64,000 bases of DNA from Verrucomicrobiia bacterium (GTDB taxonomy: Bacteria; Verrucomicrobiota; Verrucomicrobiia; Palsa-1439): NCBI GenBank assembly GCA_022072455.1, contig JAJVHY010000024.1:1-64000 (forward strand), in the 5' to 3' direction. Within the stretch, counting starts at the first letter, position 1. Every line of letters begins with the position of its first letter. Shown here piece after piece: positions 1 through 64,000 of the stretch. The notes under the pieces are model-generated. The model did not search any database. It was not told the origin of the DNA and saw nothing but the letters and a program-made list of their open reading frames with translations. A program made the translations under genes and the position numbers.

Positions 1-223
1 TGCGGACGGCGATGGCGTGTTTGTCGCCGTTCTCGGCGTCATAGGCGGTCTCGAACGCCGTGAAGGCCGCCGCCAGGTTGGCGCGGGACGGGAACGTGAC
101 CGGCCACGGCTCCGGGAACAAGGTCAGAGCCGGCTCCGAGGTCAGGGAGGTCTCGATGCGTTGCGTCTGCGTGAGGAACTTCGGCAAACCAACGCGGTCA
201 AACGCGATGATGAGTTTTTGCAT
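1..223 (-). CDS. Hypothetical protein, N-terminal part only (runs off the left edge)
   Basis: An open frame on the minus strand starts with ATG at 223 and stays open to base 1, giving 74 codons beginning MQKLIIAFDRVGLPKF. An AAAGGA Shine-Dalgarno sits 5 nt before the ATG, which supports a true start. The pattern of 'LTLFPEPWPVTFPSRANLAA' followed by an alanine-rich helix ending in A.DAENGDKHAIAVR resembles small conserved proteins of unknown role that I associate with Verrucomicrobiota and Planctomycetes, some of them phage-like. No catalytic motif is visible. The C-terminus lies outside the window, so length and full domain content are unknown. No function is assigned. Confidence 0.6.
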   Translation of the reverse strand, partial: MQKLIIAFDRVGLPKFLTQTQRIETSLTSEPALTLFPEPWPVTFPSRANLAAAFTAFETAYDAENGDKHAIAVR

Positions 224-480
224 ACGGATCCTTTCCCTGTGGGCCGATGGGGTTGGGCGGTTGGTCCCAGGTGAGACCCGAGTCCCAAGTGTACGATGGC
301 GTGTCCCAGCGCATGAGGATTATCCTCGCCGTCCGGCCAGTCTGCCGTTGAAGAATGTTCGTCGGTAGCGCATCGGCCGCTCCGGGATGCGGAGCAGTCA
401 GTGTGCCACCGCCGCCCGGATGCCTCCCGCCAACGCCCCGCCGCACTCACGCCAGGCCAGCGACCGGGCGCGCTGCCGCC

Positions 481-656
481 GCATTGCTCCCTCACAACGA
501 CCGCATTGCTCCCTCACAACGACCGCATTGCTCCCTCACAACGACCGCATTGCTCCCTCACAACGACCGCGTTGCTCCCTCACAACGACCGCATTGTTCC
601 CTCACAATGACCGCATTGTTACCTCACAACGCAGGCATTGTTACCTCACAATGACA
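481..656. repeat. 22-bp tandem repeat, eight units
   Basis: The unit gcattgctccctcacaacga plus cc recurs with an exact 22-base period, with units starting at 481, 503, 525, 547, 569, 591, 613 and 635. The first four are essentially identical. Units five to eight accumulate changes (gcg for gca, gtt for gct, aatga for aacga). A ninth, strongly decayed unit follows at about 657-678. Units are contiguous, so this is not a CRISPR array. Twenty-two is not a multiple of three, so it is unlikely to be a protein repeat. It lies in gene-free DNA and behaves like a minisatellite. Confidence 0.95.
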
Positions 657-663
657 GGTCTGC

Positions 664-712
664 GTCCTCACAACACAGTCTCGGCACACAATCGGGCGTT
701 GGTTGTGAGGAC
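664..712. repeat. 11-bp perfect inverted repeat around a 27-nt loop
   Basis: gtcctcacaac at 664-674 is the exact reverse complement of gttgtgaggac at 702-712. The left arm is the last, decayed unit of the adjacent 22-bp array, so the hairpin contains an inverted copy of the repeat core. There is no T-run after it, so it is a poor intrinsic terminator candidate. Confidence 0.6.
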
Positions 713-1173
713 ACACCGCGCCTATGTTTCGCACACTGACGGTCGCGTTTTCCTGAAAAATATTACAAGCGGAGCACCCGCTGGTCGCGGCGCGGTCGGA
801 AATTCTCACGGTTGATGAGAAGGCGGTGGTGTTCTTCCAATAATTGCGAAACAACCCGGTACTCGCCCACGCGTTTTCGCGCACCGACCGATCGGTCGCG
901 GGAGTAGCGACGGCGGCGATGACGGCGGAGTCGACGGTGTGGTATCTGCTTACGCCCACCAGCGACATGTTCCGCCTCCGTTGGGACTTCAGCGGGACGC
1001 GGAGAGCAAGTGGAGAAGTATTGCCGGGAGTTCCTCCTTCGCTAAATCGAGTCCGACGAGAAGCCGCAGTCGTATGCGGCAACCATCGGCGGACAAGATG
1101 ACGGCGTAAGAGTCGTTTAGCTTTGGGCTCTCAGCCGTCGGTCGGGCAGCCAGTTCACCTCTGCCCACCCGCG

Positions 1174-1569
1174 CTACGGCTCGTCCAAATATTCAATCAC
1201 GTCCGCCGTGACGGTCAACCGCGGCATGGAAAAGAGAATGAAATACAGCGCGGCGCGATCCTCGGTTTGGTTCACCAGCGCGGTGGCGCGGCCTTCCAGG
1301 GGTTGATTCACCGACGCATAGAGTCGGGCTTTAGCTTGCGCGTAGTTCGGATTCGCGAAGGGAATGAATCCCAACAGCCGGAAGCCGTGACTGGTCCCGC
1401 GGGCGTTGACCTTGATCATCTTGAAGTTCTTGCGGGTGAGCGAGGCTTGCGCCCCGGTGGTTTGCCCCTTAAACTCCCCCGTCGAGGAACAACCGGTGAG
1501 GATTGCAAGCCAGACTGCCAACCCGAATCCCGCGACCCACTGTCGACCGCTTCTCTGTAATTTGAGCAC
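1174..1569 (-). CDS. Small putative lipoprotein
   Basis: A 131-residue protein with a basic n-region, a hydrophobic stretch and the lipobox LTGC with Cys27, so it is probably exported and lipidated. The start is GTG at 1569, supported by a GGAGG Shine-Dalgarno 5 nt upstream. The mature part has the pattern TSHGFRLLGF, then a Y.QAKARLY helix, 'ALVNQTEDR' and a closing TVTADVIEYL strand. I associate this layout with a family of short uncharacterised lipoproteins, possibly DUF6567-like (weak recollection). It has no catalytic motif. It stands alone, with repeat DNA downstream and the HNH-SIR2 operon divergent from it. Confidence 0.75.
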   Translation of the reverse strand: MLKLQRSGRQWVAGFGLAVWLAILTGCSSTGEFKGQTTGAQASLTRKNFKMIKVNARGTSHGFRLLGFIPFANPNYAQAKARLYASVNQPLEGRATALVNQTEDRAALYFILFSMPRLTVTADVIEYLDEP

Positions 1570-1711
1570 GTCGTCCTCCGTTGTGATTAGTTAACCCCGA
1601 CTTCTAGGGGCAGAGTCTACGGAGGCCGCGATTGCTGGTCAATCGGAATCGGAGGGTTCTGGACGCGGTTCGAAGTTCGCCTGCCGGCGAATTCCGCCCT
1701 GGTCATTCCCC

Positions 1712-1740
1712 TTGTCTTTGCCACTCCGACCGGCTACAAC
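1712..1740 (+). promoter_or_regulatory. Candidate sigma70-type promoter of the HNH-SIR2 operon
   Basis: TTGTCT at 1712-1717 and TACAAC at 1735-1740 are separated by 17 bases; each matches the consensus at four of six positions. Transcription would start near 1747, about 55 bases before the chosen ATG. This is read by eye only; a promoter of this strength is expected by chance fairly often. Confidence 0.3.
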
Positions 1741-1802
1741 TTTGCGCAGCGTTCCTGCCGTTCTGAACCCAATCTTTGAAGCCGCTTGCGACCGTGAATG
1801 TG

Positions 1803-2792
1803 ATGCGAATGACCACGAAGCCCGGCCTGACGAAAGACCAGACATACTGGCTCAAGGTCGCCGCGAATCTCCGCGTTGACCGCGCCCACGGAATCGCCCC
1901 GCACAAGCCGTTGCTGTTGCTCGCGGTGGTGGATCTAATTGAAGAAGCCCAACTGCGCCAACCCATCTTGCCGCTGACCGGCGAACTCACCTTTCGCTTT
2001 CTCGCGTACTGGACGGTCATTGCCCAGCGCCGACCCCAACGGCCCGACATTCGCCTGCCGTTCTACCACCTCAAGAGTGATGGCTTTTGGACACCGCTGG
2101 ATGAAGCTGGCCAGCCCACGACCGAACGCCGCCGGGCGGTCGCCGTCCGCCTTGATCCCGACTTCTTCGCCTGCCTTCAATACGAGGTATTCCGCCCGCA
2201 TTTCCGCATGACCCTAATCAACTGCTACTTCGACGAGCGCACGGAACGCTTCGCGCTCCGCAACCTGGTTGGCTTGCCGGAGGGCAAATTGGATGATGTC
2301 GTCAAAGAAGATCGCCAACAGTATGCGGTCGCGCGTCAACAGGGACGCGAAGCTCGTTTTCGCCTCACCGTTGTGCCCGCCTACAACTACACCTGCGCAT
2401 TGACCGGCTACCGGTGTGTGACGGTCGAATCGGGCAGCATCGTGGACGCCGCCCACATCCAGCCATTCGCTTACAGCCGCAACAACCATCCACAAAACGG
2501 GATGGCGCTCAGCAAGAACGCCCATTGGATGTTCGATGCCGGTCTCTGGTCGCTCGACGAGGATTACCGGGTGCTCGTCGCCACCAACCGCTTCGACGAA
2601 GCCGGTGACGCTGCGTTCCTGCTCAAACGAATGGAAGGCCGGCAAGTCCAGCTTCCCGGCAAACGCGACTACTGGCCCGATAAAACCCACATGGCGTGGC
2701 ACCGGGAGAAAAGGTTCAACGACAGCCTGAACGACCAGCCGCATCGCCGAATTGGAAGAATCGCGACTGCGAGAGCCGGGCGGCTAATCTGA
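1803..2792 (+). CDS. HNH endonuclease with N-terminal sulfur-binding-like domain (type IV restriction-like)
   Basis: About 329 residues. The N-terminal third carries the block APHKPLLLLAVVDLIE, then LTGELTFRF and RLPFYHLKSDGFW. This matches my memory of the DNA-recognition domain of ScoMcrA-like enzymes, which bind phosphorothioate or otherwise modified DNA. The C-terminal part is an HNH_2-type nuclease: C-A-L-T-G-Y-R-C, then VDAAHIQPF (catalytic His), then NGMALSKNAHWMFD. It probably cuts modified foreign DNA. The frame is open from TTG at 1776; ATG at 1803 is chosen, with 1809 also possible. It is followed after 9 bp by the SIR2 gene, so the two are co-transcribed. No dnd-type modification genes are visible nearby. 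Confidence 0.8.
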   Translation: MRMTTKPGLTKDQTYWLKVAANLRVDRAHGIAPHKPLLLLAVVDLIEEAQLRQPILPLTGELTFRFLAYWTVIAQRRPQRPDIRLPFYHLKSDGFWTPLDEAGQPTTERRRAVAVRLDPDFFACLQYEVFRPHFRMTLINCYFDERTERFALRNLVGLPEGKLDDVVKEDRQQYAVARQQGREARFRLTVVPAYNYTCALTGYRCVTVESGSIVDAAHIQPFAYSRNNHPQNGMALSKNAHWMFDAGLWSLDEDYRVLVATNRFDEAGDAAFLLKRMEGRQVQLPGKRDYWPDKTHMAWHREKRFNDSLNDQPHRRIGRIATARAGRLI

Positions 2793-2801
2793 GGTACTGC
2801 C

Positions 2802-5800
2802 ATGAGCGATGAAACGAAAATTGATATTCCTGCCGACGTCAGATCGCACTTAGACGAGATTGCGGAACGATTGTGGTCCGGGCATGCAGCCGTGATGGTA
2901 GGTGCTGGTTTCAGTAGAAATGCCCGCAAGGCCATTCCTTCTGCAATTGATTTTCCTACTTGGCCTCAGCTTGCTGACCATTTCTACGACAAGATTCACC
3001 ATCGACTTCCCGATGCCGACACATCGCATTATCTGAGCCCCCTCAAACTCGCCGATGAAGTTCAGGCCGCCTTTGGACGTCCGGCACTTGACCAACTTCT
3101 TCGGACCAGGATTCCCGATAAAGAATACGAACCCTCGGACCTCCATGTACGCTTGCTACACCTTCCGTGGGTGGACGTGTTCACTGTGAACTACGACACC
3201 CTCCTAGAACGCGCCACCACGAAGGTGACATCTTATCGGTTCGATGTTGTCGTAAATAAAGAAGACCTCGTCTATTCAACCCGACCACGTATTGTCAAAC
3301 TGCATGGTAGCTTCCCCTCTACTAGACCCTTTACCATTTCAGAAGAGGATTACCGACGCTATCCGCGCGAACAGGCTCCCTTTGTCAACACGGTACAACA
3401 ATCGCTTTTAGAGAATACGTTGTGCCTCATCGGATTCTCGGGCGACGACCCCAACTTCCTTCACTGGATAGGCTGGGTCAGGGATAACCTCGGTAAGGAG
3501 AACTCCCCTAAGATTTACCTTGTGGGCGTGTTGTCCCTCACTGTTGGTCAGCGTGAGTTGCTGGAACAACGCAACGTTATCCCCATAGATTTATCTCGAT
3601 GTTTGACTGTAGGCAGTGACCATGCAACCGCAGTCTCCATCTTTCTCAAATATCTCATTGATAGAAAGCCGGCTGTATCGCTTGACTGGCCAACAACTCG
3701 TCTACCGTCATCTGACCCATCCAAACCCGCCGAGCCTGTAGAGCTCACTCATGCATTGAGCGCGATACATGAATCCTACCCTAACTGGGTCATAGCTCCG
3801 GACGAATCACGTGAGTCACTCTTGTCAAGCATTCGGCATTCACATTTCGGCTTCCGGGAACTTATTGCCGCCGAATCCGCCGCGCCACCTACGGATATCG
3901 AGTTGCTCTATGAACTTAACTGGTGTCTCGAACGAGTGCTAATTCCTATTCCGAACGATCTCGTTCAGCACTTTGAACGTATTCTTTCACGATACAATCC
4001 CTATCCCAAGCTGATAAACGTTCAGAGCGCTGAGGTGACGCCCGAGCGGCAAGAATATTTGGGGCTCGCTTGGAAAGGAATCAGCCCATGTTGGATTGAC
4101 CTGAATATCGCTATGCTCCGTTTCTACCGAGAGGAGGCGGTGCCGGACAAGTGGAAGGTTGCCGACTCACTTCTGCAATCTGTTGCCGAGGTGTTGTGGC
4201 CAGAACAGGCCGCACGGTGGCACTACGAGCGCTGCTTACAGGCCTTGTTTGGAATTGACCTCGGTGAGCTGAGGAGCCGCATTGGCGCATGGCCAGTAAA
4301 CCCCGCCCAACCGTTTTGGGAGGCAAAGCGAGCTGGCCTTCTGGCGGAATTGGGCGATCTGAGCGAAGCCGAAAGTATTCTGGAGGATTCGTTAGCGGCC
4401 ATTCGGTCAAAGCAACAGTTGGCGCCAGTAGTCAAAGACTTCACTTGGGTGTCTCAGGAGAGCCACGCGATGTACCTTTTGCGCTCAGTGCAATTGGCCA
4501 ATCGTTTTGCCCACGGACAAGTCTACAAGAAGAACGTCACGAGCGACCATTTCCAGCAACGGTGGAATGAACTGAAGGCTTTCAAGTGTGAGCCGTGGGA
4601 CGACCTGAGGTTGTTTGATGTTCGACTCAAGATACCACCTGTGCCTTACGAGCCGGTTACTCACCAAAGGGAGTTCGACATCGGGCGCGAGACGGTTACT
4701 CATCACCTTGGTAGCGGAGATGATAATGCTTCACTCACCGGATATGCTTTCCTGCGATATTGCGAAGAAGTAGGACTGCCCTTCGCACTACCTTCACTAA
4801 ATATCGCCCAGAAACAAGCGCAGCAGGCCGCCGAACGTATCTCACAGAGTTCATCATCTTGGGCCGTGACAACCCTTCTTCGGATAGGCGATCCCAAGCT
4901 GGCGGATTCGCTCTTCAGCCGAGACGCATTGGCTTTGATGAATGTGACGCAGGTCGATGAGGCCGTCGACCGATTCATCGATATCTTCAAACGGGCTCAA
5001 TTTGGAATGGTGAAAGGTGTTAGTTTAACAGATAGGGGCATTGGAGACAGAGTCATCAGCATGGTGCCTGAGGTGCTCTCTCGCTTTTGCACCAAATGTT
5101 CAACCGCACGACGTGATGCAATTTTCGCGCTCTTGCGAGAGCTTTATGAAAAGCCACCCGCAGGACTCTCAGATGGAATTCGTCACTTGGCGCAACGTCT
5201 TCTTAATTCTTGGACAAGTTACGAACAATATAAAAGACTTCCCAATTTAATTGAGTTCCCGGTGTTTGGTGATGCAAATGGAATACTCTCCCACTACTTC
5301 ACCGAGCCGTTCATGTGTCTCTCAGTAAAGAAAGATGATCTCCCAGAGAAAGTCGTGGCTATTACTTTGTCTGAAACCAGTATTGCCGCGCTTATCAAGA
5401 AAGTTGCTTCAACTGATCCCAAGGAGCGTTCCCACGCAAGCGTGAGATTGGGTTGTCTCCACGAATTAGGACTGCTTAGTGAGAGCCAGAGTACAGCCTT
5501 TGGCGAGGTGCTTTGGTCTAGAATAGGGCCGAACGGCTTTCCGTCGAACACGCCATTTTTCCCATTTGCCTTTTTGTCGTTGCCGTCTCCTGCGGGTACC
5601 GATGCCCTGGCCATCTTCAAAAAGTACGTTGCTAGCTGGTCGCATGTCATGATTGATGCCACACCAACCGGAGGAATAACCGTCACTCCGGCCGGGAAGC
5701 CTCCCATAAATATGACCGGTGGCCAAAGTGGCTGGTGTAATAGCATCCTAGGAGTAACTAAGCGTACGAATAATGCTGGAGGTATCGACTGGACTACCGA

Positions 5801-6596
5801 CGAGGTTGTCATGCTGTTAGACAAGTTGGTTGACTGGTGGAATGCAGGCAAGGAACGGTTACGGGAACCCGATCCACCTCCACATCTTTGGGGAAGCATC
5901 CCTGACGAATTCCGAGCACGCTATCAGAATCTAATTATGATTCTGGGTGATGTGATCGTGCCACGCTTAACTGCCAAATCTAAGGCAGAAGTAAGGCAGC
6001 GCCTTGGGCAACTAGTAGAGGAACTCGACAGCTTCGGCATGCCAGTTTTGCGGCTGCGTGCTGCGTGTTTGCACGTATTTCCCCAGTGGTCATCGCGAGT
6101 GTTGGAGTCAATGGCTGCAATGCTTCAGGGAAGTGAGAAGAAACCTGCTCGAGACGCATGTAATGCAATTCTTGATCTCTTGCGGCGGCCCAAGGGTCGC
6201 GCCAACCGGCAAGTCATGAGCCTCCTATCGACAATTGGACAACAGGTGAAGTGGCGACGGGAAATTCTGCTTGCTCACGCATTGAAGGTTCTAGAAATCG
6301 TAATTAATGAGATACCTGAGTGTCTTTCTGATGCTCTTAAGTCAGATATTTTGACGGGCCTTTCTGCGCTCCGCACTGAGACCAGTTCCGGAACGAAGGA
6401 GCCGTTCAAGGACATAGCAGACCGGCTTGTTTATCGTGAGCATGCGGCCGCTCTCGCGTACTCTTTGTCCAAGTATCTGACAAAACGGGGCGAGCCGATT
6501 CCCTCCGTGCTTATGGACTGGCAAAAGGTGTGTGCCGATCCAGAGGAATTTGCCGAAATTCGGAATCAGTGGCCAGGTAACTCGGAGAGAGGCTGA
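2802..6596 (+). CDS. Giant SIR2-domain protein, probable NADase effector of anti-phage defence
   Basis: 1264 residues, starting at an ATG preceded by GAGG 7 nt upstream. Residues about 20-240 form a SIR2_2-type domain: VGAGFSRNA (GAGFS at 34-38), FTVNYDTLLE (Asn130, Asp132), KLHGS (His168) and GFSGDDPNF (211-219). The Asn-His spacing of 38 equals that recalled for the catalytic pair of DSR2 (N133/H171), so NAD+ cleavage is plausible. The remaining roughly 1000 residues look largely helical with no motif I can name, and may be the phage sensor or oligomerisation part. It is longer than DSR2 (about 1005 residues). The gene is visibly more A/T-rich than the housekeeping genes in the window, consistent with transfer. 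It is paired with the HNH gene upstream. Confidence 0.85.
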   Translation: MSDETKIDIPADVRSHLDEIAERLWSGHAAVMVGAGFSRNARKAIPSAIDFPTWPQLADHFYDKIHHRLPDADTSHYLSPLKLADEVQAAFGRPALDQLLRTRIPDKEYEPSDLHVRLLHLPWVDVFTVNYDTLLERATTKVTSYRFDVVVNKEDLVYSTRPRIVKLHGSFPSTRPFTISEEDYRRYPREQAPFVNTVQQSLLENTLCLIGFSGDDPNFLHWIGWVRDNLGKENSPKIYLVGVLSLTVGQRELLEQRNVIPIDLSRCLTVGSDHATAVSIFLKYLIDRKPAVSLDWPTTRLPSSDPSKPAEPVELTHALSAIHESYPNWVIAPDESRESLLSSIRHSHFGFRELIAAESAAPPTDIELLYELNWCLERVLIPIPNDLVQHFERILSRYNPYPKLINVQSAEVTPERQEYLGLAWKGISPCWIDLNIAMLRFYREEAVPDKWKVADSLLQSVAEVLWPEQAARWHYERCLQALFGIDLGELRSRIGAWPVNPAQPFWEAKRAGLLAELGDLSEAESILEDSLAAIRSKQQLAPVVKDFTWVSQESHAMYLLRSVQLANRFAHGQVYKKNVTSDHFQQRWNELKAFKCEPWDDLRLFDVRLKIPPVPYEPVTHQREFDIGRETVTHHLGSGDDNASLTGYAFLRYCEEVGLPFALPSLNIAQKQAQQAAERISQSSSSWAVTTLLRIGDPKLADSLFSRDALALMNVTQVDEAVDRFIDIFKRAQFGMVKGVSLTDRGIGDRVISMVPEVLSRFCTKCSTARRDAIFALLRELYEKPPAGLSDGIRHLAQRLLNSWTSYEQYKRLPNLIEFPVFGDANGILSHYFTEPFMCLSVKKDDLPEKVVAITLSETSIAALIKKVASTDPKERSHASVRLGCLHELGLLSESQSTAFGEVLWSRIGPNGFPSNTPFFPFAFLSLPSPAGTDALAIFKKYVASWSHVMIDATPTGGITVTPAGKPPINMTGGQSGWCNSILGVTKRTNNAGGIDWTTDEVVMLLDKLVDWWNAGKERLREPDPPPHLWGSIPDEFRARYQNLIMILGDVIVPRLTAKSKAEVRQRLGQLVEELDSFGMPVLRLRAACLHVFPQWSSRVLESMAAMLQGSEKKPARDACNAILDLLRRPKGRANRQVMSLLSTIGQQVKWRREILLAHALKVLEIVINEIPECLSDALKSDILTGLSALRTETSSGTKEPFKDIADRLVYREHAAALAYSLSKYLTKRGEPIPSVLMDWQKVCADPEEFAEIRNQWPGNSERG

Positions 6597-6705
6597 AATA
6601 CACCCTGCACCCACTCCGCGCAGTTTTCCGTGCTCACGCCGTTGCATTTGGCGATGGAGGAAAGCTATCAGCTTTCTGCTTTCAGCGGTCGGATGGAAAG
6701 GCGAG

Positions 6706-7533
6706 CTAGTCGAAAATGCCGAGTTCGGGTTGATGCTCAAACGGTGGCGCGAATACGCCAACAATGACCCACGGGTTGGGTGCAACACTGTGAAACTGTT
6801 GCGTTGTTCCCAAGAAGAAATACAGATCGCGCTGCCCGAACTCGGTGAGATACTTGTGCTTCACTTTCTCCAGCGCGATATCCTCATTCCCGTGTCTTCG
6901 CAGGCAGTTCCAGAAAAGCTGACCGCATTCCCAGTCCAAAACTTGCAGCGTGCTCCGTTTCCCGTCCGCGTCTTCAAAAAGGTAGGAAAACGAATACGGC
7001 AGTTTGGGGATCAGTTTGAACGTCTGTCGCCACGCGTCCTCTTCAAAGAGTTGTTTCTGATCGGTGTGCGCCCGCATCTGTGTGACCTTATCGGGACTCC
7101 AGTCACGCTCTTCATCCTCCCAGATGAAGTCGCGAATCTTCGTTGGCTTGAATACGGCCAGTGAGGTCCGCATTTCTTTCGCTTCCTGAATGAGCGGGTC
7201 GAGCCGGTCGTAGACTTTGGCCTTCTTCAACAGCAATTCACGGCGGTCGCGCCAGTTGTTCTCCGTTCCCATGTGACCCACCGGCACCATCTTCGAGAGG
7301 TCGGCGGGATGCCGGGTTTCGGGACGCGGATCGGAGCGACCGCGGATAAAGTCAGTCTCGATCCAATCGAACTTCTTGTAATGTTCCTCTTCTTCCAGTC
7401 GCCGAAAGGGTACCGGGTAGATGCGCATCCATGTGCCATCGGGACGCACGGCGGCGGTGCAGACGGTTTCGCCGTATTTCTTGGAGAGCGTCGGGTACGT
7501 CTTGACGGTGATCAACACGCGTTCTTTGGCCAT
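6706..7533 (-). CDS. Uncharacterised protein of the KTYP/RIYPVPFR family (possible dual-OB fold)
   Basis: 275 residues opening with VLITVKTYPTLSKKYGETVC, then 'GTWMRIYPVPFRRLEE', HYKKFDWIETDF and a DPRPETRHPAD block. I recognise this signature from uncharacterised proteins that sit beside DUF488 genes; I believe an OB-like fold has been assigned to some, but cannot check. There is no nuclease or NTPase motif. The C-terminal half contains LDWECGQLFWNCLRR and DLYFFLGTTQQFH. It starts 9 bp after the DUF488 gene, so the two form an operon. It converges on the SIR2 gene across a gap of about 110 bases. The pairing suggests the two proteins act together, perhaps on nucleic acid. Confidence 0.75.
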   Translation of the reverse strand: MAKERVLITVKTYPTLSKKYGETVCTAAVRPDGTWMRIYPVPFRRLEEEEHYKKFDWIETDFIRGRSDPRPETRHPADLSKMVPVGHMGTENNWRDRRELLLKKAKVYDRLDPLIQEAKEMRTSLAVFKPTKIRDFIWEDEERDWSPDKVTQMRAHTDQKQLFEEDAWRQTFKLIPKLPYSFSYLFEDADGKRSTLQVLDWECGQLFWNCLRRHGNEDIALEKVKHKYLTEFGQRDLYFFLGTTQQFHSVAPNPWVIVGVFAPPFEHQPELGIFD

Positions 7534-7542
7534 GGCGCAACT

Positions 7543-8439
7543 CTACAGATGAACCACCTTCGAGGCCTTTCCGCCGTAATTCTCCAACGCTTCCGCTACG
7601 CAATGCCGGTGGCATTGTTCCGGTAATCTTTCAAAACAAGTCAGCGCCACGCGTTCGCCGTCCTTGACCCAAGCAACAATCTTCGCCAGCGCTGCCTTCT
7701 GCTTCGGTAAACTCTTGCGTTCGTACTCGGCAAACAACGCATCGTAGTCCGCCTGCGTGTTGAGGTCGCGGCGTTCTTCGGAATCGATGCCCAACTCCGG
7801 CAAGTGCTCGTACCGGATTCCGACATTCTCGCAGGCATGGCTCAACGTCTTCTTGGAGAATCCATACTTCCGACTAATCGGATTGCGCCGCACATCGCAC
7901 AGCAACGTGACCGAGTTCCGCAACAACACATTCAGGTACGCTTCCAATGTCCGCCCTTCATAGCCGACCGTCAGCAATCCCGGTTGCGCCTTCGGTGGCC
8001 GCGCCTTGGCGACGGCTTTGCGGGAGTCTGCATCCGGCAAAACCTTCTCCACAATCTCACTCCGCGTCGCGTAATAAGGAAACCGCCGGTATTGCTCCGC
8101 AATCAGGCTGTTCCCACGTAGCTTGCTGTGTTCTCGGCAGAACTTACCAACCACCAACGGCAGCAACGCCTGCTTGCGCGCCGTCTCGCGGCCTTGGGGC
8201 GTGAGCTCCCAGTGCTGGTCGTCCTGCGTGAGCAAGCCGGCTTCGGCCAGACGGCGTTTGTCGGCATAGGAGGTAAACGAGAATCCGCCGAACTTGTACG
8301 GCACAAACTCATAGCTGGGCGTTGTTTCCTGCGTTTGCGTGTAGAGGAACAGCAGCTTCTGAAAATCGGTGTTACCGACCGGCTCGTCAATGGCGGCCAG
8401 CAGCGTCAGCAACAAACGTTGGCGTTCAGGCAATGTCAT
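7543..8439 (-). CDS. DUF488-domain protein with N-terminal winged-helix/SocA-like region
   Basis: About 298 residues. The first 130 contain FQKLLFLYTQTQE, YEFVPYKFGGFSF and KRRLAEAGLL, which look like the Panacea/SocA-like fold found in antitoxins. From about 150 the DUF488 domain follows: LLTVGYEGRTLEAYLNVL, LLCDVRRNPISRKYGFSK, then YEHLPELGI and CFERLPEQCHRH. The paired Cys and His residues suggest a metal or thiol site. The frame is open from TTG at 8448; ATG at 8439 is preferred. It is first in a two-gene operon with the gene ending at 6706. DUF488 proteins have no settled activity; the location beside HNH-SIR2 suggests a defence or toxin-control role, which is inference. Confidence 0.8.
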   Translation of the reverse strand: MTLPERQRLLLTLLAAIDEPVGNTDFQKLLFLYTQTQETTPSYEFVPYKFGGFSFTSYADKRRLAEAGLLTQDDQHWELTPQGRETARKQALLPLVVGKFCREHSKLRGNSLIAEQYRRFPYYATRSEIVEKVLPDADSRKAVAKARPPKAQPGLLTVGYEGRTLEAYLNVLLRNSVTLLCDVRRNPISRKYGFSKKTLSHACENVGIRYEHLPELGIDSEERRDLNTQADYDALFAEYERKSLPKQKAALAKIVAWVKDGERVALTCFERLPEQCHRHCVAEALENYGGKASKVVHL

Positions 8440-8564
8440 CGAAGCCAAACTACCGGACTCTTTGTCAGAAATGAAGCAAGTTTAATGGACAGGGTGTAAT
8501 ACTGATCACCTCTTCGCGTGCAGCCGTCAGCTATGGCTCAGCGGAAGTCCCGGGGTTCATAGGT

Positions 8565-8934
8565 CTAGAACTCCACATCCCGGCACTTCTGTTCGAGTTG
8601 GTGTTTGATGCGTTCCATGCTCGCGCCGGTAAGAGTCGGGGACACCATATTTCAACACGAAGGGACGAATCTGTTTCGGGGCGAGGACGGCGAGCGAATT
8701 ACCCGGTGGGACACGATTGATGATGAACCAGCCGGGGACAGTGAGAATGGGTTGGACCCAGACTTTCTCGCCGGTGGCGCCGCTGAGATAACCGCTCAGC
8801 CATTTGGCGTTGCCGACGGCTTGGTCAAGGCCGTACCGGCTGCGCTCGTCGTGCGGAAACTCAATGGCTTCACCATCGTAGAGGCCCGGGCCAGTGTCTT
8901 CGCGGTCTTGGCGTTCTCTGAGCAGACTGGTGAC
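8565..8934 (-). pseudogene. Decayed C-terminal fragment of a NERD (nuclease-related domain) protein
   Basis: The minus strand encodes IEFPHDERSRYGLDQAVGNA, WLSGYLSGATGEKVWVQPIL and TVPGWFI, a run typical of NERD proteins. Near 8645-8655 the frame shifts: the natural ending LTGASMERIKHQLEQKCRDV, closed by a TAG at 8565-8567, is read only in another phase. The N-terminal half is missing, and upstream (8993-9104) lies a copy of the 112-bp dispersed repeat. This is therefore a 5'-truncated, frameshifted remnant. I rely on pattern memory for the family. Confidence 0.55.
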
Positions 8935-8992
8935 TGGGGAAAGGTCTTGCGGCTTTCCCGTCGTCGCTGAACGACAAGCTTTGGCGCGACAA

Positions 8993-9104
8993 GCCCTACC
9001 GGTATCCGTTTCATCTGTGCGATCTGTGTCCATCTGTGGCCTCAGGCAGTTCTGGGTGGTTCCAGCCCCGGCCCGGTCGTGGTCTCCCGAAGAAGCGGCG
9101 GGCC
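8993..9104. repeat. 112-bp dispersed repeat, copy A
   Basis: It begins gccctaccggtatccgtttc and ends gaagcggcgggcc. It is identical to the copy at 9778-9889 except for one base (cctcagg versus cctaagg). Inside are three atctgtg words spaced 9 and 11 bases apart, and the last third is bounded by complementary ggcccg and cgggcc, so it can fold. It looks like a REP/MITE-like non-coding mobile repeat. It abuts the broken NERD remnant. Confidence 0.85.
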
Positions 9105-9145
9105 TCGACAATCCGCGGAGACACCGGGTCGGATGCGCGGCAGGA

Positions 9146-9382
9146 ATGAGTACGCGGCAGCAAAATGAACGGAAGTTTGGTCAGTGGCAGGATTTAGCGG
9201 GAGGCGGCAGGCAGTACTCGCTGTTGGTGGCCGGTCGGCACGGCTGGTCAGCGCGGTATCTCAAGTAAGTTGATTCGCTGGAGAACACGGTGCGTTTCTG
9301 GCAAGAGGTGTTCGACGATCAGGGCCGGCTGGTTGAGGTTCACGAGAAATACCCGGTGGATAAGGGACATCAGAAAGTGTAG
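9146..9382 (+). pseudogene. Small conserved protein gene interrupted by an in-frame TAA
   Basis: ATG at 9146 opens MSTRQQNERKFGQWQDL and continues through GRHGWSARYLK to a TAA at 9266-9268. The same frame goes on without a break as VDSLENTVRFWQEVFDDQGR, then a further 18 codons ending GHQKV and TAG at 9380-9382. The two halves make one sensible protein of about 78 residues of a type I have seen in other genomes, usually directly upstream of a gene like the one at 9392. This is most simply a nonsense mutation; sequencing error or a functional short form cannot be excluded. Confidence 0.6.
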
Positions 9383-9391
9383 GCTCTGACC

Positions 9392-9694
9392 ATGACGGTT
9401 ACCAAACAGACGGTTGTCGACAAGCTCGCCGGTTATCTCCGGCACGAGATTTCGCTGGCGCAGCTGGTGGATTGGGCCGAGAACACGATGCTGGACGGTG
9501 ATCTCGCCGAACGTGATGCGGCGGCACTGGCGACCGTGGTGTCCCGCCTCGGACTCGCCGACGTGCGGGCGTTCGGGTTGACGTGGGAAGATTGCGAAGA
9601 GTATCTGCGACAACTTGGCTATTCGGCACACGTGGAGATCGTTGCGGGTCAACCGGTCGCCGTTCGCGAGAAGCCGACGAAGTACGGCAAGTAA
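9392..9694 (+). CDS. Small conserved hypothetical protein, partner of the interrupted gene upstream
   Basis: 100 residues, acidic, beginning MTVTKQTVVDKLAGYL, with LAQLVDWAENTMLDGDL and RAFGLTWEDCEEYLRQLGY. It appears helical and soluble, with no catalytic motif. It starts 9 bp after the stop of the interrupted gene at 9146-9382, so both belonged to one two-gene unit whose size and spacing resemble a toxin-antitoxin pair. That is inference from layout; I cannot name the family. Confidence 0.65.
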   Translation: MTVTKQTVVDKLAGYLRHEISLAQLVDWAENTMLDGDLAERDAAALATVVSRLGLADVRAFGLTWEDCEEYLRQLGYSAHVEIVAGQPVAVREKPTKYGK

Positions 9695-9709
9695 ATTTCT
9701 GGCGAGCTT

Positions 9710-9758
9710 GGTGGTTTTATCCCCGGCCCGGTCGTGGTCTCCCGAAGAAGCGGCGGGC
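9710..9758. repeat. 112-bp dispersed repeat, partial copy B
   Basis: Only the last third of the element is present: after a diverged ggtggttttat the 38 bases from ccccggcccggtcgtggtct to the final cggcgggc (9721-9758) match copies A and C exactly. This is the segment containing the ggcccg/cgggcc stem, so that end can exist alone. Confidence 0.75.
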
Positions 9759-9777
9759 GTTTCGCTCAACTGCGCCA

Positions 9778-9889
9778 GCCCTACCGGTATCCGTTTCATC
9801 TGTGCGATCTGTGTCCATCTGTGGCCTAAGGCAGTTCTGGGTGGTTCCAGCCCCGGCCCGGTCGTGGTCTCCCGAAGAAGCGGCGGGCC
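9778..9889. repeat. 112-bp dispersed repeat, copy C
   Basis: It differs from copy A (8993-9104) at a single base in 112 and has the same orientation. It lies 19 bases after partial copy B and directly before the heparinase promoter. Such near identity within 800 bp implies recent duplication or gene conversion. Confidence 0.85.
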
Positions 9890-9892
9890 AGC

Positions 9893-9921
9893 TTGACGCT
9901 CGGCGCGGCATTGCCTACATA
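9893..9921 (+). promoter_or_regulatory. Candidate promoter of the heparinase-like gene
   Basis: TTGACG at 9893-9898 and TACATA at 9916-9921 are 17 bases apart. The ATG at 9930 is only 8 bases past the -10 box and has no Shine-Dalgarno, which would give an almost leaderless transcript. The -35 box begins four bases after repeat copy C. Confidence 0.4.
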
Positions 9922-9929
9922 CTGCTGTC

Positions 9930-11873
9930 ATGTCTGACGGTTCTTCTTGGCGGTGGATTGGTTTGCTCCTGGTGGTGGTGAACACATTTGGCGCGACGGC
10001 GGCCGAGTTGCCGGCGCTGAAATTTCCTGAACCACCCCGGCTGGCGACAACCGTGGAAGAATTAGCGACGCTCAAGGCGGCCCCGGATTTTGCAGCGAAA
10101 GCAGCGGAAGCGGTTCGCAAAGCTGATGCCCTGGTGGCGAATCCGCCGGAGTTGCCGGCGGGGAATGGGGGGTGGATTTTTGATTACGCGTGCCCGCAGG
10201 ACGCGGCGCAGTTGCGACCGCTGTCGTTGACGGAACATGAATGTCCGAAGTGCCGGACCCGGTATACGAATGAAGTGGTGGTGTTGGCGCACCGGTGTCG
10301 GCTGCATTATGCCAGCGAACAGGCGGCGGTGGCCTTGGGGTGGGCGTATGCGTATACGGGCGACGAGAAATATGTGCCGGGAGTGAAACGGATTCTGTTG
10401 AAGCTGGCCGGCGATTACGCGACTTACCCCGACCGGCAGGATCGGTGGGGGCAGACCGGTAACCTCGCCGTGATGGGCGGGCGCCGGTATGTGCAGAGTC
10501 TTGATGAAGCGGTCGGGGCGATTCATCTCGCCCGCGCGTATGATCTGACGCGGAATTCGCCGGCGTGGACGGACGCGGAACGCCGGGAGATCGAGCAGGG
10601 ATTCTTTCGGTCCACAGCGGAGTCGTTGTTGCGGTTTCCCCGGCGCAGCAATCATCAGACCTGGTACAACGCCGGCCTGATCGCGATTGCGGTGACGCTG
10701 GCGGACGCGGAGTTGCTGCGGCGCGTGTTGGACATGCCGTTTGGTGTGTTGGAGCAACTGGATAAGAACATCGGGAAGAGCGGCCTTTGGTACGAAGGCG
10801 CGATGGTTTATCACAACTATGCGTTGCAGCCGTTGCTGATGACGGCGGACATGACGCGAAGGGTGGGGTTGACGCTGCACACGCATCCGAAATTGCTCGC
10901 GATGATCACCGGGCCGCTGCGCGCGGTGTATCCCGACGGCAGTTATCCGGCGATCAACGACTCGGACCCTGCCCATGTGCGGATGTTCGAGCCGGCGTTC
11001 AAATGGGCGGGAATCCCGTTTGTGGTGCCGCCGCTGCCATCGGAGGTTCTCGAGGATGCCGGCTTGGTGGCGTTGCGGGCGGGGGGAACGTGTGTGTTTG
11101 TCGACTACGGGCCGCACGGCGACGAGCATGGCCACCCGGACAAGTTGAACATCATGCTGTACGCGTTGGGGCGCGAGTTGATTTTGGATCCGGGACGCAT
11201 CACGTATAGCGTGCCGGAATACAAGACCTGGGCGCGGACGACGGTCGCGCACAATACCGTGGTCGTTGACGGAAAGAACCAGGAAGAGACGACCGGCGAG
11301 TTGTGGTGGTTTGGTTCGAACGCGTGTCTGACCGCGACGGCGGACGCGTATCCCGGCAGTTTGTTGAAGCGGTTTGTGGTGTTGAACGAGCGGCTGCTGG
11401 TGGATGTGTTTCGCGTCGAACGCGAGAAGCCGGCACAGCTCGACTGGGTCGTGCATTGCCGGGGGAATTTGGTGGCGGAGTTGCAGCCGACCACGCAAAC
11501 CCTCGGCACGACGAACGGCTACCAGCATTTGCGGGAGTTGCAGACCGGCCAGGTGGCGCGGGTGACATTCGCGCCGGCCCCCGACAAGAAGCTGACAGTG
11601 CATTTTGCCGGGGAGGAGCCGATCTGGACGGGAGTGGGGATCGGGTACCGGCTGGATGATCGCGTGCCGTTTGTGTTGCGCCGCCGGCAGTCGGCGACGA
11701 CGACGTTCGTAACCGTGTACGACTGGAGCGCCGAGGTGGAGAAAGTCGAACAGTTGCCGGGAGATGCGGTGGTGAAGTTGCGGTTGACCGGCACAAACCG
11801 GACGACGACGGTGACGTTGGATTTCCGGCAAGAGGCAAACGAGCGATTGATTTGGCGCGAGCAGGCCCGGTAA
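9930..11873 (+). CDS. Secreted heparinase II/III-family polysaccharide lyase
   Basis: 647 residues with a signal peptide (hydrophobic 10-22, likely cleavage after ATAA near 25). Two cysteine pairs (YACPQ near 88; HECPKC at 103-108) may bind zinc. The helical toroid follows, with NHQTWYNAG (241-249) and LWYEGAMVYHNYALQ (286-300), where His242 and the tyrosines fit the family's catalytic residues. The beta-sheet domain begins near 375 with EHGHPDKLNIMLYALGRELI and RTTVAHNTVVVDG. Family members cleave acidic polysaccharides (heparin-like, alginate, ulvan-like) by beta-elimination, probably in the periplasm here. The substrate cannot be told from sequence. The next gene starts 32 bp downstream. 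Confidence 0.85.
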   Translation: MSDGSSWRWIGLLLVVVNTFGATAAELPALKFPEPPRLATTVEELATLKAAPDFAAKAAEAVRKADALVANPPELPAGNGGWIFDYACPQDAAQLRPLSLTEHECPKCRTRYTNEVVVLAHRCRLHYASEQAAVALGWAYAYTGDEKYVPGVKRILLKLAGDYATYPDRQDRWGQTGNLAVMGGRRYVQSLDEAVGAIHLARAYDLTRNSPAWTDAERREIEQGFFRSTAESLLRFPRRSNHQTWYNAGLIAIAVTLADAELLRRVLDMPFGVLEQLDKNIGKSGLWYEGAMVYHNYALQPLLMTADMTRRVGLTLHTHPKLLAMITGPLRAVYPDGSYPAINDSDPAHVRMFEPAFKWAGIPFVVPPLPSEVLEDAGLVALRAGGTCVFVDYGPHGDEHGHPDKLNIMLYALGRELILDPGRITYSVPEYKTWARTTVAHNTVVVDGKNQEETTGELWWFGSNACLTATADAYPGSLLKRFVVLNERLLVDVFRVEREKPAQLDWVVHCRGNLVAELQPTTQTLGTTNGYQHLRELQTGQVARVTFAPAPDKKLTVHFAGEEPIWTGVGIGYRLDDRVPFVLRRRQSATTTFVTVYDWSAEVEKVEQLPGDAVVKLRLTGTNRTTTVTLDFRQEANERLIWREQAR

Positions 11874-11905
11874 GATGGCGGAGTACCTCAAACATAGTGA
11901 CCATT

Positions 11906-12970
11906 ATGAAAAAATCATTCTTTGAAGTGAAAGATGTTGATCGCCGGTTTTATGCGGAGCGGTTGCAGAAGTTTTTGCCGCGGCGCATCATTGACATTCA
12001 CACGCATGTTTGGCGGGAGCGCGATCTGGCGGTCCCGGTCGGCGTGAAAAACCGGAGTGCGCGGATTGTCAGCTGGCCGGCACGAGTGGCCCAGGAGAGT
12101 CCGATCGAGGAATTGTTGGAAACCTACCGGCTGATGTTTCCCGACAAACAAGTGACGCCGTTGATTTTCCCGACGTTGCCGCGCGGGAATGATTTGGGGA
12201 AACAGAATGCGTACGCGGCACAGTGTTCGCGGCGGCACCGTGTGCCGGCGTTGATCTGGAGCGATCCGAAATGGGATGCGCAGGAATTGGAACGGCGGAT
12301 CATTGCCGGGGGATTTGTGGGCGCGAAGAGTTATTTGACGATGGCGCCGGGCTATTTGCCGGGCAATGAAATCCGGTGTTTGGATTTTTTCCCAGCGCAC
12401 CAGTTGGAAGTCCACAATAAACACGGCTGGGCGATCATGCTGCACATTCCGCGCGATGGCCGGTTGCAGGATCCGGTGAATCTGGCGCAGATGCTGGAGA
12501 TCGAACGGGAGTTCCCACGGGTCAAAGTCATCATCGCCCACGTCGGGCGGGCGTACTGCAATCACGATGTCGGCAATGCGTTCGCGGTGTTGGCGGCATC
12601 GAAACGGCTGTTTTTTGATTTCAGCGCCAACACGAACTCGTGGGTTTTCGAGCAACTCATCCGGGCCATCGGGACGAAGCGGATTCTGTTCGGCTCGGAT
12701 TTGCCGATTGTGCGGATGCGGATGCGGCGGATCACGAAAGGCGATCATTACGTGAACCTGGTGCCGAAAGGGTTGTACGGCGATGTGTCCGGCGACAAGA
12801 ACATGGGCGAGGTGAGCGGTGCCGAGGCGGAGAAGTTGAGTTTCTTTTTGTACGAGGAGATCGAGGCGTTCCGGCAGGCGGCGTTACGGACCGGGTTGAC
12901 GACCGGGGACATTGAGGATGTGTTCTACCGGAACTCGGCGCGCCTGTTGCGGGCCGCGGGCTGGCGGTAA
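11906..12970 (+). CDS. Amidohydrolase-family (Amidohydro_2, TIM-barrel) metal hydrolase
   Basis: About 354 residues from ATG 11906 (MKKSFFEVKDVDRRF). Metal-site motifs of the family are in order: RIIDIHTHVWRE near the N-terminus (HxH), IMLHIPRDGR in the middle, VIIAHVGRAYC, and RILFGSDLPIVRMRMRR with the catalytic Asp. These enzymes hydrolyse or decarboxylate small carbocyclic or lactone substrates. No signal peptide is seen, so it is cytoplasmic. It lies just after the lyase gene and may process a downstream product of glycan breakdown, but the substrate is unknown. Confidence 0.8.
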   Translation: MKKSFFEVKDVDRRFYAERLQKFLPRRIIDIHTHVWRERDLAVPVGVKNRSARIVSWPARVAQESPIEELLETYRLMFPDKQVTPLIFPTLPRGNDLGKQNAYAAQCSRRHRVPALIWSDPKWDAQELERRIIAGGFVGAKSYLTMAPGYLPGNEIRCLDFFPAHQLEVHNKHGWAIMLHIPRDGRLQDPVNLAQMLEIEREFPRVKVIIAHVGRAYCNHDVGNAFAVLAASKRLFFDFSANTNSWVFEQLIRAIGTKRILFGSDLPIVRMRMRRITKGDHYVNLVPKGLYGDVSGDKNMGEVSGAEAEKLSFFLYEEIEAFRQAALRTGLTTGDIEDVFYRNSARLLRAAGWR

Positions 12971-12980
12971 GATGCGGCCG

Positions 12981-13889
12981 TTATTGCGCCGGTAACTCGT
13001 CCGGCGCGCTAAGTGACCAGTCGGCGATGGGGGTTGCTGTCCCGCAATCGACGCAGCGTGTAACCGTGAATTGGGTCGCGCATTTGGGACAGGTTGCCTG
13101 ATTGGCGAAGGTGTCGAAGTCGGTCCGGCAATTTCCGCAACCCCAAAACGCGCCTTGGGGTGGTGCGGCCCGGCAAGCGGGACAAGCGTACCCGGTTCGC
13201 CGGGGCGCGGTTGTGATCCGGGTCAGGGCTTGGGCGAGTTGATAGCCTTTCCAACAGCGCACGGCGATGAAGGCGGTCATCACGCCGAACCAGACCGAAC
13301 GCAGCCAGAACGCCAAGGCCAGGAAGCCGGCCACGCCGACGAAGCCGAGGATGGCCGTGGCCTTGAGACTTTTGAGCGGACCCACGAAAAACCAGAGGAT
13401 CGACCGGAGTATTTGCCCGCCATCGAGCGGATAGACCGGCAGGAGGTTGAAGATGAGCAGGATGAGGTTGGTGAAGAAAACCGACCGGACAAGTTCGCTC
13501 ACGTTGCCGGGGGCTTGGCTGGTCTGGATCGCGACCAGGTAGAGGAGTGGGACGAGAACGACATTCACGAGGGGCCCGGCGGCAATGCTCCATAATTGTG
13601 CACCAGGTCGAGGCGGCGGTTCGACATAGGCCACGCCGCCGAGCGGCCAGAGGACGATTTCCTTGGCTCGGCCGCCGACGGACCGGCAGGCGAGGGCGTG
13701 GCCAAATTCATGGAGTGTGACAATCGCGAAGAGCGCGAGGTATTCGTAGACGTTCCAGACGATGGAGGAATAATTTCCCGACCGTACCTGGATGAGGACG
13801 ACCGCGGCAAGAAACCACGTCCAGTGAACGAAGACATTGATCCCGGCAAATCGAAACAGCCGAAACGTGCCTTGTTGGGTTGGGAGCAT
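12981..13889 (-). CDS. Site-2-protease-like M50 metallopeptidase with C-terminal zinc ribbons
   Basis: 302 residues and several membrane helices. HEFGH at 60-64 is the zinc motif, and NLLPVYPLDGGQ supplies the third ligand Asp in the LDG motif typical of M50 proteases. The last 75 residues are soluble and hold four CxxC knuckles (CPAC, CGNC, CPKC, CVDC), making two zinc-ribbon-like modules. M50 proteases cut within membranes, often to release signalling proteins. The ribbon tail is an unusual addition and may recognise substrate. It lies 9 bp after the nucleotidyltransferase gene in the same direction. Confidence 0.9.
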   Translation of the reverse strand: MLPTQQGTFRLFRFAGINVFVHWTWFLAAVVLIQVRSGNYSSIVWNVYEYLALFAIVTLHEFGHALACRSVGGRAKEIVLWPLGGVAYVEPPPRPGAQLWSIAAGPLVNVVLVPLLYLVAIQTSQAPGNVSELVRSVFFTNLILLIFNLLPVYPLDGGQILRSILWFFVGPLKSLKATAILGFVGVAGFLALAFWLRSVWFGVMTAFIAVRCWKGYQLAQALTRITTAPRRTGYACPACRAAPPQGAFWGCGNCRTDFDTFANQATCPKCATQFTVTRCVDCGTATPIADWSLSAPDELPAQ

Positions 13890-13898
13890 GCGCGACCG

Positions 13899-14789
13899 TC
13901 AAGCCCACAATTTGGCAGGGTAGTCGCCGTGTTCAATGAGTTGCCGGATGTTTTCGACGACGATGGGGCGGTCTTCCTTGTAGGTGACGCCGAACCAGGA
14001 CGAGGTGGTGCGGAGGACCTGACACTTGGCGCGACCTTGGTTGACGAGGGTGTTGATGACGGTGGGGATGAGGAGTTCGCTTTTTTCCTCGTGCCCGTGG
14101 TTTTTCAGGAAGAGTTCCAGTTCGCGGCGCAGGTGCTGGAATAATGTTGGCGTGAATCCCCAGAAGTTCATGGAAACCGCTTCGTCGCCGGTCAGAATCG
14201 TGTCTCCCTGCCGGGCGCCGGTCGGGGTCTTTTCGATTTTGAGCATCTCGACGATTTTCTGGAGTTGGCCGGTGGCGTCCACCTGGCAGACGCCGCGGGC
14301 GACGGTGCCGTGGTCGCTCAAGGTTTTGCGGAGCGTGAAGCCGACCATCGAATAATCCGTGGAATCGGTTCGGGTTTGTCGGAGATGGTCGGCGAGGACG
14401 CGGAACGTGTCGGCCCCGTAGAAGTCGTCGGCGTTGATCATGGCAAACGGTTCGCGAATGATGTCTTCCGCCATGAGAATCGCGTGGCCGGTGCCCCACG
14501 GTTTGGTGCGACCGGTGGGGACGCTGAAGCCGGCGGGGAGTTTGTGGAGTTCTTGAAACGCGTAGGCGACCGGGAGGCGTTTCTCGAATTTGCTCCCAAC
14601 GACTTCGCGGAAGGTGGCTTCGAGGTCTTGTCGGATGACGAAGACGACTTTGCCGAAGCCGGCGCGCAGGGCGTCGTAGAGCGAATAATCAATGATGGTT
14701 TCGCCGCCGGGGCCGACGGGATCAATTTGTTTGAGGCCGCCATACCGGCTGCCCATGCCGGCGGCGAGGACGAGAAGAGTGGGTTGCAT
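13899..14789 (-). CDS. Nucleotidyltransferase (sugar-1-phosphate NTP transferase family)
   Basis: 296 residues from ATG 14789. The N-terminus LLVLAAGMGSRYGGLKQIDP is the nucleotide-binding signature of NTP_transferase enzymes that make NDP-sugars. PWGTGHAILMAEDII and MINADDFYGADTF supply the metal-binding Asp pair. The overall sequence is closer to uncharacterised relatives of glucose-1-phosphate nucleotidyltransferases than to RmlA or GalU. The final third has HGHEEKSELLIPTVI and SWFGVTYKEDRPIV. It is the first gene of a short operon with the M50 protease. The sugar substrate is not deducible. Confidence 0.85.
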   Translation of the reverse strand: MQPTLLVLAAGMGSRYGGLKQIDPVGPGGETIIDYSLYDALRAGFGKVVFVIRQDLEATFREVVGSKFEKRLPVAYAFQELHKLPAGFSVPTGRTKPWGTGHAILMAEDIIREPFAMINADDFYGADTFRVLADHLRQTRTDSTDYSMVGFTLRKTLSDHGTVARGVCQVDATGQLQKIVEMLKIEKTPTGARQGDTILTGDEAVSMNFWGFTPTLFQHLRRELELFLKNHGHEEKSELLIPTVINTLVNQGRAKCQVLRTTSSWFGVTYKEDRPIVVENIRQLIEHGDYPAKLWA

Positions 14790-14873
14790 GTGGTCTTTGA
14801 TGTAGCAGGCAGGGCGACGGTGTTCAAGATTGACTTGGCTGTGAAATTGCTGATTATGACCGCCGTCGCAACT

Positions 14874-15152
14874 ATGCCAACTTACGAATACGAATGCCAA
14901 AAATGTGGGGAGCAGTTTGAACTGTATCAGTCCATCAAGGACGCCCCGAAGAAGACTTGTCCCAAGTGCAAGGGGCGGGTCAAACGTTTGTTGGGCACCG
15001 GCGCCGGCCTGCTGTTCAAAGGCTCCGGTTTCTACATCACGGACTACCGCAAGCCGGGCTACAAGGACGCCGCCAAGAAAGACAGCACGCCCGCCCCGGC
15101 TGCACCGGCTGCGAAAGACGCGCCGGCCAAACCCTCCACCCCGTCGAAGTAA
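14874..15152 (+). CDS. FmdB-family zinc-ribbon protein
   Basis: 92 residues beginning MPTYEYECQKCGEQFELYQS, with CPKC about 20 residues on, giving the four-cysteine zinc ribbon of the FmdB/CxxC_CXXC_SSSS family. FKGSGFYITDYRK follows, then an Ala-Pro-Lys-rich tail. An in-frame ATG at 14856 would add six residues; the canonical MPTYEY start is preferred. The role of the family is unclear, with regulation proposed. It lies 8 bp before the next gene in the same direction. Confidence 0.9.
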   Translation: MPTYEYECQKCGEQFELYQSIKDAPKKTCPKCKGRVKRLLGTGAGLLFKGSGFYITDYRKPGYKDAAKKDSTPAPAAPAAKDAPAKPSTPSK

Positions 15153-15160
15153 GGACCGTT

Positions 15161-15901
15161 ATGCTGCAATGTCCGAAGTGCAATTACGATAATGAGCTGG
15201 GGCGGATTTTCTGCCATTCCTGCGGGGCCAAACTCGATCTCAGCCAGATCAAGCCACCGACCGAAGGCGCAAAACGGGCCCGGCGCTTGAAACAGGGCTT
15301 GGCGCGGACTATCCGTCTCGTGGTTCAGTTGGTGATCGTGGCGTTGTTGATTCTCGGGATTGCGATGATTTGTTTGACGCCGGAAGTGAAACCGTTTGAC
15401 GCCTCCAATGCCGAGTTGGTGGCAGTCGATGTCAAACATAGCGAACTGGAGAAACTGGCGGCCGGGCGGAAGGGCGGCACCGTGGTCGTCAGTGAAGGCG
15501 AACTGAACACGTTTCTCAACAGTCTGACTTTCGACAAGCCGAGCGGCAAGGGAATCGAAGTTTCCGGGGAGGTCTTGCGAACGACCCTGAACGACGGCGC
15601 GCTGAAGGTCGAATTTGTTGGCAAGATTCATTTTGGCGGCGCGTTCGACAAGAGCCTCTATCTGGCGTACGACTGCACGCCGGTCATCCGCGATGGAAAA
15701 TGCGAGTTTCTCGCGAACGGCGGTTGGCTGGGGCAATTGCCGTTGCATCCGAAAATTCTGGCGACGACACCGTTTGTGAAAAACTATTTTGGCGGGCTGT
15801 TCGGGAAACTCGAGGACGACAAGAAACAATTACTCGACCCATTGACCAAAATCACCGTCACCAAAGATGCGGTGACATTTACCAAAGACGCGGCGCGTTG
15901 A
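15161..15901 (+). CDS. Membrane-anchored zinc-ribbon protein of unknown function
   Basis: 246 residues, with AAGGA 6 nt before the ATG. It opens MLQCPKCNYDNELGRIFCHS with a second CxxC (CHSC), a rubredoxin-like ribbon. A basic linker follows, then a membrane helix (VVQLVIVALLILGIAMI) near residues 55-72. The remaining 170 residues should lie outside the membrane and look like beta-sheet, including TVVVSEGELNTFLNSL and KLYLAYDCTP-like strands. No enzyme motif is present. It is probably co-transcribed with the FmdB gene before it and the exported protein after it. Confidence 0.75.
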   Translation: MLQCPKCNYDNELGRIFCHSCGAKLDLSQIKPPTEGAKRARRLKQGLARTIRLVVQLVIVALLILGIAMICLTPEVKPFDASNAELVAVDVKHSELEKLAAGRKGGTVVVSEGELNTFLNSLTFDKPSGKGIEVSGEVLRTTLNDGALKVEFVGKIHFGGAFDKSLYLAYDCTPVIRDGKCEFLANGGWLGQLPLHPKILATTPFVKNYFGGLFGKLEDDKKQLLDPLTKITVTKDAVTFTKDAAR

Positions 15902-15917
15902 CCGCGCCGGTCGGCCT

Positions 15918-17180
15918 ATGAAATTCGGCCGTTTGTGGGGATGGGTGCCGGCGCTGCTGCTCTTACCGGCGGCGTGGGCGGAAACCAACAGGCCGCTGAA
16001 CACCGCCGTCAGCGTTTCCCGGCAATTCACTGTCCATGCGCCGGGGCGGACTTTGCCGGCAGCCTTGGCAGTTTTTTCAGAACGCCTGCGGCGCGCTTGG
16101 CTCGCGCAGTTGGAACTGCCGGATTCGTGGCGGGACCCGATCGTTTTGGTGATTCGCGAGACTGAGGTGCCGCAGCCGTTGCAGTTGCGCGTGATCCAAG
16201 TCGGGCCAGTCGTGAAATATGAAATCACCGGAGCGGTTCCGCCCCCGTTGGAAGAACGCGATGTGGCGGCGGTGGTGGTGCAGGCCTTGTGTCTGGAATT
16301 CGCCAACCGGAATCGTCCGCCGGGGGCCGCCACCAACTGGCAATCAGCGGTCGTGCCGCTTTGGTTGGCGCATGGTTTGAGTGAATCCTTACGCGGGCAG
16401 CCGGAGTGGCTCGTGCCGGTCGCGCGCCGGGCGGCGAATTCCGCCCGGCCGCCCGGTGCGGCTGACGTGCTGGAAGTGGCTGTGCTGCCCGCGGACACGG
16501 CGAGCCGCGAACTCTTTTATGCGAACGCGTGGTTGATGACGGAAAGTTTGTTGCGGTTACCGGGGGGGGCGCGGAAGGTGCAACGGTTACTCGGGCAACT
16601 GGCGTGGACAGCATCATTCGCGGACGCGTTTTCGGCGACTTATGCGGAGCAATTTCCCAATGCAATCGCGCTGGAAAAATGGTGGATTTTCCAGCAGGCC
16701 CGATTGGCGGCGGTGGTGGTGCCGCAGAATCTGACTGCCAGCGCGACCGCGCAGCGGTTGGATGAGTTGTTGATTTTGCCGAACGGGTACCGTTTGACGG
16801 CGCTTGACCGGTTTGCCGAACAGAAATGGCTGCGCGCGGCGTTGCCGGGTCGGGTGCTGGAACTGCAGGGTCTGTTGGCGCGGGGGCATCCCATGTACCG
16901 CGAAGCTATTACCGGATATCTGGAGGCGGCCCAGCATCTGGCCGCGGAGAAATTGGCGCGCTACCGGCGCGCGATTCAGCGCGCCGATAAATTGCGGGCC
17001 GAAGCGGACCGGCACACGCAAGCCATCACCATCGCGTTAGATCATGCGGAGCGCGCCTTCAGCCCCGGCCTCGCAACGAATACATTGCAGGGCTATTTTC
17101 AGACGCTGGAACAGGCGGAAAAGTTCCAGCAGCAGCGCCGGAACCCGATCAGCGATTACCTAGACAAGTTTGACAAGTAA
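15918..17180 (+). CDS. Exported protein, probably a degenerate peptidase-MA-like domain
   Basis: 420 residues with a clear signal peptide (WGWVPALLLLPAAWA, cleavage near 21). The middle region carries PLWLAHGLSESLRGQPEW, which aligns in position with the 'P.WL.EG.A' segment of gluzincin (MA-like) peptidases, but the HExxH zinc motif expected before it is absent, so catalysis is unlikely. The last 100 residues are a charged coiled-coil-like helix (LARYRRAIQRADKLRAEADR). It overlaps the end of valS by 21 bp tail to tail. Function unknown. Confidence 0.7.
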   Translation: MKFGRLWGWVPALLLLPAAWAETNRPLNTAVSVSRQFTVHAPGRTLPAALAVFSERLRRAWLAQLELPDSWRDPIVLVIRETEVPQPLQLRVIQVGPVVKYEITGAVPPPLEERDVAAVVVQALCLEFANRNRPPGAATNWQSAVVPLWLAHGLSESLRGQPEWLVPVARRAANSARPPGAADVLEVAVLPADTASRELFYANAWLMTESLLRLPGGARKVQRLLGQLAWTASFADAFSATYAEQFPNAIALEKWWIFQQARLAAVVVPQNLTASATAQRLDELLILPNGYRLTALDRFAEQKWLRAALPGRVLELQGLLARGHPMYREAITGYLEAAQHLAAEKLARYRRAIQRADKLRAEADRHTQAITIALDHAERAFSPGLATNTLQGYFQTLEQAEKFQQQRRNPISDYLDKFDK

Positions 17181-19670
17181 CGCCTGCAGCTTGTCTTTTT
17201 GCTCGCGCAACATCGCGAGCTTCTCGCGTTCCCGCTGGACGGCGACCGGCGCGGCTTTCGCGACGAAGTTTTCGTTGGCGAGTTTCGCTTCGGTGCCGGT
17301 CAGTTGTTTCTCGATGTCGGCAAGTTGTTTGGTGAGGCGTTGCCGTTCCTGTGCCGCATCCACGGCGCCAACCATGAAAACGGTCGCGGTTTTCGTGACG
17401 AGGCTCGGGGTGACGCCGGTCGGAGTGTAGGCGGCGTTGACAGTGATGTCGGCATTCAGGAATTTTTCCAGGGAGGCGACTTCCTTGAGGAAAATTTCCT
17501 CGCCGGTCTTGATGACGAAGGTGAGCCGTTTCTTCGGTTCGAGGTTGTAGTCGTTGCGGAGTTGCCGGCCCGCGCCGATGACGGCGTAGAGTTCGTCCAT
17601 CTTGCCGGCGTGGGCGGCGGTCGCCCCCGGAATCTCGCGGACAGTCGGCCACGGGGCGAATTGGATGGTGCCGGTGCCGCGCCAGAGTTCCTCGGTGATG
17701 AACGGCGCGAACGGATGCAGCAGGCGGAGGATGACGTTGAAGACTTCGTTGAGCACGGTGACGTTCGGACTGACTTTGCTGGCCTCGATGTACCAGTCGC
17801 AAAAATCGCCCCAGACGAAGTCGTAGAGCTCTTTCGTCGCTTCGCTGAATTTGTATGCGTCGAGCGCGGCGGTGACTTTCGTGATCGCGTCATTCATTTC
17901 GAACAGAATCTTGAGGTCGTGGGCGTTGTGGTCAGTCCGGCCGGGTTGCTGCATTTGGATGAACCGGGCGGCATTCCACAACTTGTTCATGAAGTTGCGG
18001 CCGACTTCGCAGCGTTTCTCGTCGAACAAAATGTCCTGGCCTTGTGGCGCAATGAGCATGAGACCGAAACGCAACCCGTCGGCACCGTACTTGGCAATGA
18101 GGTCAAGTGGGTCGGGGGAGTTGCCGAGCGACTTTGACATCTTGCGACCTTGTGCGTCGCGGATGATACCGGTGAAGTAGACATTTGAGAACGGCTTCGT
18201 GTCCGTGTACTCGTATCCGGCCATGATCATGCGGGCGACCCAGAAGAAGATGATGTCCGGCCCGGTCACTAGGTCGGTGGTCGGATAGAACTTCTTCTGA
18301 GTGGAATCATCCATCGTCGCGAACGGCCAAAGCCACGAACTGAACCATGTGTCGAGGACGTCCGAGTCCTGCGTCCAACCGGCGTCCTGCGGCGCTTCGA
18401 GACCGCAATAGATTTCGGCACCACGGTACCACACGGGGATCCGGTGCCCCCACCAGAGTTGCCGGGAAATACACCAGTCGCGGATGTTTTTCATCCAGTG
18501 CGTGTAGGTCTTCTGCCATCGTTCGGGGTAGAACTTGATCGCGTCGGTTTCGACCGCGGCGGTGGAGCGCGGGACTTGCGGGTATTTGAGAAACCATTGT
18601 TCGCTCAGGTACGGCTCGATTGGCACGTTGGTGCGTTCGCTGTAGCCGACGTTGTGCGTGTAATCCTCGACCTTCACGAGCAGGCCGGCTTCCTTGAGTT
18701 GCTCCACGACGGCTTCCCGGCATTCAAGCCGGTCAAGCCCCTCGAAATCCTCGCCGGCGGCTTCGGTCATGAGGCCGTCGGGACCGATGACGACGTTGAA
18801 CGGCAGATTGTGTCGCAACGCCATTTCGTAGTCGGCCACATCGTGCGCCGGTGTGACTTTGACACAACCGGTGCCGAACTTCGGGTCGACGGCAGCATCC
18901 GCGATGACCGGTATTTGCCTGTTTTGTAGCGGAAGCGTCAGCTTCCGTCCGATCAGATGCCGGTACCGCGGGTCGTCGGGGTGGACGGCGACGGCTTCGT
19001 CGCCGAGCATGGTTTCAGGGCGGGTCGTGGCAACAATGATTTCGTCGGCATACCGGATGTGCCAGAGATGACCTTGGGTCTCGGTCATGATCACTTCTTC
19101 GTCGGAGAGCGCCGTGCGCCCGGCGGGATCCCAGTTGACCATCCGCTGGCCGCGGTAGATGTACCCCTTGTTGTAGAGATCAACGAAGGTCTGGAGCACG
19201 GCGCGCGAATATGCTTCGTCCATCGTGAAGCGTTCCCGGCTCCAATCGCACGAGCAACCGAGTTTCTTCAGTTGTTGGATGATGATGCCGCCGTGTTTGT
19301 CTTTCCACTCCCAGACCTTTTCGAGGAACTTTTCCCGACCGAGGTCGTCGCGGTGTTTGATGACGCCTTGTTTGCGGAGGGTTTTTTCGACGACGGTTTG
19401 GGTGGCGATGCCGGCGTGATCGGTGCCGGGCAGCCAGAGCACTTCGTAGCCCTGCATTCGCTTGCGGCGGGCGAGGATGTCTTGGAGCGTATTGTTGAGG
19501 ACATGCCCCATCGTCAGGACGCCGGTGACATTCGGTGGCGGGATGACGATGGAATAGGGCGGTTTGGCGGACGTGGGGTTCGCAGTGAAGTGGCCGGCCT
19601 TCAGCCACGCGGCGTACCATTTGTCCTCGACAAGTTTCGGGTCGTAAGCTTTGGAAATTTCGGCGCTCAT
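17160..19670 (-). CDS. valS: Valyl-tRNA synthetase
   Basis: About 836 residues from ATG 19670 (MSAEISKAYDPKLVEDKWY). Class I signatures are present: PPPNVTGVLTMGHVLNN (HIGH box, as TMGH) near 45-60 and GRKMSKSLGNSPDP (KMSKS box). The editing (CP1) domain is visible between them, with TTRPETMLGDEAVAVHPDD. A C-terminal coiled coil (RLTKQLADIEKQLTGTEAKL) is the valine-specific arm that binds tRNA. It charges tRNA-Val in the cytoplasm. The open frame extends upstream of the chosen start, but that part is low-complexity and antisense to the next gene. Confidence 0.97.
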   Translation of the reverse strand: MSAEISKAYDPKLVEDKWYAAWLKAGHFTANPTSAKPPYSIVIPPPNVTGVLTMGHVLNNTLQDILARRKRMQGYEVLWLPGTDHAGIATQTVVEKTLRKQGVIKHRDDLGREKFLEKVWEWKDKHGGIIIQQLKKLGCSCDWSRERFTMDEAYSRAVLQTFVDLYNKGYIYRGQRMVNWDPAGRTALSDEEVIMTETQGHLWHIRYADEIIVATTRPETMLGDEAVAVHPDDPRYRHLIGRKLTLPLQNRQIPVIADAAVDPKFGTGCVKVTPAHDVADYEMALRHNLPFNVVIGPDGLMTEAAGEDFEGLDRLECREAVVEQLKEAGLLVKVEDYTHNVGYSERTNVPIEPYLSEQWFLKYPQVPRSTAAVETDAIKFYPERWQKTYTHWMKNIRDWCISRQLWWGHRIPVWYRGAEIYCGLEAPQDAGWTQDSDVLDTWFSSWLWPFATMDDSTQKKFYPTTDLVTGPDIIFFWVARMIMAGYEYTDTKPFSNVYFTGIIRDAQGRKMSKSLGNSPDPLDLIAKYGADGLRFGLMLIAPQGQDILFDEKRCEVGRNFMNKLWNAARFIQMQQPGRTDHNAHDLKILFEMNDAITKVTAALDAYKFSEATKELYDFVWGDFCDWYIEASKVSPNVTVLNEVFNVILRLLHPFAPFITEELWRGTGTIQFAPWPTVREIPGATAAHAGKMDELYAVIGAGRQLRNDYNLEPKKRLTFVIKTGEEIFLKEVASLEKFLNADITVNAAYTPTGVTPSLVTKTATVFMVGAVDAAQERQRLTKQLADIEKQLTGTEAKLANENFVAKAAPVAVQREREKLAMLREQKDKLQALLVKLV

Positions 19671-19736
19671 GTCGCGGCAGATAATGGGGAAGCCGGCATG
19701 CTTGCGCCACAAAAAAGTTCTGATACTCTCTCCGCC

Positions 19737-20201
19737 ATGACCAACGACGAACGTAAACAAATAGTCGGCCGGCTTCTCAAGGAAGGCCGCACGCTTTCCC
19801 AGATTCAAGATTACCTGCGGAACGAGAAGAACGACTCGATCACTTACATGGAGTTGCGGATGTTGCTCTCCGAGATGCCGGACGCGAAGCTGCCGGAGAA
19901 GGCGGTGCCGGTGGTGGTGCTGCCGCCGACCAGTCCCGCGCCCGCAAAACCGGCCACACCAGCGGGTAGTGCGGCCGCAGCGACGCCGGGGGGCAAGTTG
20001 TCCATCAGTGTGGATCAAATGCCGGCGCCGGGCTCGATGTTGAGTGGTTATGCACGGTTTTCGTCGGGGGCGAAGGCGCATTGGTTTCTCGATGAGATGG
20101 GGCGGCTCGGACTCGAACCCGAACTGGGGACCGGCAAGCCGACAGAGGCGGATATGAAGGAGTTTTCAACAGAACTGCGGCGGATGCTGCAGCAAGGCTA
20201 A
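19737..20201 (+). CDS. Conserved hypothetical protein with helical N-terminus and proline/alanine linker
   Basis: 154 residues from ATG 19737 (MTNDERKQIVGRLLKEGRTL). The first 50 residues look like a helix-turn-helix or short helical bundle (SQIQDYLRNEKNDSITYMEL). They are followed by a Pro/Ala-rich linker at about 60-90 and a compact C-terminal part, SISVDQMPAPGSMLSGYARF, ending in an acidic helix. I recall similar small proteins in Verrucomicrobiota but no function. It is divergent from valS across 66 bp and ends 11 bp before dapA. Confidence 0.75.
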   Translation: MTNDERKQIVGRLLKEGRTLSQIQDYLRNEKNDSITYMELRMLLSEMPDAKLPEKAVPVVVLPPTSPAPAKPATPAGSAAAATPGGKLSISVDQMPAPGSMLSGYARFSSGAKAHWFLDEMGRLGLEPELGTGKPTEADMKEFSTELRRMLQQG

Positions 20202-20212
20202 GAAAGGAAATT

Positions 20213-21097
20213 ATGTTTACCGGATGCTACACGGCTATTGTCACTCCGTTCACGAAGGGCGGGGCAGTTGACGAGGCCCGACTGAAAGAATTGGTGGAAG
20301 CGCAGATTCGCGGGGGCGTGGACGGACTTGTTCCGTGCGGCACGACCGGCGAATCGCCGACGCTCTCGCATGACGAACACAATCATGTCATCGAACTGGT
20401 GGTGAAGTTTGCCGCGAAACGCTGCCGGGTCATCGCCGGCACCGGCTCGAACTCCACCCAGGAGGCCATCGAGATGACCGTGCACGCCAAGCAGGTCGGG
20501 GCGGATGCCTCACTGCAGGTTTCGCCATATTACAACAAGCCGACGCAGGCCGGGTTGTACGCGCATTTCCGGGCGATTGCCGAGGCGGCGGGTTTGCCGA
20601 TCATCCTCTACAATATTCCCGGCCGGTGCGGCGTGGACATCGCCAATGAGACGATTGCGAAATTGCGGCGCGACCTGCCGCAGTTGGTGGTGGGCTTGAA
20701 AGAGGCGACCGGTAACGTGGATCGCGTCAGTCAGACGCGCGCGTTGGTGGATCGCGAGTTTTCGATTTTGTCGGGAGACGATTCGCTGACTTTGCCGATG
20801 ATGAGTGTCGGCGCGCAAGGCGTTATCAGCGTGGCGTCCAACATCCTCCCGGCGGAGGTCACGGAGTTGACCCACGCGGCATTGAAGGGTGATTACGCGC
20901 ACGCAGGCCGGATTCATGCGAAACTCTATCCCTTGTTCAAAGACCTATTCATCGAGACCAACCCGGTGCCGATCAAAGCCGCGCTCGCCATGGCGGGACA
21001 GATTGAGGAAGCATACCGGCTGCCGATGGTGGCGATGAGTGATGCCAACAAGGCGCAGTTGCGGAAAACCTTGGTGACCTTGGGGCGGGTGAAGTGA
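20213..21097 (+). CDS. dapA: 4-hydroxy-tetrahydrodipicolinate synthase
   Basis: 294 residues, the usual length. GTTGESPTLSHDEH is the pyruvate-binding loop, YYNKPTQAGLYAHF contains the catalytic tyrosine, and VVGLKEATGN holds the Schiff-base lysine. It condenses pyruvate with aspartate semialdehyde, the first committed step to lysine and diaminopimelate in the cytoplasm. AAAGGA lies 5 nt before the ATG. It overlaps dapB by a GTGA junction, so the two are translationally coupled. Confidence 0.97.
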   Translation: MFTGCYTAIVTPFTKGGAVDEARLKELVEAQIRGGVDGLVPCGTTGESPTLSHDEHNHVIELVVKFAAKRCRVIAGTGSNSTQEAIEMTVHAKQVGADASLQVSPYYNKPTQAGLYAHFRAIAEAAGLPIILYNIPGRCGVDIANETIAKLRRDLPQLVVGLKEATGNVDRVSQTRALVDREFSILSGDDSLTLPMMSVGAQGVISVASNILPAEVTELTHAALKGDYAHAGRIHAKLYPLFKDLFIETNPVPIKAALAMAGQIEEAYRLPMVAMSDANKAQLRKTLVTLGRVK

Positions 21098-21762
21098 AAC
21101 CGGTCAAAGTCATTATCAGCGGTGCCAAGGGACGCATGGGGCAAACTTTGCTGGCTTGCGCCAAGAATGATCCCGGCTTGCAGATTGTGGCCGGGATTGA
21201 TCTGGGGGATGATTTGAGCCAGACCATCGGTCAGTGCGATGTTGTGGTGGAATTCGCATTGCATGAGGCGACGTTGGCGACCGCGAAGTTGTGCGCCGCC
21301 AACAAAAAAGCGTTCGTGATTGGGACTACCGGACACACGGATTCCGAGCAAAAACAGATCCGCGAGATCGTTCAAGGTATTCCGTGTGTCTGGACGGGGA
21401 ATTACAGCACGGGCGTGAACACGTTGTATTGGATCACGCGCAAAGTTGCCGAGATTACCGGCAAGGATTGGAATATCGAGATTTCCGAGACCCATCACAC
21501 GGCGAAGAAGGATGCGCCGAGCGGGACCGCCAAGAATTTGCGGGACGCCATCGGACGTGATGTGCCGATTCATTCGCTGCGCATTGGGGATGTTGTCGGT
21601 GATCACACGGTGACCTTCGGTATCCCCGGCGAGCGCCTCGAGCTGACGCATCGGGCCAGCAGCCGGGAAATCTTCGCCCGGGGCGCGTTGCACGCAGCCA
21701 AATGGGCAGCCCGGCAACCAGCGGACCTCTATAGCATGCAAGACGTGCTTGGATTAAAGTAA
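21094..21762 (+). CDS. dapB: 4-hydroxy-tetrahydrodipicolinate reductase
   Basis: 222 residues from GTG 21094, overlapping the dapA stop by 4 bp. IISGAKGRMGQTLL is the dinucleotide-binding loop. GTTGHTDSEQ and GNYSTGVNTLYW follow, and EISETHHTAKKDAPSGTAKN holds the catalytic His and Lys. It reduces the DapA product with NAD(P)H. It is shorter than the E. coli enzyme (about 270 residues), as in some other compact DapB proteins. It acts in the same pathway as dapL downstream. Confidence 0.96.
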   Translation: MKPVKVIISGAKGRMGQTLLACAKNDPGLQIVAGIDLGDDLSQTIGQCDVVVEFALHEATLATAKLCAANKKAFVIGTTGHTDSEQKQIREIVQGIPCVWTGNYSTGVNTLYWITRKVAEITGKDWNIEISETHHTAKKDAPSGTAKNLRDAIGRDVPIHSLRIGDVVGDHTVTFGIPGERLELTHRASSREIFARGALHAAKWAARQPADLYSMQDVLGLK

Positions 21763-21765
21763 GTC

Positions 21766-22224
21766 GTGAAAGTTGGCCTAAGTTTAGGCGCCAATTTGGG
21801 AAACCGGCTCGAGCAGTTGCAGGCGGCGAAGTCTTTCCTCGTGGGACTTTCCACCGGTGGTTGGCACCAAGCCTCGCCCCTATACGAGACGGTGCCGGTG
21901 GATTGCCCGCCAAACTCACCGGCGTTTTTGAATGCCGTCATAGAAATCGAATACGCCCGCCCGCCGCGCGATCTCCTCGAAAAGATAAAAATTTACGAAG
22001 ATGCTCAGGGGCGCGACCGAAATCTACCCAAGAACGCGGCGCGAAAGATTGACATTGATATGCTCTATTGCGGTGACTTGAAAATTACGGAGCCGGATTT
22101 GGTGGTGCCACACCCGCGCATGCTGGAGCGGCGGTTTGTCCTCATGCCGCTGTCCAAGATCCGCCCTGACTTGGAGTTGCCGGCGGGAATCGGGGAGGTT
22201 AGATTCGTGCAGCAGGAGTGGTAA
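21766..22224 (+). CDS. folK: HPPK, 6-hydroxymethyl-dihydropterin pyrophosphokinase
   Basis: 152 residues from GTG 21766, three bases after dapB. The start VGLSLGANLGNRLEQLQAAK is the FolK N-terminal signature. ARKIDIDMLYCGD carries the paired aspartates that bind magnesium and ATP, and VVPHPRMLERRFVLMPL completes the family pattern. It transfers pyrophosphate from ATP to 6-hydroxymethyl-dihydropterin in folate synthesis. It sits in the dapA-dapB-folK-panB operon, grouping lysine, folate and pantothenate steps. Confidence 0.95.
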   Translation: MKVGLSLGANLGNRLEQLQAAKSFLVGLSTGGWHQASPLYETVPVDCPPNSPAFLNAVIEIEYARPPRDLLEKIKIYEDAQGRDRNLPKNAARKIDIDMLYCGDLKITEPDLVVPHPRMLERRFVLMPLSKIRPDLELPAGIGEVRFVQQEW

Positions 22225-22228
22225 CACG

Positions 22229-23023
22229 ATGGACGAACGGAAAATAACAGCACAGCGTTTGCGCGAGATGAAACAACGCGGTGAGAAGATCGTGGCGCTG
22301 ACGGCTTATGACTTTTTCACAGCGAAAATCATGGATGAGGTCGGCATTGATCTGATCCTTGTCGGCGATTCCGTTGGCATGGCGGTGTTGGGGTACGAAA
22401 ATACCGTGCCGGTTACGCTTGACGAAATGTTGCATCACACGCGAGCTGTGGCGCGAGCCAGGCCACGCTCGCTACTTGTTGGTGATTTGCCATTCATGAC
22501 CTATTCCACGGTCGAGCGAGCCTTGGAGAGTGCTGGTAAACTCGTGCAGGCCGGCGCGGAGGCCGTGAAGATTGAAGGCGGCGAGACCGTCGTGGAGCAA
22601 GTGGTGGCACTGGCCAAGACGATCCCGGTCTTGGGTCACGTCGGGCTACTACCGCAGTCCATCTTGGAAACCGGTGGCTACAAAGTTCAAGGCCGCACGC
22701 CCGCTTCGGCGGCGCAACTCCTCCGGGACGCCCAGGCGCTCGAGGCGGCCGGTGCGTTTGCCGTGGTGATCGAATGCACGGTGGCGGAAGTCGCGCGGCA
22801 GATCACCGGCGCGCTCAGGATTCCGACGATTGGCATCGGCGCCGGCAACGGGTGCGATGGCCAAATCCTCGTCAGCAACGACATGCTCGGCCAATTCACC
22901 TGGTTCACGCCGAAACACGTGAAACGCTACGCAAATCTCGCCGAAGAAATGCGGAAGGCGTTTGCGGCGTACAAGCATGAGGTTGAGACCGGTCAGTTTC
23001 CCGGCAAGGAACAATCGTTCTAG
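22229..23023 (+). CDS. panB: Ketopantoate hydroxymethyltransferase
   Basis: 264 residues from ATG 22229. KIVALTAYDFFTAKIMDEVG, ILVGDSVGMAVLGYENTVPV, AVKIEGGE and GHVGLLPQS are all PanB signatures. IGIGAGNGCDGQILVSNDML near the C-terminus completes the (beta/alpha)8 active site. It adds a hydroxymethyl group from methylene-THF to 2-oxoisovalerate, the first step to pantothenate. An AGGAG lies about 13 nt upstream, slightly distant. Its last bases overlap the convergent gene at 23020 by 4 bp. Confidence 0.97.
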   Translation: MDERKITAQRLREMKQRGEKIVALTAYDFFTAKIMDEVGIDLILVGDSVGMAVLGYENTVPVTLDEMLHHTRAVARARPRSLLVGDLPFMTYSTVERALESAGKLVQAGAEAVKIEGGETVVEQVVALAKTIPVLGHVGLLPQSILETGGYKVQGRTPASAAQLLRDAQALEAAGAFAVVIECTVAEVARQITGALRIPTIGIGAGNGCDGQILVSNDMLGQFTWFTPKHVKRYANLAEEMRKAFAAYKHEVETGQFPGKEQSF

Positions 23024-23406
23024 CGGCCCTTTGGCCCGATCACATGGGGCAATGCCCAAGCGGCCAACACCACTGCCGCAAGGCAGAAGAGAATCACGCC
23101 GATGATAATGCCAAATTGTTTCACGCGCTTCTGTAGCCAGCAGTAATCCAAAAAAATCTGCCAAGCCTGCGTGAAAGTTGGATCAGTCTGTAGCCGGTCG
23201 CGCTCGGAGGGGGTCAACATCGAGCGGAGCAGGGCATCGAAGGAGTTTTTGTCGCGGAGCAAAAAGTATTCGTGGAAGAACCTGCCGAAGAAGTCCGAAC
23301 CAATCTGCTCCATTTCGGACCGTTGCTCGATTTGGAATTGTTTATGTCGGCGCTGGAGCTGGCACACGTACGAGTTGACCGTGACATCGTTGACAGGTTC
23401 GGCCAT
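23020..23406 (-). CDS. Small single-pass membrane protein, unknown function
   Basis: 128 residues. The first 90 are soluble and helical (SYVCQLQRRHKQFQIEQRSE, then LLRSMLTPSERDRLQTDPTF), followed by a C-terminal membrane helix, IIIGVILFCLAAVVLAAW, near 100-118. It is tail-anchored in layout. It starts 3 bp after dapL in the same direction, so the two are co-transcribed. No recognised family. Confidence 0.7.
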   Translation of the reverse strand: MAEPVNDVTVNSYVCQLQRRHKQFQIEQRSEMEQIGSDFFGRFFHEYFLLRDKNSFDALLRSMLTPSERDRLQTDPTFTQAWQIFLDYCWLQKRVKQFGIIIGVILFCLAAVVLAAWALPHVIGPKGR

Positions 23407-23409
23407 TCG

Positions 23410-24657
23410 TCAAAACTCGAATTTCAATCCGGCAAACCGTTTCTCAATTTCACCAATCACGCGGCGTTCGTCGGCTTCGCCTTTCGCGATGAACGTCACC
23501 GAGAACCGCAAGTACGGCCCGGCATCATCCCACGGGACAGTCGAGATGAGTTTTTCCGTGATCAACCATTGCGACATATCTTCGCCGCTTTTGAATTCCG
23601 TGCGTTGCCCCTCGGCGGTGACGACGGCTTTCGGCGCGCGGACATAGAGGAAGAATGAGCCTTTAGGTTTCGTGGCTTTCAATCCGAATTTGTTGAGCAG
23701 TCCGACCAGTAAATCCATCCGCCGGGAATACTTCGCCGCGATCTTGTGCGTGATCTCAGGGTGATCCAGTGACGCGGCACAGGCTTTCTGAATCGCGAGA
23801 AATTGTCCGGAGTCGGTGTTGTCCTTCACGTCGCCGTAGGCTTTCACCAACAGCGGATTGCCGACGACGAAACCCATCCGCCAGCCGGTCATGTTGTACA
23901 TCTTGCTCATCGAATGGAGTTCGACAGCAACATCCTTCGCGCCCGGCACGCTGAAGATCGAGAGTGGTTTGCCTTCAAACACCAACGCGGCATACGCTGC
24001 GTCGGAAATGATAACGAGGTTGTTTTGCCGGGCAAACTCGACCGCTTTGGCGAAAAACTCTTTCGTCGCACTCGCGCCGGTCGGGTTGTTGGGATAATTC
24101 AACACCAGCGCCTTGGCGCGTTTGAGGACATCCTTGGGAATGGATGCAAGATCTGGCAGGAAATGGTTTTCCTCTGTCAATTTGAGATTGAACACTTCCC
24201 CACCGAGCCATTTGGCGTGCGTGCCGAAAACCGGATAGCCTGGCACAGTCATAATGGCCACGTCGCCGGGATTAATCAGTGCTGCCGGCAAGATCGCCAA
24301 CGCGGCCTTGCTGCCGATGCTGTGGATCACTTCCGTTTCTGGATCAATACCGGGAACGCCGCAGACTTTGTACATCCAATTCGCCGCGGCGCGCTTGAAT
24401 TCCAGGCAACCGTTGTCGGAGTAACCGCGATTCTCCGGTTTTTGCGCCTCTTCGCACAACGCACGGACGCTGAGCGGCAATGCCATCTCGTCGGGTTCAC
24501 CGACGCCAAGGTCAATGATCTCCGTGTTCGGATGCGCGGCCAACGCGGCCCGTTTGGCGCGTTTGATCTTCTCGAATTTATAAATTTGGGTGCTCTTGCC
24601 GTACGCCTTGCCGCCGATGCGTTCGGCAAATAGATTCTGAATGTAAGATTCACTCAT
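23410..24657 (-). CDS. dapL: LL-diaminopimelate aminotransferase-like class I aminotransferase
   Basis: 415 residues from ATG 24657 (MSESYIQNLFAERIGGKAYG). PLP-enzyme fold type I motifs: IIDLGVGEPDEMALPL, NPGDVAIMTVPGYPVFGTHA, LNYPNNPTGA, ISDAAYAAL and HSMSKMYNMTGWRMGFVVGN (PLP lysine). The start and 'GVGEPDE' pattern match DapL-type enzymes, which convert tetrahydrodipicolinate directly to LL-diaminopimelate. Presence near dapA and dapB supports the aminotransferase variant of lysine synthesis, known in Chlamydiae and Verrucomicrobia. Another aminotransferase specificity is possible. Confidence 0.85.
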   Translation of the reverse strand: MSESYIQNLFAERIGGKAYGKSTQIYKFEKIKRAKRAALAAHPNTEIIDLGVGEPDEMALPLSVRALCEEAQKPENRGYSDNGCLEFKRAAANWMYKVCGVPGIDPETEVIHSIGSKAALAILPAALINPGDVAIMTVPGYPVFGTHAKWLGGEVFNLKLTEENHFLPDLASIPKDVLKRAKALVLNYPNNPTGASATKEFFAKAVEFARQNNLVIISDAAYAALVFEGKPLSIFSVPGAKDVAVELHSMSKMYNMTGWRMGFVVGNPLLVKAYGDVKDNTDSGQFLAIQKACAASLDHPEITHKIAAKYSRRMDLLVGLLNKFGLKATKPKGSFFLYVRAPKAVVTAEGQRTEFKSGEDMSQWLITEKLISTVPWDDAGPYLRFSVTFIAKGEADERRVIGEIEKRFAGLKFEF

Positions 24658-24703
24658 GCCGGCACGATGACATACCGTGGGCGTGAAAGTCAACCGGCCG
24701 GCT

Positions 24704-25510
24704 CTACCGGGGTTTCTCGGCGACCAGCCACATGTTGTCGCTGCTGGGAATGCGGTCGAGCGCGTTAAACTGCGCGACCTGCAAACCGCTCGCGACCACC
24801 ATCTGCCGGAGGTTGGCCGGCGTGAAATAATTCACGTGGTCGGGCAGCCGAATCCCGCACCACCGGTCTTTGCGGATGCGCCGGTTAAGCGAGCCGTAAT
24901 TGGGAACCTTGATGATCAACCGTCCTCCCGGTCGCAACACCCGGTAACCCTCCTGCAAGGCGCGTTGCGGCTGCACCTCGTGTTCCAAATACGCGCACAT
25001 GATCACGCCGACAAACTGATCGTTCGGAAACTGCGCAAGACCGCCGACCCCGTCATTGTGAACCACCCGGCCGCCGCGGCTGGCGAAGAGTTCCTGGGCT
25101 TGCGCGGCCAGTCGACTGGAAATTTCGACACCGTGCGGAATGTAAATCTCGCCCAGTTCCGCCGTGCGCCGACCGGAGCCGCACCCGACATCGAGAATCG
25201 CGCCCGGCCCGAAATGTTTCCGGACCAACGCCGCGAGTTTGTTGCGTTTCATCACGTGCTTGCGAAATCGTTTGATCGGCGCGTTCAGCTTGTGCAGCAA
25301 CGGCTCTTCCTTACGCCGCCGCACCTTCTCCGCCGGTAACGACTTTTCCCACGCGAGGCTGGTGTCGAGGTCCTCGTAACGCGGTGCATTTTCCAGATAG
25401 ACAAACCGGCACTTCTGGCAGGTCTTGAGCTGCCACTCATCGCGCGAATACGGATGCGCGCGGACTTGCCGGTTATCGGTGCTGCAGGCGGGGCAAACTC
25501 GAGTCGTCAT
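24704..25510 (-). CDS. Class I SAM-dependent methyltransferase with N-terminal zinc-binding cysteines
   Basis: 268 residues. The N-terminus has CPAC and CQKC pairs, a small zinc knuckle common in methyltransferases of sugar or surface-polymer pathways. The Rossmann domain begins at GAILDVGCGSGRRTAELGEI (SAM loop), with acidic EISSR after it and RVLRPGGRLIIKVPN as motif III-IV. It overlaps the carbamoyltransferase gene by an ATGA junction, so the two products probably decorate the same molecule. The acceptor is unknown. Confidence 0.88.
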   Translation of the reverse strand: MTTRVCPACSTDNRQVRAHPYSRDEWQLKTCQKCRFVYLENAPRYEDLDTSLAWEKSLPAEKVRRRKEEPLLHKLNAPIKRFRKHVMKRNKLAALVRKHFGPGAILDVGCGSGRRTAELGEIYIPHGVEISSRLAAQAQELFASRGGRVVHNDGVGGLAQFPNDQFVGVIMCAYLEHEVQPQRALQEGYRVLRPGGRLIIKVPNYGSLNRRIRKDRWCGIRLPDHVNYFTPANLRQMVVASGLQVAQFNALDRIPSSDNMWLVAEKPR

Positions 25511-27222
25511 TTCCGCACCAGGAAATCGCCGATGGCGAGGTTTTGGAGGTCGCTGCCGTAAAACATATTCAATGCGTCCTCGGGCGAACAGACCATCGGT
25601 TCACCGCGCCGGTTGAGCGACGTATTGAGGAGGCAGGGGATGCCGGTCTTGGCTTGAAAACGGGTGAGCAGCTCGTAGTACCGGCGGTTACTCTGCGGAG
25701 TGACGATTTGCGGGCGCGCGGTGCCATCTTCGTGGACGACTTCCGGTATTTTCGACTTCCACTTCTCGGCCACGTCGAATGTAAAAGTCATGTACGGCGA
25801 CGGATGCCGGGTCTGCAAGATGTCGGGCGCAACGTGGTCAATGAGCGACGGACAAAATGGCCGCCACCGTTCCCGGTATTTGATCTGCGCGTTGATCAGA
25901 TCAGCGACGCCGCGGCTTGCCGGATTGCCGAGGATGCTGCGGTTGCCGAGCGAACGCGGACCGAATTCCATCCGCCCTTGAAACCACGAAACGACTTCAC
26001 CTTTCGCGAGTAGATCGCTGGCGGTTTCGGTGATGGAAGACACTTTCTCGTACCGGACTCCGCGCTTTTTCAATGTGTCTTCGATTTCGGCGGCAGTGTA
26101 TTCGGGGCCGAGGTACGCGTGCGTCATCGGCTGGATGGAATCGCCGAACTGATGCGCGGCATAGGTCGCGGCGCCGAGCGCCGTCCCGGCATCGCTGGCG
26201 GCGGGTTGAACGAACAGCTCACCGTTCGGTTTGAGTGCGTCAATGATTCGCTGGTTGCACTTCACATTCAATGCCACGCCGCCGGCATAACAGAGTCGTT
26301 CATACCGGCGGATGCGATCGCCGAGGTAGTTCTCCATCAACGCCAGCACAACTTGTTCGAGCGTCTTCTGCACGGCGGCGGCGATGTGAACGTACGGCTC
26401 GTCAATCTCGTCGCCTTCCCGGGCTGCACCCCACAAATCCACCAACCGCTGCGCAAAAAACGTGCCCTTGCCGTCGCGCTTGTAGCGGCGCCAACCGATG
26501 CAGTTGACAAGCTTGGTGTTGATGCGGAAACCGGTCGGATCCCATTTCAGCAACCTGCTGACATCGAACTTCGTCGCGTCGCCATAGGGTGCCATGCCCA
26601 TCACCTTGAATTCGCCGTCGAGCATTTCGAAGCCGAGGAATTCCGTGACGGCCCCGTACATGCCGCCGAGCGAATCGGGCGCGTAGAATTGTCTCACGCA
26701 ATGGATCTTGCCGGCTTCGCCGTAGCCGAACCACGTCGTGCAGTATTCGCCGACACCGTCAATGCTCATGATGGCAGCGTTCTCGTAACCGGAAACATGA
26801 TACGCACTCGACGCGTGGGCGAGATGGTGTTCGACCGGGACGAATTTGATGCGCTCCGGGTCGATACCGATTTTCCGCAGCATCTCGAAGACGGCCTGCA
26901 CATTGCGCCGGTACCGCCGGTTGCCGTTGACGAGCGCCGTGAACGCCCGGTCGGGCGCATAGAGATGCCGGAGCGCGTAGTGCCAGCGCGCGGGGCCGAA
27001 CAGGCTGACCGGTGCGAAGGGATACGCGACGGCTTGAACGTCACCGGGTTTTACGCCGGCATGCTTCAAACAGAATTGCGCGGCCAACTCCGCCTGTTTG
27101 CCCTTCGCGTGCTTGTCGCGGAGAAAACGCTCTTCTTCGGCCGCTGCCACGACGTGGCCGTCCACGCACAACGCCGCGGCCGGGTCGTGACCCACCGCGC
27201 CGCCGAGACCTAGGACGACCAT
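25507..27222 (-). CDS. NodU/CmcH-type carbamoyltransferase
   Basis: 571 residues. The N-terminal ASKHA-like domain carries GHDPAAALCVDGHVVAAAEE and the metal/ATP site EHHLAHASSAYHVSGYENAA, then MSIDGVGEYCTTWFGYG. The C-terminal YrdC-like region has VVSWFQGRMEFGPRSLGNRS and YRERWRPFCPSL. The family transfers a carbamoyl group from carbamoyl phosphate to hydroxyls of sugars or antibiotics. Lying between two methyltransferases (1-bp TAATG overlap upstream, 4-bp overlap downstream), it most likely carbamoylates a surface glycan. Confidence 0.92.
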   Translation of the reverse strand: MVVLGLGGAVGHDPAAALCVDGHVVAAAEEERFLRDKHAKGKQAELAAQFCLKHAGVKPGDVQAVAYPFAPVSLFGPARWHYALRHLYAPDRAFTALVNGNRRYRRNVQAVFEMLRKIGIDPERIKFVPVEHHLAHASSAYHVSGYENAAIMSIDGVGEYCTTWFGYGEAGKIHCVRQFYAPDSLGGMYGAVTEFLGFEMLDGEFKVMGMAPYGDATKFDVSRLLKWDPTGFRINTKLVNCIGWRRYKRDGKGTFFAQRLVDLWGAAREGDEIDEPYVHIAAAVQKTLEQVVLALMENYLGDRIRRYERLCYAGGVALNVKCNQRIIDALKPNGELFVQPAASDAGTALGAATYAAHQFGDSIQPMTHAYLGPEYTAAEIEDTLKKRGVRYEKVSSITETASDLLAKGEVVSWFQGRMEFGPRSLGNRSILGNPASRGVADLINAQIKYRERWRPFCPSLIDHVAPDILQTRHPSPYMTFTFDVAEKWKSKIPEVVHEDGTARPQIVTPQSNRRYYELLTRFQAKTGIPCLLNTSLNRRGEPMVCSPEDALNMFYGSDLQNLAIGDFLVRK

Positions 27223-27848
27223 TACCGGCTCCTTTCGAAGACGGCAACGTGCAACGTGTGGATCACCGGCAGTTGCGCGAAATCTTTCACGAGGCGAAAG
27301 CCGGCTTCCTGGAAGTAGCCTTCCACCTCCGGCAAGGCCGTGATGTATTTCTGCGCGCCCTTTTTCCGCTCCCGGATTTTACGGCGCAAGGTGCTGAGCG
27401 ACGGATGAAAATAGGAGAGCACGACATTCTTGTCGGCGATCCGGCACAACTCGCGGACCACGCGCCGCCGGATGTCCGCCGTCGGGAAATGGTGGAACAG
27501 CCGGAAACTGATGACCGCGTCGAAATGCCGGTCAGCATAGGTAAATTTCTCGACGTCCTGTTGTTCCACCGTCAAGGTGAGGTTGTGGGCGGCCATGTTT
27601 TCGCGCGCGACTTCGACCATGGCCGGCGACAGATCCGCCGCGCTCATCCGGTAACCCCGGCCCGCGAGGTGAACGCTGACCCGTCCGCCACCGCACGGCG
27701 CGTCCAGAACCCGGTAATCCTTGGGGATGAGTTGGAACGCGCGGTCGAGAAGTTTCATCTCGGCGCGATGTTTGGCGTCGGGGCGCTTTTGGTATTTGCG
27801 CGCGCGTTCGGGGGTGTATTTGGTGCGGCCGGCGTAGGTGTTGTCCAT
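27222..27848 (-). CDS. Class I SAM-dependent methyltransferase
   Basis: 208 residues. YRVLDAPCGGGRVSVHLAGR is a SAM loop variant (DAPCGGGR), followed by SAADLSPAMVEVARENM with the acidic ribose-binding Asp and DAVISFRLFHHFP as motif II. The C-terminal half is helical. The start directly abuts the stop of the sulfotransferase gene (TAAATG), and its own stop overlaps the next start (TAATG), so it is the middle member of a tight sulfotransferase-methyltransferase-carbamoyltransferase-methyltransferase operon. Confidence 0.9.
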   Translation of the reverse strand: MDNTYAGRTKYTPERARKYQKRPDAKHRAEMKLLDRAFQLIPKDYRVLDAPCGGGRVSVHLAGRGYRMSAADLSPAMVEVARENMAAHNLTLTVEQQDVEKFTYADRHFDAVISFRLFHHFPTADIRRRVVRELCRIADKNVVLSYFHPSLSTLRRKIRERKKGAQKYITALPEVEGYFQEAGFRLVKDFAQLPVIHTLHVAVFERSR

Positions 27849-28697
27849 TTAATTGTATCCCAACTCCGCCAGCCGGGCGCCGGCAAGTGTTTGAAAAAGT
27901 TGCTGTTCGGTCGTGGTCAATTCGGTGCGCCAGCGGCCGATGGCGGTGGCTTTGAGCGGTTTGGTGGCGGCGACATTGGTGATGAAGTTCGTCGCGTCAC
28001 GTGGTTGTTCGTGGTACCGGAGCATGGCTGGGACAAAGTCTTCCCCGATGAACGCGCACACTTGCCGGAGCGTGGTTTCGGGTTGGTTGACCAAGTCTTC
28101 GTAGCGAACTTCGCAATAGTTCGGCTTGCCGCGCCACCGCAACCCCGCGCCGGTATCGCGCAGCCAATGTTGAATGCACGGTTCAAGCGGGCGCCGGATG
28201 CCGGTCGGAATCTTTTCGCCCTCGATCATCCGAAACCGGGGATGGGTGCGGATGGAGCACACGGTATCCCGACCGTCGCGGAGGACATGGATGAATTTGG
28301 CGTTGGGCCAGTGCGCGAAAATCCAGTCGAGATGCCGAATGTTCTGCGGGGTTTTCTCGGCCCACCGGCGTTTGCCGCGGCGGTCGGCGTAATCGGTGAG
28401 GAACAATTCGATGAAATGGGCATGATCGGTCGCCGCCTGCCGCATCTGCCAAATGGAGTCGAGGGGAATATCAAAGCGTTTGGCGAGTTTTTCCGGCAGG
28501 AAACCGCCTGTTAAGAGACTGCACTCCGGGCCGCAGGCAAGGGCGGGGTGCGAATCCAGCATCACCCGCAACAGTGTGGTGCCGCTACGCTGGCTCCCGC
28601 CAAGAATGACCGGGGACTGCGTTGAGACAAAGCGCGACGCCCGTCGGCGCAGCCAACGGGCGAGCGAAGAATTGCTGGTCACGAGCTTGGCCCCCAT
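27849..28697 (-). CDS. PAPS-dependent sulfotransferase
   Basis: 282 residues. VILGGSQRSGTTLLRVMLDS is the 5'-phosphosulfate-binding loop near 30-50, and FIHVLRDGRDTVCSIRTH is the 3'-phosphate-binding motif. WAEKTPQNIRHLDWI is typical of the Sulfotransfer_3 group. It moves sulfate from PAPS to a hydroxyl of a glycan, lipid or small molecule. It is the first gene of the glycan-decoration operon, with its own promoter candidate upstream at 28707-28735, and is divergent from the propeller protein gene. Confidence 0.92.
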   Translation of the reverse strand: MGAKLVTSNSSLARWLRRRASRFVSTQSPVILGGSQRSGTTLLRVMLDSHPALACGPECSLLTGGFLPEKLAKRFDIPLDSIWQMRQAATDHAHFIELFLTDYADRRGKRRWAEKTPQNIRHLDWIFAHWPNAKFIHVLRDGRDTVCSIRTHPRFRMIEGEKIPTGIRRPLEPCIQHWLRDTGAGLRWRGKPNYCEVRYEDLVNQPETTLRQVCAFIGEDFVPAMLRYHEQPRDATNFITNVAATKPLKATAIGRWRTELTTTEQQLFQTLAGARLAELGYN

Positions 28698-28706
28698 TGG
28701 GGCGGA

Positions 28707-28735
28707 AGTCTAAGGAGTTTTTTTTATCGACGCAA
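28707..28735 (-). promoter_or_regulatory. Candidate promoter of the sulfotransferase operon
   Basis: On the minus strand TTGCGT (28735-28730) and TAGACT (28712-28707) are 17 bases apart, each matching four of six consensus positions. The -10 box ends 9 bases before the ATG at 28697 and no Shine-Dalgarno is present, giving a nearly leaderless start like that of the genes at 9930 and 41317. Confidence 0.4.
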
Positions 28736-28763
28736 CGGCGATTTTTCTGGTTGAGTCTGCTCC

Positions 28764-29771
28764 ATGCAGGTTTTCTTCAGCACCGTAGTGCGGGGCGCGC
28801 CGTTGGAGGAGGCGGGCGAACTGGTCGCGCTGGATTGGGGGACGAAGAAAATTCTCAACCGCATGCCCATCTACCCGGTGTATCCGGCGGTGTCCGATCG
28901 CAACACGCGCGGCGGCGGTCGAGGCGGACGCGGGATTGTGTTGATGCGTGATGAAGTATTTGTCGCCAGCTACCACAGTCTGCACGGCTTCGACTACAAC
29001 CTCAACGGAACGCGCACCATCTCGAACCCGAACTTCGCCGGTCTCCACGAGATCAAACTGGTCGAGGACGGGATTTGGACGAGTTCGACGGCGTTGGGAA
29101 TGGTTCAGAAGGTGGACTTTGACGGCAAGACTCTCCAGGAATGGTGGGCGCATGACGACCCGCTCGTGCAAAAGGAATTCGCGCCGGAGCCGTTCGTTGT
29201 GGACAAGACCGCCGACAACCGGCTCGCTTACCTCGAAGACTTTTCCAAACTGCATCTCAATAACGTGGAAGTCCATAATGGCCGCGTCTACGTCTGCTTC
29301 AATCATCACGGTGCGGTGCTCCGTTTGTTCCCGACGGAGATCGTCTCCCGCGACGCAGCCTTGAAGGGTTGCCACAACGGGGTGGTGACCGACGACAACG
29401 AATTGCTCATCAACGACAGTCACCGGCACACCGTTGTCGCCTTGGATCTCGGCACCGGTCAGGTGAAACGCCGGATCAACCTCATCGAATTTCCCATTGT
29501 CGCGCGGCTCGCGGAAGTGAGTGAAGTCAAACGCGTGCCGGCCTGGGTGCAGTTCCGCAATTTCGTCATGCGCAAACGCATGACCCGGCCACTCTTCACG
29601 CGTGGCCTCTGCCGGCTGGATGACAGCCGAATCCTCGTCGGCATCTCGCCGGCCTCGGTCCTGGAACTCAACTACAAGACCGGCGAGTTGCTCGATCGGT
29701 TCACCCTCTCGACCGGCGCCAACGAGTGCATCCACGGCCTTGAAGCCCGGCCGTCGGTGGACTTTCCGTGA
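28764..29771 (+). CDS. Beta-propeller-like protein of unknown function
   Basis: 335 residues without a signal peptide. Repeated strands with small turns (VFVASYHSLHGFDYNL, GLHEIKLVEDGIWTSSTAL, HLNNVEVHNGRVYVCFNHHG, CHNGVVTDDNELLINDSHRH) read like blades of a propeller, with a conserved His near the end of several blades. This is similar to uncharacterised proteins encoded beside glycosyl- and sulfotransferases. No catalytic assignment is possible. It ends in a GTGA overlap with the kinase-like gene, so the two are coupled. Confidence 0.65.
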   Translation: MQVFFSTVVRGAPLEEAGELVALDWGTKKILNRMPIYPVYPAVSDRNTRGGGRGGRGIVLMRDEVFVASYHSLHGFDYNLNGTRTISNPNFAGLHEIKLVEDGIWTSSTALGMVQKVDFDGKTLQEWWAHDDPLVQKEFAPEPFVVDKTADNRLAYLEDFSKLHLNNVEVHNGRVYVCFNHHGAVLRLFPTEIVSRDAALKGCHNGVVTDDNELLINDSHRHTVVALDLGTGQVKRRINLIEFPIVARLAEVSEVKRVPAWVQFRNFVMRKRMTRPLFTRGLCRLDDSRILVGISPASVLELNYKTGELLDRFTLSTGANECIHGLEARPSVDFP

Positions 29772-31012
29772 TTCACTTCACCAAAGACCGCGTCAGATGG
29801 GAGCTGGTCCCTGATTTCCAGCCAGTGCTTGACCGCCTTCTGGCCGACACCGGCACTGTCATCAAAGAATCGCCGACCAAACTCATCACCCGTCACGACT
29901 TCACCGGTAAGCCGATTTACCTGAAACGCTACCGCAACGGTTCCCGCGCGCTGAAGTATTACTTCCACGAGACCGAAGCCCGCCACGAATGGAATTTGGC
30001 GCAGCAAGCGATCCAACGCGGTCTCCCGGTCGTTCGCTATCTCGCCGTTGGCGAACGCTGGTCGGCCTTCGGCTGTCAGGAAAGTCTGATCATCACTGAG
30101 GGCTTTGAGGGCATTCGGCTCGATCAATTTGCAGGCAAGACCGGCGACGCTTGCCAGACCGCCCTCGCGAAGTTGGTCCGGCAAATGCACGAAACCGGCG
30201 TCTATCAATCCGATCTCCATCACAACATTTTGGTCCAACCCGAGCCGCTGACGCTCTGCCGCATTGACGTGGATCGTGGCGAAATGAAAAATGGCCCGCT
30301 CACCGAAGAAGAACGGATCGAGACGTTGGCTTACATCAACGTCTTCGTCCCATTGCTCGACAAATTCTTCGCAGTCTACCAGGCATCCACCGAGTTTCGC
30401 GCCGCTGTGATGAAACGCAGCCGGGTCCGTCGGCGCAAACTGATTGAACGGCGCGCCGCGCGGTGTGTGGCACGCAATCTTTGGTTCGACCGCCGGAGCT
30501 TTGGTGGAATGTCGTGGTGGGTGCGCCGGGAATTTCTCGATGACCGGCTCAAGCGGTTGCTCGAAAATCCTGCGGTCGCGGTGCCGGGATTTGTCGTCCG
30601 ATCGTACTCGACCGGGCACGCGGCTTGCCGGGCGTATCGGCATGCGTTTCATTTGGAACTGCTCGAAATCCCGACGCCGCGTCCCATTGCCGTCAGCCGG
30701 TATTTGATCACTGCGGAAATCCCGGGGGCAACGAATCGCTCGATGGATGTCGAAATCGCCCGCCGCGCTGGCCGGTTACTGGCGCAATTGCATGCAAACG
30801 GTTTTCGCCATCCACAGTGGCAACCGGGCGACCTTGTCGCGGATGTTACCGGTATAGTGTATCTCGTCGGTCTAGCCGGGCTGGAATATCAAAAAGTGGT
30901 CACCCCCGAAGCCGCTGCCGCCGACCGGGAACGCTGGGCGAGTCAGTTCAGCAACGTGACTGACCGGGCAGCGTTCGATGACGCCTACGCCAACGCGTCG
31001 AGCGGGAAATAG
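29768..31012 (+). CDS. Tandem WaaP/Kdo-kinase-like protein, second domain degenerate
   Basis: 414 residues in two kinase-like halves. The first has the lysine region PIYLKRYRNGSRALKYYF, HETEARHEWNLAQQAIQRGL, then ETGVYQSDLHHNILVQ and CRIDVDRGEM, the catalytic loop and metal Asp of LPS-kinase-like folds (with Gln where a His is usual). The second half repeats the order but its loop reads NGFRHPQWQPGDLVAD and the metal site VYLVGLAGLEY, so the catalytic Asp and Asn and the 'D.D' are lost. Compare the intact homologue at 33262. It probably phosphorylates a surface sugar with domain 1 only. Confidence 0.8.
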   Translation: MIHFTKDRVRWELVPDFQPVLDRLLADTGTVIKESPTKLITRHDFTGKPIYLKRYRNGSRALKYYFHETEARHEWNLAQQAIQRGLPVVRYLAVGERWSAFGCQESLIITEGFEGIRLDQFAGKTGDACQTALAKLVRQMHETGVYQSDLHHNILVQPEPLTLCRIDVDRGEMKNGPLTEEERIETLAYINVFVPLLDKFFAVYQASTEFRAAVMKRSRVRRRKLIERRAARCVARNLWFDRRSFGGMSWWVRREFLDDRLKRLLENPAVAVPGFVVRSYSTGHAACRAYRHAFHLELLEIPTPRPIAVSRYLITAEIPGATNRSMDVEIARRAGRLLAQLHANGFRHPQWQPGDLVADVTGIVYLVGLAGLEYQKVVTPEAAAADRERWASQFSNVTDRAAFDDAYANASSGK

Positions 31013-31049
31013 CATTGCGTCAATCTTTATGAGTCCGTAAGTTCTTCCT

Positions 31050-32270
31050 ATGCGAATCGGCACTAAAATCTTCATCATTCTCGCAGTTTTGGCTGGTGGC
31101 GGCGCGCTCGGTTTCTACTTTTATCAGGCACCACCTGCCCAGTTGGTTTTATCAACGGACACCGTCTGGGCAACGACCGCCGGCAATTCGCTGATTATTT
31201 CCAACCGGGTGGTCGTACCGGCGGGCGCCACGCTGACAATCAAACCGGGAACAACTGTATTATTCCGGCCCCGCGCCGGGCTGACCATTCGCGGGCGGCT
31301 GTTGGCCGAAGGCGCCGAGCAGAGCCGGATCCGTCTGGCGCGGCCGCGCGTGCCGTTTAAACTCTGGGCGGGCATCCGCTTCGAAAATGCAACCAACGAA
31401 AACCGGCTAACCCACATTGATATTGAATCCGCCGGCTCGGAAGGCCTTGCGATTTACGCGACCAATGCCACAGTCACCATCGAACACGCCCGATTCTTCG
31501 GCGCACTCCGTGGCGTCATTCGCACAGTTGATTCCTCGCTCATCCTACGCCGGTCAGTTGTTGATCCGGTCGGCGACAACGAGATCATCAACGCCCGCCG
31601 GCCGCCCGTCGGGGGCGTGTTCCTGATCGAAGGCAACACGTTCTATCCCAACTTTGGGTACAAGGATGTGATTGATGTGGCCGATTGTCATCCCCCGCGC
31701 GCCACGCCGCGGTTCCTCGACAACCTCTTCCTCGGCAGCGGCGATGATGGAATCGACGTGGACAAAGGTATCGCCTACATCGCTGGCAACATTTTCGTGA
31801 ACTTCAACCTGAGCGGCCACAAAAAATACGCCGACGGCATTTCCTCTGGCGGCGGCGGCAAACTCATGGTCACCAACAATCTATTCGTCGGCAACGATGC
31901 CGCCGTCATGATTTCCGAAGGCGGGCACGTCACCTTGCTCAACAATACGTTTTACCGGAATCGCAACAATGTCGTCTCCCTCGACGAACGGAATAGTGGG
32001 CCGGGCGGCGTCACGATGCGGGATTGTCTCCTCTGGCAGAACGGCCCGACTTTTGAGTTTGCCGAACGCGCGACCGAGTTGGTGGTCAGTAACTCCTACT
32101 TGCCCGAAGCCGCCCAATGGCCGGGGCAGGGGAATCAGACGGGCGATCCACGGTTTCTCGACCCGGCGAACGGCAATTTTCAACTGGCCGCAGACTCCCC
32201 GGCCGCCGGCCGCGGGGCCACAATCGATGCGCAGCGGTTTCCCCGGGGCCTGACCGTCGAGTGCCGGTAA
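31050..32270 (+). CDS. Membrane-anchored right-handed beta-helix protein
   Basis: 406 residues. An N-terminal signal anchor, IFIILAVLAGGGALGFYFY, is followed by repeated short strands with Asn ladders: VPAGATLTIKPGTTVLF, GLTIRGRLLAEG, LMVTNNLFVGNDAAVMISEG and VTLLNNTFYRNRNNVVSLDE. This is the parallel beta-helix of Beta_helix/NosD-like proteins. SGDDGIDVDKGIAYIAGN near the middle and 'GDPRFLDPANGNFQL' near the end are common in secreted beta-helix proteins. It could bind or cleave polysaccharide, or be structural. It is located between the two double-kinase genes. Confidence 0.85.
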   Translation: MRIGTKIFIILAVLAGGGALGFYFYQAPPAQLVLSTDTVWATTAGNSLIISNRVVVPAGATLTIKPGTTVLFRPRAGLTIRGRLLAEGAEQSRIRLARPRVPFKLWAGIRFENATNENRLTHIDIESAGSEGLAIYATNATVTIEHARFFGALRGVIRTVDSSLILRRSVVDPVGDNEIINARRPPVGGVFLIEGNTFYPNFGYKDVIDVADCHPPRATPRFLDNLFLGSGDDGIDVDKGIAYIAGNIFVNFNLSGHKKYADGISSGGGGKLMVTNNLFVGNDAAVMISEGGHVTLLNNTFYRNRNNVVSLDERNSGPGGVTMRDCLLWQNGPTFEFAERATELVVSNSYLPEAAQWPGQGNQTGDPRFLDPANGNFQLAADSPAAGRGATIDAQRFPRGLTVECR

Positions 32271-33239
32271 CTACTCGACTTCGCACAACACGCGAAAGCC
32301 GCGCTTCTCGAACAAGTCCGCCGGATTGTTCCCATCCCGGGCGCACGACTTGATATCCCGGGTGCGCGTGTCCCAACCCGAACCCTTGTCCACCCGCATT
32401 TTGCCGGTGGGCGGGCCGGTGGGATCAATTTGTGGCGTGTTCGGAAACCAGTCGAACCAATCGTTCACCCATTCCCACGCGTTGCCGACCATGTCATACA
32501 ACCCCCACGGATTGGCCGGATACACGCCAACCGGCGCCGAGTACCGGTAGCCATCTTCGCTGTACGTCTCCTGCGCTTCACGGATCCCGCCGACATTGCA
32601 CATGTGGCGGTCCCACGAATTATCGCCCCAGTAGAGAATCGTCGTCGTGCCGGCTTTGCAGGCATATTCCCATTCGGCTTCGGTCGGCAGCCGATATGTC
32701 CGCCCATCCTGTTCCGACAACCACCGGCAAAACTTCTGACTCTCCTGCCACTTCACGCCGATAACCGGATGATTGGTGAATCCGTTCCCGCGCTGATAGG
32801 GCTCGCGCCGTTTCTTAAACGACGGGTCATACTCTTCAAATTCCGCCAATGTCGTCTCATAAGCCGCCAAATAATACGGCTTGGTCAAAGTGACCGGCTG
32901 ACCAATTTTGCGGTACGCGAACATCCGTTTCGCCTGCCGCTCCGTCAACCCCTGCCAGAAACTTCCCGGCTCGATCCGGACAAACTTCATCCCGCGCGAA
33001 TTGACGAAGTAGGTGATATTCGTCCAGACAATGCCGGCGGGCGTAGCGGTCTCGACTTCGACGGTTACATTCGACCACGCCGTCGGCTTCGGCCAGCGCG
33101 ACCGATCCGCCGCCGGCAAGTCCTGCAAACTTGACACTGGATCACTGGGCCAGAGATACCGGTTGCTGTAATTGATGTACGCAAATATTCCACCGCCGGT
33201 CACAATGACCGCCGCAAGAATGAGAATTGCCCGTTTCAT
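32271..33239 (-). CDS. Membrane-anchored SUMF1-fold (FGE-like) protein, active-site cysteines absent
   Basis: 322 residues with an N-terminal anchor (AILILAAVIVTGGGIFAYI). From about 85 the FGE-sulfatase fold is clear: MKFVRIEPGSFWQGL, YLAAYETTLAEFEEY, HPVIGVKWQESQKFCRWLSE, TYRLPTEAEWEYACKAGTTT and GNAWEWVNDWFDW. In the closing strand KGSGWDTRTRDIKSCARDGN the Cys pair expected in formylglycine-generating enzymes is missing. It is therefore more likely a binding or other SUMF1-family protein than a sulfatase activator. It converges tail to tail with the beta-helix gene, with no gap. Confidence 0.85.
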   Translation of the reverse strand: MKRAILILAAVIVTGGGIFAYINYSNRYLWPSDPVSSLQDLPAADRSRWPKPTAWSNVTVEVETATPAGIVWTNITYFVNSRGMKFVRIEPGSFWQGLTERQAKRMFAYRKIGQPVTLTKPYYLAAYETTLAEFEEYDPSFKKRREPYQRGNGFTNHPVIGVKWQESQKFCRWLSEQDGRTYRLPTEAEWEYACKAGTTTILYWGDNSWDRHMCNVGGIREAQETYSEDGYRYSAPVGVYPANPWGLYDMVGNAWEWVNDWFDWFPNTPQIDPTGPPTGKMRVDKGSGWDTRTRDIKSCARDGNNPADLFEKRGFRVLCEVE

Positions 33240-33261
33240 GCGGCGACTCTAAGATGCCGTT

Positions 33262-34644
33262 GTGACGCGCTACAAGAAAAATGGCATCGCCTGGGAAATC
33301 GCGCCGGACTTCGCTGACCGGCTCGACGCAGTTCTGGCTGCGCCCGGCCAGCCCGTCAAACAAACCCCCACGAAATTGGTCACGGAACACCGGCTCGGCG
33401 ACGCGATCTACTACGTGAAACGGTACCGCAACCCGGGTCTCCGCCCACTCAAGTTTCACTTCAAGCCCGCCGAAGCCCGCAACGAATGGCAACTGGCCGG
33501 CCAATACGCCGCCCTCGGCATCCCCTTGGTCCGCCATCTCGCCCTCGGCGAACGCCGCAACATGCTCGGCATCGCAGAGAGCATTCTCATCACCGAAGGG
33601 TTTCCCGGTCGCCCGCTCAGTCGCTCCGGTCACGATCAACGTCGCGAAGTCCAAATCGCCCTCGGCCGGCTGCTCCGCCTGATGCACGACAAAGGCGTCC
33701 TTCAACCCGATCTCCATCACAACATCCTCGTCCACCCGGCCACCTACGAACTTCGCCGCATTGACGTCGATCGCGGCGAACTCAAACCGGCGTTGACCGA
33801 CACCGAACGCATCGCCAACCTCGCCTGGCTTAACATCGGCGTCCCGTTGAGCGATGACTTCTTTACCGCCTACGGTGCCGACGCGGCTTTCGTCCAAAGC
33901 GTCCGTCAGGAAGCCGAAACCACCGGCCGCGCCCGGCGACTCCGGCAAGCTCGGCGCGCCCTCGGCACCAACCTGCGCTTCGAGCGTCAACGCCACGGCG
34001 AACTCAATTGGTTCGTCCGGCTCGACACGCTCAACGACCAAGTTCGCGCTTTGCTTGCCGACCCGGACGGTGCGCTGGAGAAGTGTTCCCGGCTTTTCAA
34101 GACCGGTCCCAACCGGCAATCCACCGTCGGCGCATTCAATGGATTTATCCTCAAACGCTACAATCAGAAAAACCGGTGGAACTACCTCAAAGACCTGTTC
34201 CGCCCCTCACGAGCCTTTCGGGCTTACCGGAGCGCGTATCACCTCGAATTACTCGGGATCGCCACACCGCGCCCGGTCGCAGCCGCGGAACGCCGGTGCC
34301 TCCGAGTTTTACTCCACAGCTACCTCGTCACCGAAGAGATTGCCGGTGCAACCGACTTGCGTCGGGCCGAGACGCTGGACGTTGAAATCCTGCGCAACGC
34401 CGGCAAGCTGATCGGACAACTCCACGCCGCCGGTTTTGCGCACGGCGATCTGAAAGAAACGAACATCGTCTGGGACAAAACCGGCAAGGTCTATCTGCTC
34501 GACCTCGATGGTTTGGAGTTTTGCGGCCAAGTTTCACGGGCTCAAGCAGAGCAGGATTTGGAACGGTTCGAGCGCGGCTTGGCGCAATGTCAATTGGTGA
34601 CAGCCGGTCACCGCGAGGCGTTTCGGAGTGGTTACGCCGGCTAG
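33262..34644 (+). CDS. Tandem WaaP/Kdo-kinase-like protein with two apparently intact domains
   Basis: 460 residues from GTG 33262. Domain 1 parallels the protein at 29768: YYVKRYRNPGLRPLKFHF, KGVLQPDLHHNILVHP and LRRIDVDRGEL. Domain 2 has FILKRYNQKNRWNYLKDLF, then HAAGFAHGDLKETNIVWDKT and GKVYLLDLDGLEF, a full HGDxKxxN loop and DLD metal site. Both halves therefore look able to bind ATP and metal. The likely role is phosphorylation of sugars in an LPS-like or other surface glycan in the cytoplasm before export. It overlaps the convergent hydrolase gene by 4 bp. Confidence 0.82.
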   Translation: MTRYKKNGIAWEIAPDFADRLDAVLAAPGQPVKQTPTKLVTEHRLGDAIYYVKRYRNPGLRPLKFHFKPAEARNEWQLAGQYAALGIPLVRHLALGERRNMLGIAESILITEGFPGRPLSRSGHDQRREVQIALGRLLRLMHDKGVLQPDLHHNILVHPATYELRRIDVDRGELKPALTDTERIANLAWLNIGVPLSDDFFTAYGADAAFVQSVRQEAETTGRARRLRQARRALGTNLRFERQRHGELNWFVRLDTLNDQVRALLADPDGALEKCSRLFKTGPNRQSTVGAFNGFILKRYNQKNRWNYLKDLFRPSRAFRAYRSAYHLELLGIATPRPVAAAERRCLRVLLHSYLVTEEIAGATDLRRAETLDVEILRNAGKLIGQLHAAGFAHGDLKETNIVWDKTGKVYLLDLDGLEFCGQVSRAQAEQDLERFERGLAQCQLVTAGHREAFRSGYAG

Positions 34645-36224
34645 TCCAAGTATCCCAAATTCCGCAACCGCTCTTCCACTTTGGCGGAATCTTCCTCGGA
34701 ATATTCCGGTTGTGTGTTCGTGACGGCGGCGGCCGGTTGCGATTCGCGGCGGGGTGGGTACGTCGCCAGAAACTCCGCGGTTAGCGCGGCAGTGATCGGT
34801 TCGGCATCAATGTCGTCACCAATCGGCAGGGCGAACAACTCCAACACGGTCGGCGCAATGCTCTCGATGGCTTGCGGCCCAAACTGCGCGCCGGGTTTCA
34901 CATTCGGTCCGTGAACCAGCACGACGCCCTCCGGTTCGTGTCCGCCGTCGCGCAGGACATGTTTGTTTTGCGTGAACCAACCGCCGGCCGAGATGTCCCG
35001 GCGAAAACTCGGCGGTACGTCGTAGGGTTTATGTAAAATGGCCACCAGATCGGGGCCGTCTTCGGCGTGCGGGCCCTGGTACAAATCCTCCGCCTCATGA
35101 ACCTGCGCGAAAATCTCCGTGCCGTCCGCCGCCTTCAACTGCAGTAATTCCTGCGCGACCTTGTCCCGCAACGCGCGCCATTCCGACTCGGGGACAATGC
35201 CTTCGGGGTATTTGCCGGCGCGGTTGATGCGGATGCCGGTCGCGCGGGATTCCAGCGGGTCGGCCCAGACCTTCGTCTGCGCCCAATCCACGAGGCCGTA
35301 CTTCGTGTCAATTGGCGCGCCGAGTTTCGTGCGCCACGACCGTGGCAACTTGCCGAGGAGCCCGCTTTTTTTCTTCAGGTAGCCGCGCTCGACGAGCCAG
35401 CGGTTCGTGTTGAAGAACGTCTGCGGAATTGGCCCGAAGCCATGATCCGACACCATGATCAGGGTGCAGTCCTTGCCGCCGGCTTCGAGGACGCGGCCGA
35501 TGTGCCTGTCGAGTTGCCGGAATAAATTTTCGACTTCCTCCGCAATCCGGCCTTTCGGCGCGATGGCGGGATCGGTGAACTTCCAGCCAAAATGCTGGAT
35601 GCGGTCGAGCACGAGCCAGACGGCCATCATGAAATCCCAGGACTGCTCACGCATCAGTTGCACCGTCGCGTCAGCATGACATTGCATCACCCGGCAGTTC
35701 TCTTCGACGAACGCCAGCATCTCGCGCTCGGAAGCGGTCTCCGGGTAATTCACGACATCGATGACAAAGTCTGGGAACTGTTGCGCCAGTTCCGCCGGGA
35801 AGGTCTTCATCCCGGTCGTCTCCGCCGCAAACGCGTCGCTGGTGATGAAGCCGTTGACCGGGTAAACGGGCGAACTCATCGGCACATTGAACGCGCCGGT
35901 CCGTTTCCCGTGCGCATTGAGGCGTTGCCAGATCGTGGGCGCATGTACGTCGTGCGAAGTGTTCAGCCTGCGCTGATAGTAATCGCCCCGAGGCGTGTGC
36001 CGGAAATGGTAGATGCCGTGTTTGCCGGGATTCGTTCCGGTCACGAGGCTCGCCCAAGCCGGCGGCGTGAGGGCCGGGGTGGTCGAGTTCAGGATGCCGG
36101 AAGCGCCCTCCGCCAGCAGTTTTCCCAACACCGGCATGACCCCGCGATCCACCCAGCGCGACAGGTTGGTCCACGTCGCGCCATCGAGGCCGAGAATCAA
36201 AACACGTTTTGCTGGTTCAGGCAC
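34641..36224 (-). CDS. Alkaline-phosphatase-superfamily phosphodiesterase/nucleotide pyrophosphatase-like protein
   Basis: About 527 residues from GTG 36224 (the frame is open further upstream but unlike the family). RVLILGLDGATW supplies the first metal Asp. NSTTPALTPPAWASLVTGTN has the nucleophile Thr position, and TLIMVSDHGFGPI and HVLRDGGHEPEGVVLVHGP bring the remaining Asp/His metal ligands. It is a two-metal hydrolase of phosphate or sulfate diesters or monoesters. No signal peptide, so cytoplasmic. It is divergent from a related gene at 36249; the two may act on the same class of substrate. Confidence 0.87.
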   Translation of the reverse strand: MPEPAKRVLILGLDGATWTNLSRWVDRGVMPVLGKLLAEGASGILNSTTPALTPPAWASLVTGTNPGKHGIYHFRHTPRGDYYQRRLNTSHDVHAPTIWQRLNAHGKRTGAFNVPMSSPVYPVNGFITSDAFAAETTGMKTFPAELAQQFPDFVIDVVNYPETASEREMLAFVEENCRVMQCHADATVQLMREQSWDFMMAVWLVLDRIQHFGWKFTDPAIAPKGRIAEEVENLFRQLDRHIGRVLEAGGKDCTLIMVSDHGFGPIPQTFFNTNRWLVERGYLKKKSGLLGKLPRSWRTKLGAPIDTKYGLVDWAQTKVWADPLESRATGIRINRAGKYPEGIVPESEWRALRDKVAQELLQLKAADGTEIFAQVHEAEDLYQGPHAEDGPDLVAILHKPYDVPPSFRRDISAGGWFTQNKHVLRDGGHEPEGVVLVHGPNVKPGAQFGPQAIESIAPTVLELFALPIGDDIDAEPITAALTAEFLATYPPRRESQPAAAVTNTQPEYSEEDSAKVEERLRNLGYLD

Positions 36225-36234
36225 GCGGCAGTGG

Positions 36235-36240
36235 TATAAC
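36235..36240 (+). promoter_or_regulatory. Candidate -10 box for the gene at 36249
   Basis: TATAAC matches the -10 consensus at five of six bases and lies 8 bases before the ATG at 36249, with no Shine-Dalgarno between. No convincing -35 box is seen 16-18 bases upstream. The position matches the nearly leaderless arrangement seen at three other genes in the window. Confidence 0.35.
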
Positions 36241-36248
36241 AATGCGGC

Positions 36249-37646
36249 ATGCCCGGCAACATTGAAAAAGTTCTGATCATCGGTCTCGACTGCGCGGAGC
36301 CGTCGCTGGTGTTTGCGAAATGGCGCGCGCATTTACCCAACCTCGCCCGACTGATGGAGCAGGGGGCATGGACGACGATGAATTCCACCACGCCGCCAAT
36401 CACCGTGCCGGCGTGGTCGTGCATGATGTCGAGTAAAGACCCCGGTACACTCGGCATCTATGGCTTCCGCAACCGGAAAGACTTTACCTATGCCGGCTTG
36501 ACGTTTGCGACTTCGACGGCGGTAAAAGAACCGCGGCTGTGGGACATTCTCGGGAAGGCCGGCAAACAATCCATTGTCATCGGAGTGCCCGGCACCTTCC
36601 CGGTCACGCCGGTCCGCGGCGCGATGGTGAGTTGTTTTCTCACGCCCGACCCGGCCACGAGCCAGTACACGTTCCCGGCCAATCTGCGCGACGAGATCGA
36701 TGCCGTGCTCGGGAAGAATCAGTACATGGTGGACGTGTCGGATTACCGGACCGAGAACAAACAGGCCGTGCTCGACGAGATTTATCAGATGACCGACCGG
36801 CGCTTCCAGTTGGCGAAGCATTGGGTCAAAACCAAGCCGTGGGATTTCTTCATGCTCGTCGAGATGGGAGTGGATCGCATTCATCACGCGTTTTGGCGCT
36901 ACTTCGACCCCGAACACCGTAAGTACGAACCCGGGCCGTTCACCAACGCGATTCGCGATTACTACACCCACGTGGATAAACTCATCGGCGAACTCGTTGC
37001 GGAGTTGCCGGCGAAGACGGCGGTCTTGGTTGTCTCCGATCACGGCGGCAAACGAATTGATGGCGGCATTGCGGTCAATGAATGGCTGATACGCGAAGGC
37101 TATCTCGTCCTCAGCGAATATCCCAAATCGCCGGCTCCGCTCGCCAAACTCAAAGTGGACTGGACGAAGACGAAAGTCTGGAGCGAAGGCGGCTACTACG
37201 CCCGCGTCTTCATCAACAGGCAAGGGCGCGAACCGCAAGGCATTGTGTCACCGGCGGAGTACGAACCTTTGCGCGACGAGTTGATCCGCAAACTCGAAGC
37301 CCTCGGCGATGAGACCGGCAAGGCGATTGGGACGAAAGTGTTCCGGCCGGAACAGATTTACAAAAAGTGCAACGCCATCCCTCCGGACTTGGTCACGATT
37401 TTCGGCAACCTGTATTGGCGCAGCATCGGCAGCGTCGGCTACAACGCCGTCCACGTCTTCGAGAATGATACCGGGCCCGATGACGCTAACCACGCCCAAG
37501 ACGCCATGTTCATGCTCAGCGGCCCCGGCATCCCCGCCGGCCAGATCGCTCCGATTGACTTACTCGACGTCGCGCCAACAGTTTTGAAATTGTTGGGTCA
37601 GCCGATCCCGGCGGACATGCAGGGGCGCGCGGTTGTTGGGGTATGA
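36249..37646 (+). CDS. Alkaline-phosphatase-superfamily phosphodiesterase-like protein
   Basis: 465 residues. KVLIIGLDCAEPSLVF carries the first metal Asp. MNSTTPPITVPAWSCMMSS contains the conserved nucleophile Thr/Ser region, VEMGVDRIHHAFWRY and AVLVVSDHGGKRIDGG give further Asp/His ligands, and VENDTGPDDANHAQDAMFML-like sequence the last His. It is a homologue of the divergent neighbour at 34641 but clearly diverged, so the pair is an old duplication. Its 3' end overlaps the metallophosphoesterase gene by ATGA. Confidence 0.87.
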   Translation: MPGNIEKVLIIGLDCAEPSLVFAKWRAHLPNLARLMEQGAWTTMNSTTPPITVPAWSCMMSSKDPGTLGIYGFRNRKDFTYAGLTFATSTAVKEPRLWDILGKAGKQSIVIGVPGTFPVTPVRGAMVSCFLTPDPATSQYTFPANLRDEIDAVLGKNQYMVDVSDYRTENKQAVLDEIYQMTDRRFQLAKHWVKTKPWDFFMLVEMGVDRIHHAFWRYFDPEHRKYEPGPFTNAIRDYYTHVDKLIGELVAELPAKTAVLVVSDHGGKRIDGGIAVNEWLIREGYLVLSEYPKSPAPLAKLKVDWTKTKVWSEGGYYARVFINRQGREPQGIVSPAEYEPLRDELIRKLEALGDETGKAIGTKVFRPEQIYKKCNAIPPDLVTIFGNLYWRSIGSVGYNAVHVFENDTGPDDANHAQDAMFMLSGPGIPAGQIAPIDLLDVAPTVLKLLGQPIPADMQGRAVVGV

Positions 37647-38386
37647 GAGTTTGGGTTTTAAGCGATTTGCACATGGAGTTCGGCGGGATTGACCTTCCCA
37701 AAGTGGACGCCGATGTGGTGATTCTTGCCGGCGACACGAATCTCGGGTTGGCCGGCGTGCGGTGGGCGAAAGCGACGTTCGCGATGCCGGTGCTCATGGT
37801 GTTGGGCAACCACGAGTATTATGACAACACGTTTCCCCGTCTGATTCAGACCTTGAAAAAGGAATGCCGGGGGTCACAGATCACGATTCTCGAAAACAGC
37901 GCGGTGACGATGAATGACGTGACGTTCCTGGGTTGCACCTTGTGGTCGAGTTTTGCCGGTGTGCCGACGACGATGATGTCGCACATCTTGGTGGCGCGGG
38001 GGATGAACGATTACCGGTCGATTCGCCGCTACCCGGATTTTCGGAAACTGCAACCGGCGGACACAATCGCGGCGCATCAAGAGTCGGTGGATTGGCTGGG
38101 AAAGGCGTGCCGGCTACACGATGGGAAAAAGAAAGTGGTGATCACGCATCACGCGCCATCGTTACGCTCGGTGCCTGATTTGCCCAAGTACGAAGTCCTC
38201 GCGCCGGGTTACGCGACGAAGTTGGACGCGCTGGTCGAGGAGTCGAATGCCGCGTTGTGGGTGCATGGGCACATTCACGTCATCAACGATTACCTCATCG
38301 GCACCACGCGGGTGTTGAGCAATCCGCGCGGCTACCGGCATGAGCCCGTGCCGGGGTTCAGTCCTGACTTGGTGATCGAGGTTTAA
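37643..38386 (+). CDS. Calcineurin-like metallophosphoesterase
   Basis: 247 residues. The five metallophosphoesterase motifs are in order: VWVLSDLHMEF (D.H), VVILAGDTNLG (GD), MVLGNHEYYD (GNHE), VVITHHAPS (H) and WVHGHIHVINDY (GHxH). A binuclear metal site hydrolysing a phosphomonoester or diester is expected. It overlaps the upstream AP-superfamily gene by 4 bp, so two phosphate-ester hydrolases are made from one message. It ends in a 4-bp tail-to-tail overlap with the kinase gene at 38383. Confidence 0.92.
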   Translation: MRVWVLSDLHMEFGGIDLPKVDADVVILAGDTNLGLAGVRWAKATFAMPVLMVLGNHEYYDNTFPRLIQTLKKECRGSQITILENSAVTMNDVTFLGCTLWSSFAGVPTTMMSHILVARGMNDYRSIRRYPDFRKLQPADTIAAHQESVDWLGKACRLHDGKKKVVITHHAPSLRSVPDLPKYEVLAPGYATKLDALVEESNAALWVHGHIHVINDYLIGTTRVLSNPRGYRHEPVPGFSPDLVIEV

Positions 38387-39150
38387 GTATTCCACACCCG
38401 TTTGTACTTCGGCGTGCGGCTCAGCAGGCGGACGATCTTCGGCCAGAGTTTGCGCAACCACGCCTTGTCGGTTTTGCCGGGGGCGTAGGCTTTGTAAACC
38501 CGGAAGACGTCTGTCCACGAACACTTCCCGTGGGCGCGCACGGAGAATGCCAGCGCCGAGGCGTCTTTCAGATACCAGCGTTCCCGGTGCGGTCGCGGGC
38601 CGAGGACGCGTTGGAGGTCGATCAAATAGAGTTTTCCGTCGGCGACGAAAATGTGTTTCAGGTACAGATCTTTGTGGATGAAGCCGGCCTCGCGGAGTTG
38701 CCGGGCCAACGCGCCGATTTGCCGGAGCAGTTGCCGGCGCGCCGTCAGGTCGAGGGTTTGGATGTATTCATCCGCCGCAACGCCACCGGCGATCTCTTGT
38801 TGGAGGAGAAAACTCGCGAAGCCATGCCGGCCGAGCGCGACCGGGGTGGCGGTGTGGAAACCGTGTTGCCGGAGGAGATGGATTTTGCGCCATTCGCGGG
38901 CGGCTTCGTCGTCGAACCCCGGCCAGTGGAGGAGGCGGAGGAGTTTTTTGCCGGGGGAAAGATAGCCGGTTTCGTAGCGTTTCAAGTACATGGCGGTGCC
39001 GGCCACGACCACGCGAATCGTCGACCGTCCCGGCACGGCGCGCACTACGTTCGTCGCCGGCAAGTTCATGAACTGGTCGAAGGTTGCGAGCCCAGCAGCC
39101 TTAAGTTGTTCCTCCATCGCACTGAATTCAATAAGTGTGGCGGCTTTCAC
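38383..39150 (-). CDS. WaaP-like lipopolysaccharide kinase family protein
   Basis: 255 residues from GTG 39150, which overlaps the stop of the upstream kinase gene (GTGA); ATG 39117 is an alternative. VAGTAMYLKRYETGYL holds the ATP-binding lysine, and EAGFIHKDLYLKHIFVADGK is the catalytic loop (HKD). LYLIDLQRVLG is the metal-binding site, with Asp. The pattern is that of Kdo/heptose kinases acting on LPS inner-core sugars. It is paired with the next kinase; the two may phosphorylate different positions on one glycan. Confidence 0.88.
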   Translation of the reverse strand: MKAATLIEFSAMEEQLKAAGLATFDQFMNLPATNVVRAVPGRSTIRVVVAGTAMYLKRYETGYLSPGKKLLRLLHWPGFDDEAAREWRKIHLLRQHGFHTATPVALGRHGFASFLLQQEIAGGVAADEYIQTLDLTARRQLLRQIGALARQLREAGFIHKDLYLKHIFVADGKLYLIDLQRVLGPRPHRERWYLKDASALAFSVRAHGKCSWTDVFRVYKAYAPGKTDKAWLRKLWPKIVRLLSRTPKYKRVWNT

Positions 39151-39869
39151 CGGCGAGCCTCGCGGATGCGTTTGAGTTGCCGGTCGCGTTGGGGGGCGGC
39201 GAGCGCGAGAACGCGGCGGAGGAGTTGTTTGTCGTCGTCGGTCAGCCGGTCATGCTGCCGGTAGCGGAGGAAGAAGCGGAGGCGTTGTGACCGGCGAAAG
39301 AAAAACGGGGCGGCAGCATCGAGGGTGGCGAGATCATGGGCAGTGTCGCCGGGGCCGCCTTTGTGGGCATCGAGCAGGAAAAAGCGGTTGCCGGATAAGA
39401 TGATGTTGCGCCAGTAGAGGTCGTGGTGGACGAAGTTGTGGGCGTGGAGGCGGCGGACGTAGTCGGCCAATTCAAGCGGGATCTGCCGGTGCTCATCGAG
39501 GGAAACAGCGGCCGGTATCGCTTCACTGACGAGGCAGGAGCGGACGACCCAGCCGGCGCGGCGTTCTTCACCGTAGGCAACCGGGGCGGGGGCGTCGAAA
39601 CCCCACTCGCGGAGGCGGACGAGGTTTTCGTATTCGCGGCGGGCTTTGGTTTTGCCGAACAGCGTGCCGCGCAACGCGCCGCTCCATAGTTGACCGAAAT
39701 TATTCGCCCAATACTTTTTGATGAAGACTGTTTTGCCGCCCAGTTCAACCCGGCGAACTTCAGTGGAGTTGCCGCGCTTGACGACCGTGCCGGCGTCGAG
39801 CGTGTAGAGGTTAGCCGGCAGAATCTCCTGCCAGCCGGGCGTGACGACGAGTTTCGAAGTGCCTAACAT
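39147..39869 (-). CDS. WaaP-like lipopolysaccharide kinase family protein
   Basis: 240 residues from ATG 39869; ATG 39887 is also in frame but would overlap nadD. KTVFIKKYWANNFGQLW bears the ATP lysine, HAHNFVHHDLYWRNIILSGN is the catalytic loop (HHD...N), and FFLLDAHKGGPGD is the metal site (LLDA in place of the usual DxD). The rest is the basic C-terminal helical region of the family. It is transcribed divergently from nadD across 16 bp and coupled to the kinase gene downstream by a 4-bp overlap. Confidence 0.88.
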   Translation of the reverse strand: MLGTSKLVVTPGWQEILPANLYTLDAGTVVKRGNSTEVRRVELGGKTVFIKKYWANNFGQLWSGALRGTLFGKTKARREYENLVRLREWGFDAPAPVAYGEERRAGWVVRSCLVSEAIPAAVSLDEHRQIPLELADYVRRLHAHNFVHHDLYWRNIILSGNRFFLLDAHKGGPGDTAHDLATLDAAAPFFFRRSQRLRFFLRYRQHDRLTDDDKQLLRRVLALAAPQRDRQLKRIREARR

Positions 39870-39885
39870 CCGCCGCTGTTGTATC

Positions 39886-40479
39886 ATGGCGACCTTGAAA
39901 CGGAAAATCGGAATCCTTGGCGGGACGTTCAATCCCATCCATCTCGGCCATCTGCTGATCGCGCAGGACGCGTTGGAACAGGTGGGCTTGGAGCGCGTGA
40001 TTTTCATCCCGTCCGCCACGCCGCCACATAAACCGCTCGCCGGCAAGGTGGCGGCGGCGGACCGGCTGAAGATGGTTAATCTGGCGATTGCCGGCGATCC
40101 GCGGTTCAGCGTGGCGGATCTCGAAATCCGCCGGGGCGGGCGGTCGTACTCGGTGGAGACGGTGGCAGAATTGCGCGGCCACTATCCTGACCTGGAGTTC
40201 TATTTCATCATCGGCGCGGATTCATTGAATGAATTGCATCTGTGGCGGGAGGCGGACCGGCTGGTCCAGTTGTGCCGGTTTATCGCGGTGACGCGCCCCG
40301 GTTATCCACCGCGGCCGGCCAAGAAGTTGACCGGCTTGCGTTATGAACTGCTGAACGCTCACCCCTGTGAGATCGCCTCGCGGGAGATTCGCGCGCGTAT
40401 TGCCGGAAGGGATTCCATCCGCTATCTTGTGCCCGAAGCCGTTCGCCGCTATATCGAAAGAAAGAAACTATATCTTTGA
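39886..40479 (+). CDS. nadD: Nicotinate-nucleotide adenylyltransferase
   Basis: 197 residues from ATG 39886 (GTG 39841 is an upstream alternative). KIGILGGTFNPIHLGHLLIA is the nucleotidyltransferase GTFxPxHxGH motif, and FIPSATPPHKPL and FIIGADSLNELHLW are NadD-specific. The closing IASREIRARIAGRDSIRYLV gives the S-x-x-x-I-R motif. It joins NaMN with ATP to make deamido-NAD. It overlaps rsfS by TTGA, the common nadD-rsfS pairing. Confidence 0.96.
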   Translation: MATLKRKIGILGGTFNPIHLGHLLIAQDALEQVGLERVIFIPSATPPHKPLAGKVAAADRLKMVNLAIAGDPRFSVADLEIRRGGRSYSVETVAELRGHYPDLEFYFIIGADSLNELHLWREADRLVQLCRFIAVTRPGYPPRPAKKLTGLRYELLNAHPCEIASREIRARIAGRDSIRYLVPEAVRRYIERKKLYL

Positions 40480-40820
40480 AAAAACTCGACTCCCGTCAAC
40501 TCGTCAAACTCTGCCGCACCATTGCTGAAGATAAAAAAGCCACCGACCCGGTGATCCTCGACGTTCGGAAGATCTCGTCGGTGGCGGATTATTTTCTGGT
40601 CTGCTCCGGCGGCTCCGAACCGCACCTCAAGGCCATCGCCGATGCGATTGACCGGGGCTTGCGGGATGCCGGCGTGCGCACGCGTCACAATGATGGTTAC
40701 CCGGCCAGCCGTTGGGTGGTCATGGATTACGGTGATGTCTTGGTGCACATCTTCCACCCCGAACTGCGCGAGCATTACGATCTCGAACATCTCTGGGGCG
40801 ACGCGAAGCGGATCAAGTAA
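40476..40820 (+). CDS. rsfS: Ribosomal silencing factor RsfS
   Basis: 114 residues. The start is TTG at 40476, overlapping the nadD stop, so translation is probably coupled. VILDVRKISSVADYFLVCSG is the family signature, and GYPASRWVVMDYGDVLVHIF and FHPELREHYDLEHLWGDAKR complete it. RsfS binds ribosomal protein L14 (uL14) and blocks subunit joining during starvation. Its usual position after nadD supports the call. Confidence 0.96.
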   Translation: MKKLDSRQLVKLCRTIAEDKKATDPVILDVRKISSVADYFLVCSGGSEPHLKAIADAIDRGLRDAGVRTRHNDGYPASRWVVMDYGDVLVHIFHPELREHYDLEHLWGDAKRIK

Positions 40821-40822
40821 TC

Positions 40823-41230
40823 TCAGGGTCGCGGCGGTGGTGAGGGCGGGGCGGGGGGCGCATTCAGTTCGCCGATGTAGGTTTTCAGGCCTTTGCCTTC
40901 GGCTTCGATTTCCCCCATGATCGTGTTGATGCCCTTGGGCCGGTCGGTGACGAAGGTAATGACGGTCTGTCCGACGCGGATTTTGTCGTTGGGCTTTAAT
41001 TGGGCTTCGGTGATGCGCTCGTTGTTGAGCCAGGTGCCGTTGGTGGATTTCAGGTCGGTGAGGAAATACACGCCGTCTTTCACGGCGACGGTGCAGTGCA
41101 AGCGGGAGATCCGGTCGTCCTTGATCTGGGCATCCGCCTGTTCACTTCGCCCCACGGTTACGGGCTGATTCCCAATCTCCCATTGTTCAGCGGTCGAACC
41201 GTCCACCCGGCGTTGAATCAGAAATGGCAT
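40823..41230 (-). CDS. FHA-domain protein
   Basis: 135 residues from ATG 41230. The FHA fold is clear: VTVGRSEQADAQIKDDRISR (G-R-S and S-R-x-H: SRLHC), FLTDLKSTNGTWLNNERI and DKIRVGQTVITFV. FHA domains bind phosphothreonine peptides. The C-terminus is a proline-rich tail (APPSPPPRP). It is divergent from the Ser/Thr kinase gene across 86 bp, so it is a good candidate reader of the kinase's phosphorylation. Confidence 0.93.
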   Translation of the reverse strand: MPFLIQRRVDGSTAEQWEIGNQPVTVGRSEQADAQIKDDRISRLHCTVAVKDGVYFLTDLKSTNGTWLNNERITEAQLKPNDKIRVGQTVITFVTDRPKGINTIMGEIEAEGKGLKTYIGELNAPPAPPSPPPRP

Positions 41231-41276
41231 GTGTTGCCGGCATTGTGCCGTGCCCTCCGATTTGTGCAAGCGGAAT

Positions 41277-41306
41277 TTGACGCCTGCGCCTGCACGCCAC
41301 TATACT
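41277..41306 (+). promoter_or_regulatory. Strong sigma70-type promoter of the Ser/Thr kinase gene
   Basis: TTGACG (41277-41282) and TATACT (41301-41306) each match five of six consensus bases, with an 18-base spacer. The ATG at 41317 lies 10 bases past the -10 box, so the message would have at most about 4 leader bases and no Shine-Dalgarno. Confidence 0.6.
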
Positions 41307-41316
41307 CCCAGACCTG

Positions 41317-44300
41317 ATGCCGGCCCCGGACGACAAATTGCCCAAAACCGCTCCGACCCAGTCGTCCCAGGATACCGTCACCCATGCGGGTGATCCGGCC
41401 GTTGTCTTCACTGACGAAGCTCAGCTGTTCAGTGAATTTGGCAATTACACAGTTCTCGGTGAAATCGCCCGGGGCGGCGTCGGGGTGATTTACCGTGCGA
41501 AACAACGCGGACTCGAACGCGTCGTAGCCCTCAAAGTTCTCCAAGGCGGTTCCACCGCTTCCACCGAGCAAGTCCAGCGTTTCATGCAAGAAGCGCAGTC
41601 CGCCGCGAAGCTCCAACATCCCAACATCGTCCCCATTCATGATTTCGGTGTGAAAGATGGTCAGCATTTTTTCACGATGGATTTCATTGAGGGGCAATCC
41701 CTCGCCGATCGCCTCGCCAAGGGCCCGATCCCGACTCGCGAAACCCTCGGCATCGTCCGCCAAGTCGCTGACGCCTTGCACTACGCCCACGAACACGGCG
41801 TCATCCATCGCGACATCAAACCCGGCAACATCCTGATTGATTGCGAAGGCCGCGTCAAAGTCACCGACTTTGGCCTCGCCAAAGAACTAACCCAAAGCGA
41901 CATGCACCTCACCGTCACCGGCCAAGTCATGGGCACGCCGCGTTACATGTCGCCCGAACAAGCCTCCGGCAAGACCGCGGAAGCCGACGCCCGCTCCGAC
42001 GTGTTTTCGCTCGGCGTCACGATGTACGAAATGTTGAGCGGCCGCTCGGCGTTCGACGCCGAGAACGTCATGCAAATGCTCGCGAAAGTTTGCACGGAAG
42101 ACCCGCCGCCGCCGAACAAGATCAATTCCAAGGTCCACCGTGACGCTGCCACGATCTGCATGACGGCCATCGAAAAAGACAAAGACCGCCGCTACCAGAC
42201 CGCGCAAGAGATGACCGAGGACATTGACCGGTTTCTCGCTGGTGAACCGATTCAAGCCAAAGCCATCGGTGCCATCACACGCGGCTTACGCAAAGTCAAA
42301 CGCTACTCCAAAATCATCGCCGCCAACGTCCTCACCATTGCGCTGCTGATCTACCTTCTGACGTTTTATTTGAATTCCCGGCCCAGCCAACTCGAAATCC
42401 ACCTCGCCAATCCGGACGTGGACGTTGCTTTGGATGGCGTGGCGCTCGACCCGGCCACGCTCACCAAACCGCTGCAGATCAAACCCGGCCCCCACCGCCT
42501 CATCGTCGCCGCGGAACCAGATTACGACCCGCAAGAACTCATCTTCGTCACCGAACCCGCCGAAAGTCGTTCCCTCAGCATTGGTCTGCAACGGCGCAAA
42601 GGAGTTGTGGTCGTCACAGCCGATCCGCCCGATGCCGGTATCACCCTGATCACCCCCGATGGCGGTCGAATCCCGCTGCGCGGTCCCCGCATCGAACAGG
42701 AACTGCCGACCGGCCAGTACGCCATCCTCGTTCACCGCGAAAACTATCTCGCGCGTGATATTGACGTCACCATCGAAAACCGCGCCACCAACACCTTCAA
42801 CATCGCGCTCATCCCCGTTGGCGTCTGGGCGGTCCCGACCGGTGACAACGTCCTTTCCGTTCCGGTCATTCAGGACGCGGATCGCGATGGCGCGCCGGAA
42901 GTAGTCGTCGGTGACGATGGCGGCACCGTGCACTGTCTCGCCGCCACGACGCGAGTTACCAAATGGGTCACCAAAGTTACCGGCGCGGTCCAAGCGCCAT
43001 TGGCGACCGGCATGGTTGGGACTCAAGCCGTGATCTTTGTCGGCACCACGGCCGGCAAACTCTATTGCTTGGCCGGTCGCGACGGCCGGCAACTCTGGCC
43101 CGAACCTTACGATGCCGGCGGCGCGATCGTCGGCCCGATTCTCACCCGCGCCAACGCCGTGATCATCGGTGCCGGCAACGGGAATGTCGTCGCCATCAAT
43201 CCGGCCGACGGCGCACCGCTCTGGGAGGTGCCCACCCGCGGGCGCATCGAAAGCACCCTCGGTCAAACCCGTCAGCGCATCTACGCCGGCAACGTCAACA
43301 AGACGCTTTTCTGCATTGATCCCACCAAGGGTGAAGTCGAATGGAGCGTCAACGTCGGCGCGTCGTTGTTATTTCCCCCGCGCTTTGAGCAATTCGCCGG
43401 CAAACCCGTGATCCTGTTGCCGACCCCGAAACAACGCGGCGACGAACGCACCATGACCGCCGTGTCGCTGACCGACCGACAAGTGATCGGCGTCAGTGAC
43501 CGGTATCCGCGCCAGCTTGATTTGGATGGCGATGGCGCGCTTGAACAGTTGACCGTCACCAGCGCAGGGACAACCTGTTTTGCCGGTACGAACCAACTGT
43601 GGCAGAGCGAGTATTTTGCAGTCGGCGCCTACACGGCGGACATGAATGGCGACGGCACATTGGATCTTATCTTCAACAACGGCCCCGATGAATTGCTGGT
43701 CATCAACGGCCGGGACGGCGAGTTGACGGGACGCATCCGGTTGGACGCGCCGACGGGGCGCGGCTTCGTGCTCGACGACGTGGATCGCGACGGTATGCCG
43801 GACATCATCGTGGGCGTCGGGGATCAGATTCAATGTCTCTCACTCAACGGCGGCCGGAAACGCTGGGCCATTCGCGGCACCCATTTTTACGATGCGCCAT
43901 TCGTGACAGTGGACGGTCGATTCGTCACCAAGAACAATGCCGGCACCATTGCGGCCTACGATCCGCGTCTGCATGAGCCGGTCTGGCAGGTCAAAACGTC
44001 ACCGCAACCCGACCCGTACCCCGGTCTCGCAACTGGCAGTGGCATCATCGTGGACGCGGATGCCGCAAGCCGGTTAGTCCGCGCCATTGCTGCCGGCACC
44101 GGTCAAATCCTCTGGCAGATGCGGCTCCCCACCCATGCGGAGATGATTGGCGCGCCGGCTGTCGCTGGCGACACCGTTCTGGTCAGCGACGGTGTGGCCG
44201 GGTTCTATGCATTCAATCTCACCAATGGCGCCACGCACTGGTCCATTGCCATCTCGAACGTCACAGTGGCGGCGGCAATCGGGCCCGAGACCTTCTGGAT

Positions 44301-44946
44301 CACGAGCCAGACGCCGACCAACTATCTGCTCAGTTGCCGGACGCGTGCCAATGGCAGTCTGCTTTGGGAAAAAGGTTTTGCCGGCCCGATTCCCGCCACG
44401 CCCGAATTATTTGACGTCAATGACGACGGGATTCTCGACGGGCTTGCCCTCTGCGATGACGGTTATTTGTACGCGGTGGATGGCCAGACTGGTGCCGGGC
44501 TTTGGACCTACAAACACACCGGCAAGATCACGCGCGCCGGTAACGCCATCGTCGGCGGCATCCTTGCCACCACCGAAGGCAACATCACCCGGCTCGATCG
44601 CAAGACAGGCAAACCACAATGGACTTACGCACTGCGCGAGCCGGTGTTGGGCGCGCCTGTGCTGGTGGAGATCAACGGGATTTCCGCCGTCATGGTGGGT
44701 ACGATGAAAAACCGGGTGCACTGCCTCCGAACAAACGGGGAAGGCGGACTGTGGAATTTTCAGGTGACCGGTCCGATCCGCTATTGCGCCCCGTTGCCGG
44801 TACCGAATCCCAGATCGCCCAACCCGTATGTGATCATCGGCACAGGCCCGCCGGAGAACGGCTTGTACTGCATCAGCGGCGCGGCCCCGCCAGTCGCGGG
44901 GCGCGGTTGGTCTGGTCCTTGGAACGAAGTCACCGCCCACCCGTAA
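41317..44946 (+). CDS. Membrane Ser/Thr protein kinase with PEGA-like and beta-propeller sensor region
   Basis: 1209 residues. Kinase at about 42-310: [16 protein letters not shown] (P-loop), ALKVL (Lys73), [15 protein letters not shown] (Asp166), KVTDFGLAK (Asp184) and [10 protein letters not shown] (activation end). One membrane helix near 332-353 places the rest outside. A PEGA-like segment ([20 protein letters not shown]) follows, then at least 600 residues of PQQ/FG-GAP-like propeller repeats, recurrent 'D.D.DG..D..VG' and 'G.LLW....G' units. The outer part probably senses a ligand and the kinase signals inwards, possibly to the divergent FHA protein. Confidence 0.9.
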
Positions 44947-44948
44947 CC

Positions 44949-46505
44949 TTACGGCAAACTCAACTGCTCGATGTAACGCGATTCGAAATCGGGATCGAGA
45001 TTCAGCTCAATGACTTCCAATTGGCTGCCAACTCGCTTCATCTCCTCCAGCGCCCCGCGATCCAGCAGCGCGAGATACGCTCCCGCCAACGAGGTGTTGC
45101 CGACGACCTCGATCTGTTCCGGCGAAAAACCCGGCAACAAACCGCAGTCGATGGCGTTGCGAATGTCCAGATGCATCCCAAATCCGCCGGCCAAGTATAC
45201 GGTCTTGACCTTGGCCGGGGTGAGGCTGACGCGTTCCAGCAAGGTGAGGATGCCGGCGGCGATGGCGGCTTTCGCTTGCAGCAAACGCGAAACGTCCAGC
45301 TCCGAGATAAACACGTCACGCGCGATCAGGAGGTCGTCCGTCGTCACCAACGTCCGGTCGAAGCGTCCGCGTTCATTCAAAACGCCGGCGCGGCGGCCTT
45401 CCGCCAGCAGATCAATGTAACCCGACCCGCAGATGCCCGTGGCGCGTGCGGTGCCGATGACTTCCCGGTGGACCGTGAACGGATCGCGGGTGAACCGAAT
45501 CCGTTCGACCGCACCATCACCGGCGCGCAGCCCACTGGTCAACCCGGCTCCCTCGAATGCCGGCCCGGCCGCAGTGGCGCAGCCGAGCAGGTGGTTGTTG
45601 TACTTGACGATGATCTCGCCGTTGGTGCCGACATCCACCAAGAGACACGGACCGGAATCATAGGCCAGACCCGTCGCGAACACACCGGCGCACAAATCCG
45701 CGCCGACGTACGCCGCCGCGCTTGGCAGGAGATGCACCGGAAAGTCACCGCGCAATTTCACGGCTGCGGCGCGCAATTCCCGGTGTTCGAGAAAGGCAGG
45801 CTGAAAGGGCATGACGCCCATTGGTGACGGATCGACCCCGGCCAACAGATGCAGCATCGTCGTGTTGCCGGCGACGCTGAGGCAGGTGAGCTTGTCGTAA
45901 GCTGTGCCGGCGGTCTGCAGCGCTTCCTCCAGCAACGGCTGAATCGTCTCGCCGCTGACTGCTTGTTGCAGTTTTCCAAGCATGGTCGGGTCGGTCATGC
46001 AGAGATTGATGCGGGTGAGTACGTCGTCGCCGAGGTGCATCTGCCGGTTGAACTCGGCGGCATGGCCCAGAACCCGGCCATCGTGCATGTCCACCACCAT
46101 GACCGCAACCGTGGTCGTGCCGATGTCAATGGCCGCGCCGATGCCGGTCGCGACGAGCGGATCGTGGGCACGCGGGACGTTGGTGCGAAAATCCACGACG
46201 ACCTGCGGTTCGTATGCGAGCAGCGACCGGTCACCGACGCGAATGACGGTGGCGCGATCTTCCGCCAGCCGGTATTCACAACCGCGAACAGTGCCCGTGT
46301 TGACGACGGCTCCGGTTGTGAGGTGGACGAGTTCCCCGCTGATCACATCCACGAGGCAGCCGTCGCACAAGCCGCGCTGCCCGCAGCGGGTGTTCAGCGC
46401 AAGTTGTTCGCGGCGGAGAATTTCACTGAGGCGCAACGTCAGCTCGTCGCGGGTGAGGACGATGGTTTGCCGGCCACGGGTGGAGTGGACTTCGAGTTGG
46501 GTCAT
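44949..46505 (-). CDS. RACo-type reductive activator of corrinoid proteins (2Fe-2S + ASKHA domain)
   Basis: 518 residues. The N-terminal ferredoxin-like domain has Cys41, Cys47, Cys50 (CGQRGLCDGC) and Cys76 for one 2Fe-2S cluster. The ASKHA ATPase core follows: AAIDIGTTTVAVMVVD (phosphate-1), SVAGNTTMLHLLAGVDPS, LLVDVGTNGEIIVKYNNHLL and LAGGFGMHLDIRNAIDCG. RACo proteins use ATP to drive reduction of inactive Co(II) corrinoid to Co(I). This fits the corrinoid and methyltransferase array 16 kb away on the same strand. Its start is 2 bp after the stop of a sulfatase pseudogene. Confidence 0.93.
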   Translation of the reverse strand: MTQLEVHSTRGRQTIVLTRDELTLRLSEILRREQLALNTRCGQRGLCDGCLVDVISGELVHLTTGAVVNTGTVRGCEYRLAEDRATVIRVGDRSLLAYEPQVVVDFRTNVPRAHDPLVATGIGAAIDIGTTTVAVMVVDMHDGRVLGHAAEFNRQMHLGDDVLTRINLCMTDPTMLGKLQQAVSGETIQPLLEEALQTAGTAYDKLTCLSVAGNTTMLHLLAGVDPSPMGVMPFQPAFLEHRELRAAAVKLRGDFPVHLLPSAAAYVGADLCAGVFATGLAYDSGPCLLVDVGTNGEIIVKYNNHLLGCATAAGPAFEGAGLTSGLRAGDGAVERIRFTRDPFTVHREVIGTARATGICGSGYIDLLAEGRRAGVLNERGRFDRTLVTTDDLLIARDVFISELDVSRLLQAKAAIAAGILTLLERVSLTPAKVKTVYLAGGFGMHLDIRNAIDCGLLPGFSPEQIEVVGNTSLAGAYLALLDRGALEEMKRVGSQLEVIELNLDPDFESRYIEQLSLP

Positions 46506-46507
46506 GG

Positions 46508-46926
46508 TCAGATGATTGTGAAGGTCGCGGTTTGTTCCGGGCTGTCAGTAAATCCAACGCGGGTGGCCTTTGCGCGCGGCAGGCCTTCGCCATGATCGCT
46601 CCAGACATAGATCATCGTGTTGGCGAGTTCAATTTTGGCTTCGAGTTGGGCGAGCAGGTCGCCGAGTTGCCGGGCGGCGGCGGCGAGATTGTCGTAATGC
46701 CGGGCCAACGCGCGGCGCAGCCCCGGCGTATCCGGTAAGAATGGCGGGACCGTGACGCGGGCCGGGTCGGTGACCGGCGGGGATTGGTCGGGCTTGTCCC
46801 ACATTGCACTCTCGTGGGTCATCGTCGGGTTGAAGACGGCGAAGAATGGTTGCCCGGGCCGCCGTCACAACCGAAGCGCGGGCCGGTATCTTCGATGGAG
46901 AACCACAGGATGTTCGGGCGCGTCAC
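46508..46926 (-). pseudogene. Sulfatase pseudogene with internal deletion and frameshift
   Basis: GTG at 46926 starts MTRPNILWFSIEDTGPRFGC, a standard sulfatase N-terminus, then breaks after GCDGG. In another frame the sequence resumes as PGQPFFAVFNPTMTHESAMW, continues through VPPFLPDTPGLRRALARHYD and YVWSDHGEGLPRAK (the metal-site SDHGE), and ends early at 46508. The 419-bp remnant lacks the CxPSR catalytic segment and the C-terminal domain. Intact sulfatases are about 450-550 residues. It is divergent from the intact sulfatase at 47005. Confidence 0.8.
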
Positions 46927-47004
46927 GGGCGGAGAATAGAGAAGGGCATCCGTGTTTGCAACTCACTCTTGCATCAGTCCGGCGTCATGCGCACAATGTA
47001 CTTC

Positions 47005-48453
47005 ATGCGTCCGAACATCATCCTGCTTACCACCGATCAACAGCGCGGCGATTGCTTGGGGATTGACGAAAATGCGCCGGCTTGTTTGCAAACGCCAACC
47101 CTCGATGCCCTCGCGCGGGCCGGCACGCGGTTCCGGCGGGGCTACGCGGAATGCCCAAGCTGTATTCCATCCCGGCGGTGTTTGTTGACCGGGACCGCGC
47201 CGGCTGCGCACGGGATGGTCGGTATGCAGGGTCACGACTGGAATCCGCCGCACACGTTGCCGGGGGAACTTCAACGGGCCGGTTATCACACCTATTTGAT
47301 TGGCAAACTTCACCTCCAACCCCGCGGCAAGCGGTTTGGCTTTGATCATCAGCAGCTTTCGGATTCGCCGCTTTACCCGGGCGACGATTATGCGCGGTGG
47401 TTGCAGGAAGCGCACGGTCTGTTCGACCTTGATGCCGGCAGCGCGCACGGGCAGGATCCTAACGGGTGGAACGCCCGGCCGACCCAGCTCCGTGAAGACC
47501 AAACCCATACCCACTGGTGCGTCAGCCAGGCGTTGGAATTTTTGAAATATAAACGCGATCCGAGCGCGCCGTTCTTTCTCAACCTCTCCTTGTTCGATCC
47601 CCATCCGCCATTGGCGCCGCCGGCCTTTCACTACGACCGCTACATCCGCCGGCAACTTCCTCCGCCGGTTATTGGTGACTGGGCGGAACCGTGGGAGGCA
47701 CCGCAGAAAGGCCTGGCACCCTCCGCGTGGCGGATCAAACTCGACGATCAACAAATGCACTGCACTCGGGCGGCCTATTACGCGACCATCAACTTCATTG
47801 ATGATCAAATTGGCCGGCTGCTTGTGTTTCTCACCCGCAACAAGCTGCTGAAAAACACCTGGATTCTTTTCACGTCCGATCACGGCGAAATGCTGGGCGA
47901 TCATAATCTCTTTCGGAAATGCCGGCCCTACGAAGGCTCGGCGCGGGTGCCGTTCTTTGTGGTGCCGCCCGGGCCGGCCGACTTGCCCCGGAATAACGTC
48001 TGTGAGCAGCCGGTCGGTCTCCAAGACGTGATGCCGACGCTGTTGGATATTGCCGGTGTGCCGATTCCCAAAGCCTGTACCGGGCACAGTCTGTTGCCGG
48101 TGATCCGCGGTGATCGCAAGCCGGTGCGGGACGTGTTGCATGGCGAACATGCCGGGCAATACGAGTCTGCCGATGCGATGCATTATCTCGTGAGCAACCG
48201 GTTCAAGTACGTGTGGTATTCGCAGCGGCCTGATGAACAGCTGTTCGATTTGCAGGCCGATCCGAACGAATTGCACGACCTGGCGCGTGCCGCTGACGCC
48301 GCAAAACTGTTGCGCCCCTGGCGCGAACGGCTCTGTAAAATCCTGAAAGACCGGCCGGAGAAATTCGTGCGGGGCGGAAAACTGCGATTGGGCGCGCTCC
48401 ACCGCTGTCATCTCCCCCACTTACAAGGCGACCGGTTTTATCCCTTCACTTGA
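47005..48453 (+). CDS. Cys-type sulfatase (alkaline-phosphatase superfamily)
   Basis: About 482 residues from ATG 47005 (MRPNIILLTTDQQRGD); in-frame ATGs at 46987 and 46996 are alternatives. The catalytic motif is Cys53-I-P-S-R-R-C-L-L-T-G, fitting C-x-P-S-R-xxx-L-T-G, in which Cys becomes formylglycine. Asp11 and ILFTSDHGEMLGDHNLFRKC supply calcium ligands. No signal peptide is visible, so it may act on small sulfated sugars inside the cell. It needs a formylglycine-generating enzyme, and the SUMF1 protein in this window lacks the required cysteines. Its end overlaps the convergent homocysteine methyltransferase gene by 16 bp. Confidence 0.92.
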   Translation: MRPNIILLTTDQQRGDCLGIDENAPACLQTPTLDALARAGTRFRRGYAECPSCIPSRRCLLTGTAPAAHGMVGMQGHDWNPPHTLPGELQRAGYHTYLIGKLHLQPRGKRFGFDHQQLSDSPLYPGDDYARWLQEAHGLFDLDAGSAHGQDPNGWNARPTQLREDQTHTHWCVSQALEFLKYKRDPSAPFFLNLSLFDPHPPLAPPAFHYDRYIRRQLPPPVIGDWAEPWEAPQKGLAPSAWRIKLDDQQMHCTRAAYYATINFIDDQIGRLLVFLTRNKLLKNTWILFTSDHGEMLGDHNLFRKCRPYEGSARVPFFVVPPGPADLPRNNVCEQPVGLQDVMPTLLDIAGVPIPKACTGHSLLPVIRGDRKPVRDVLHGEHAGQYESADAMHYLVSNRFKYVWYSQRPDEQLFDLQADPNELHDLARAADAAKLLRPWRERLCKILKDRPEKFVRGGKLRLGALHRCHLPHLQGDRFYPFT

Positions 48454-49292
48454 GCCAACGCCGCGATGTGCGCGGGGGTGGTGCCGCAGCAACCACCGAT
48501 GAAGTTGGCGCCAGCCGCGATGACGGCGGGCGCGTGACTGGCAAATTCTTCGGGCGTGGTTTTCCAGACTGGCTTGTCGTTGACCATCTCGGGTAAGCCG
48601 GCGTTCGCCTTGATCCAAACCGGCAGCTTGGTCGCGGCGCGGAGTTGCCGGCAGATTTCGATGTATTGCGCGATGCCGTTGCCGCAGTTTGCGCCGATGA
48701 CGTCGGCGGCTGCCAGTTCCTGCGCGGCTTGAGCCGGCGAAACCCCCATCATTGTGTGGCCGCCGGTATCAAATACCATGCAGACGACCACCGGTAACTT
48801 CGTGGTGCGCGCGCCGGCGAGCGCGAGTTTGGCTTCGGCAAGTTCGGCCATGGTTTCGATGACCAATCCGTCGGCCCCGCCTTCGGCGAGCGCTTGGGCT
48901 TGTTCCGTGTAGGCGGCGAGCAACTCGTTTTCGCTGACTTCCTCCGTCATCAGCATTTTGCCGGAGGGGCCAATGGAAGCGAAGACCAATGCCTTCTTGC
49001 CGGCGGCGAGTTTGGAGATGGCGGCACCGCGGCGGTTGATCTCGGCGGTTCGGTCGGCCAGCCTGAATTCGGAGAGGCGGACGCGATTCGCGCCGAAGGT
49101 GTTCGTCAAGATAATGCGGCTGCCGGCGGTGACGTACGCGCGGGCCACTTGCTCGACCCGGTCAGGGTGGGACAGATTCCATTCGTCGGGACACTCGCCG
49201 ACCTTGAGGCCGCGGGCGTAGAGTTGCGTGCCCCACGCGCCGTCGGTGATGACCGGGCTGTGGGCTAGGAGGGTTTCGAGGAGTGCATGCAT
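48438..49292 (-). CDS. Homocysteine S-methyltransferase domain protein
   Basis: 284 residues, the size of a stand-alone Hcy-binding barrel (as in BHMT, MmuM or the first MetH domain). ITDGAWGTQLYARGL opens the barrel, ILTNTFGANRVRL follows, and the zinc ligands are Cys203 (IGANCGNG) and Cys268/Cys269 (FIGGCCGTTPAHI). It binds homocysteine thiolate on zinc and receives a methyl group. As the last gene of the UroD array (overlapping it by 28 bp), it would pass corrinoid- or UroD-delivered methyl groups to homocysteine, making methionine; this link is inferred. Confidence 0.9.
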   Translation of the reverse strand: MHALLETLLAHSPVITDGAWGTQLYARGLKVGECPDEWNLSHPDRVEQVARAYVTAGSRIILTNTFGANRVRLSEFRLADRTAEINRRGAAISKLAAGKKALVFASIGPSGKMLMTEEVSENELLAAYTEQAQALAEGGADGLVIETMAELAEAKLALAGARTTKLPVVVCMVFDTGGHTMMGVSPAQAAQELAAADVIGANCGNGIAQYIEICRQLRAATKLPVWIKANAGLPEMVNDKPVWKTTPEEFASHAPAVIAAGANFIGGCCGTTPAHIAALAQVKG

Positions 49293-50422
49293 AGTGGTTT
49301 GAGGTTGGTATCCTTGGCCCAGATTTTACGGGCTGTCTCCAGATAGAACAAGTAGTTGTCGAACGGCACATCGGGCGGGACGCGGTGGTCGGGCATGGGA
49401 ATGTAGCCACCTTCTTCCACCAGTGGCGCAAGTCGGCGGACTTCCTTTTCGATGTCCGCTTTGCTGCGGGCAAGAATGTGTTTATCAAATCCGCCCATCA
49501 GCAGGAGTTGCTTGCCGTACTGTTTCCGGAACTTGACCGGGTCGGCGCCCCAGGTGCCGACTTCGATGGGAAACATGCAGTTCACACCGGCATCCAACCA
49601 TAACGGGATCAGGTCATCAATCTTACCGTCACAATCCACCCAGATCACATCGCACCCGTGCCGGCGGAGCAGGGTGGTGAAGCGTTTGATTTGTGGTACC
49701 AAAATTCGTTTGAAATGTTCCGGTGCCAGCAGCGGGCCGCTGTTGTAACACATATCCTCCCACAGCGCGCAGGCGTCATAGCGTGCCCCGTTGGCGAACA
49801 GCTTCTCCAGCATCGCCAGCTTGCACTCGGTCATTGTGTCCACCATTTCTTCGAGCAAGACCGGGTCATCATAGACGAGGTAGGACACGGCCTCGACGCC
49901 CATCCAGTCGCGAATCCAACCGTAAAAGCTGCCGCCATTGCAGAGGTGGACGCGGGGATAAGTCGGATCGTTCCAGATTTTGCGGGCGGCATTCCAATCC
50001 TTGGGGTACCGGTCGGGATTGGTCGGATCGAAGCGCCATTTGTAATGTTCCTCCCAACTCGCGCGGTCGACGAGGGTGTGGCCGAGGTGTTCAGGAATCG
50101 AGCCCATGAATTTCTTGCGTTGGACGATGACACCGTTGGCTTGCATGACGACTTCATGGTCGCCCCGATCTTCGAGGACTTTCTCCTCAAAGGTCGGCAC
50201 CAGCCACGGTGAACCACTGACACCGCCGGTATACGTGTCCATCCCGAAGAATGCATCGGTCTGGGTGCTGTCATAGCTCTCGTACGTCACCGAGTCGGGT
50301 AACCCCTGTTTGTGCCATTCGATGATGGTTTCCCACCAAAAGCCGAAGTCCACAATCGGCGCGCGGTCGCGGGGTTGGTAGTGCATTGTGGCGAGAAAAC
50401 GTTCACGATCAGTCATGTTCAT
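49265..50422 (-). CDS. UroD-superfamily methyltransferase, array member 1 (VDCDG type)
   Basis: 385 residues (MNMTDRERFLATMHYQPRDR), the UroD-like barrel start. CALWEDMCYNSGPLLAPEHF and FKRILVPQIKRF are family motifs. At the zinc position the canonical HxCG is replaced by WVDCDGKIDD (Cys264), and the C-terminal Cys by IPMPDHRVPPDVPFDNYLFY. It may use a different ligand set or no zinc. It overlaps its upstream neighbour by ATGA (50419-50422). It is the last UroD gene before the homocysteine methyltransferase. Substrate unknown. Confidence 0.85.
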   Translation of the reverse strand: MNMTDRERFLATMHYQPRDRAPIVDFGFWWETIIEWHKQGLPDSVTYESYDSTQTDAFFGMDTYTGGVSGSPWLVPTFEEKVLEDRGDHEVVMQANGVIVQRKKFMGSIPEHLGHTLVDRASWEEHYKWRFDPTNPDRYPKDWNAARKIWNDPTYPRVHLCNGGSFYGWIRDWMGVEAVSYLVYDDPVLLEEMVDTMTECKLAMLEKLFANGARYDACALWEDMCYNSGPLLAPEHFKRILVPQIKRFTTLLRRHGCDVIWVDCDGKIDDLIPLWLDAGVNCMFPIEVGTWGADPVKFRKQYGKQLLLMGGFDKHILARSKADIEKEVRRLAPLVEEGGYIPMPDHRVPPDVPFDNYLFYLETARKIWAKDTNLKPLCMHSSKPS

Positions 50423-51498
50423 AGTTTGGCGATCTCCTTGAGGAAACTTTCAGCTTCAGCGGACGAATCGAAAGGCTGGACAATCATCACCCACACGCCG
50501 CGCAGGCCAATCTCCCGCACCACGGCGAGGGCGTCGTGGGCATCTTCGGCGATGAGTTGCAGGCTTTTGCCGGCGGCGCGGATGCGGCGATAGATGGCGA
50601 GCCACTTGGCGGCGGGGCCTTGACCAGCACCGTAAACCCATTGCACGGCGTTGAGTTTGGGCAACGTCAACAGCAAATCAAGATGCGTCAGGGCTTGGGG
50701 GCCATCCAAGTGAAAAATGCTCCGTTCCAGCGGTTGCATTTCGGTGATCAGCGTCGGGTAAATCATCTCCCGCGCGGTGGCCGGTGAAACCATACACCAG
50801 AAGTCACAACTGGGAACATACGCCGGCCCGGCATGGTACATCGGCGTCCAAGTCGTCGAACCGAAGCCGCCGGCGGTCAACTGCGCGGATTGCCGGCGGA
50901 AACATTCGGCGAACGTCCGCGCCATGTGGTGTGCCGCTGCGTCCACGAGTTCCGGACAATCCACCAAGTCTGTGCACAAGTCCATTGGCTCGCGCAACCC
51001 GGCCAGCATGTCATACGCGCCGTGCAGATCCGTGATCCCGACGAGATACCGGCCCGCGCATTGCTCGATGGCCAACTGCGTCATGCGTTCGATGGTTTGC
51101 CAATACACATTGGCAAAGTTCGGCGGTTGGCTGGCGAGTCGCCGCCAATCGGCTGGGCCGGTCACGACCGGGCGCGACCAACTCGTCGTTTCGCCAAACT
51201 CCAAATCACAACCGAACAGCGTGGCCGTGATTTCCGGTCCGAGATTCGGCATAAACACCGGCAAGCTGTCGCCGAGCCACTCGCGGCGTTCCATCTCGGC
51301 AATGGCGGTGGTTACTTGATATTCCACATCGAGCCACCGGTCGCGGAGGGTTGCGTGGTGGGCGATTGGCCCTCGATAAGGACGCTCCGGTTTGACTGAG
51401 AGCGTGACCGGCGCGCGGTCAATGATTTCCCCGAGCCACCACGCTTCAAAGCGTGCCGCTGTCTTCGCAAAATCTGGTTTGAACGCGCGGGGGATCAT
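50419..51498 (-). CDS. UroD-superfamily protein, array member 2 (HLDG type)
   Basis: 359 residues from ATG 51498, with an ATGA overlap upstream. Its N-terminus is atypical: FAKTAARFEAWWLGEIIDRA, then VFMPNLGPEITATLFGCDLE and TDLHGAYDMLAGLREPMDLC. The barrel ends in SIFHLDGPQALTHLDLLLTL (His263), with no Cys in the usual second position; the C-terminal strand reads KSLQLIAEDAHDALAVV. Array member 6 shares this whole layout (FPAIARRYEAWWAHACDDRP, VFHLDGPGAARHID), so the two form a separate subfamily. Catalysis without a thiolate zinc site is open. Confidence 0.8.
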   Translation of the reverse strand: MIPRAFKPDFAKTAARFEAWWLGEIIDRAPVTLSVKPERPYRGPIAHHATLRDRWLDVEYQVTTAIAEMERREWLGDSLPVFMPNLGPEITATLFGCDLEFGETTSWSRPVVTGPADWRRLASQPPNFANVYWQTIERMTQLAIEQCAGRYLVGITDLHGAYDMLAGLREPMDLCTDLVDCPELVDAAAHHMARTFAECFRRQSAQLTAGGFGSTTWTPMYHAGPAYVPSCDFWCMVSPATAREMIYPTLITEMQPLERSIFHLDGPQALTHLDLLLTLPKLNAVQWVYGAGQGPAAKWLAIYRRIRAAGKSLQLIAEDAHDALAVVREIGLRGVWVMIVQPFDSSAEAESFLKEIAKL

Positions 51499-52691
51499 CC
51501 GATTTCCTCGCGTGCGATCTTGACCCACCGCGTCAGCCGGTCAGGTTGATGTTCGACGGTGTGCGTGTCCTTCAGTATGATCTCGAGCGGCTGGCCGCGT
51601 GCCGCGGTGAGTGTCCGTCGCAAATCCGCGCGGATGGCCGGCTCATTGAAGCCGACGCCGACGTGCGCGGGGTAGGGTTTGCGGCTGAAGATATACCGGC
51701 CCGCGAGTTTCTCCGCCAACACTTCCTGGTTTGCGGTCGGGGCCACGGAGATGCGGCGCAGGCGGGGGACGTTTTTCAGCACGACGTCGATGCGGCCTTC
51801 CAAACCTTCGCAGCAGCCGTAGCAATTCAAGCCAAACTTCTCCAACAGCGGTACCTGATACGGCATGACAAACTCCGCAAACATCGCCGGCGAAATGCCG
51901 ACGGTTTCTTGTGACTCCGCAAACCCCCACCGATCCGCGAGCCGGTTGGTCGCGGGCAACTCGTCCGTGCAACCGACCCCGCCCGAGCCGACGTAATCCG
52001 CGGCGGTGTTCGGTGTGAGCAAACCTTCCCGTTCACACCACGTGATGAAATGCAGGTGCTCGTCGCGCAGGAAGCGCATGAGTTCATGCACGCGCTCCGG
52101 TTGGTCGCACATGTAAAACATCAGATTTTCCAACCCGACGAGCTTCGCGGCCTCCCATGTCATGCCGAGGGTCCACCACAACATCCCGCGAATGCGGACC
52201 GGCAGGAGGTCGCCGAATATTTCCGCCGCGCGTTGCCGGTCGCGTTCCGTGCCGGCGCGATCCACAGCGAGTGACCGGAAGTGCAACTTGGGCAGATCCG
52301 CCGCGAGGTCCTTAACCGGCGCGTCCCAGACATAACTGCCACGGTCATCGCCGTGGTGATGCGGAATGTCGAAGCCATACCCGCCAATCGTGACGCGCCA
52401 GCCGATGTCGAACCACGGCTCGATGAAATCATCGTCAGCAAGGTGGTCCCACCACCAGCAGCGCATTCGTAACGTGCGTTCCCAGTGGCGCAGCTGGGGG
52501 TCGTGACATTGGAGGGCTGAGTCGGGCAGGATTTCACCCCACGCGCCTTCGGGGTAACAGAGCACGAGCGGCTGCCGGTTCTGGAGCGTGTTGTGACGGG
52601 TCCAGAGTGCGCGGCGTTGGTGCATCACCGGGTGCTCGGCGATTTCACGGACTCGGGCGGCGAGTGGCCGGAGGATTTCGCGGTCAGTCAT
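51495..52691 (-). CDS. UroD-superfamily protein, array member 3 (YGCCEG type)
   Basis: About 398 residues from ATG 52691 (MTDREILRPLAARVREI); ATG 52700 is an alternative. It overlaps the upstream gene by 8 bp and the downstream gene by ATGA. TLQNRQPLVLCYPEGAWGEI and YMCDQPERVHELMRFLRDEH are recognisable, then GISPAMFAEFVMPYQVPLLE. Where others have HxCG it has FGLNCYGCCEGLEGRIDVV, with three cysteines (290, 293, 294). The histidine ligand is absent. It is the most divergent member and may bind metal through cysteines only. Confidence 0.8.
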   Translation of the reverse strand: MTDREILRPLAARVREIAEHPVMHQRRALWTRHNTLQNRQPLVLCYPEGAWGEILPDSALQCHDPQLRHWERTLRMRCWWWDHLADDDFIEPWFDIGWRVTIGGYGFDIPHHHGDDRGSYVWDAPVKDLAADLPKLHFRSLAVDRAGTERDRQRAAEIFGDLLPVRIRGMLWWTLGMTWEAAKLVGLENLMFYMCDQPERVHELMRFLRDEHLHFITWCEREGLLTPNTAADYVGSGGVGCTDELPATNRLADRWGFAESQETVGISPAMFAEFVMPYQVPLLEKFGLNCYGCCEGLEGRIDVVLKNVPRLRRISVAPTANQEVLAEKLAGRYIFSRKPYPAHVGVGFNEPAIRADLRRTLTAARGQPLEIILKDTHTVEHQPDRLTRWVKIAREEIG

Positions 52692-53766
52692 AGCGACCAT
52701 ATTTGTCGAGCAATTCGATGATGAACTGGTACGTCTCCCAACTGACTTGCGGCGGGACGCTGTGATCGCTGTGGTAGATATAACCCTTCCGCGACTTGCC
52801 GGCGGTGAGCTTGGCTTGCACCTCGGTTTCGATCTTCGCGCGGTCATTCGTCATCATCTGCATCACGTCCACGTTGCCAAAAAATGTGAGCCGGTCGCCA
52901 TACTTCGGGACGAGATTCCGAATGTCCATGTTCGCCTTGGCTTCCAACGGCTGCAAACAATCGAAGCCGGCTGCCAGATACAAATCCATGACGCCATTCA
53001 CGTCACCGTCAGTGTGGTAGATGAATTTCATCCGATGCGCGTGTGCCCAATCGGCCAGGCGTTTGTGGTCGGGCCAGATCAACTCGCGGTACATTGAGGG
53101 TGAACACATCGTTGCGGTCTTGAACGCCATGTCGCCGTAGATCCACAGACCGTCCGGCTGGATGCCAGTCGCCATCAGCGCGTCGAAATTCCGCAAGGTC
53201 ACATCGGTGAACGTCCGCGATACGTCTTGAATCCATTCCGGATCCTCGGCCATGGCGATCAGGGTAATCTCGTCGCCCATCAATGACCGGGTCTCCTCGA
53301 AGCCTTCGACGCCGGTCAGATGACACCAGCGGCCTTTCGTGCGGCCGCGCAGGTATTGACGGCGGACGGCTTCGGGATCGTTTTGCAGTCCGGTGCCGAG
53401 CAGGGCCGGTTTGTACACCGTCTCCCACTTGGCGCGGGTTTCGCAATCGAAACCAAGATGGTCCGGGGTCCCGCTTTTGTTGCGCCAATACCGGACGAGC
53501 TTCCCGTTGCCGTCCCGCACCACGCGCGTTTCCGTATCTTGGCTGACGATTTCGTCCTGCCCGGGAAACGCCATTGGCCAGAGCCAGTTCAGACTGTGAA
53601 AATCGCTTGAGAGCAAATCGAGCACCTGTTGCACCTCACCGTTGAGGCCCTCATTTTGCCAACGGGTGATTGTCTCGCCCCAAAATGAATCGTGGCGCGG
53701 GACGCGGTCGTGGTCGCGGCGTTCCATGGCGCGGTTGACGCGTTCTTGTCCGGTGAGTTTGCTCAT
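52684..53766 (-). CDS. UroD-superfamily methyltransferase, array member 4 (HTDG type)
   Basis: 360 residues from ATG 53766 (MSKLTGQERVNRAMERRDHD), overlapping its upstream neighbour by ATGA. WIYGDMAFKTATMCSPSMYR and LIWPDHKRLADWAHAHRMKF lead to IYHTDGDVNGVMDLYLAAGF (His251), then GFDCLQPLEAKANMDIRNLV. The C-terminal element is IYHSDHSVPPQVSWETYQF in place of GxxC. HTDG-type UroD proteins are frequent in Planctomycetes and Verrucomicrobia, but no substrate is established to my knowledge. Confidence 0.85.
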   Translation of the reverse strand: MSKLTGQERVNRAMERRDHDRVPRHDSFWGETITRWQNEGLNGEVQQVLDLLSSDFHSLNWLWPMAFPGQDEIVSQDTETRVVRDGNGKLVRYWRNKSGTPDHLGFDCETRAKWETVYKPALLGTGLQNDPEAVRRQYLRGRTKGRWCHLTGVEGFEETRSLMGDEITLIAMAEDPEWIQDVSRTFTDVTLRNFDALMATGIQPDGLWIYGDMAFKTATMCSPSMYRELIWPDHKRLADWAHAHRMKFIYHTDGDVNGVMDLYLAAGFDCLQPLEAKANMDIRNLVPKYGDRLTFFGNVDVMQMMTNDRAKIETEVQAKLTAGKSRKGYIYHSDHSVPPQVSWETYQFIIELLDKYGRYD

Positions 53767-54878
53767 ATCCATCCAGTCGCATTTGCCAACAGTTTTGAGT
53801 ATTCGACAAAATTTGGCCACGACACATCGTTGGGTACGCCGTGATCGCAGCTCGGTATATACCCGCCGGCAGCGATGGCCGGCTGCAGTCGCGCCATCTC
53901 CGCGCGAATGGCCGGGCCGCCTTTCGCCATCGCTCGTTTATCCACGCCGCCCCGATACGCCATCCGTTTCCCGAACTGCCGCGAATAGGCCGGTAGATCA
54001 TTGCCGGCGGCGACTTCCTGGGGAGAATTGCAGATGAACCCAGCCTCGATCCAGACAGGAATCAACGACCCGACATGCCCATCCGAATCCACTTCAAAAA
54101 TCGCGTCGCGACAGACTGCCGCCCACTCCCGCCAACACGGCACCAGAAACTCCCGGCACATGTCAGGGCCGATCATCGGTTTCTCTTTGTAAGCCATGTC
54201 CTCGTTGATCACCACATAGTCCGGCTTGTACTGCGCGAATGTTTTCGTCAACAGTCGCGTCACAAACTTCTGCCACGTCCCGATCATCTCGCGAACAAAA
54301 TCCGGGTCGTCGAGCAGGAGCATGCACAATCCCTCAAAACCGCACCACTCGCGCAACTGCCAGAACGGTCCCGACAAGACCAACCCACTGGGATAATCCC
54401 GCTGCGCCAGTTGCCGGCAACGGTCGGCAAAATCCTGGGGAAACCTGGCGGGATCATTCACATCATACCGGCGGGCCATGTCCGGCCAGTCGGCACGGGA
54501 CTCGACTGGGCATTTCAACCACGAGCGTGTCACGAAATCAATGGCCTGCCGTAGATACGTCACGTCGAACTCAGCGGAGATTTCGCAGATGTTGCCTTTC
54601 CAGTCCTGCACCACAAGCGTGCCGGGGCGGCGGTCGATTACTTTTTCCTCGAACTGCGGAATCATCAGAAAATCGACGCCCGGCTCCACGATCTTTTGTG
54701 TCGTGGCCGGTGGGATTCCGAGTTGTTGGCGGACGTACGCGACCGGATCCACGCCCGCCGGCAGGCCTTCCTTGTGCCAGCGTTCGCGGGTGGACTTGCG
54801 CCCATAACCCGGCTGGAAGGGAATCCGGTCAGGCTTCTCGTGTCGCAACACGGCAATGTAGCGTTCGCGTTCGGTCAT
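53763..54878 (-). CDS. UroD-superfamily protein, array member 5 (VDSDG type)
   Basis: 371 residues from ATG 54878 (MTERERYIAVLRHEKPDRIP), with an ATGA overlap upstream. VVINEDMAYKEKPMIGPDMC and REFLVPCWREWAAVCRDAIF precede FEVDSDGHVGSLIPVWIEAG (262-281), so both His and Cys of the canonical zinc motif are lost. The end reads YIPSCDHGVPNDVSWPNFVE, similar to members 1 and 4. It belongs with them to one sub-lineage with a 'DHxVPxDVxW' tail and probably shares their fold but perhaps not zinc chemistry. Confidence 0.83.
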   Translation of the reverse strand: MTERERYIAVLRHEKPDRIPFQPGYGRKSTRERWHKEGLPAGVDPVAYVRQQLGIPPATTQKIVEPGVDFLMIPQFEEKVIDRRPGTLVVQDWKGNICEISAEFDVTYLRQAIDFVTRSWLKCPVESRADWPDMARRYDVNDPARFPQDFADRCRQLAQRDYPSGLVLSGPFWQLREWCGFEGLCMLLLDDPDFVREMIGTWQKFVTRLLTKTFAQYKPDYVVINEDMAYKEKPMIGPDMCREFLVPCWREWAAVCRDAIFEVDSDGHVGSLIPVWIEAGFICNSPQEVAAGNDLPAYSRQFGKRMAYRGGVDKRAMAKGGPAIRAEMARLQPAIAAGGYIPSCDHGVPNDVSWPNFVEYSKLLANATGWI

Positions 54879-55987
54879 GTCCGGCCTCGAAATTCGGTAA
54901 AGAGTTGATCCAACTCCGCCGCTGGCAATCCGCCGGTCCACAATGCCAGTCCATCGGGACGCAATTCTTCCAGCAACACCAACACCTCATTCGCAGGACA
55001 AGAGATCAACACCGATTTGCCGGCGCGTTGAATTTTCCGGAACATTTCGAGCCACGCCACGGCGGACGGCGTGCCTTCGCCGGGCGTGAACTGGATGGCC
55101 TGAAGTTCCGGCAATTCCAACAGCGCGTCAATGTGCCGGGCTGCGCCGGGACCATCCAGATGAAAGACTGCTCGTCCGGCAGTCGCCGCTTGCCGGGCGA
55201 TGTCGGGCAGGCAGAGGCGTTGGAATTCGTCGGGGCCGATCAGATAATTGAAGTCGCAAGCCGGCGGCATGTACGGCCGGTTTGACCAAAGTTGCACCCA
55301 CGTCAATACCCCCGCACCCGCACCCACCGTCAGCCGGTAAAACTCGGTGTACGCTTGCCGCCAGGCTGGGTAGATCGCGTCAATGGCCGCGCGGACGCGG
55401 TCCGGGTGTTCGAGTACATCCAGACACAAGCCAGTCGGCCCGCGCAGATTCAAAAGCACGTCGGCCGAACCGCCGAAGTCCGGCGCGCAGACGAGAAACC
55501 GGCTGCGCGCCTCGGCGGCAACCAACCGCGTCAAATGCTGGAACTGTTTCCAGTACTGATTGTCGTCACGCAACCGCCAGTCCGGGGCGTTCGACCAATC
55601 GTCGTCAATGAACGCGTGCGTCCAGGTCGTGTCGCTGCCGAATTCGATTTTGCCGCCGAGCAGTCCGCCCAACAAGACCGGGCCGAAGTCCACGCGAATG
55701 TGCGGCAAGGCGTCGCCGACGGAATGCGTTTGGGACAGGTCGAGTTGTTTCGCGGCCAGCCATTCGTCGGGCTGCCCGAGTAATTCCAGCCGGCGGGTGC
55801 GGGGGCGGGCCGGGTTCGAGTTGGCGCTGGCGATGAACAGGGGGCGGTCGTCGCATGCGTGCGCCCACCACGCTTCGTAGCGGCGCGCAATCGCCGGGAA
55901 GTCGGGACAAAATTCCAACGGCTGCGCCGCGATGCCGGCCAATATGTTCGACCACGCCGGGAGTTCGGGGATCGGCACAGGGTTCAT
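54875..55987 (-). CDS. UroD-superfamily protein, array member 6 (HLDG type)
   Basis: 370 residues, ATG 55987, overlapping the upstream stop by ATGA. It is the close counterpart of member 2: RRYEAWWAHACDDRPLF, HIRVDFGPVLLGGLLGGKIE, VCAPDFGGSADVLLNLRGPT, then AVFHLDGPGAARHIDALLEL (His276) and ELQAIQFTPGEGTPSAVAWL. The last strand KSVLISCPANEVLVLLEEL has a Cys that member 2 lacks. Being two genes of one subfamily in one operon, they may form a heterodimer or act on related substrates (inference). Confidence 0.8.
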   Translation of the reverse strand: MNPVPIPELPAWSNILAGIAAQPLEFCPDFPAIARRYEAWWAHACDDRPLFIASANSNPARPRTRRLELLGQPDEWLAAKQLDLSQTHSVGDALPHIRVDFGPVLLGGLLGGKIEFGSDTTWTHAFIDDDWSNAPDWRLRDDNQYWKQFQHLTRLVAAEARSRFLVCAPDFGGSADVLLNLRGPTGLCLDVLEHPDRVRAAIDAIYPAWRQAYTEFYRLTVGAGAGVLTWVQLWSNRPYMPPACDFNYLIGPDEFQRLCLPDIARQAATAGRAVFHLDGPGAARHIDALLELPELQAIQFTPGEGTPSAVAWLEMFRKIQRAGKSVLISCPANEVLVLLEELRPDGLALWTGGLPAAELDQLFTEFRGRT

Positions 55988-56937
55988 GGGTAATTGCCTT
56001 CCCGGCGCCAGACGTCGAGCATCAACTCATACCGGCTGAGGCGCATGCCGGTGTAGACACAATTACTCGTGGAAAAAATATAGCCGCCGCCCGGCATCCC
56101 GTGCGTGAGCGCATAGCGGCACGATTCCACCGCTTGAGTTTCCGTGCCGGTATCGAGGAGACCGCTGTTAACATTGCCGCAGAGAGCCACGCGCTGACCG
56201 ACGCGGCGTTTTACTTCGGCGATGTCCACGCCGCCTTGCGGATCGAGGGAGTGCAGCGCGTGCGGATTGGTCTGCACGAGTTGGTCCAGGATCGGCATGA
56301 TGTTGCCGTCGGTATGCTTGATGACGTAGAACCCCATGTCCCGGTAACCCTTCGTCAGCCGCGCGAGGTAGGGCGTGATGAATTCGCTGTGAAGTGCCGG
56401 GCTGAGGAAGGGGCCGGTATTGAAACAGTAATCGGAACACAACGCGAACCCATCGAGTCCACCGTGTTGCCGGTATTGCTCGGCGTTGCGCAACATTTGG
56501 TCGACCCGCGCGGCGGCTTCGGCGTGAACCTTCCTCGGTTCATCCACGAGCCGGTAGGTGAACTCGACGAGACGTTCGCCATTCGGGATTTCAAACGTGG
56601 CGTCGCCGTGGCGCATGAGGAAATAGCGGTCGCCGGTGCGCTCGCGGATGATGTCGATAAGGCGGATGGTTTCGTCGAGGGTGTTCGGATTCGGGTGGAT
56701 GAAAATCGCGCTGTGCTCGAAGCGTTCGGCGGTGGCGAGAAAGATGTCGGCGATTTCGCGCCGGTGAAGTTCGCGTTCCTTTTCCTCCATCTGCAGCCAT
56801 TGATGGTAGCTGCGGTGTGACGGATGGACCTTGCCGAAGGCTTCCATCGTGAGGAAGAACACCAACTCGAAATGGGGGACGCGGCCGGTCAGCGGCCGAC
56901 GTTCCAACGCGGCGATGAATCGGTCGCGGGGTGTCAT
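55984..56937 (-). CDS. UroD-superfamily methyltransferase, array member 7 (HTDG type, short)
   Basis: 317 residues from ATG 56937, with an ATGA overlap upstream; the shortest member. MTPRDRFIAALERRPLTGRV opens it. FALCSDYCFNTGPFLSPALH and FITPYLARLTKGYRDMGFYV lead to IKHTDGNIMPILDQLVQTNP (His208), then GGVDIAEVKRRVGQRVALCG. The end is GGGYIFSTSNCVYTGMRLSR, which retains a Cys near the third-ligand position. It could therefore keep a His-Asp-Cys site. Substrate unknown. Confidence 0.85.
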   Translation of the reverse strand: MTPRDRFIAALERRPLTGRVPHFELVFFLTMEAFGKVHPSHRSYHQWLQMEEKERELHRREIADIFLATAERFEHSAIFIHPNPNTLDETIRLIDIIRERTGDRYFLMRHGDATFEIPNGERLVEFTYRLVDEPRKVHAEAAARVDQMLRNAEQYRQHGGLDGFALCSDYCFNTGPFLSPALHSEFITPYLARLTKGYRDMGFYVIKHTDGNIMPILDQLVQTNPHALHSLDPQGGVDIAEVKRRVGQRVALCGNVNSGLLDTGTETQAVESCRYALTHGMPGGGYIFSTSNCVYTGMRLSRYELMLDVWRREGNYP

Positions 56938-57980
56938 GGTTTGAGCCGGTGCACCGCGTCGTAAAGCGCGAGCACGTTCGCGACGGGGGTGACGTTTTGG
57001 ATGTTGTGGCACGGCGCGCAAATCCAGCGGGAGGATTGGAAAATTCGGGCGCAGTCACGAACTTCCTGCCGGACTTCGTCGGGGGTGCCGAAGGGCAGGG
57101 TGTGTTGGTTGTCAATGCCACCGTGGAAGACGAGGCGCCGGGAATAGTCGCGGACGAGGGTCTCGCGTTCCATGCCGGGACAACGCCATTGGAGTGGGTT
57201 GAGCAAATCAATGCCGACGACGTTCACCAGGTCCGGCAGGAAAGACTGCGCCGCGCCGTCAGTGTGATAGAACACACGCACGCCAAACTTCTTGGCCAAG
57301 GCCGCCATCTTTTGTTGATTCGGCAAAATAAACTGCCGGTAATGCGCGAGACTGAACAATGGTCCGGTCTGGGCACCGAGGTCTTCAGCGAGGTACATGA
57401 TGTCTATCTTTCCGTTCCCGCTTTCCCAGATGCGCCGATTCAACTCGTAGCAAAAATCGAAGATATGACCGAGGGCTGCCGCTGCGATTTCAGGTTCGAG
57501 CAGGAGATCTTCAAACGCCAATTCCATCCCGCGCATCGCGCAGTACAGCAGAAACGGTTCGTAGTGGCCGCCGACGACAATCCGGTAATCGGCGGTTGCC
57601 GGGATGGGGCTGATCTCAAAGTCATCGGGGTTCGGCCAGGCGAAGTCGTGGATTTCGCGGACGCTGGTGGCGGCGGCGAGCGGATGGTGCGAGGTTTCGT
57701 TGTAGCTGCCGGTCCCGTAGTCAATGGCGCGGTGACGGATACCCCATTGGTCGGCTTGCGGGTCGGTGGGATGGTGGTCGCGTTTCCATTTCGTGGTGAC
57801 AAAGCAGGGCCGGTCAATGCCGAGTTTTTGCCAGACGGACTCATCGTCGGTGAGGCCGAGCGTCTGTTTGAGTTTGTCGTGAAACTCGGTCGTCGCCCAG
57901 TAATCCGTCGGCAGCCGGTCGGTCGGTCGACCAGCGAAAATTGCCAGCCACCGGTCGCGGGGAGTCATGGTTTCACTCAT
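56934..57980 (-). CDS. UroD-superfamily methyltransferase, array member 8 (HTDG type)
   Basis: 348 residues from ATG 57980 (MSETMTPRDRWLAIFAGRPT), giving an 8-bp overlap upstream; ATG 57968 would leave a 4-bp gap instead. IMYLAEDLGAQTGPLFSLAH and YRQFILPNQQKMAALAKKFG lead to VFYHTDGAAQSFLPDLVNVV (His239). The C-terminal element is WICAPCHNIQNVTPVANVLA, containing two cysteines near the third-ligand position. It stands between the canonical members (9-12) and the more altered ones. Confidence 0.85.
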   Translation of the reverse strand: MSETMTPRDRWLAIFAGRPTDRLPTDYWATTEFHDKLKQTLGLTDDESVWQKLGIDRPCFVTTKWKRDHHPTDPQADQWGIRHRAIDYGTGSYNETSHHPLAAATSVREIHDFAWPNPDDFEISPIPATADYRIVVGGHYEPFLLYCAMRGMELAFEDLLLEPEIAAAALGHIFDFCYELNRRIWESGNGKIDIMYLAEDLGAQTGPLFSLAHYRQFILPNQQKMAALAKKFGVRVFYHTDGAAQSFLPDLVNVVGIDLLNPLQWRCPGMERETLVRDYSRRLVFHGGIDNQHTLPFGTPDEVRQEVRDCARIFQSSRWICAPCHNIQNVTPVANVLALYDAVHRLKP

Positions 57981-58998
57981 AGCGGCCGACTTCGTGCGCA
58001 GTTTGGATGAGGGCGTGAAGATTCGCGGGAGGAGTGTTGGCGGGGACGGCACAGCCGGCATTCAAGATGAACCGGCCGCCTGGTTTCCAAATCGCGATCA
58101 AGTCCCGTGTCTTGGCGCGGACTTCAGCGGCGGTGCCGCGGGCGAGGACGCCGCTGGGGTCAATATTGCCAAAGAGGATGTGGTTTTGGCCAACGGTGCT
58201 TTTTGCCCGGTGGGCATCGGTCTTGTAGTCCAACTCAAAAGCGCAGGCCGGGTATTGGGATAACTGGTCGAGAATCTTCGTTGTGTCGCCACAGATGTGA
58301 ATCAGGACGGGCCAGTCGAGTTCACGAACAAGCCGCTCTTCGTAGGGCCGGGCGAAGCGTTGAAACAATTGGGGCGACAGCAGGTCCGGTCCCGCCGGAC
58401 TGTCGCCGCAGGAGGTAAAGTGCGCGCCGGCATTTTTCAGGGCGCGGTGCACCGCGAGATGACTCTGGTGCGCAACGTCGAGCAGTGCGCGAATACCGGG
58501 ATGGTCGGGTTCGGTGGCGAGCTCCATCAAAAAGTCTTCCATCCCACGCAGCAGGCTCGCGAGCGAGAACGCACACTGATCGGCATTCCCGCGAATGGCG
58601 ATTTCATGGCCGACCTTCTTCACGAGGATTCGTACGGCTTCGAGAATGACCGGGATCCGGCCATCGCGTTCGGGATTGACCGGCTGGAGCCGGTGGGCTT
58701 CGGCGAGACTGTGGATTGCCGGCGCGGCCAGATGGCCGGGTTCGTTCGGCGCGCAGTCGCGCTTTGCCCCCATCGCTTCCGCGATCATCGTGGTGTCGAG
58801 ATCAAGGCAGATGGAGTCGTAACCGTATTTTTCGACAGCATGCAGGTGTGCACGGGCGGCAGCGTCGGGGTCGGTCAGGTATTTCTCCAAAGGGATGCCG
58901 GCTTCGTGGCTGGCCATGAGAAAATTATGGAGGCAGACCGGCACGCGGTCCGGTTGCTGGCCCGCCAAAACGGCTTGGACGCGTTGGAGTGAGTTCAT
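57973..58998 (-). CDS. UroD/MtaA-type methyltransferase, array member 9 (canonical zinc site)
   Basis: 341 residues from ATG 58998 (MNSLQRVQAVLAGQQPDRVP), with an ATGA overlap upstream. The zinc site matches MtaA-type enzymes: His234-x-Cys236 (VLIHICGDTTKILDQL) and Cys316 (GRFILNAGCAVPANTPP). GDSPAGPDLLSPQLFQRFAR and ILFGNIDPSGVLARGT are also typical. In MtaA the zinc activates a thiol that takes the methyl group from the corrinoid protein; here the acceptor or donor is unknown. It lacks the RQAGR motif of true uroporphyrinogen decarboxylase. Confidence 0.88.
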   Translation of the reverse strand: MNSLQRVQAVLAGQQPDRVPVCLHNFLMASHEAGIPLEKYLTDPDAAARAHLHAVEKYGYDSICLDLDTTMIAEAMGAKRDCAPNEPGHLAAPAIHSLAEAHRLQPVNPERDGRIPVILEAVRILVKKVGHEIAIRGNADQCAFSLASLLRGMEDFLMELATEPDHPGIRALLDVAHQSHLAVHRALKNAGAHFTSCGDSPAGPDLLSPQLFQRFARPYEERLVRELDWPVLIHICGDTTKILDQLSQYPACAFELDYKTDAHRAKSTVGQNHILFGNIDPSGVLARGTAAEVRAKTRDLIAIWKPGGRFILNAGCAVPANTPPANLHALIQTAHEVGRYE

Positions 58999-60020
58999 GG
59001 TTGATGTGACCGCGCATATTCGACGAGGGCGCGCAGATTTTCCGGTGGCGTGCGCGGGGAGACTTCGCAGCCGGAGTTGACGATGTGATACCGGCCGCTG
59101 ACCTGATGACAGCGCGCGGCGGCTTGAAAAACATCGGCTGGGCTGCCGGTCAACAAATCGGTAATGGTCGAGACATTGCCACTGATCACGCGCTCCGGCC
59201 CCAGCCGGGTGCGGGCTTGAGGCAGGTCGACCGGAAAATCCAGCTCGTAAATATCCACCGGCAACTCGCGCATACTTTCAATCAGTGATCCGGTTTGGCC
59301 GCACATGTGGAGCCGGGTCAGGATGGCGGGATGCCGGTCTTTGATCGCACGGAGAACGCGCAGTTGCCGGGGCAGCAGAAAAGTCCGGTAGTGGTCCGGG
59401 CCGATCAAACTTGCGGCGGCATCGCTCATTCCGATGGTGTCCGCGCCCGCCGCAATCTGGGCGTCGGCATACCGGCAGGCGACGGCGGCGGTGAAGTCCA
59501 GCAGGTCGCCGACGAAGGCGGGATCATCCACCAAGTCCATCATGATCCGGTTGAGGCCGCGCAATTCCTGGGCGAGCGCCAACGGACCTTCCACCCAGCC
59601 AACGATGGACATGCCGGGGCTAGCTTGGCGGCGCATGATCTCGATGGCTTTGATGCGATCGTGCATCCGTCCACCGCCGAGCGGGTCGGGAACCTGGAAT
59701 TGCCGGAGGCAAGTCTTGTCGAGGAGCGCGGCGCGATCTTCGTTGATGGCCGGGCCTTGGTCGGTGAACCATTCGACACTGCCAGCGCCGGCAATGTCAA
59801 TCACCTCGCGGGCCGGGTCGGAGCAGGTGAGGAGACAGTCGAGTTGGAAATCTTCGGCGACGCGAAGTTGGGCTTCGGCCATCTTTCGACCGTCGCGAGT
59901 GTAGTCAATGAAGGGGATGCCGGCGTGCCGAGCGGCGAACATCATGACCATCGGTTGCACCGGCAATTGGTCAGCAGGCTGGCCGGCAACGACACTGCGG
60001 ATGCGTTCCAGCGAGGTCAT
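58995..60020 (-). CDS. UroD/MtaA-type methyltransferase, array member 10 (canonical zinc site)
   Basis: 341 residues from ATG 60020 (MTSLERIRSVVAGQPADQLP), with an ATGA overlap upstream. Zinc ligands are His238 and Cys240 (LTRLHMCGQTGSLIESM) and Cys318 (YHIVNSGCEVSPRTPPENLR). IGMSDAAASLIGPDHYRTFL and VGWVEGPLALAQELRGLN are closely shared with member 11, so 10 and 11 are recent paralogues. They are expected to transfer a methyl group between corrinoid protein and a thiol or pterin acceptor. Confidence 0.9.
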   Translation of the reverse strand: MTSLERIRSVVAGQPADQLPVQPMVMMFAARHAGIPFIDYTRDGRKMAEAQLRVAEDFQLDCLLTCSDPAREVIDIAGAGSVEWFTDQGPAINEDRAALLDKTCLRQFQVPDPLGGGRMHDRIKAIEIMRRQASPGMSIVGWVEGPLALAQELRGLNRIMMDLVDDPAFVGDLLDFTAAVACRYADAQIAAGADTIGMSDAAASLIGPDHYRTFLLPRQLRVLRAIKDRHPAILTRLHMCGQTGSLIESMRELPVDIYELDFPVDLPQARTRLGPERVISGNVSTITDLLTGSPADVFQAAARCHQVSGRYHIVNSGCEVSPRTPPENLRALVEYARSHQP

Positions 60021-61012
60021 GGATGGTACCGAGTAAAGGCGAGGAGATTTTCCGGTGGTGTGCCACGCGGGATTTCGCAGCCCGCCCCGAGGATGAAGTT
60101 CTGACCAGCTTGCCGGTGACATTCGGCGATGGCGGCGGTGACGCTGGCGGGAGTGCCGTTTTTGACGATCCGGACGGGATCAATGTTTCCGAGCAAGACT
60201 TGCCGGTCGCCCATGGCTTGCCGGGCTTGGTCGACCGGGACCATGAAGTCCAAATCCACGATGTCGCAGCCCAACCGGCCGACATCGGCCAGGGAGGCGG
60301 TGATGTTGCCGCAGATGTGCAGCCGGACTTTCGCGCCGAGTGCGTGAAGGCCGTCCACGAGTTGTTTTTCAAATGGCCAGACGAATTCCCGGTAAATTTC
60401 CGGGCCGACCAACGACGCGGCGGCATCGCCCACGCCGATGAGTTCTGCGCCGCGGGTGATCTGCTCTTTGGCGAACGCCAGTTCCAGTGTGTTGCAGAAG
60501 GCGAACAGGTCACGGACGAAGCTGGGATCGTCGTAGAAATCGAGCATCAAGGTGTTGATGCCGCGCAGGTCGGCTCCCTCGGCGCACGGGCCTTCGATCC
60601 AGCCTTCGACGAGTTTGGTGCTGCGCCGCTGCTGATAGATTTCGAGAACCTTCAGCCGGTTGCCCATGCGGCCAGCCGTCGGCTCGGGGAGCTTGAGGTG
60701 GGCAAGTTTGGTTTTGTCCTGGAGCAGGGCGTTCGTTTCGTCGAGGGCGGGCGGTTGGTCCGGGCTGAACACGACGGCGGCGCCGCAGTCGGCGGCTTCA
60801 CACGCGGGGTCGGACATGACGTTGAGGTGATCAATGTCGAAGGCGTCGGCGACGCGAATTTGCGCATCGGCAAGGAGCCGGAAATTCGTGGCGTAGTCGC
60901 GATAGGGGAGGCCGGCATACGCGGCGGCAAACATCATCGTGATCGGCATCGCCGGCAAGCGGTCGGTGGGCTGACCGGCGAGGAGCGCGAGGATGCGGTT
61001 GCGGCCGGTCAT
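60017..61012 (-). CDS. UroD/MtaA-type methyltransferase, array member 11 (canonical zinc site)
   Basis: 331 residues from ATG 61012 (MTGRNRILALLAGQPTDRLP), with an ATGA overlap upstream. Ligands are His232, Cys234 (VRLHICGNITASLADVG) and Cys312 (NFILGAGCEIPRGTPPENLL). VEGWIEGPCAEGADLRGINT and IGVGDAAASLVGPEIYREFV mirror member 10. The N-terminal stretch LPAMPITMMFAAAYAGLPYR is also shared. It is one of the best candidates in the array for a true corrinoid-dependent methyltransferase. Confidence 0.9.
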   Translation of the reverse strand: MTGRNRILALLAGQPTDRLPAMPITMMFAAAYAGLPYRDYATNFRLLADAQIRVADAFDIDHLNVMSDPACEAADCGAAVVFSPDQPPALDETNALLQDKTKLAHLKLPEPTAGRMGNRLKVLEIYQQRRSTKLVEGWIEGPCAEGADLRGINTLMLDFYDDPSFVRDLFAFCNTLELAFAKEQITRGAELIGVGDAAASLVGPEIYREFVWPFEKQLVDGLHALGAKVRLHICGNITASLADVGRLGCDIVDLDFMVPVDQARQAMGDRQVLLGNIDPVRIVKNGTPASVTAAIAECHRQAGQNFILGAGCEIPRGTPPENLLAFTRYHP

Positions 61013-62067
61013 GCAGGGCACTCCATGAAGGCAGTGACTTTGTCGCGGATGATTTGTTCGCAACCGGGAACGCTTAAAACGTCGCACTCGCTCCCCAGGA
61101 TAAATGGATGACCGGTGGCGTGCATTTTTGTTAGTAGCTCGCGGGACTTTTCGATGACCGCTGCGCGGGTGATGACTTCATCGGAGTAAAACTTCTTCGT
61201 CGGCAGGTTGCCAAAGAGGACGATGTGATCCGGCAGGAGTGCCGCATCTTCCCAGAGAATCCGGGAACTGCCCAAGCTGAGCAGCACGGGGTCGAGCGTT
61301 GTGAATTGGCGGACCATGTCGTCGGTTAATTCCCCGCAATCGTGCAGGATCAGATCCGCCCCGGCATCGGCCAGCAGTTCTTTGATGTGCCGGTTGGGCG
61401 CCATGACGTAGCGCTCGAAAATATCGGTGCCCTCGGCGAGTTGTTTGGGCGAGAAATAGACCTTGTTGGCAGCCGGCTCGCAGATGATCACGGCTTTGGC
61501 GCCGGCTTCCAGTTGGGTCGTCAGCGAACGAAGGATGATCCGTAGCGCGAGGTCGAGAGACTGTTCCACGGTGGCGACTTCGGGGTCTTCGGCGGCGCTG
61601 ACGCCGCTGCCGGCCATGAACACGGCGGTGATCGGGTCGGCGATGAGTTTCGTCATCAGCGAAAACGGGCCAATGCTCATGCCGACCGGCAGGAGGTCGG
61701 TGTGGCGGGCGATGTAGGCCACGGCATCCACGGTGGTCTTCCAGCGGCCAGATGCCGGCTCGTGGAGGCGTTGACACAGGTGGGCGTGCGCGTCCTCCGT
61801 GAGCGGACGGTCGAAGTGATAACTGTCAATCTGTTCTGCCGGCACACCGAGGCGCTGGAGCAGGGTGGTCTTCTCAATGGTCAAGTCCATCAACGGCACC
61901 GCCAACGGCGTGCGATACCGGCGGGCGGCTTCGGCGACGACGACCCCGAGGCGTTGGCCGTCCTCGCGAATCACTTTGGCGTCGGGTTTTTCGTGGAGCA
62001 CCAAGTCGGTGCCGATCGGCATTCGTAAACCGGCGGCGGCAAGATCGTGAAAGAGGCCGCGCTTCAT
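61009..62067 (-). CDS. UroD/MtaA-type methyltransferase, array member 12 (canonical zinc site, next to MtaB)
   Basis: 352 residues from ATG 62067, 7 bp after mtaB. It lacks the 'T.R.R....L.G..PDR.P' opening of the others and instead starts MKRGLFHDLAAAGLRMPIGT. LPVGMSIGPFSLMTKLIADP and IICEPAANKVYFSPKQLAEG are MtaA-like. Ligands are His242, Cys244 (LILHDCGELTDDMVRQF) and Cys328 (PFILGSECDVLSVPGCEQI). Being directly after MtaB and MtaC, it is the likeliest partner that takes methyl from the corrinoid protein, equivalent in place to MtaA of the methanol system. Confidence 0.88.
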   Translation of the reverse strand: MKRGLFHDLAAAGLRMPIGTDLVLHEKPDAKVIREDGQRLGVVVAEAARRYRTPLAVPLMDLTIEKTTLLQRLGVPAEQIDSYHFDRPLTEDAHAHLCQRLHEPASGRWKTTVDAVAYIARHTDLLPVGMSIGPFSLMTKLIADPITAVFMAGSGVSAAEDPEVATVEQSLDLALRIILRSLTTQLEAGAKAVIICEPAANKVYFSPKQLAEGTDIFERYVMAPNRHIKELLADAGADLILHDCGELTDDMVRQFTTLDPVLLSLGSSRILWEDAALLPDHIVLFGNLPTKKFYSDEVITRAAVIEKSRELLTKMHATGHPFILGSECDVLSVPGCEQIIRDKVTAFMECPA

Positions 62068-62074
62068 AGTTGGG

Positions 62075-63454
62075 TCACTCGAGTTCGTAATCCTTTGCGA
62101 CGAATTTTGTCGTGTCCACCAGCCCCAGCATTTGATTGATGAAATCGCCCTCGCGGCCGGGGAGCGCTTGGAGGGCTTCTTCCATTGTGTCGAGCCAGAC
62201 GACTTCGCGGTCCGGGATTTTTACGGCATCCACACTTTTGGCCTCGCGGAGCAGACGGATCGCCGTCAACGCAGCGGCTTTGCCGGCGTCGTAGTGGTTT
62301 TTTGAGCGGACGATGGCTTCGGCAATCGCGATCGCGCATTCGGGTTTGAGGATGAACGCTTGCGGGTCGAGACGGGCGTCGGAGTTGACGAGCCATTTCC
62401 GATAGAGCAGGGCGGCATTTGGGCCGTCGGCCAACGCCTGATTCATCAGCCGGCAATCGTAGATGAGTTGTTCGACGTAACAGGTCGGGGCCATGCCGCC
62501 GAGGAGTTTGATGTTCTGGACGCTTTCGTTCGACCATGTGTCGCACGTCGCGGCGGCGATGTTGCCGACCGGACTGAGGTGCGCGCAAGCGGCGGTCTTG
62601 CCCTCCATCGCCATCGGGAAGCCGGTAATCGCCTTAAGGATCGGGTTCTCGTACGCGCAATCCTTGCTTGGTCCGACCGCGCCGCACTCAAACGCGACGA
62701 GTGACCGGACGGCGGTGACGGCGCGAACAACGGCGGCGAAGGTGCGCGGAATCATTTTCTGTTCCGCCAACACCATCGCGGTATTGCCGAAGCCGCATGC
62801 CGAATCACCGGCCAGGTGGACGTGATGTTTCTTCGCGATCTTTTCGAGTTCCGTCCAGAGGAAGCGCATGTCGCGCACACCCATGGTGCACAATGCAAAA
62901 ATCACCTGGCTGATGTCGCAGGCCATCAGTGCCTCATCGTTCACTTCCTTGCCGCCGACGGATTCGATGGACAGCAGTTCCGCGCCGGCCGCCGCGCACC
63001 CGTCGAAGGTCTGGATCATGCAATCCCACAGCTGACCGGAGCGCATCCGCGGCGGGCGTTCCATCTCGCGGGTGTCGTTGGGCGTGATGCGGAGAACGCT
63101 TTTGAGACCGTGCTTGGTGTGGGCAAGTTCGAGTCCGTCGAGGAGGATTTTCGTCAATTCGATGCCCCAGGCCGGGTTTTCGGTCATCGGCGGCACCGTT
63201 TCGAATTCGACGACCAATCCCGGCGCTTCGAGTTCCGCCGCGCGCAACGCGGCGCCGGTGATGATTTCCTGATAATGGCGGCGCACCTCCGGCATTGTGT
63301 CCGCATTCACAAGCATCGGCGGCAAAGTGAAATTCAGTTCGGGGTAAACGAGACCGCCGCCGATGACCAAGCCGTGTTTGGTGGTCAGCGGTTTTGGCGC
63401 GGTGCCGAAACGCAACTCATCCGGGCGCTTCAGCGCCAGCGACGTGTATTTCAT
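62075..63454 (-). CDS. mtaB: Methanol:corrinoid methyltransferase MtaB
   Basis: 459 residues, equal to archaeal MtaB. Zinc ligands can be read at the expected numbers: Glu164 (LLSIESVGGKEVND), Cys220 (LAGDSACGFGNTAMVLA) and Cys266 (FECGAVGPSKDCAYENP; Cys269 in Methanosarcina barkeri). The TIM barrel opening IGGGLVYPELNFTLPPML fits. MtaB activates methanol on zinc and transfers the methyl group to the cob(I)alamin of MtaC. A related methoxylated substrate is possible in bacteria. GGGGGAT lies just upstream of the ATG, and the corrinoid gene ends 15 bp before it. Confidence 0.94.
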   Translation of the reverse strand: MKYTSLALKRPDELRFGTAPKPLTTKHGLVIGGGLVYPELNFTLPPMLVNADTMPEVRRHYQEIITGAALRAAELEAPGLVVEFETVPPMTENPAWGIELTKILLDGLELAHTKHGLKSVLRITPNDTREMERPPRMRSGQLWDCMIQTFDGCAAAGAELLSIESVGGKEVNDEALMACDISQVIFALCTMGVRDMRFLWTELEKIAKKHHVHLAGDSACGFGNTAMVLAEQKMIPRTFAAVVRAVTAVRSLVAFECGAVGPSKDCAYENPILKAITGFPMAMEGKTAACAHLSPVGNIAAATCDTWSNESVQNIKLLGGMAPTCYVEQLIYDCRLMNQALADGPNAALLYRKWLVNSDARLDPQAFILKPECAIAIAEAIVRSKNHYDAGKAAALTAIRLLREAKSVDAVKIPDREVVWLDTMEEALQALPGREGDFINQMLGLVDTTKFVAKDYELE

Positions 63455-63469
63455 TTGATCCCCCGTTGA

Positions 63470-64000
63470 TTAGGCGGCGACGAGTTGGTGCACCACGTCC
63501 ACCGCGCTGGCCGCGTCGGGCGCGAAACCATCCGCACCGATTTCCTTGGCGAAATCCTGCGTGATCGGCGCGCCGCCGATGACGACTTTAACGCTGTTCA
63601 GTCCAGCCGCGCGCACGGCGGCAATCGTGGTCTTCATGGAGGGCATCGTGGTAGTCAAGAGCGCGGACAAGCCGATGATGTCAGCTTTGTGCTCCTTGGC
63701 GGCGGTGACAAACTTCTCCGCCGGCACGTTCGTGCCGAGATCAATGACGCCGATGTTCGCGCCTTTCCACATCATCATGACGAGATTCTTGCCGATGTCA
63801 TGGAGATCGCCTTGGACGGTGCCGATGACGGCAGTGTACTTTGGTTTGATGCCGGCTTTGACAAGGAGTGGTTCAAGCAACTGCATCGCTTCCTTCATCG
63901 CGCGCGCGGCGATCAACATTTCCGGGACGAAGATTTCGTTCTTCTTGAACTTCTCACCGACCGCAGCCATACCGGGAACGAGACCCTTCTCGACGATATC
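63470..64000 (-). CDS. mtaC: MtaC-like corrinoid protein (5' end outside the window)
   Basis: 176 codons are visible; the frame is open through base 64000 (DIVEKGLVPGMAAVGEKF is still inside the helical cap domain), so the true start is further right and the internal Met at 63970 is not the start. The cobalamin-binding Rossmann domain has GTVQGDLHDIGKNLVMMMWK (D-x-H-x-x-G, His as lower cobalt ligand), VPAEKFVTAAKEHKADIIGL-type helices and VVIGGAPITQDFAKEIGADG. It carries the methyl group from MtaB to the acceptor methyltransferases and is reactivated by RACo. Confidence 0.94.
   Translation of the reverse strand, partial: DIVEKGLVPGMAAVGEKFKKNEIFVPEMLIAARAMKEAMQLLEPLLVKAGIKPKYTAVIGTVQGDLHDIGKNLVMMMWKGANIGVIDLGTNVPAEKFVTAAKEHKADIIGLSALLTTTMPSMKTTIAAVRAAGLNSVKVVIGGAPITQDFAKEIGADGFAPDAASAVDVVHQLVAA

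Follow-up and report, generated by a model that had tools for sequence, protein, structure and literature searches.

For Pseudomonas aeruginosa PA5005-PA5009, a table in PMC8005017 and passages in PMC8707732 describe the gene order seen in the Pseudomonas sp. locus that we used for comparison. PA5006 is a putative LPS-core kinase, and Table 5 of PMC9866376 lists it among the genes found essential under each of three conditions in a transposon study (its ref. 29). According to the excerpted two-hybrid work, PA5006 self-associated and its fragment 300-493, which should correspond to the second of its two kinase-like domains, bound PA2576 in a screen (PMC8707732); such a domain 2 can thus serve in binding. 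Excerpts of the open-licence literature yielded no biochemistry and no reaction for a protein of the PA5006 type, and the titles and abstract openings returned by our searches of it contained no description of the double domain or of a pseudokinase form. We compared PA5006 with the present locus through the tandem protein L091 of another Pseudomonas and through 60 Pseudomonadaceae homologues.

The window, which is the whole 64,000-nucleotide stretch analysed from a Verrucomicrobiia bacterium (GCA_022072455.1), encodes two tandem WaaP/Kdo-kinase-like proteins on the plus strand, both with GTG starts: protein A (P0001; 29768..31012; 414 aa) and protein B (P0002; 33262..34644; 460 aa). The sequence-only reading had assigned two WaaP-like kinase domains to each, and this was borne out by both open reading frames, by Pfam matches and by an end-to-end alignment at 41% identity that makes A and B full-length paralogs. 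Pfam PF06293 (gathering cut-off 21.3 bits) was exceeded by both proteins, over one stretch in P0001 (domain 1 only, 51.7 bits) and over two stretches in P0002 (100.2 bits); domain 2 of P0001 was recognisable solely via P0002. In protein A, domain 1 covers residues ~1-235 and retains K53, D149, N153, and D167, and in protein B the Lys, Asp, Asn, and Asp are retained in both domains. For domain 1, the best solved-structure match of the predicted models was WaaP (6dfl), with Z 17.0 for A, where the search was run with the whole model rather than domain 2 alone, and Z 16.6 for B, whose domain 2 matched the PRPK/Bud32 fold with Z 18.0. Sequence searches of the PDB returned weak kinase matches only, the best E values being 0.26 for P0001 and 2e-4 for P0002.

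The tandem genes lie among putative core-modification genes. A WapO-like carbamoyltransferase of the NodU/CmcH family (25507..27222, minus strand) is 56% identical over its full length to the carbamoyltransferase adjoining the Pseudomonas tandem kinase, and it is followed on the minus strand by a SAM-dependent methyltransferase (27222..27848) and a sulfotransferase family protein identified by domain search (27849..28697). A beta-propeller-like protein of 335 aa with a weak PQQ_2 match (28764..29771, plus strand) precedes protein A, its stop codon overlapping the start of A by 4 bases. Between A and B, domain searches found a right-handed beta-helix protein (31050..32270, plus strand) and an FGE/SUMF1-like domain protein (32271..33239, minus strand). 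Downstream of B are two type I phosphodiesterases of the alkaline phosphatase superfamily (34641..36332, minus strand; 36249..37646, plus strand), followed on the minus strand by a single-domain WaaP/RfaP-like kinase (38383..39150) and a single-domain WapP/WapQ-like kinase (39147..40046), both assigned by domain search, locus comparison and tree. The WapO-, WaaP-, and WapP/Q-like genes and the two tandem genes all lie inside the window, in a span of 15 kb. The source genome encodes a single WaaA-type Kdo transferase and four members of the heptosyltransferase family, one of them 7 kb beyond the window end. An FGE-like gene also adjoins the truncated tandem gene of a relative from the same family (G021).

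Alignment, residue scoring and the AlphaFold model indicate that residues 241-414 of protein A, its domain 2 (~240-414 overall; 30488..31009, plus strand), form a real pseudokinase, as previously proposed, with kinase homology and with the catalytic Lys, the catalytic Asp and the metal-binding Asp lost. The glycine-rich loop is absent, about 24 residues around it being gone together with 12 more after beta-3, and the key positions are substituted, with Arg for the beta-3 Lys, Gln for the catalytic Asp, Asp for the loop Asn and Gly for the DFG-type Asp. AlphaFold predicted a reduced kinase fold for this domain with a mean pLDDT of 94.2. The motifs quoted in the sequence-only reading were recovered, namely RHPQWQPGD and VYLVGLAGLEY in P0001, and HGDLKETN and LLDLDG in P0002 domain 2. 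A frameshift or sequencing error behind the dead domain was rejected, as homology to B continues in frame up to the C-terminus and the losses are scattered.

Domain 1 was scored in 91 rows of tandem relatives, comprising 79 loci from a genome scan and 12 further rows. The scan loci (80 picked by their domain 2 motif, with L052, a 317-aa protein at a contig edge, dropped) are by that selection uninformative about the frequency of domain 2 loss. The domain 1 key residues were present in 91/91 rows. The Gln in place of His before the catalytic Asp, to which attention had been drawn, does exist and stands exactly two residues ahead; its status as a special trait of the window proteins was rejected, as 78 of the 91 rows carry it and it is the family consensus. 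A feature overlooked earlier is the spacing from the catalytic Asp to the Asn in domain 1, which is 4 in A and B only (2/91) and 5 in the remaining 89. This catalytic loop, shorter by one residue in both window paralogs, is a new observation and may mean weak or absent activity in domain 1 of A and B.

The tandem layout, the main surprise of the sequence-only reading, is ordinary. A profile-based genome scan found 276 stretches encoding relatives of the tandem proteins (an earlier scan with P0002 alone gave 18 pattern matches and 0 confirmed), and the layout was spread over Gammaproteobacteria, Betaproteobacteria, Desulfobacterota, and Opitutales. Homologous tandem proteins were near-universal in Pseudomonadaceae, being found in 115 of 119 genomes; 60 proteins from those 115 were aligned, and the domain 1 Lys was left unscored in this alignment because its column was misaligned (Gly/Ala in 60/60). 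In the window's own class, 17 genomes had a match, three of which yielded the domain 2 half only, and catalytic loss in domain 2 was seen in three of 15 tandem proteins (two pseudokinases and one truncation), with the domain 1 key residues persisting. This apparently recurrent loss of catalysis in domain 2 alongside a retained domain 1 is new here. The truncated case is the tandem protein P0016 of G021, which ends after the N-lobe of domain 2, the catalytic motif being absent downstream. Two similar N-lobe deletions group A with P0016, but A goes with B in the tree and in having the short domain 1 loop; a clade of A and P0016 was not rejected (p-AU 0.206).

The window proteins resemble the PA5006 type in having two Kdo/WaaP-type domains per chain (L091 shows two Pfam stretches) and in having WaaP-, WapP/Q-, and WapO-like genes nearby. 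The Pseudomonas sp. tandem gene sits between WaaP-type kinases and a WapO carbamoyltransferase, the position occupied by PA5006. The tandem match between the window and the Pseudomonas sp. locus was 37% over 183 residues (E 5e-25), and the single kinases matched at 29% (WaaP-like, E 2e-12) and 32% (WapP/Q-like, E 5e-24). Domain 2 of A and B shares a clade with those of Pseudomonas, Thauera, and Desulfocicer (96/93), whereas the window-type domain 1 forms a separate group (100/99 branch), so that domain 2 alone is clearly common to the two types. Because their domain 1 lies outside the Pseudomonas type, the window proteins are a variant and not strict orthologs of PA5006; what the two have in common is the layout, domain 2 and the set of neighbouring genes. 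They also differ in being present in two copies rather than one, one of them with a dead domain 2, and in the shortened domain 1 loop.

The heptose(I) kinase WaaP/RfaP shares the Pfam family and the domain 1 fold of A and B but is single-domain and only 22-25% identical in structural alignments. The NCBIfam models for RfaP (20.8 bits for A and 27.4 for B; cut-off 170) and KdkA (45.3 and 91.4 bits; equivalog cut-off 142) scored both proteins below their cut-offs. Bud32/PRPK and RIO-type kinases resemble domain 2 of B in fold, but A and B scored far under the Bud32 equivalog cut-offs, and a domain search found no KEOPS partner among the neighbouring genes tested.

We consider it likely, at a probability of roughly 70%, that A and B are tandem inner-core LPS sugar kinases of the PA5006 kind and that domain 2 of A has a non-catalytic role in scaffolding or docking. 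The family, the layout, the gene set and the loss of all catalytic residues from domain 2 of A are read from the sequence itself. Under this explanation the WapO-, WaaP-, and WapP/Q-like enzymes together with A and B would carbamoylate and phosphorylate the Kdo/heptose core on the cytoplasmic side of the inner membrane, ahead of its export. Protein B would phosphorylate core sugars with ATP through domain 2, and probably through domain 1 as well; protein A would have been born by duplication and would have at most one working domain left, domain 1, its domain 2 persisting in that scaffolding or docking role. That the substrate of A and B is instead a different glycan or a secreted polymer appears improbable. 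The sulfotransferase, beta-helix, FGE-like, and phosphodiesterase genes, which the Pseudomonas core cluster as described lacks, would fit such a substrate, but the WapO-, WaaP-, and WapP/Q-like genes are all there, and the relatives G005 and G048 keep the WapO-PDE1-PDE2-WaaP block without tandem genes, the slot in G005 being taken by a DUF3413-sulfatase protein.

It is possible that domain 2 of A regulates or binds substrate, and its faster evolution together with the truncation in P0016 makes partial decay a serious rival to such a role. Domain 2 could be a remnant in decay that does nothing by itself, in which case A, if active, would work with domain 1 alone; we hold this to be the less probable case, though one of some weight. 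The terminal domain 2 branch of A is 1.23 against 0.17 for B, as expected under relaxed constraint, with domain 1 branches of 0.74 and 0.59. Against decay, the frame has stayed open to the end at 44% identity, whereas just 2.6% of 2000 simulations of neutral change to that identity left no stop; GC by codon position in this domain is not flat (0.678, 0.50, 0.667), and the predicted fold is compact. It is unlikely, in our judgement, that A is wholly non-catalytic, with its short domain 1 loop and dead domain 2, and partners or activates B or the single kinases, as in a kinase-pseudokinase pair. The clustering of the A and B genes, the restriction of the short loop to these two proteins and the self-association of PA5006 favour such a pairing, but domain 1 of A retains all four key residues and B has the same loop, which by itself is therefore no mark of A being dead.

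More speculatively, and with rather low confidence, domain 1 may be the constant, catalytic half and domain 2 the one that repeatedly turns pseudokinase, the duplicated pair having split roles so that A, with its pseudokinase, would scaffold or regulate B and the cluster's single kinases, and both A and B carrying the unusually short domain 1 loop. Viewing PA5006 as a kinase of two domains, the first with invariant key residues and the second apparently stripped of catalysis in some lineages, would open the way to a direct test of the roles of the two domains.

The two ORFs that the sequence-only reading had claimed were both found, at 29768-31012 (protein A) and 33262-34644 (protein B). They encode paralogs with 41% identity over their full length, and the Pfam Kdo/WaaP family includes both, with two matched stretches in B and one in A, over domain 1 (the N-terminal kinase-like half). 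In domain 2 (the C-terminal half) of A, the glycine-rich loop region and about 12 residues after beta-3 are missing, and the beta-3 Lys is replaced by Arg, the catalytic Asp by Gln, the loop Asn by Asp, and the DFG-type Asp by Gly. The AlphaFold2 model of A (mean pLDDT 94.2, pTM 0.88) keeps a kinase-like arrangement in domain 2 without the first two N-lobe strands, which are present in domain 2 of the B model (mean pLDDT 95.2). The top solved-structure match of domain 1 was WaaP 6dfl for both A (Z 17.0, 206 residues, rmsd 3.7) and B (Z 16.6, 206 residues, rmsd 4.0), and domain 2 of B matched PRPK/Bud32 (Z 18.0, 190 residues, rmsd 3.2). The residue losses and the predicted kinase-like fold with its reduced N-lobe bear out the term "pseudokinase" proposed for A domain 2, which, judging from sequence and model, appears to be a real pseudokinase within a common tandem kinase type.

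The tandem layout itself had been considered unusual, a view contradicted by the genome survey. A profile scan with the domain 2 motif, covering one genome per species, yielded 310 stretches with the motif, 276 of which encode proteins related to the tandem query. The 80 loci kept came from Gammaproteobacteria, Betaproteobacteria, Desulfobacterota, Opitutales, and one acidobacterial group, and 79 of them have an ORF of at least 380 aa. Among Pseudomonadaceae, 115 of 119 genomes matched at E ≤ 1e-20, almost all over the full length. Matches were rarer in the window's own class (17 of 384 genomes at E 1e-30), where 14 of the 17 carry the tandem gene or its truncated form. Coraliomargarita belongs to this class (the L046 and G033 proteins have identical sequences), which would place the window in Verrucomicrobiota. 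The layout is ordinary. In two Opitutales-type clusters (L036:6560-14879 and L037:8331-14018), a single tandem gene is surrounded by several single kinases of the WaaP-like kind, and one of the clusters has a WapO homologue with 61% identity.

Judged by sequence similarity, the window has the same gene set as L091, a locus of Pseudomonas sp. Ga0074129 in which a WaaP gene and a WapP/Q-like gene are followed by the tandem gene (7842-9350) and then a carbamoyltransferase gene. The WapO-like protein (25507-27222) is 56% identical to L091 WapO over its entire length, the WaaP-like (38383-39150) and WapP/Q-like (39147-40046) proteins match their L091 counterparts at 29% (E 2e-12) and 32% (E 5e-24), and the L091 tandem protein, with two Kdo stretches in Pfam, matches B domain 2 at 37% over 183 residues (E 5e-25). 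A WaaA-type Kdo transferase is present in the window's genome, as are four genes of the heptosyltransferase family, one of which lies some 7 kb past the window on its contig. The described Pseudomonas cluster has no counterpart to the window's sulfotransferase, beta-helix, FGE-like, and phosphodiesterase genes. Two same-family genomes (L041 and L044) retain, without tandem genes, the block of WapO (77–80% identity; the L041 copy runs past the stretch end), the type I phosphodiesterases PDE1 and PDE2 (the latter 77–78%), and WaaP-like genes. The L044 slot of the tandem genes holds a 631-aa DUF3413-sulfatase protein, a layout known from PbgA/YejM, a regulator of LPS synthesis. PDE1 (34641-36332, minus strand) and PDE2 (36249-37646, plus strand), a pair of one superfamily retained in both relatives, lie head to head, and as called their 5' ends share about 84 bases. 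The tandem gene at L033:5347-6393, from a same-family genome, is cut short by a stop codon that follows the N-lobe of domain 2; it adjoins an FGE-like gene, an arrangement also seen in the window.

The tables of PMC8005017 give PA5009-PA5005 of P. aeruginosa the same gene order as L091, as do the portions of PMC8707732 on these genes, which name PA5006 a putative LPS kinase. Compared with P. aeruginosa, L091 has one fewer single-domain kinase gene separating WaaP from the tandem gene, so its second single kinase may be either WapP or WapQ. PA5006 is tied to the tandem type via position, length, and family. It carries three plus signs in Table 5 of PMC9866376 (essential in all three conditions of ref. 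29 there) and is entered in the PMC5348532 listing as hypothetical under the heading LPS phosphorylation.

Elsewhere in the window, a plus-strand gene (41317-44946) encodes a 1209-aa protein whose N-terminus, judged by eye, resembles a Ser/Thr kinase and which also has a long PQQ-like beta-propeller part. Some 12 minus-strand ORFs of 340–450 aa (48438-63454), each overlapping or abutting the next, resemble URO-D/MtaA-type corrinoid methyltransferases (the one tested, 56937-58061, matched PF01208 at 77 bits) and make up an unusually large methyltransferase array. The run ends with an MtaB-type methanol-corrinoid methyltransferase (62078-63454, minus strand, 558 bits), and a RACo-type corrinoid activator lies at 44952-46505 (within 44949-46505, minus strand).

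An unrooted tree of 55 domain sequences placed all 25 domain 2 sequences in one group (96/93) and paired A with B as sisters for each domain (97/86 and 100/95). Domain 1 split into the window type, the type of tandem proteins P0017 and P0018, and the Pseudomonas type; a smaller domain 1 tree did not resolve the branching order inside the window type. The single domain 2 group and three domain 1 types mark domain 2 as the common part of tandem proteins; domain 1 may have undergone exchange or diverged beyond reach. The domain 1 catalytic loop of A and B reads DLHHN with an Asp to Asn spacing of 4, compared with 5 in the remaining 89 of 91 aligned tandem rows; this short loop is missing from the nearest relative, P0012, and from P0016, the truncated tandem protein of a same-family relative (G021). 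Domain 1 activity of A and B should therefore not be assumed.

The domain 2 terminal branch was 1.23 changes per site in A versus 0.17 in B (domain 1: 0.74 and 0.59), indicating that A domain 2 is under relaxed or altered selection. Its reading frame is open throughout; of 2000 neutral simulations to the same identity, 2.6% were stop-free, the mean being 3.6 stops with indels left uncounted. Domain 2 of A may be a kept scaffold or may be in slow decay. In the two-hybrid portion of PMC8707732, a PA5006 fragment (residues 300–493), expected to match domain 2, binds PA2576, which shows that a domain of this kind can serve in binding. Beyond the family, layout, gene set, residue losses, and fold prediction that we observed, we infer that B would phosphorylate Kdo/heptose core sugars in the cytoplasm and that A would do so via domain 1 only, with its domain 2 serving as a scaffold.

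Domain 1 Lys, Asp, Asn, and Asp are kept in all 91 aligned tandem proteins, a set biased towards intact domain 2, and the domain 2 catalytic Asp and DFG-type Asp in 89 each. Sixty Pseudomonadaceae proteins, part of the 115 and selected without the motif, all keep domain 2 Lys, His, Asp, Asn, and Asp and domain 1 Asp, Asn, and Asp. Within the window's class, likewise selected without the motif, domain 2 Asp, Asn, and Asp are kept in 12 of 15 tandem proteins (including P0018, with Lys replaced by Arg), the exceptions being A, the truncated P0016, and the L173 protein of genome G464. The last (L173:1486-2826) is thus a second case of a tandem kinase whose domain 2 is degenerate, with the loop HQGVIASD, Lys replaced by Arg, and the DFG-type Asp retained; Pfam did not recognize it at E 0.001. 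Because G464 belongs to another family than the window and its congeners G412 and G456 carry intact copies, domain 2 catalysis was lost at least twice. This repeated loss is a modest new point about a tandem kinase whose layout is itself ordinary.
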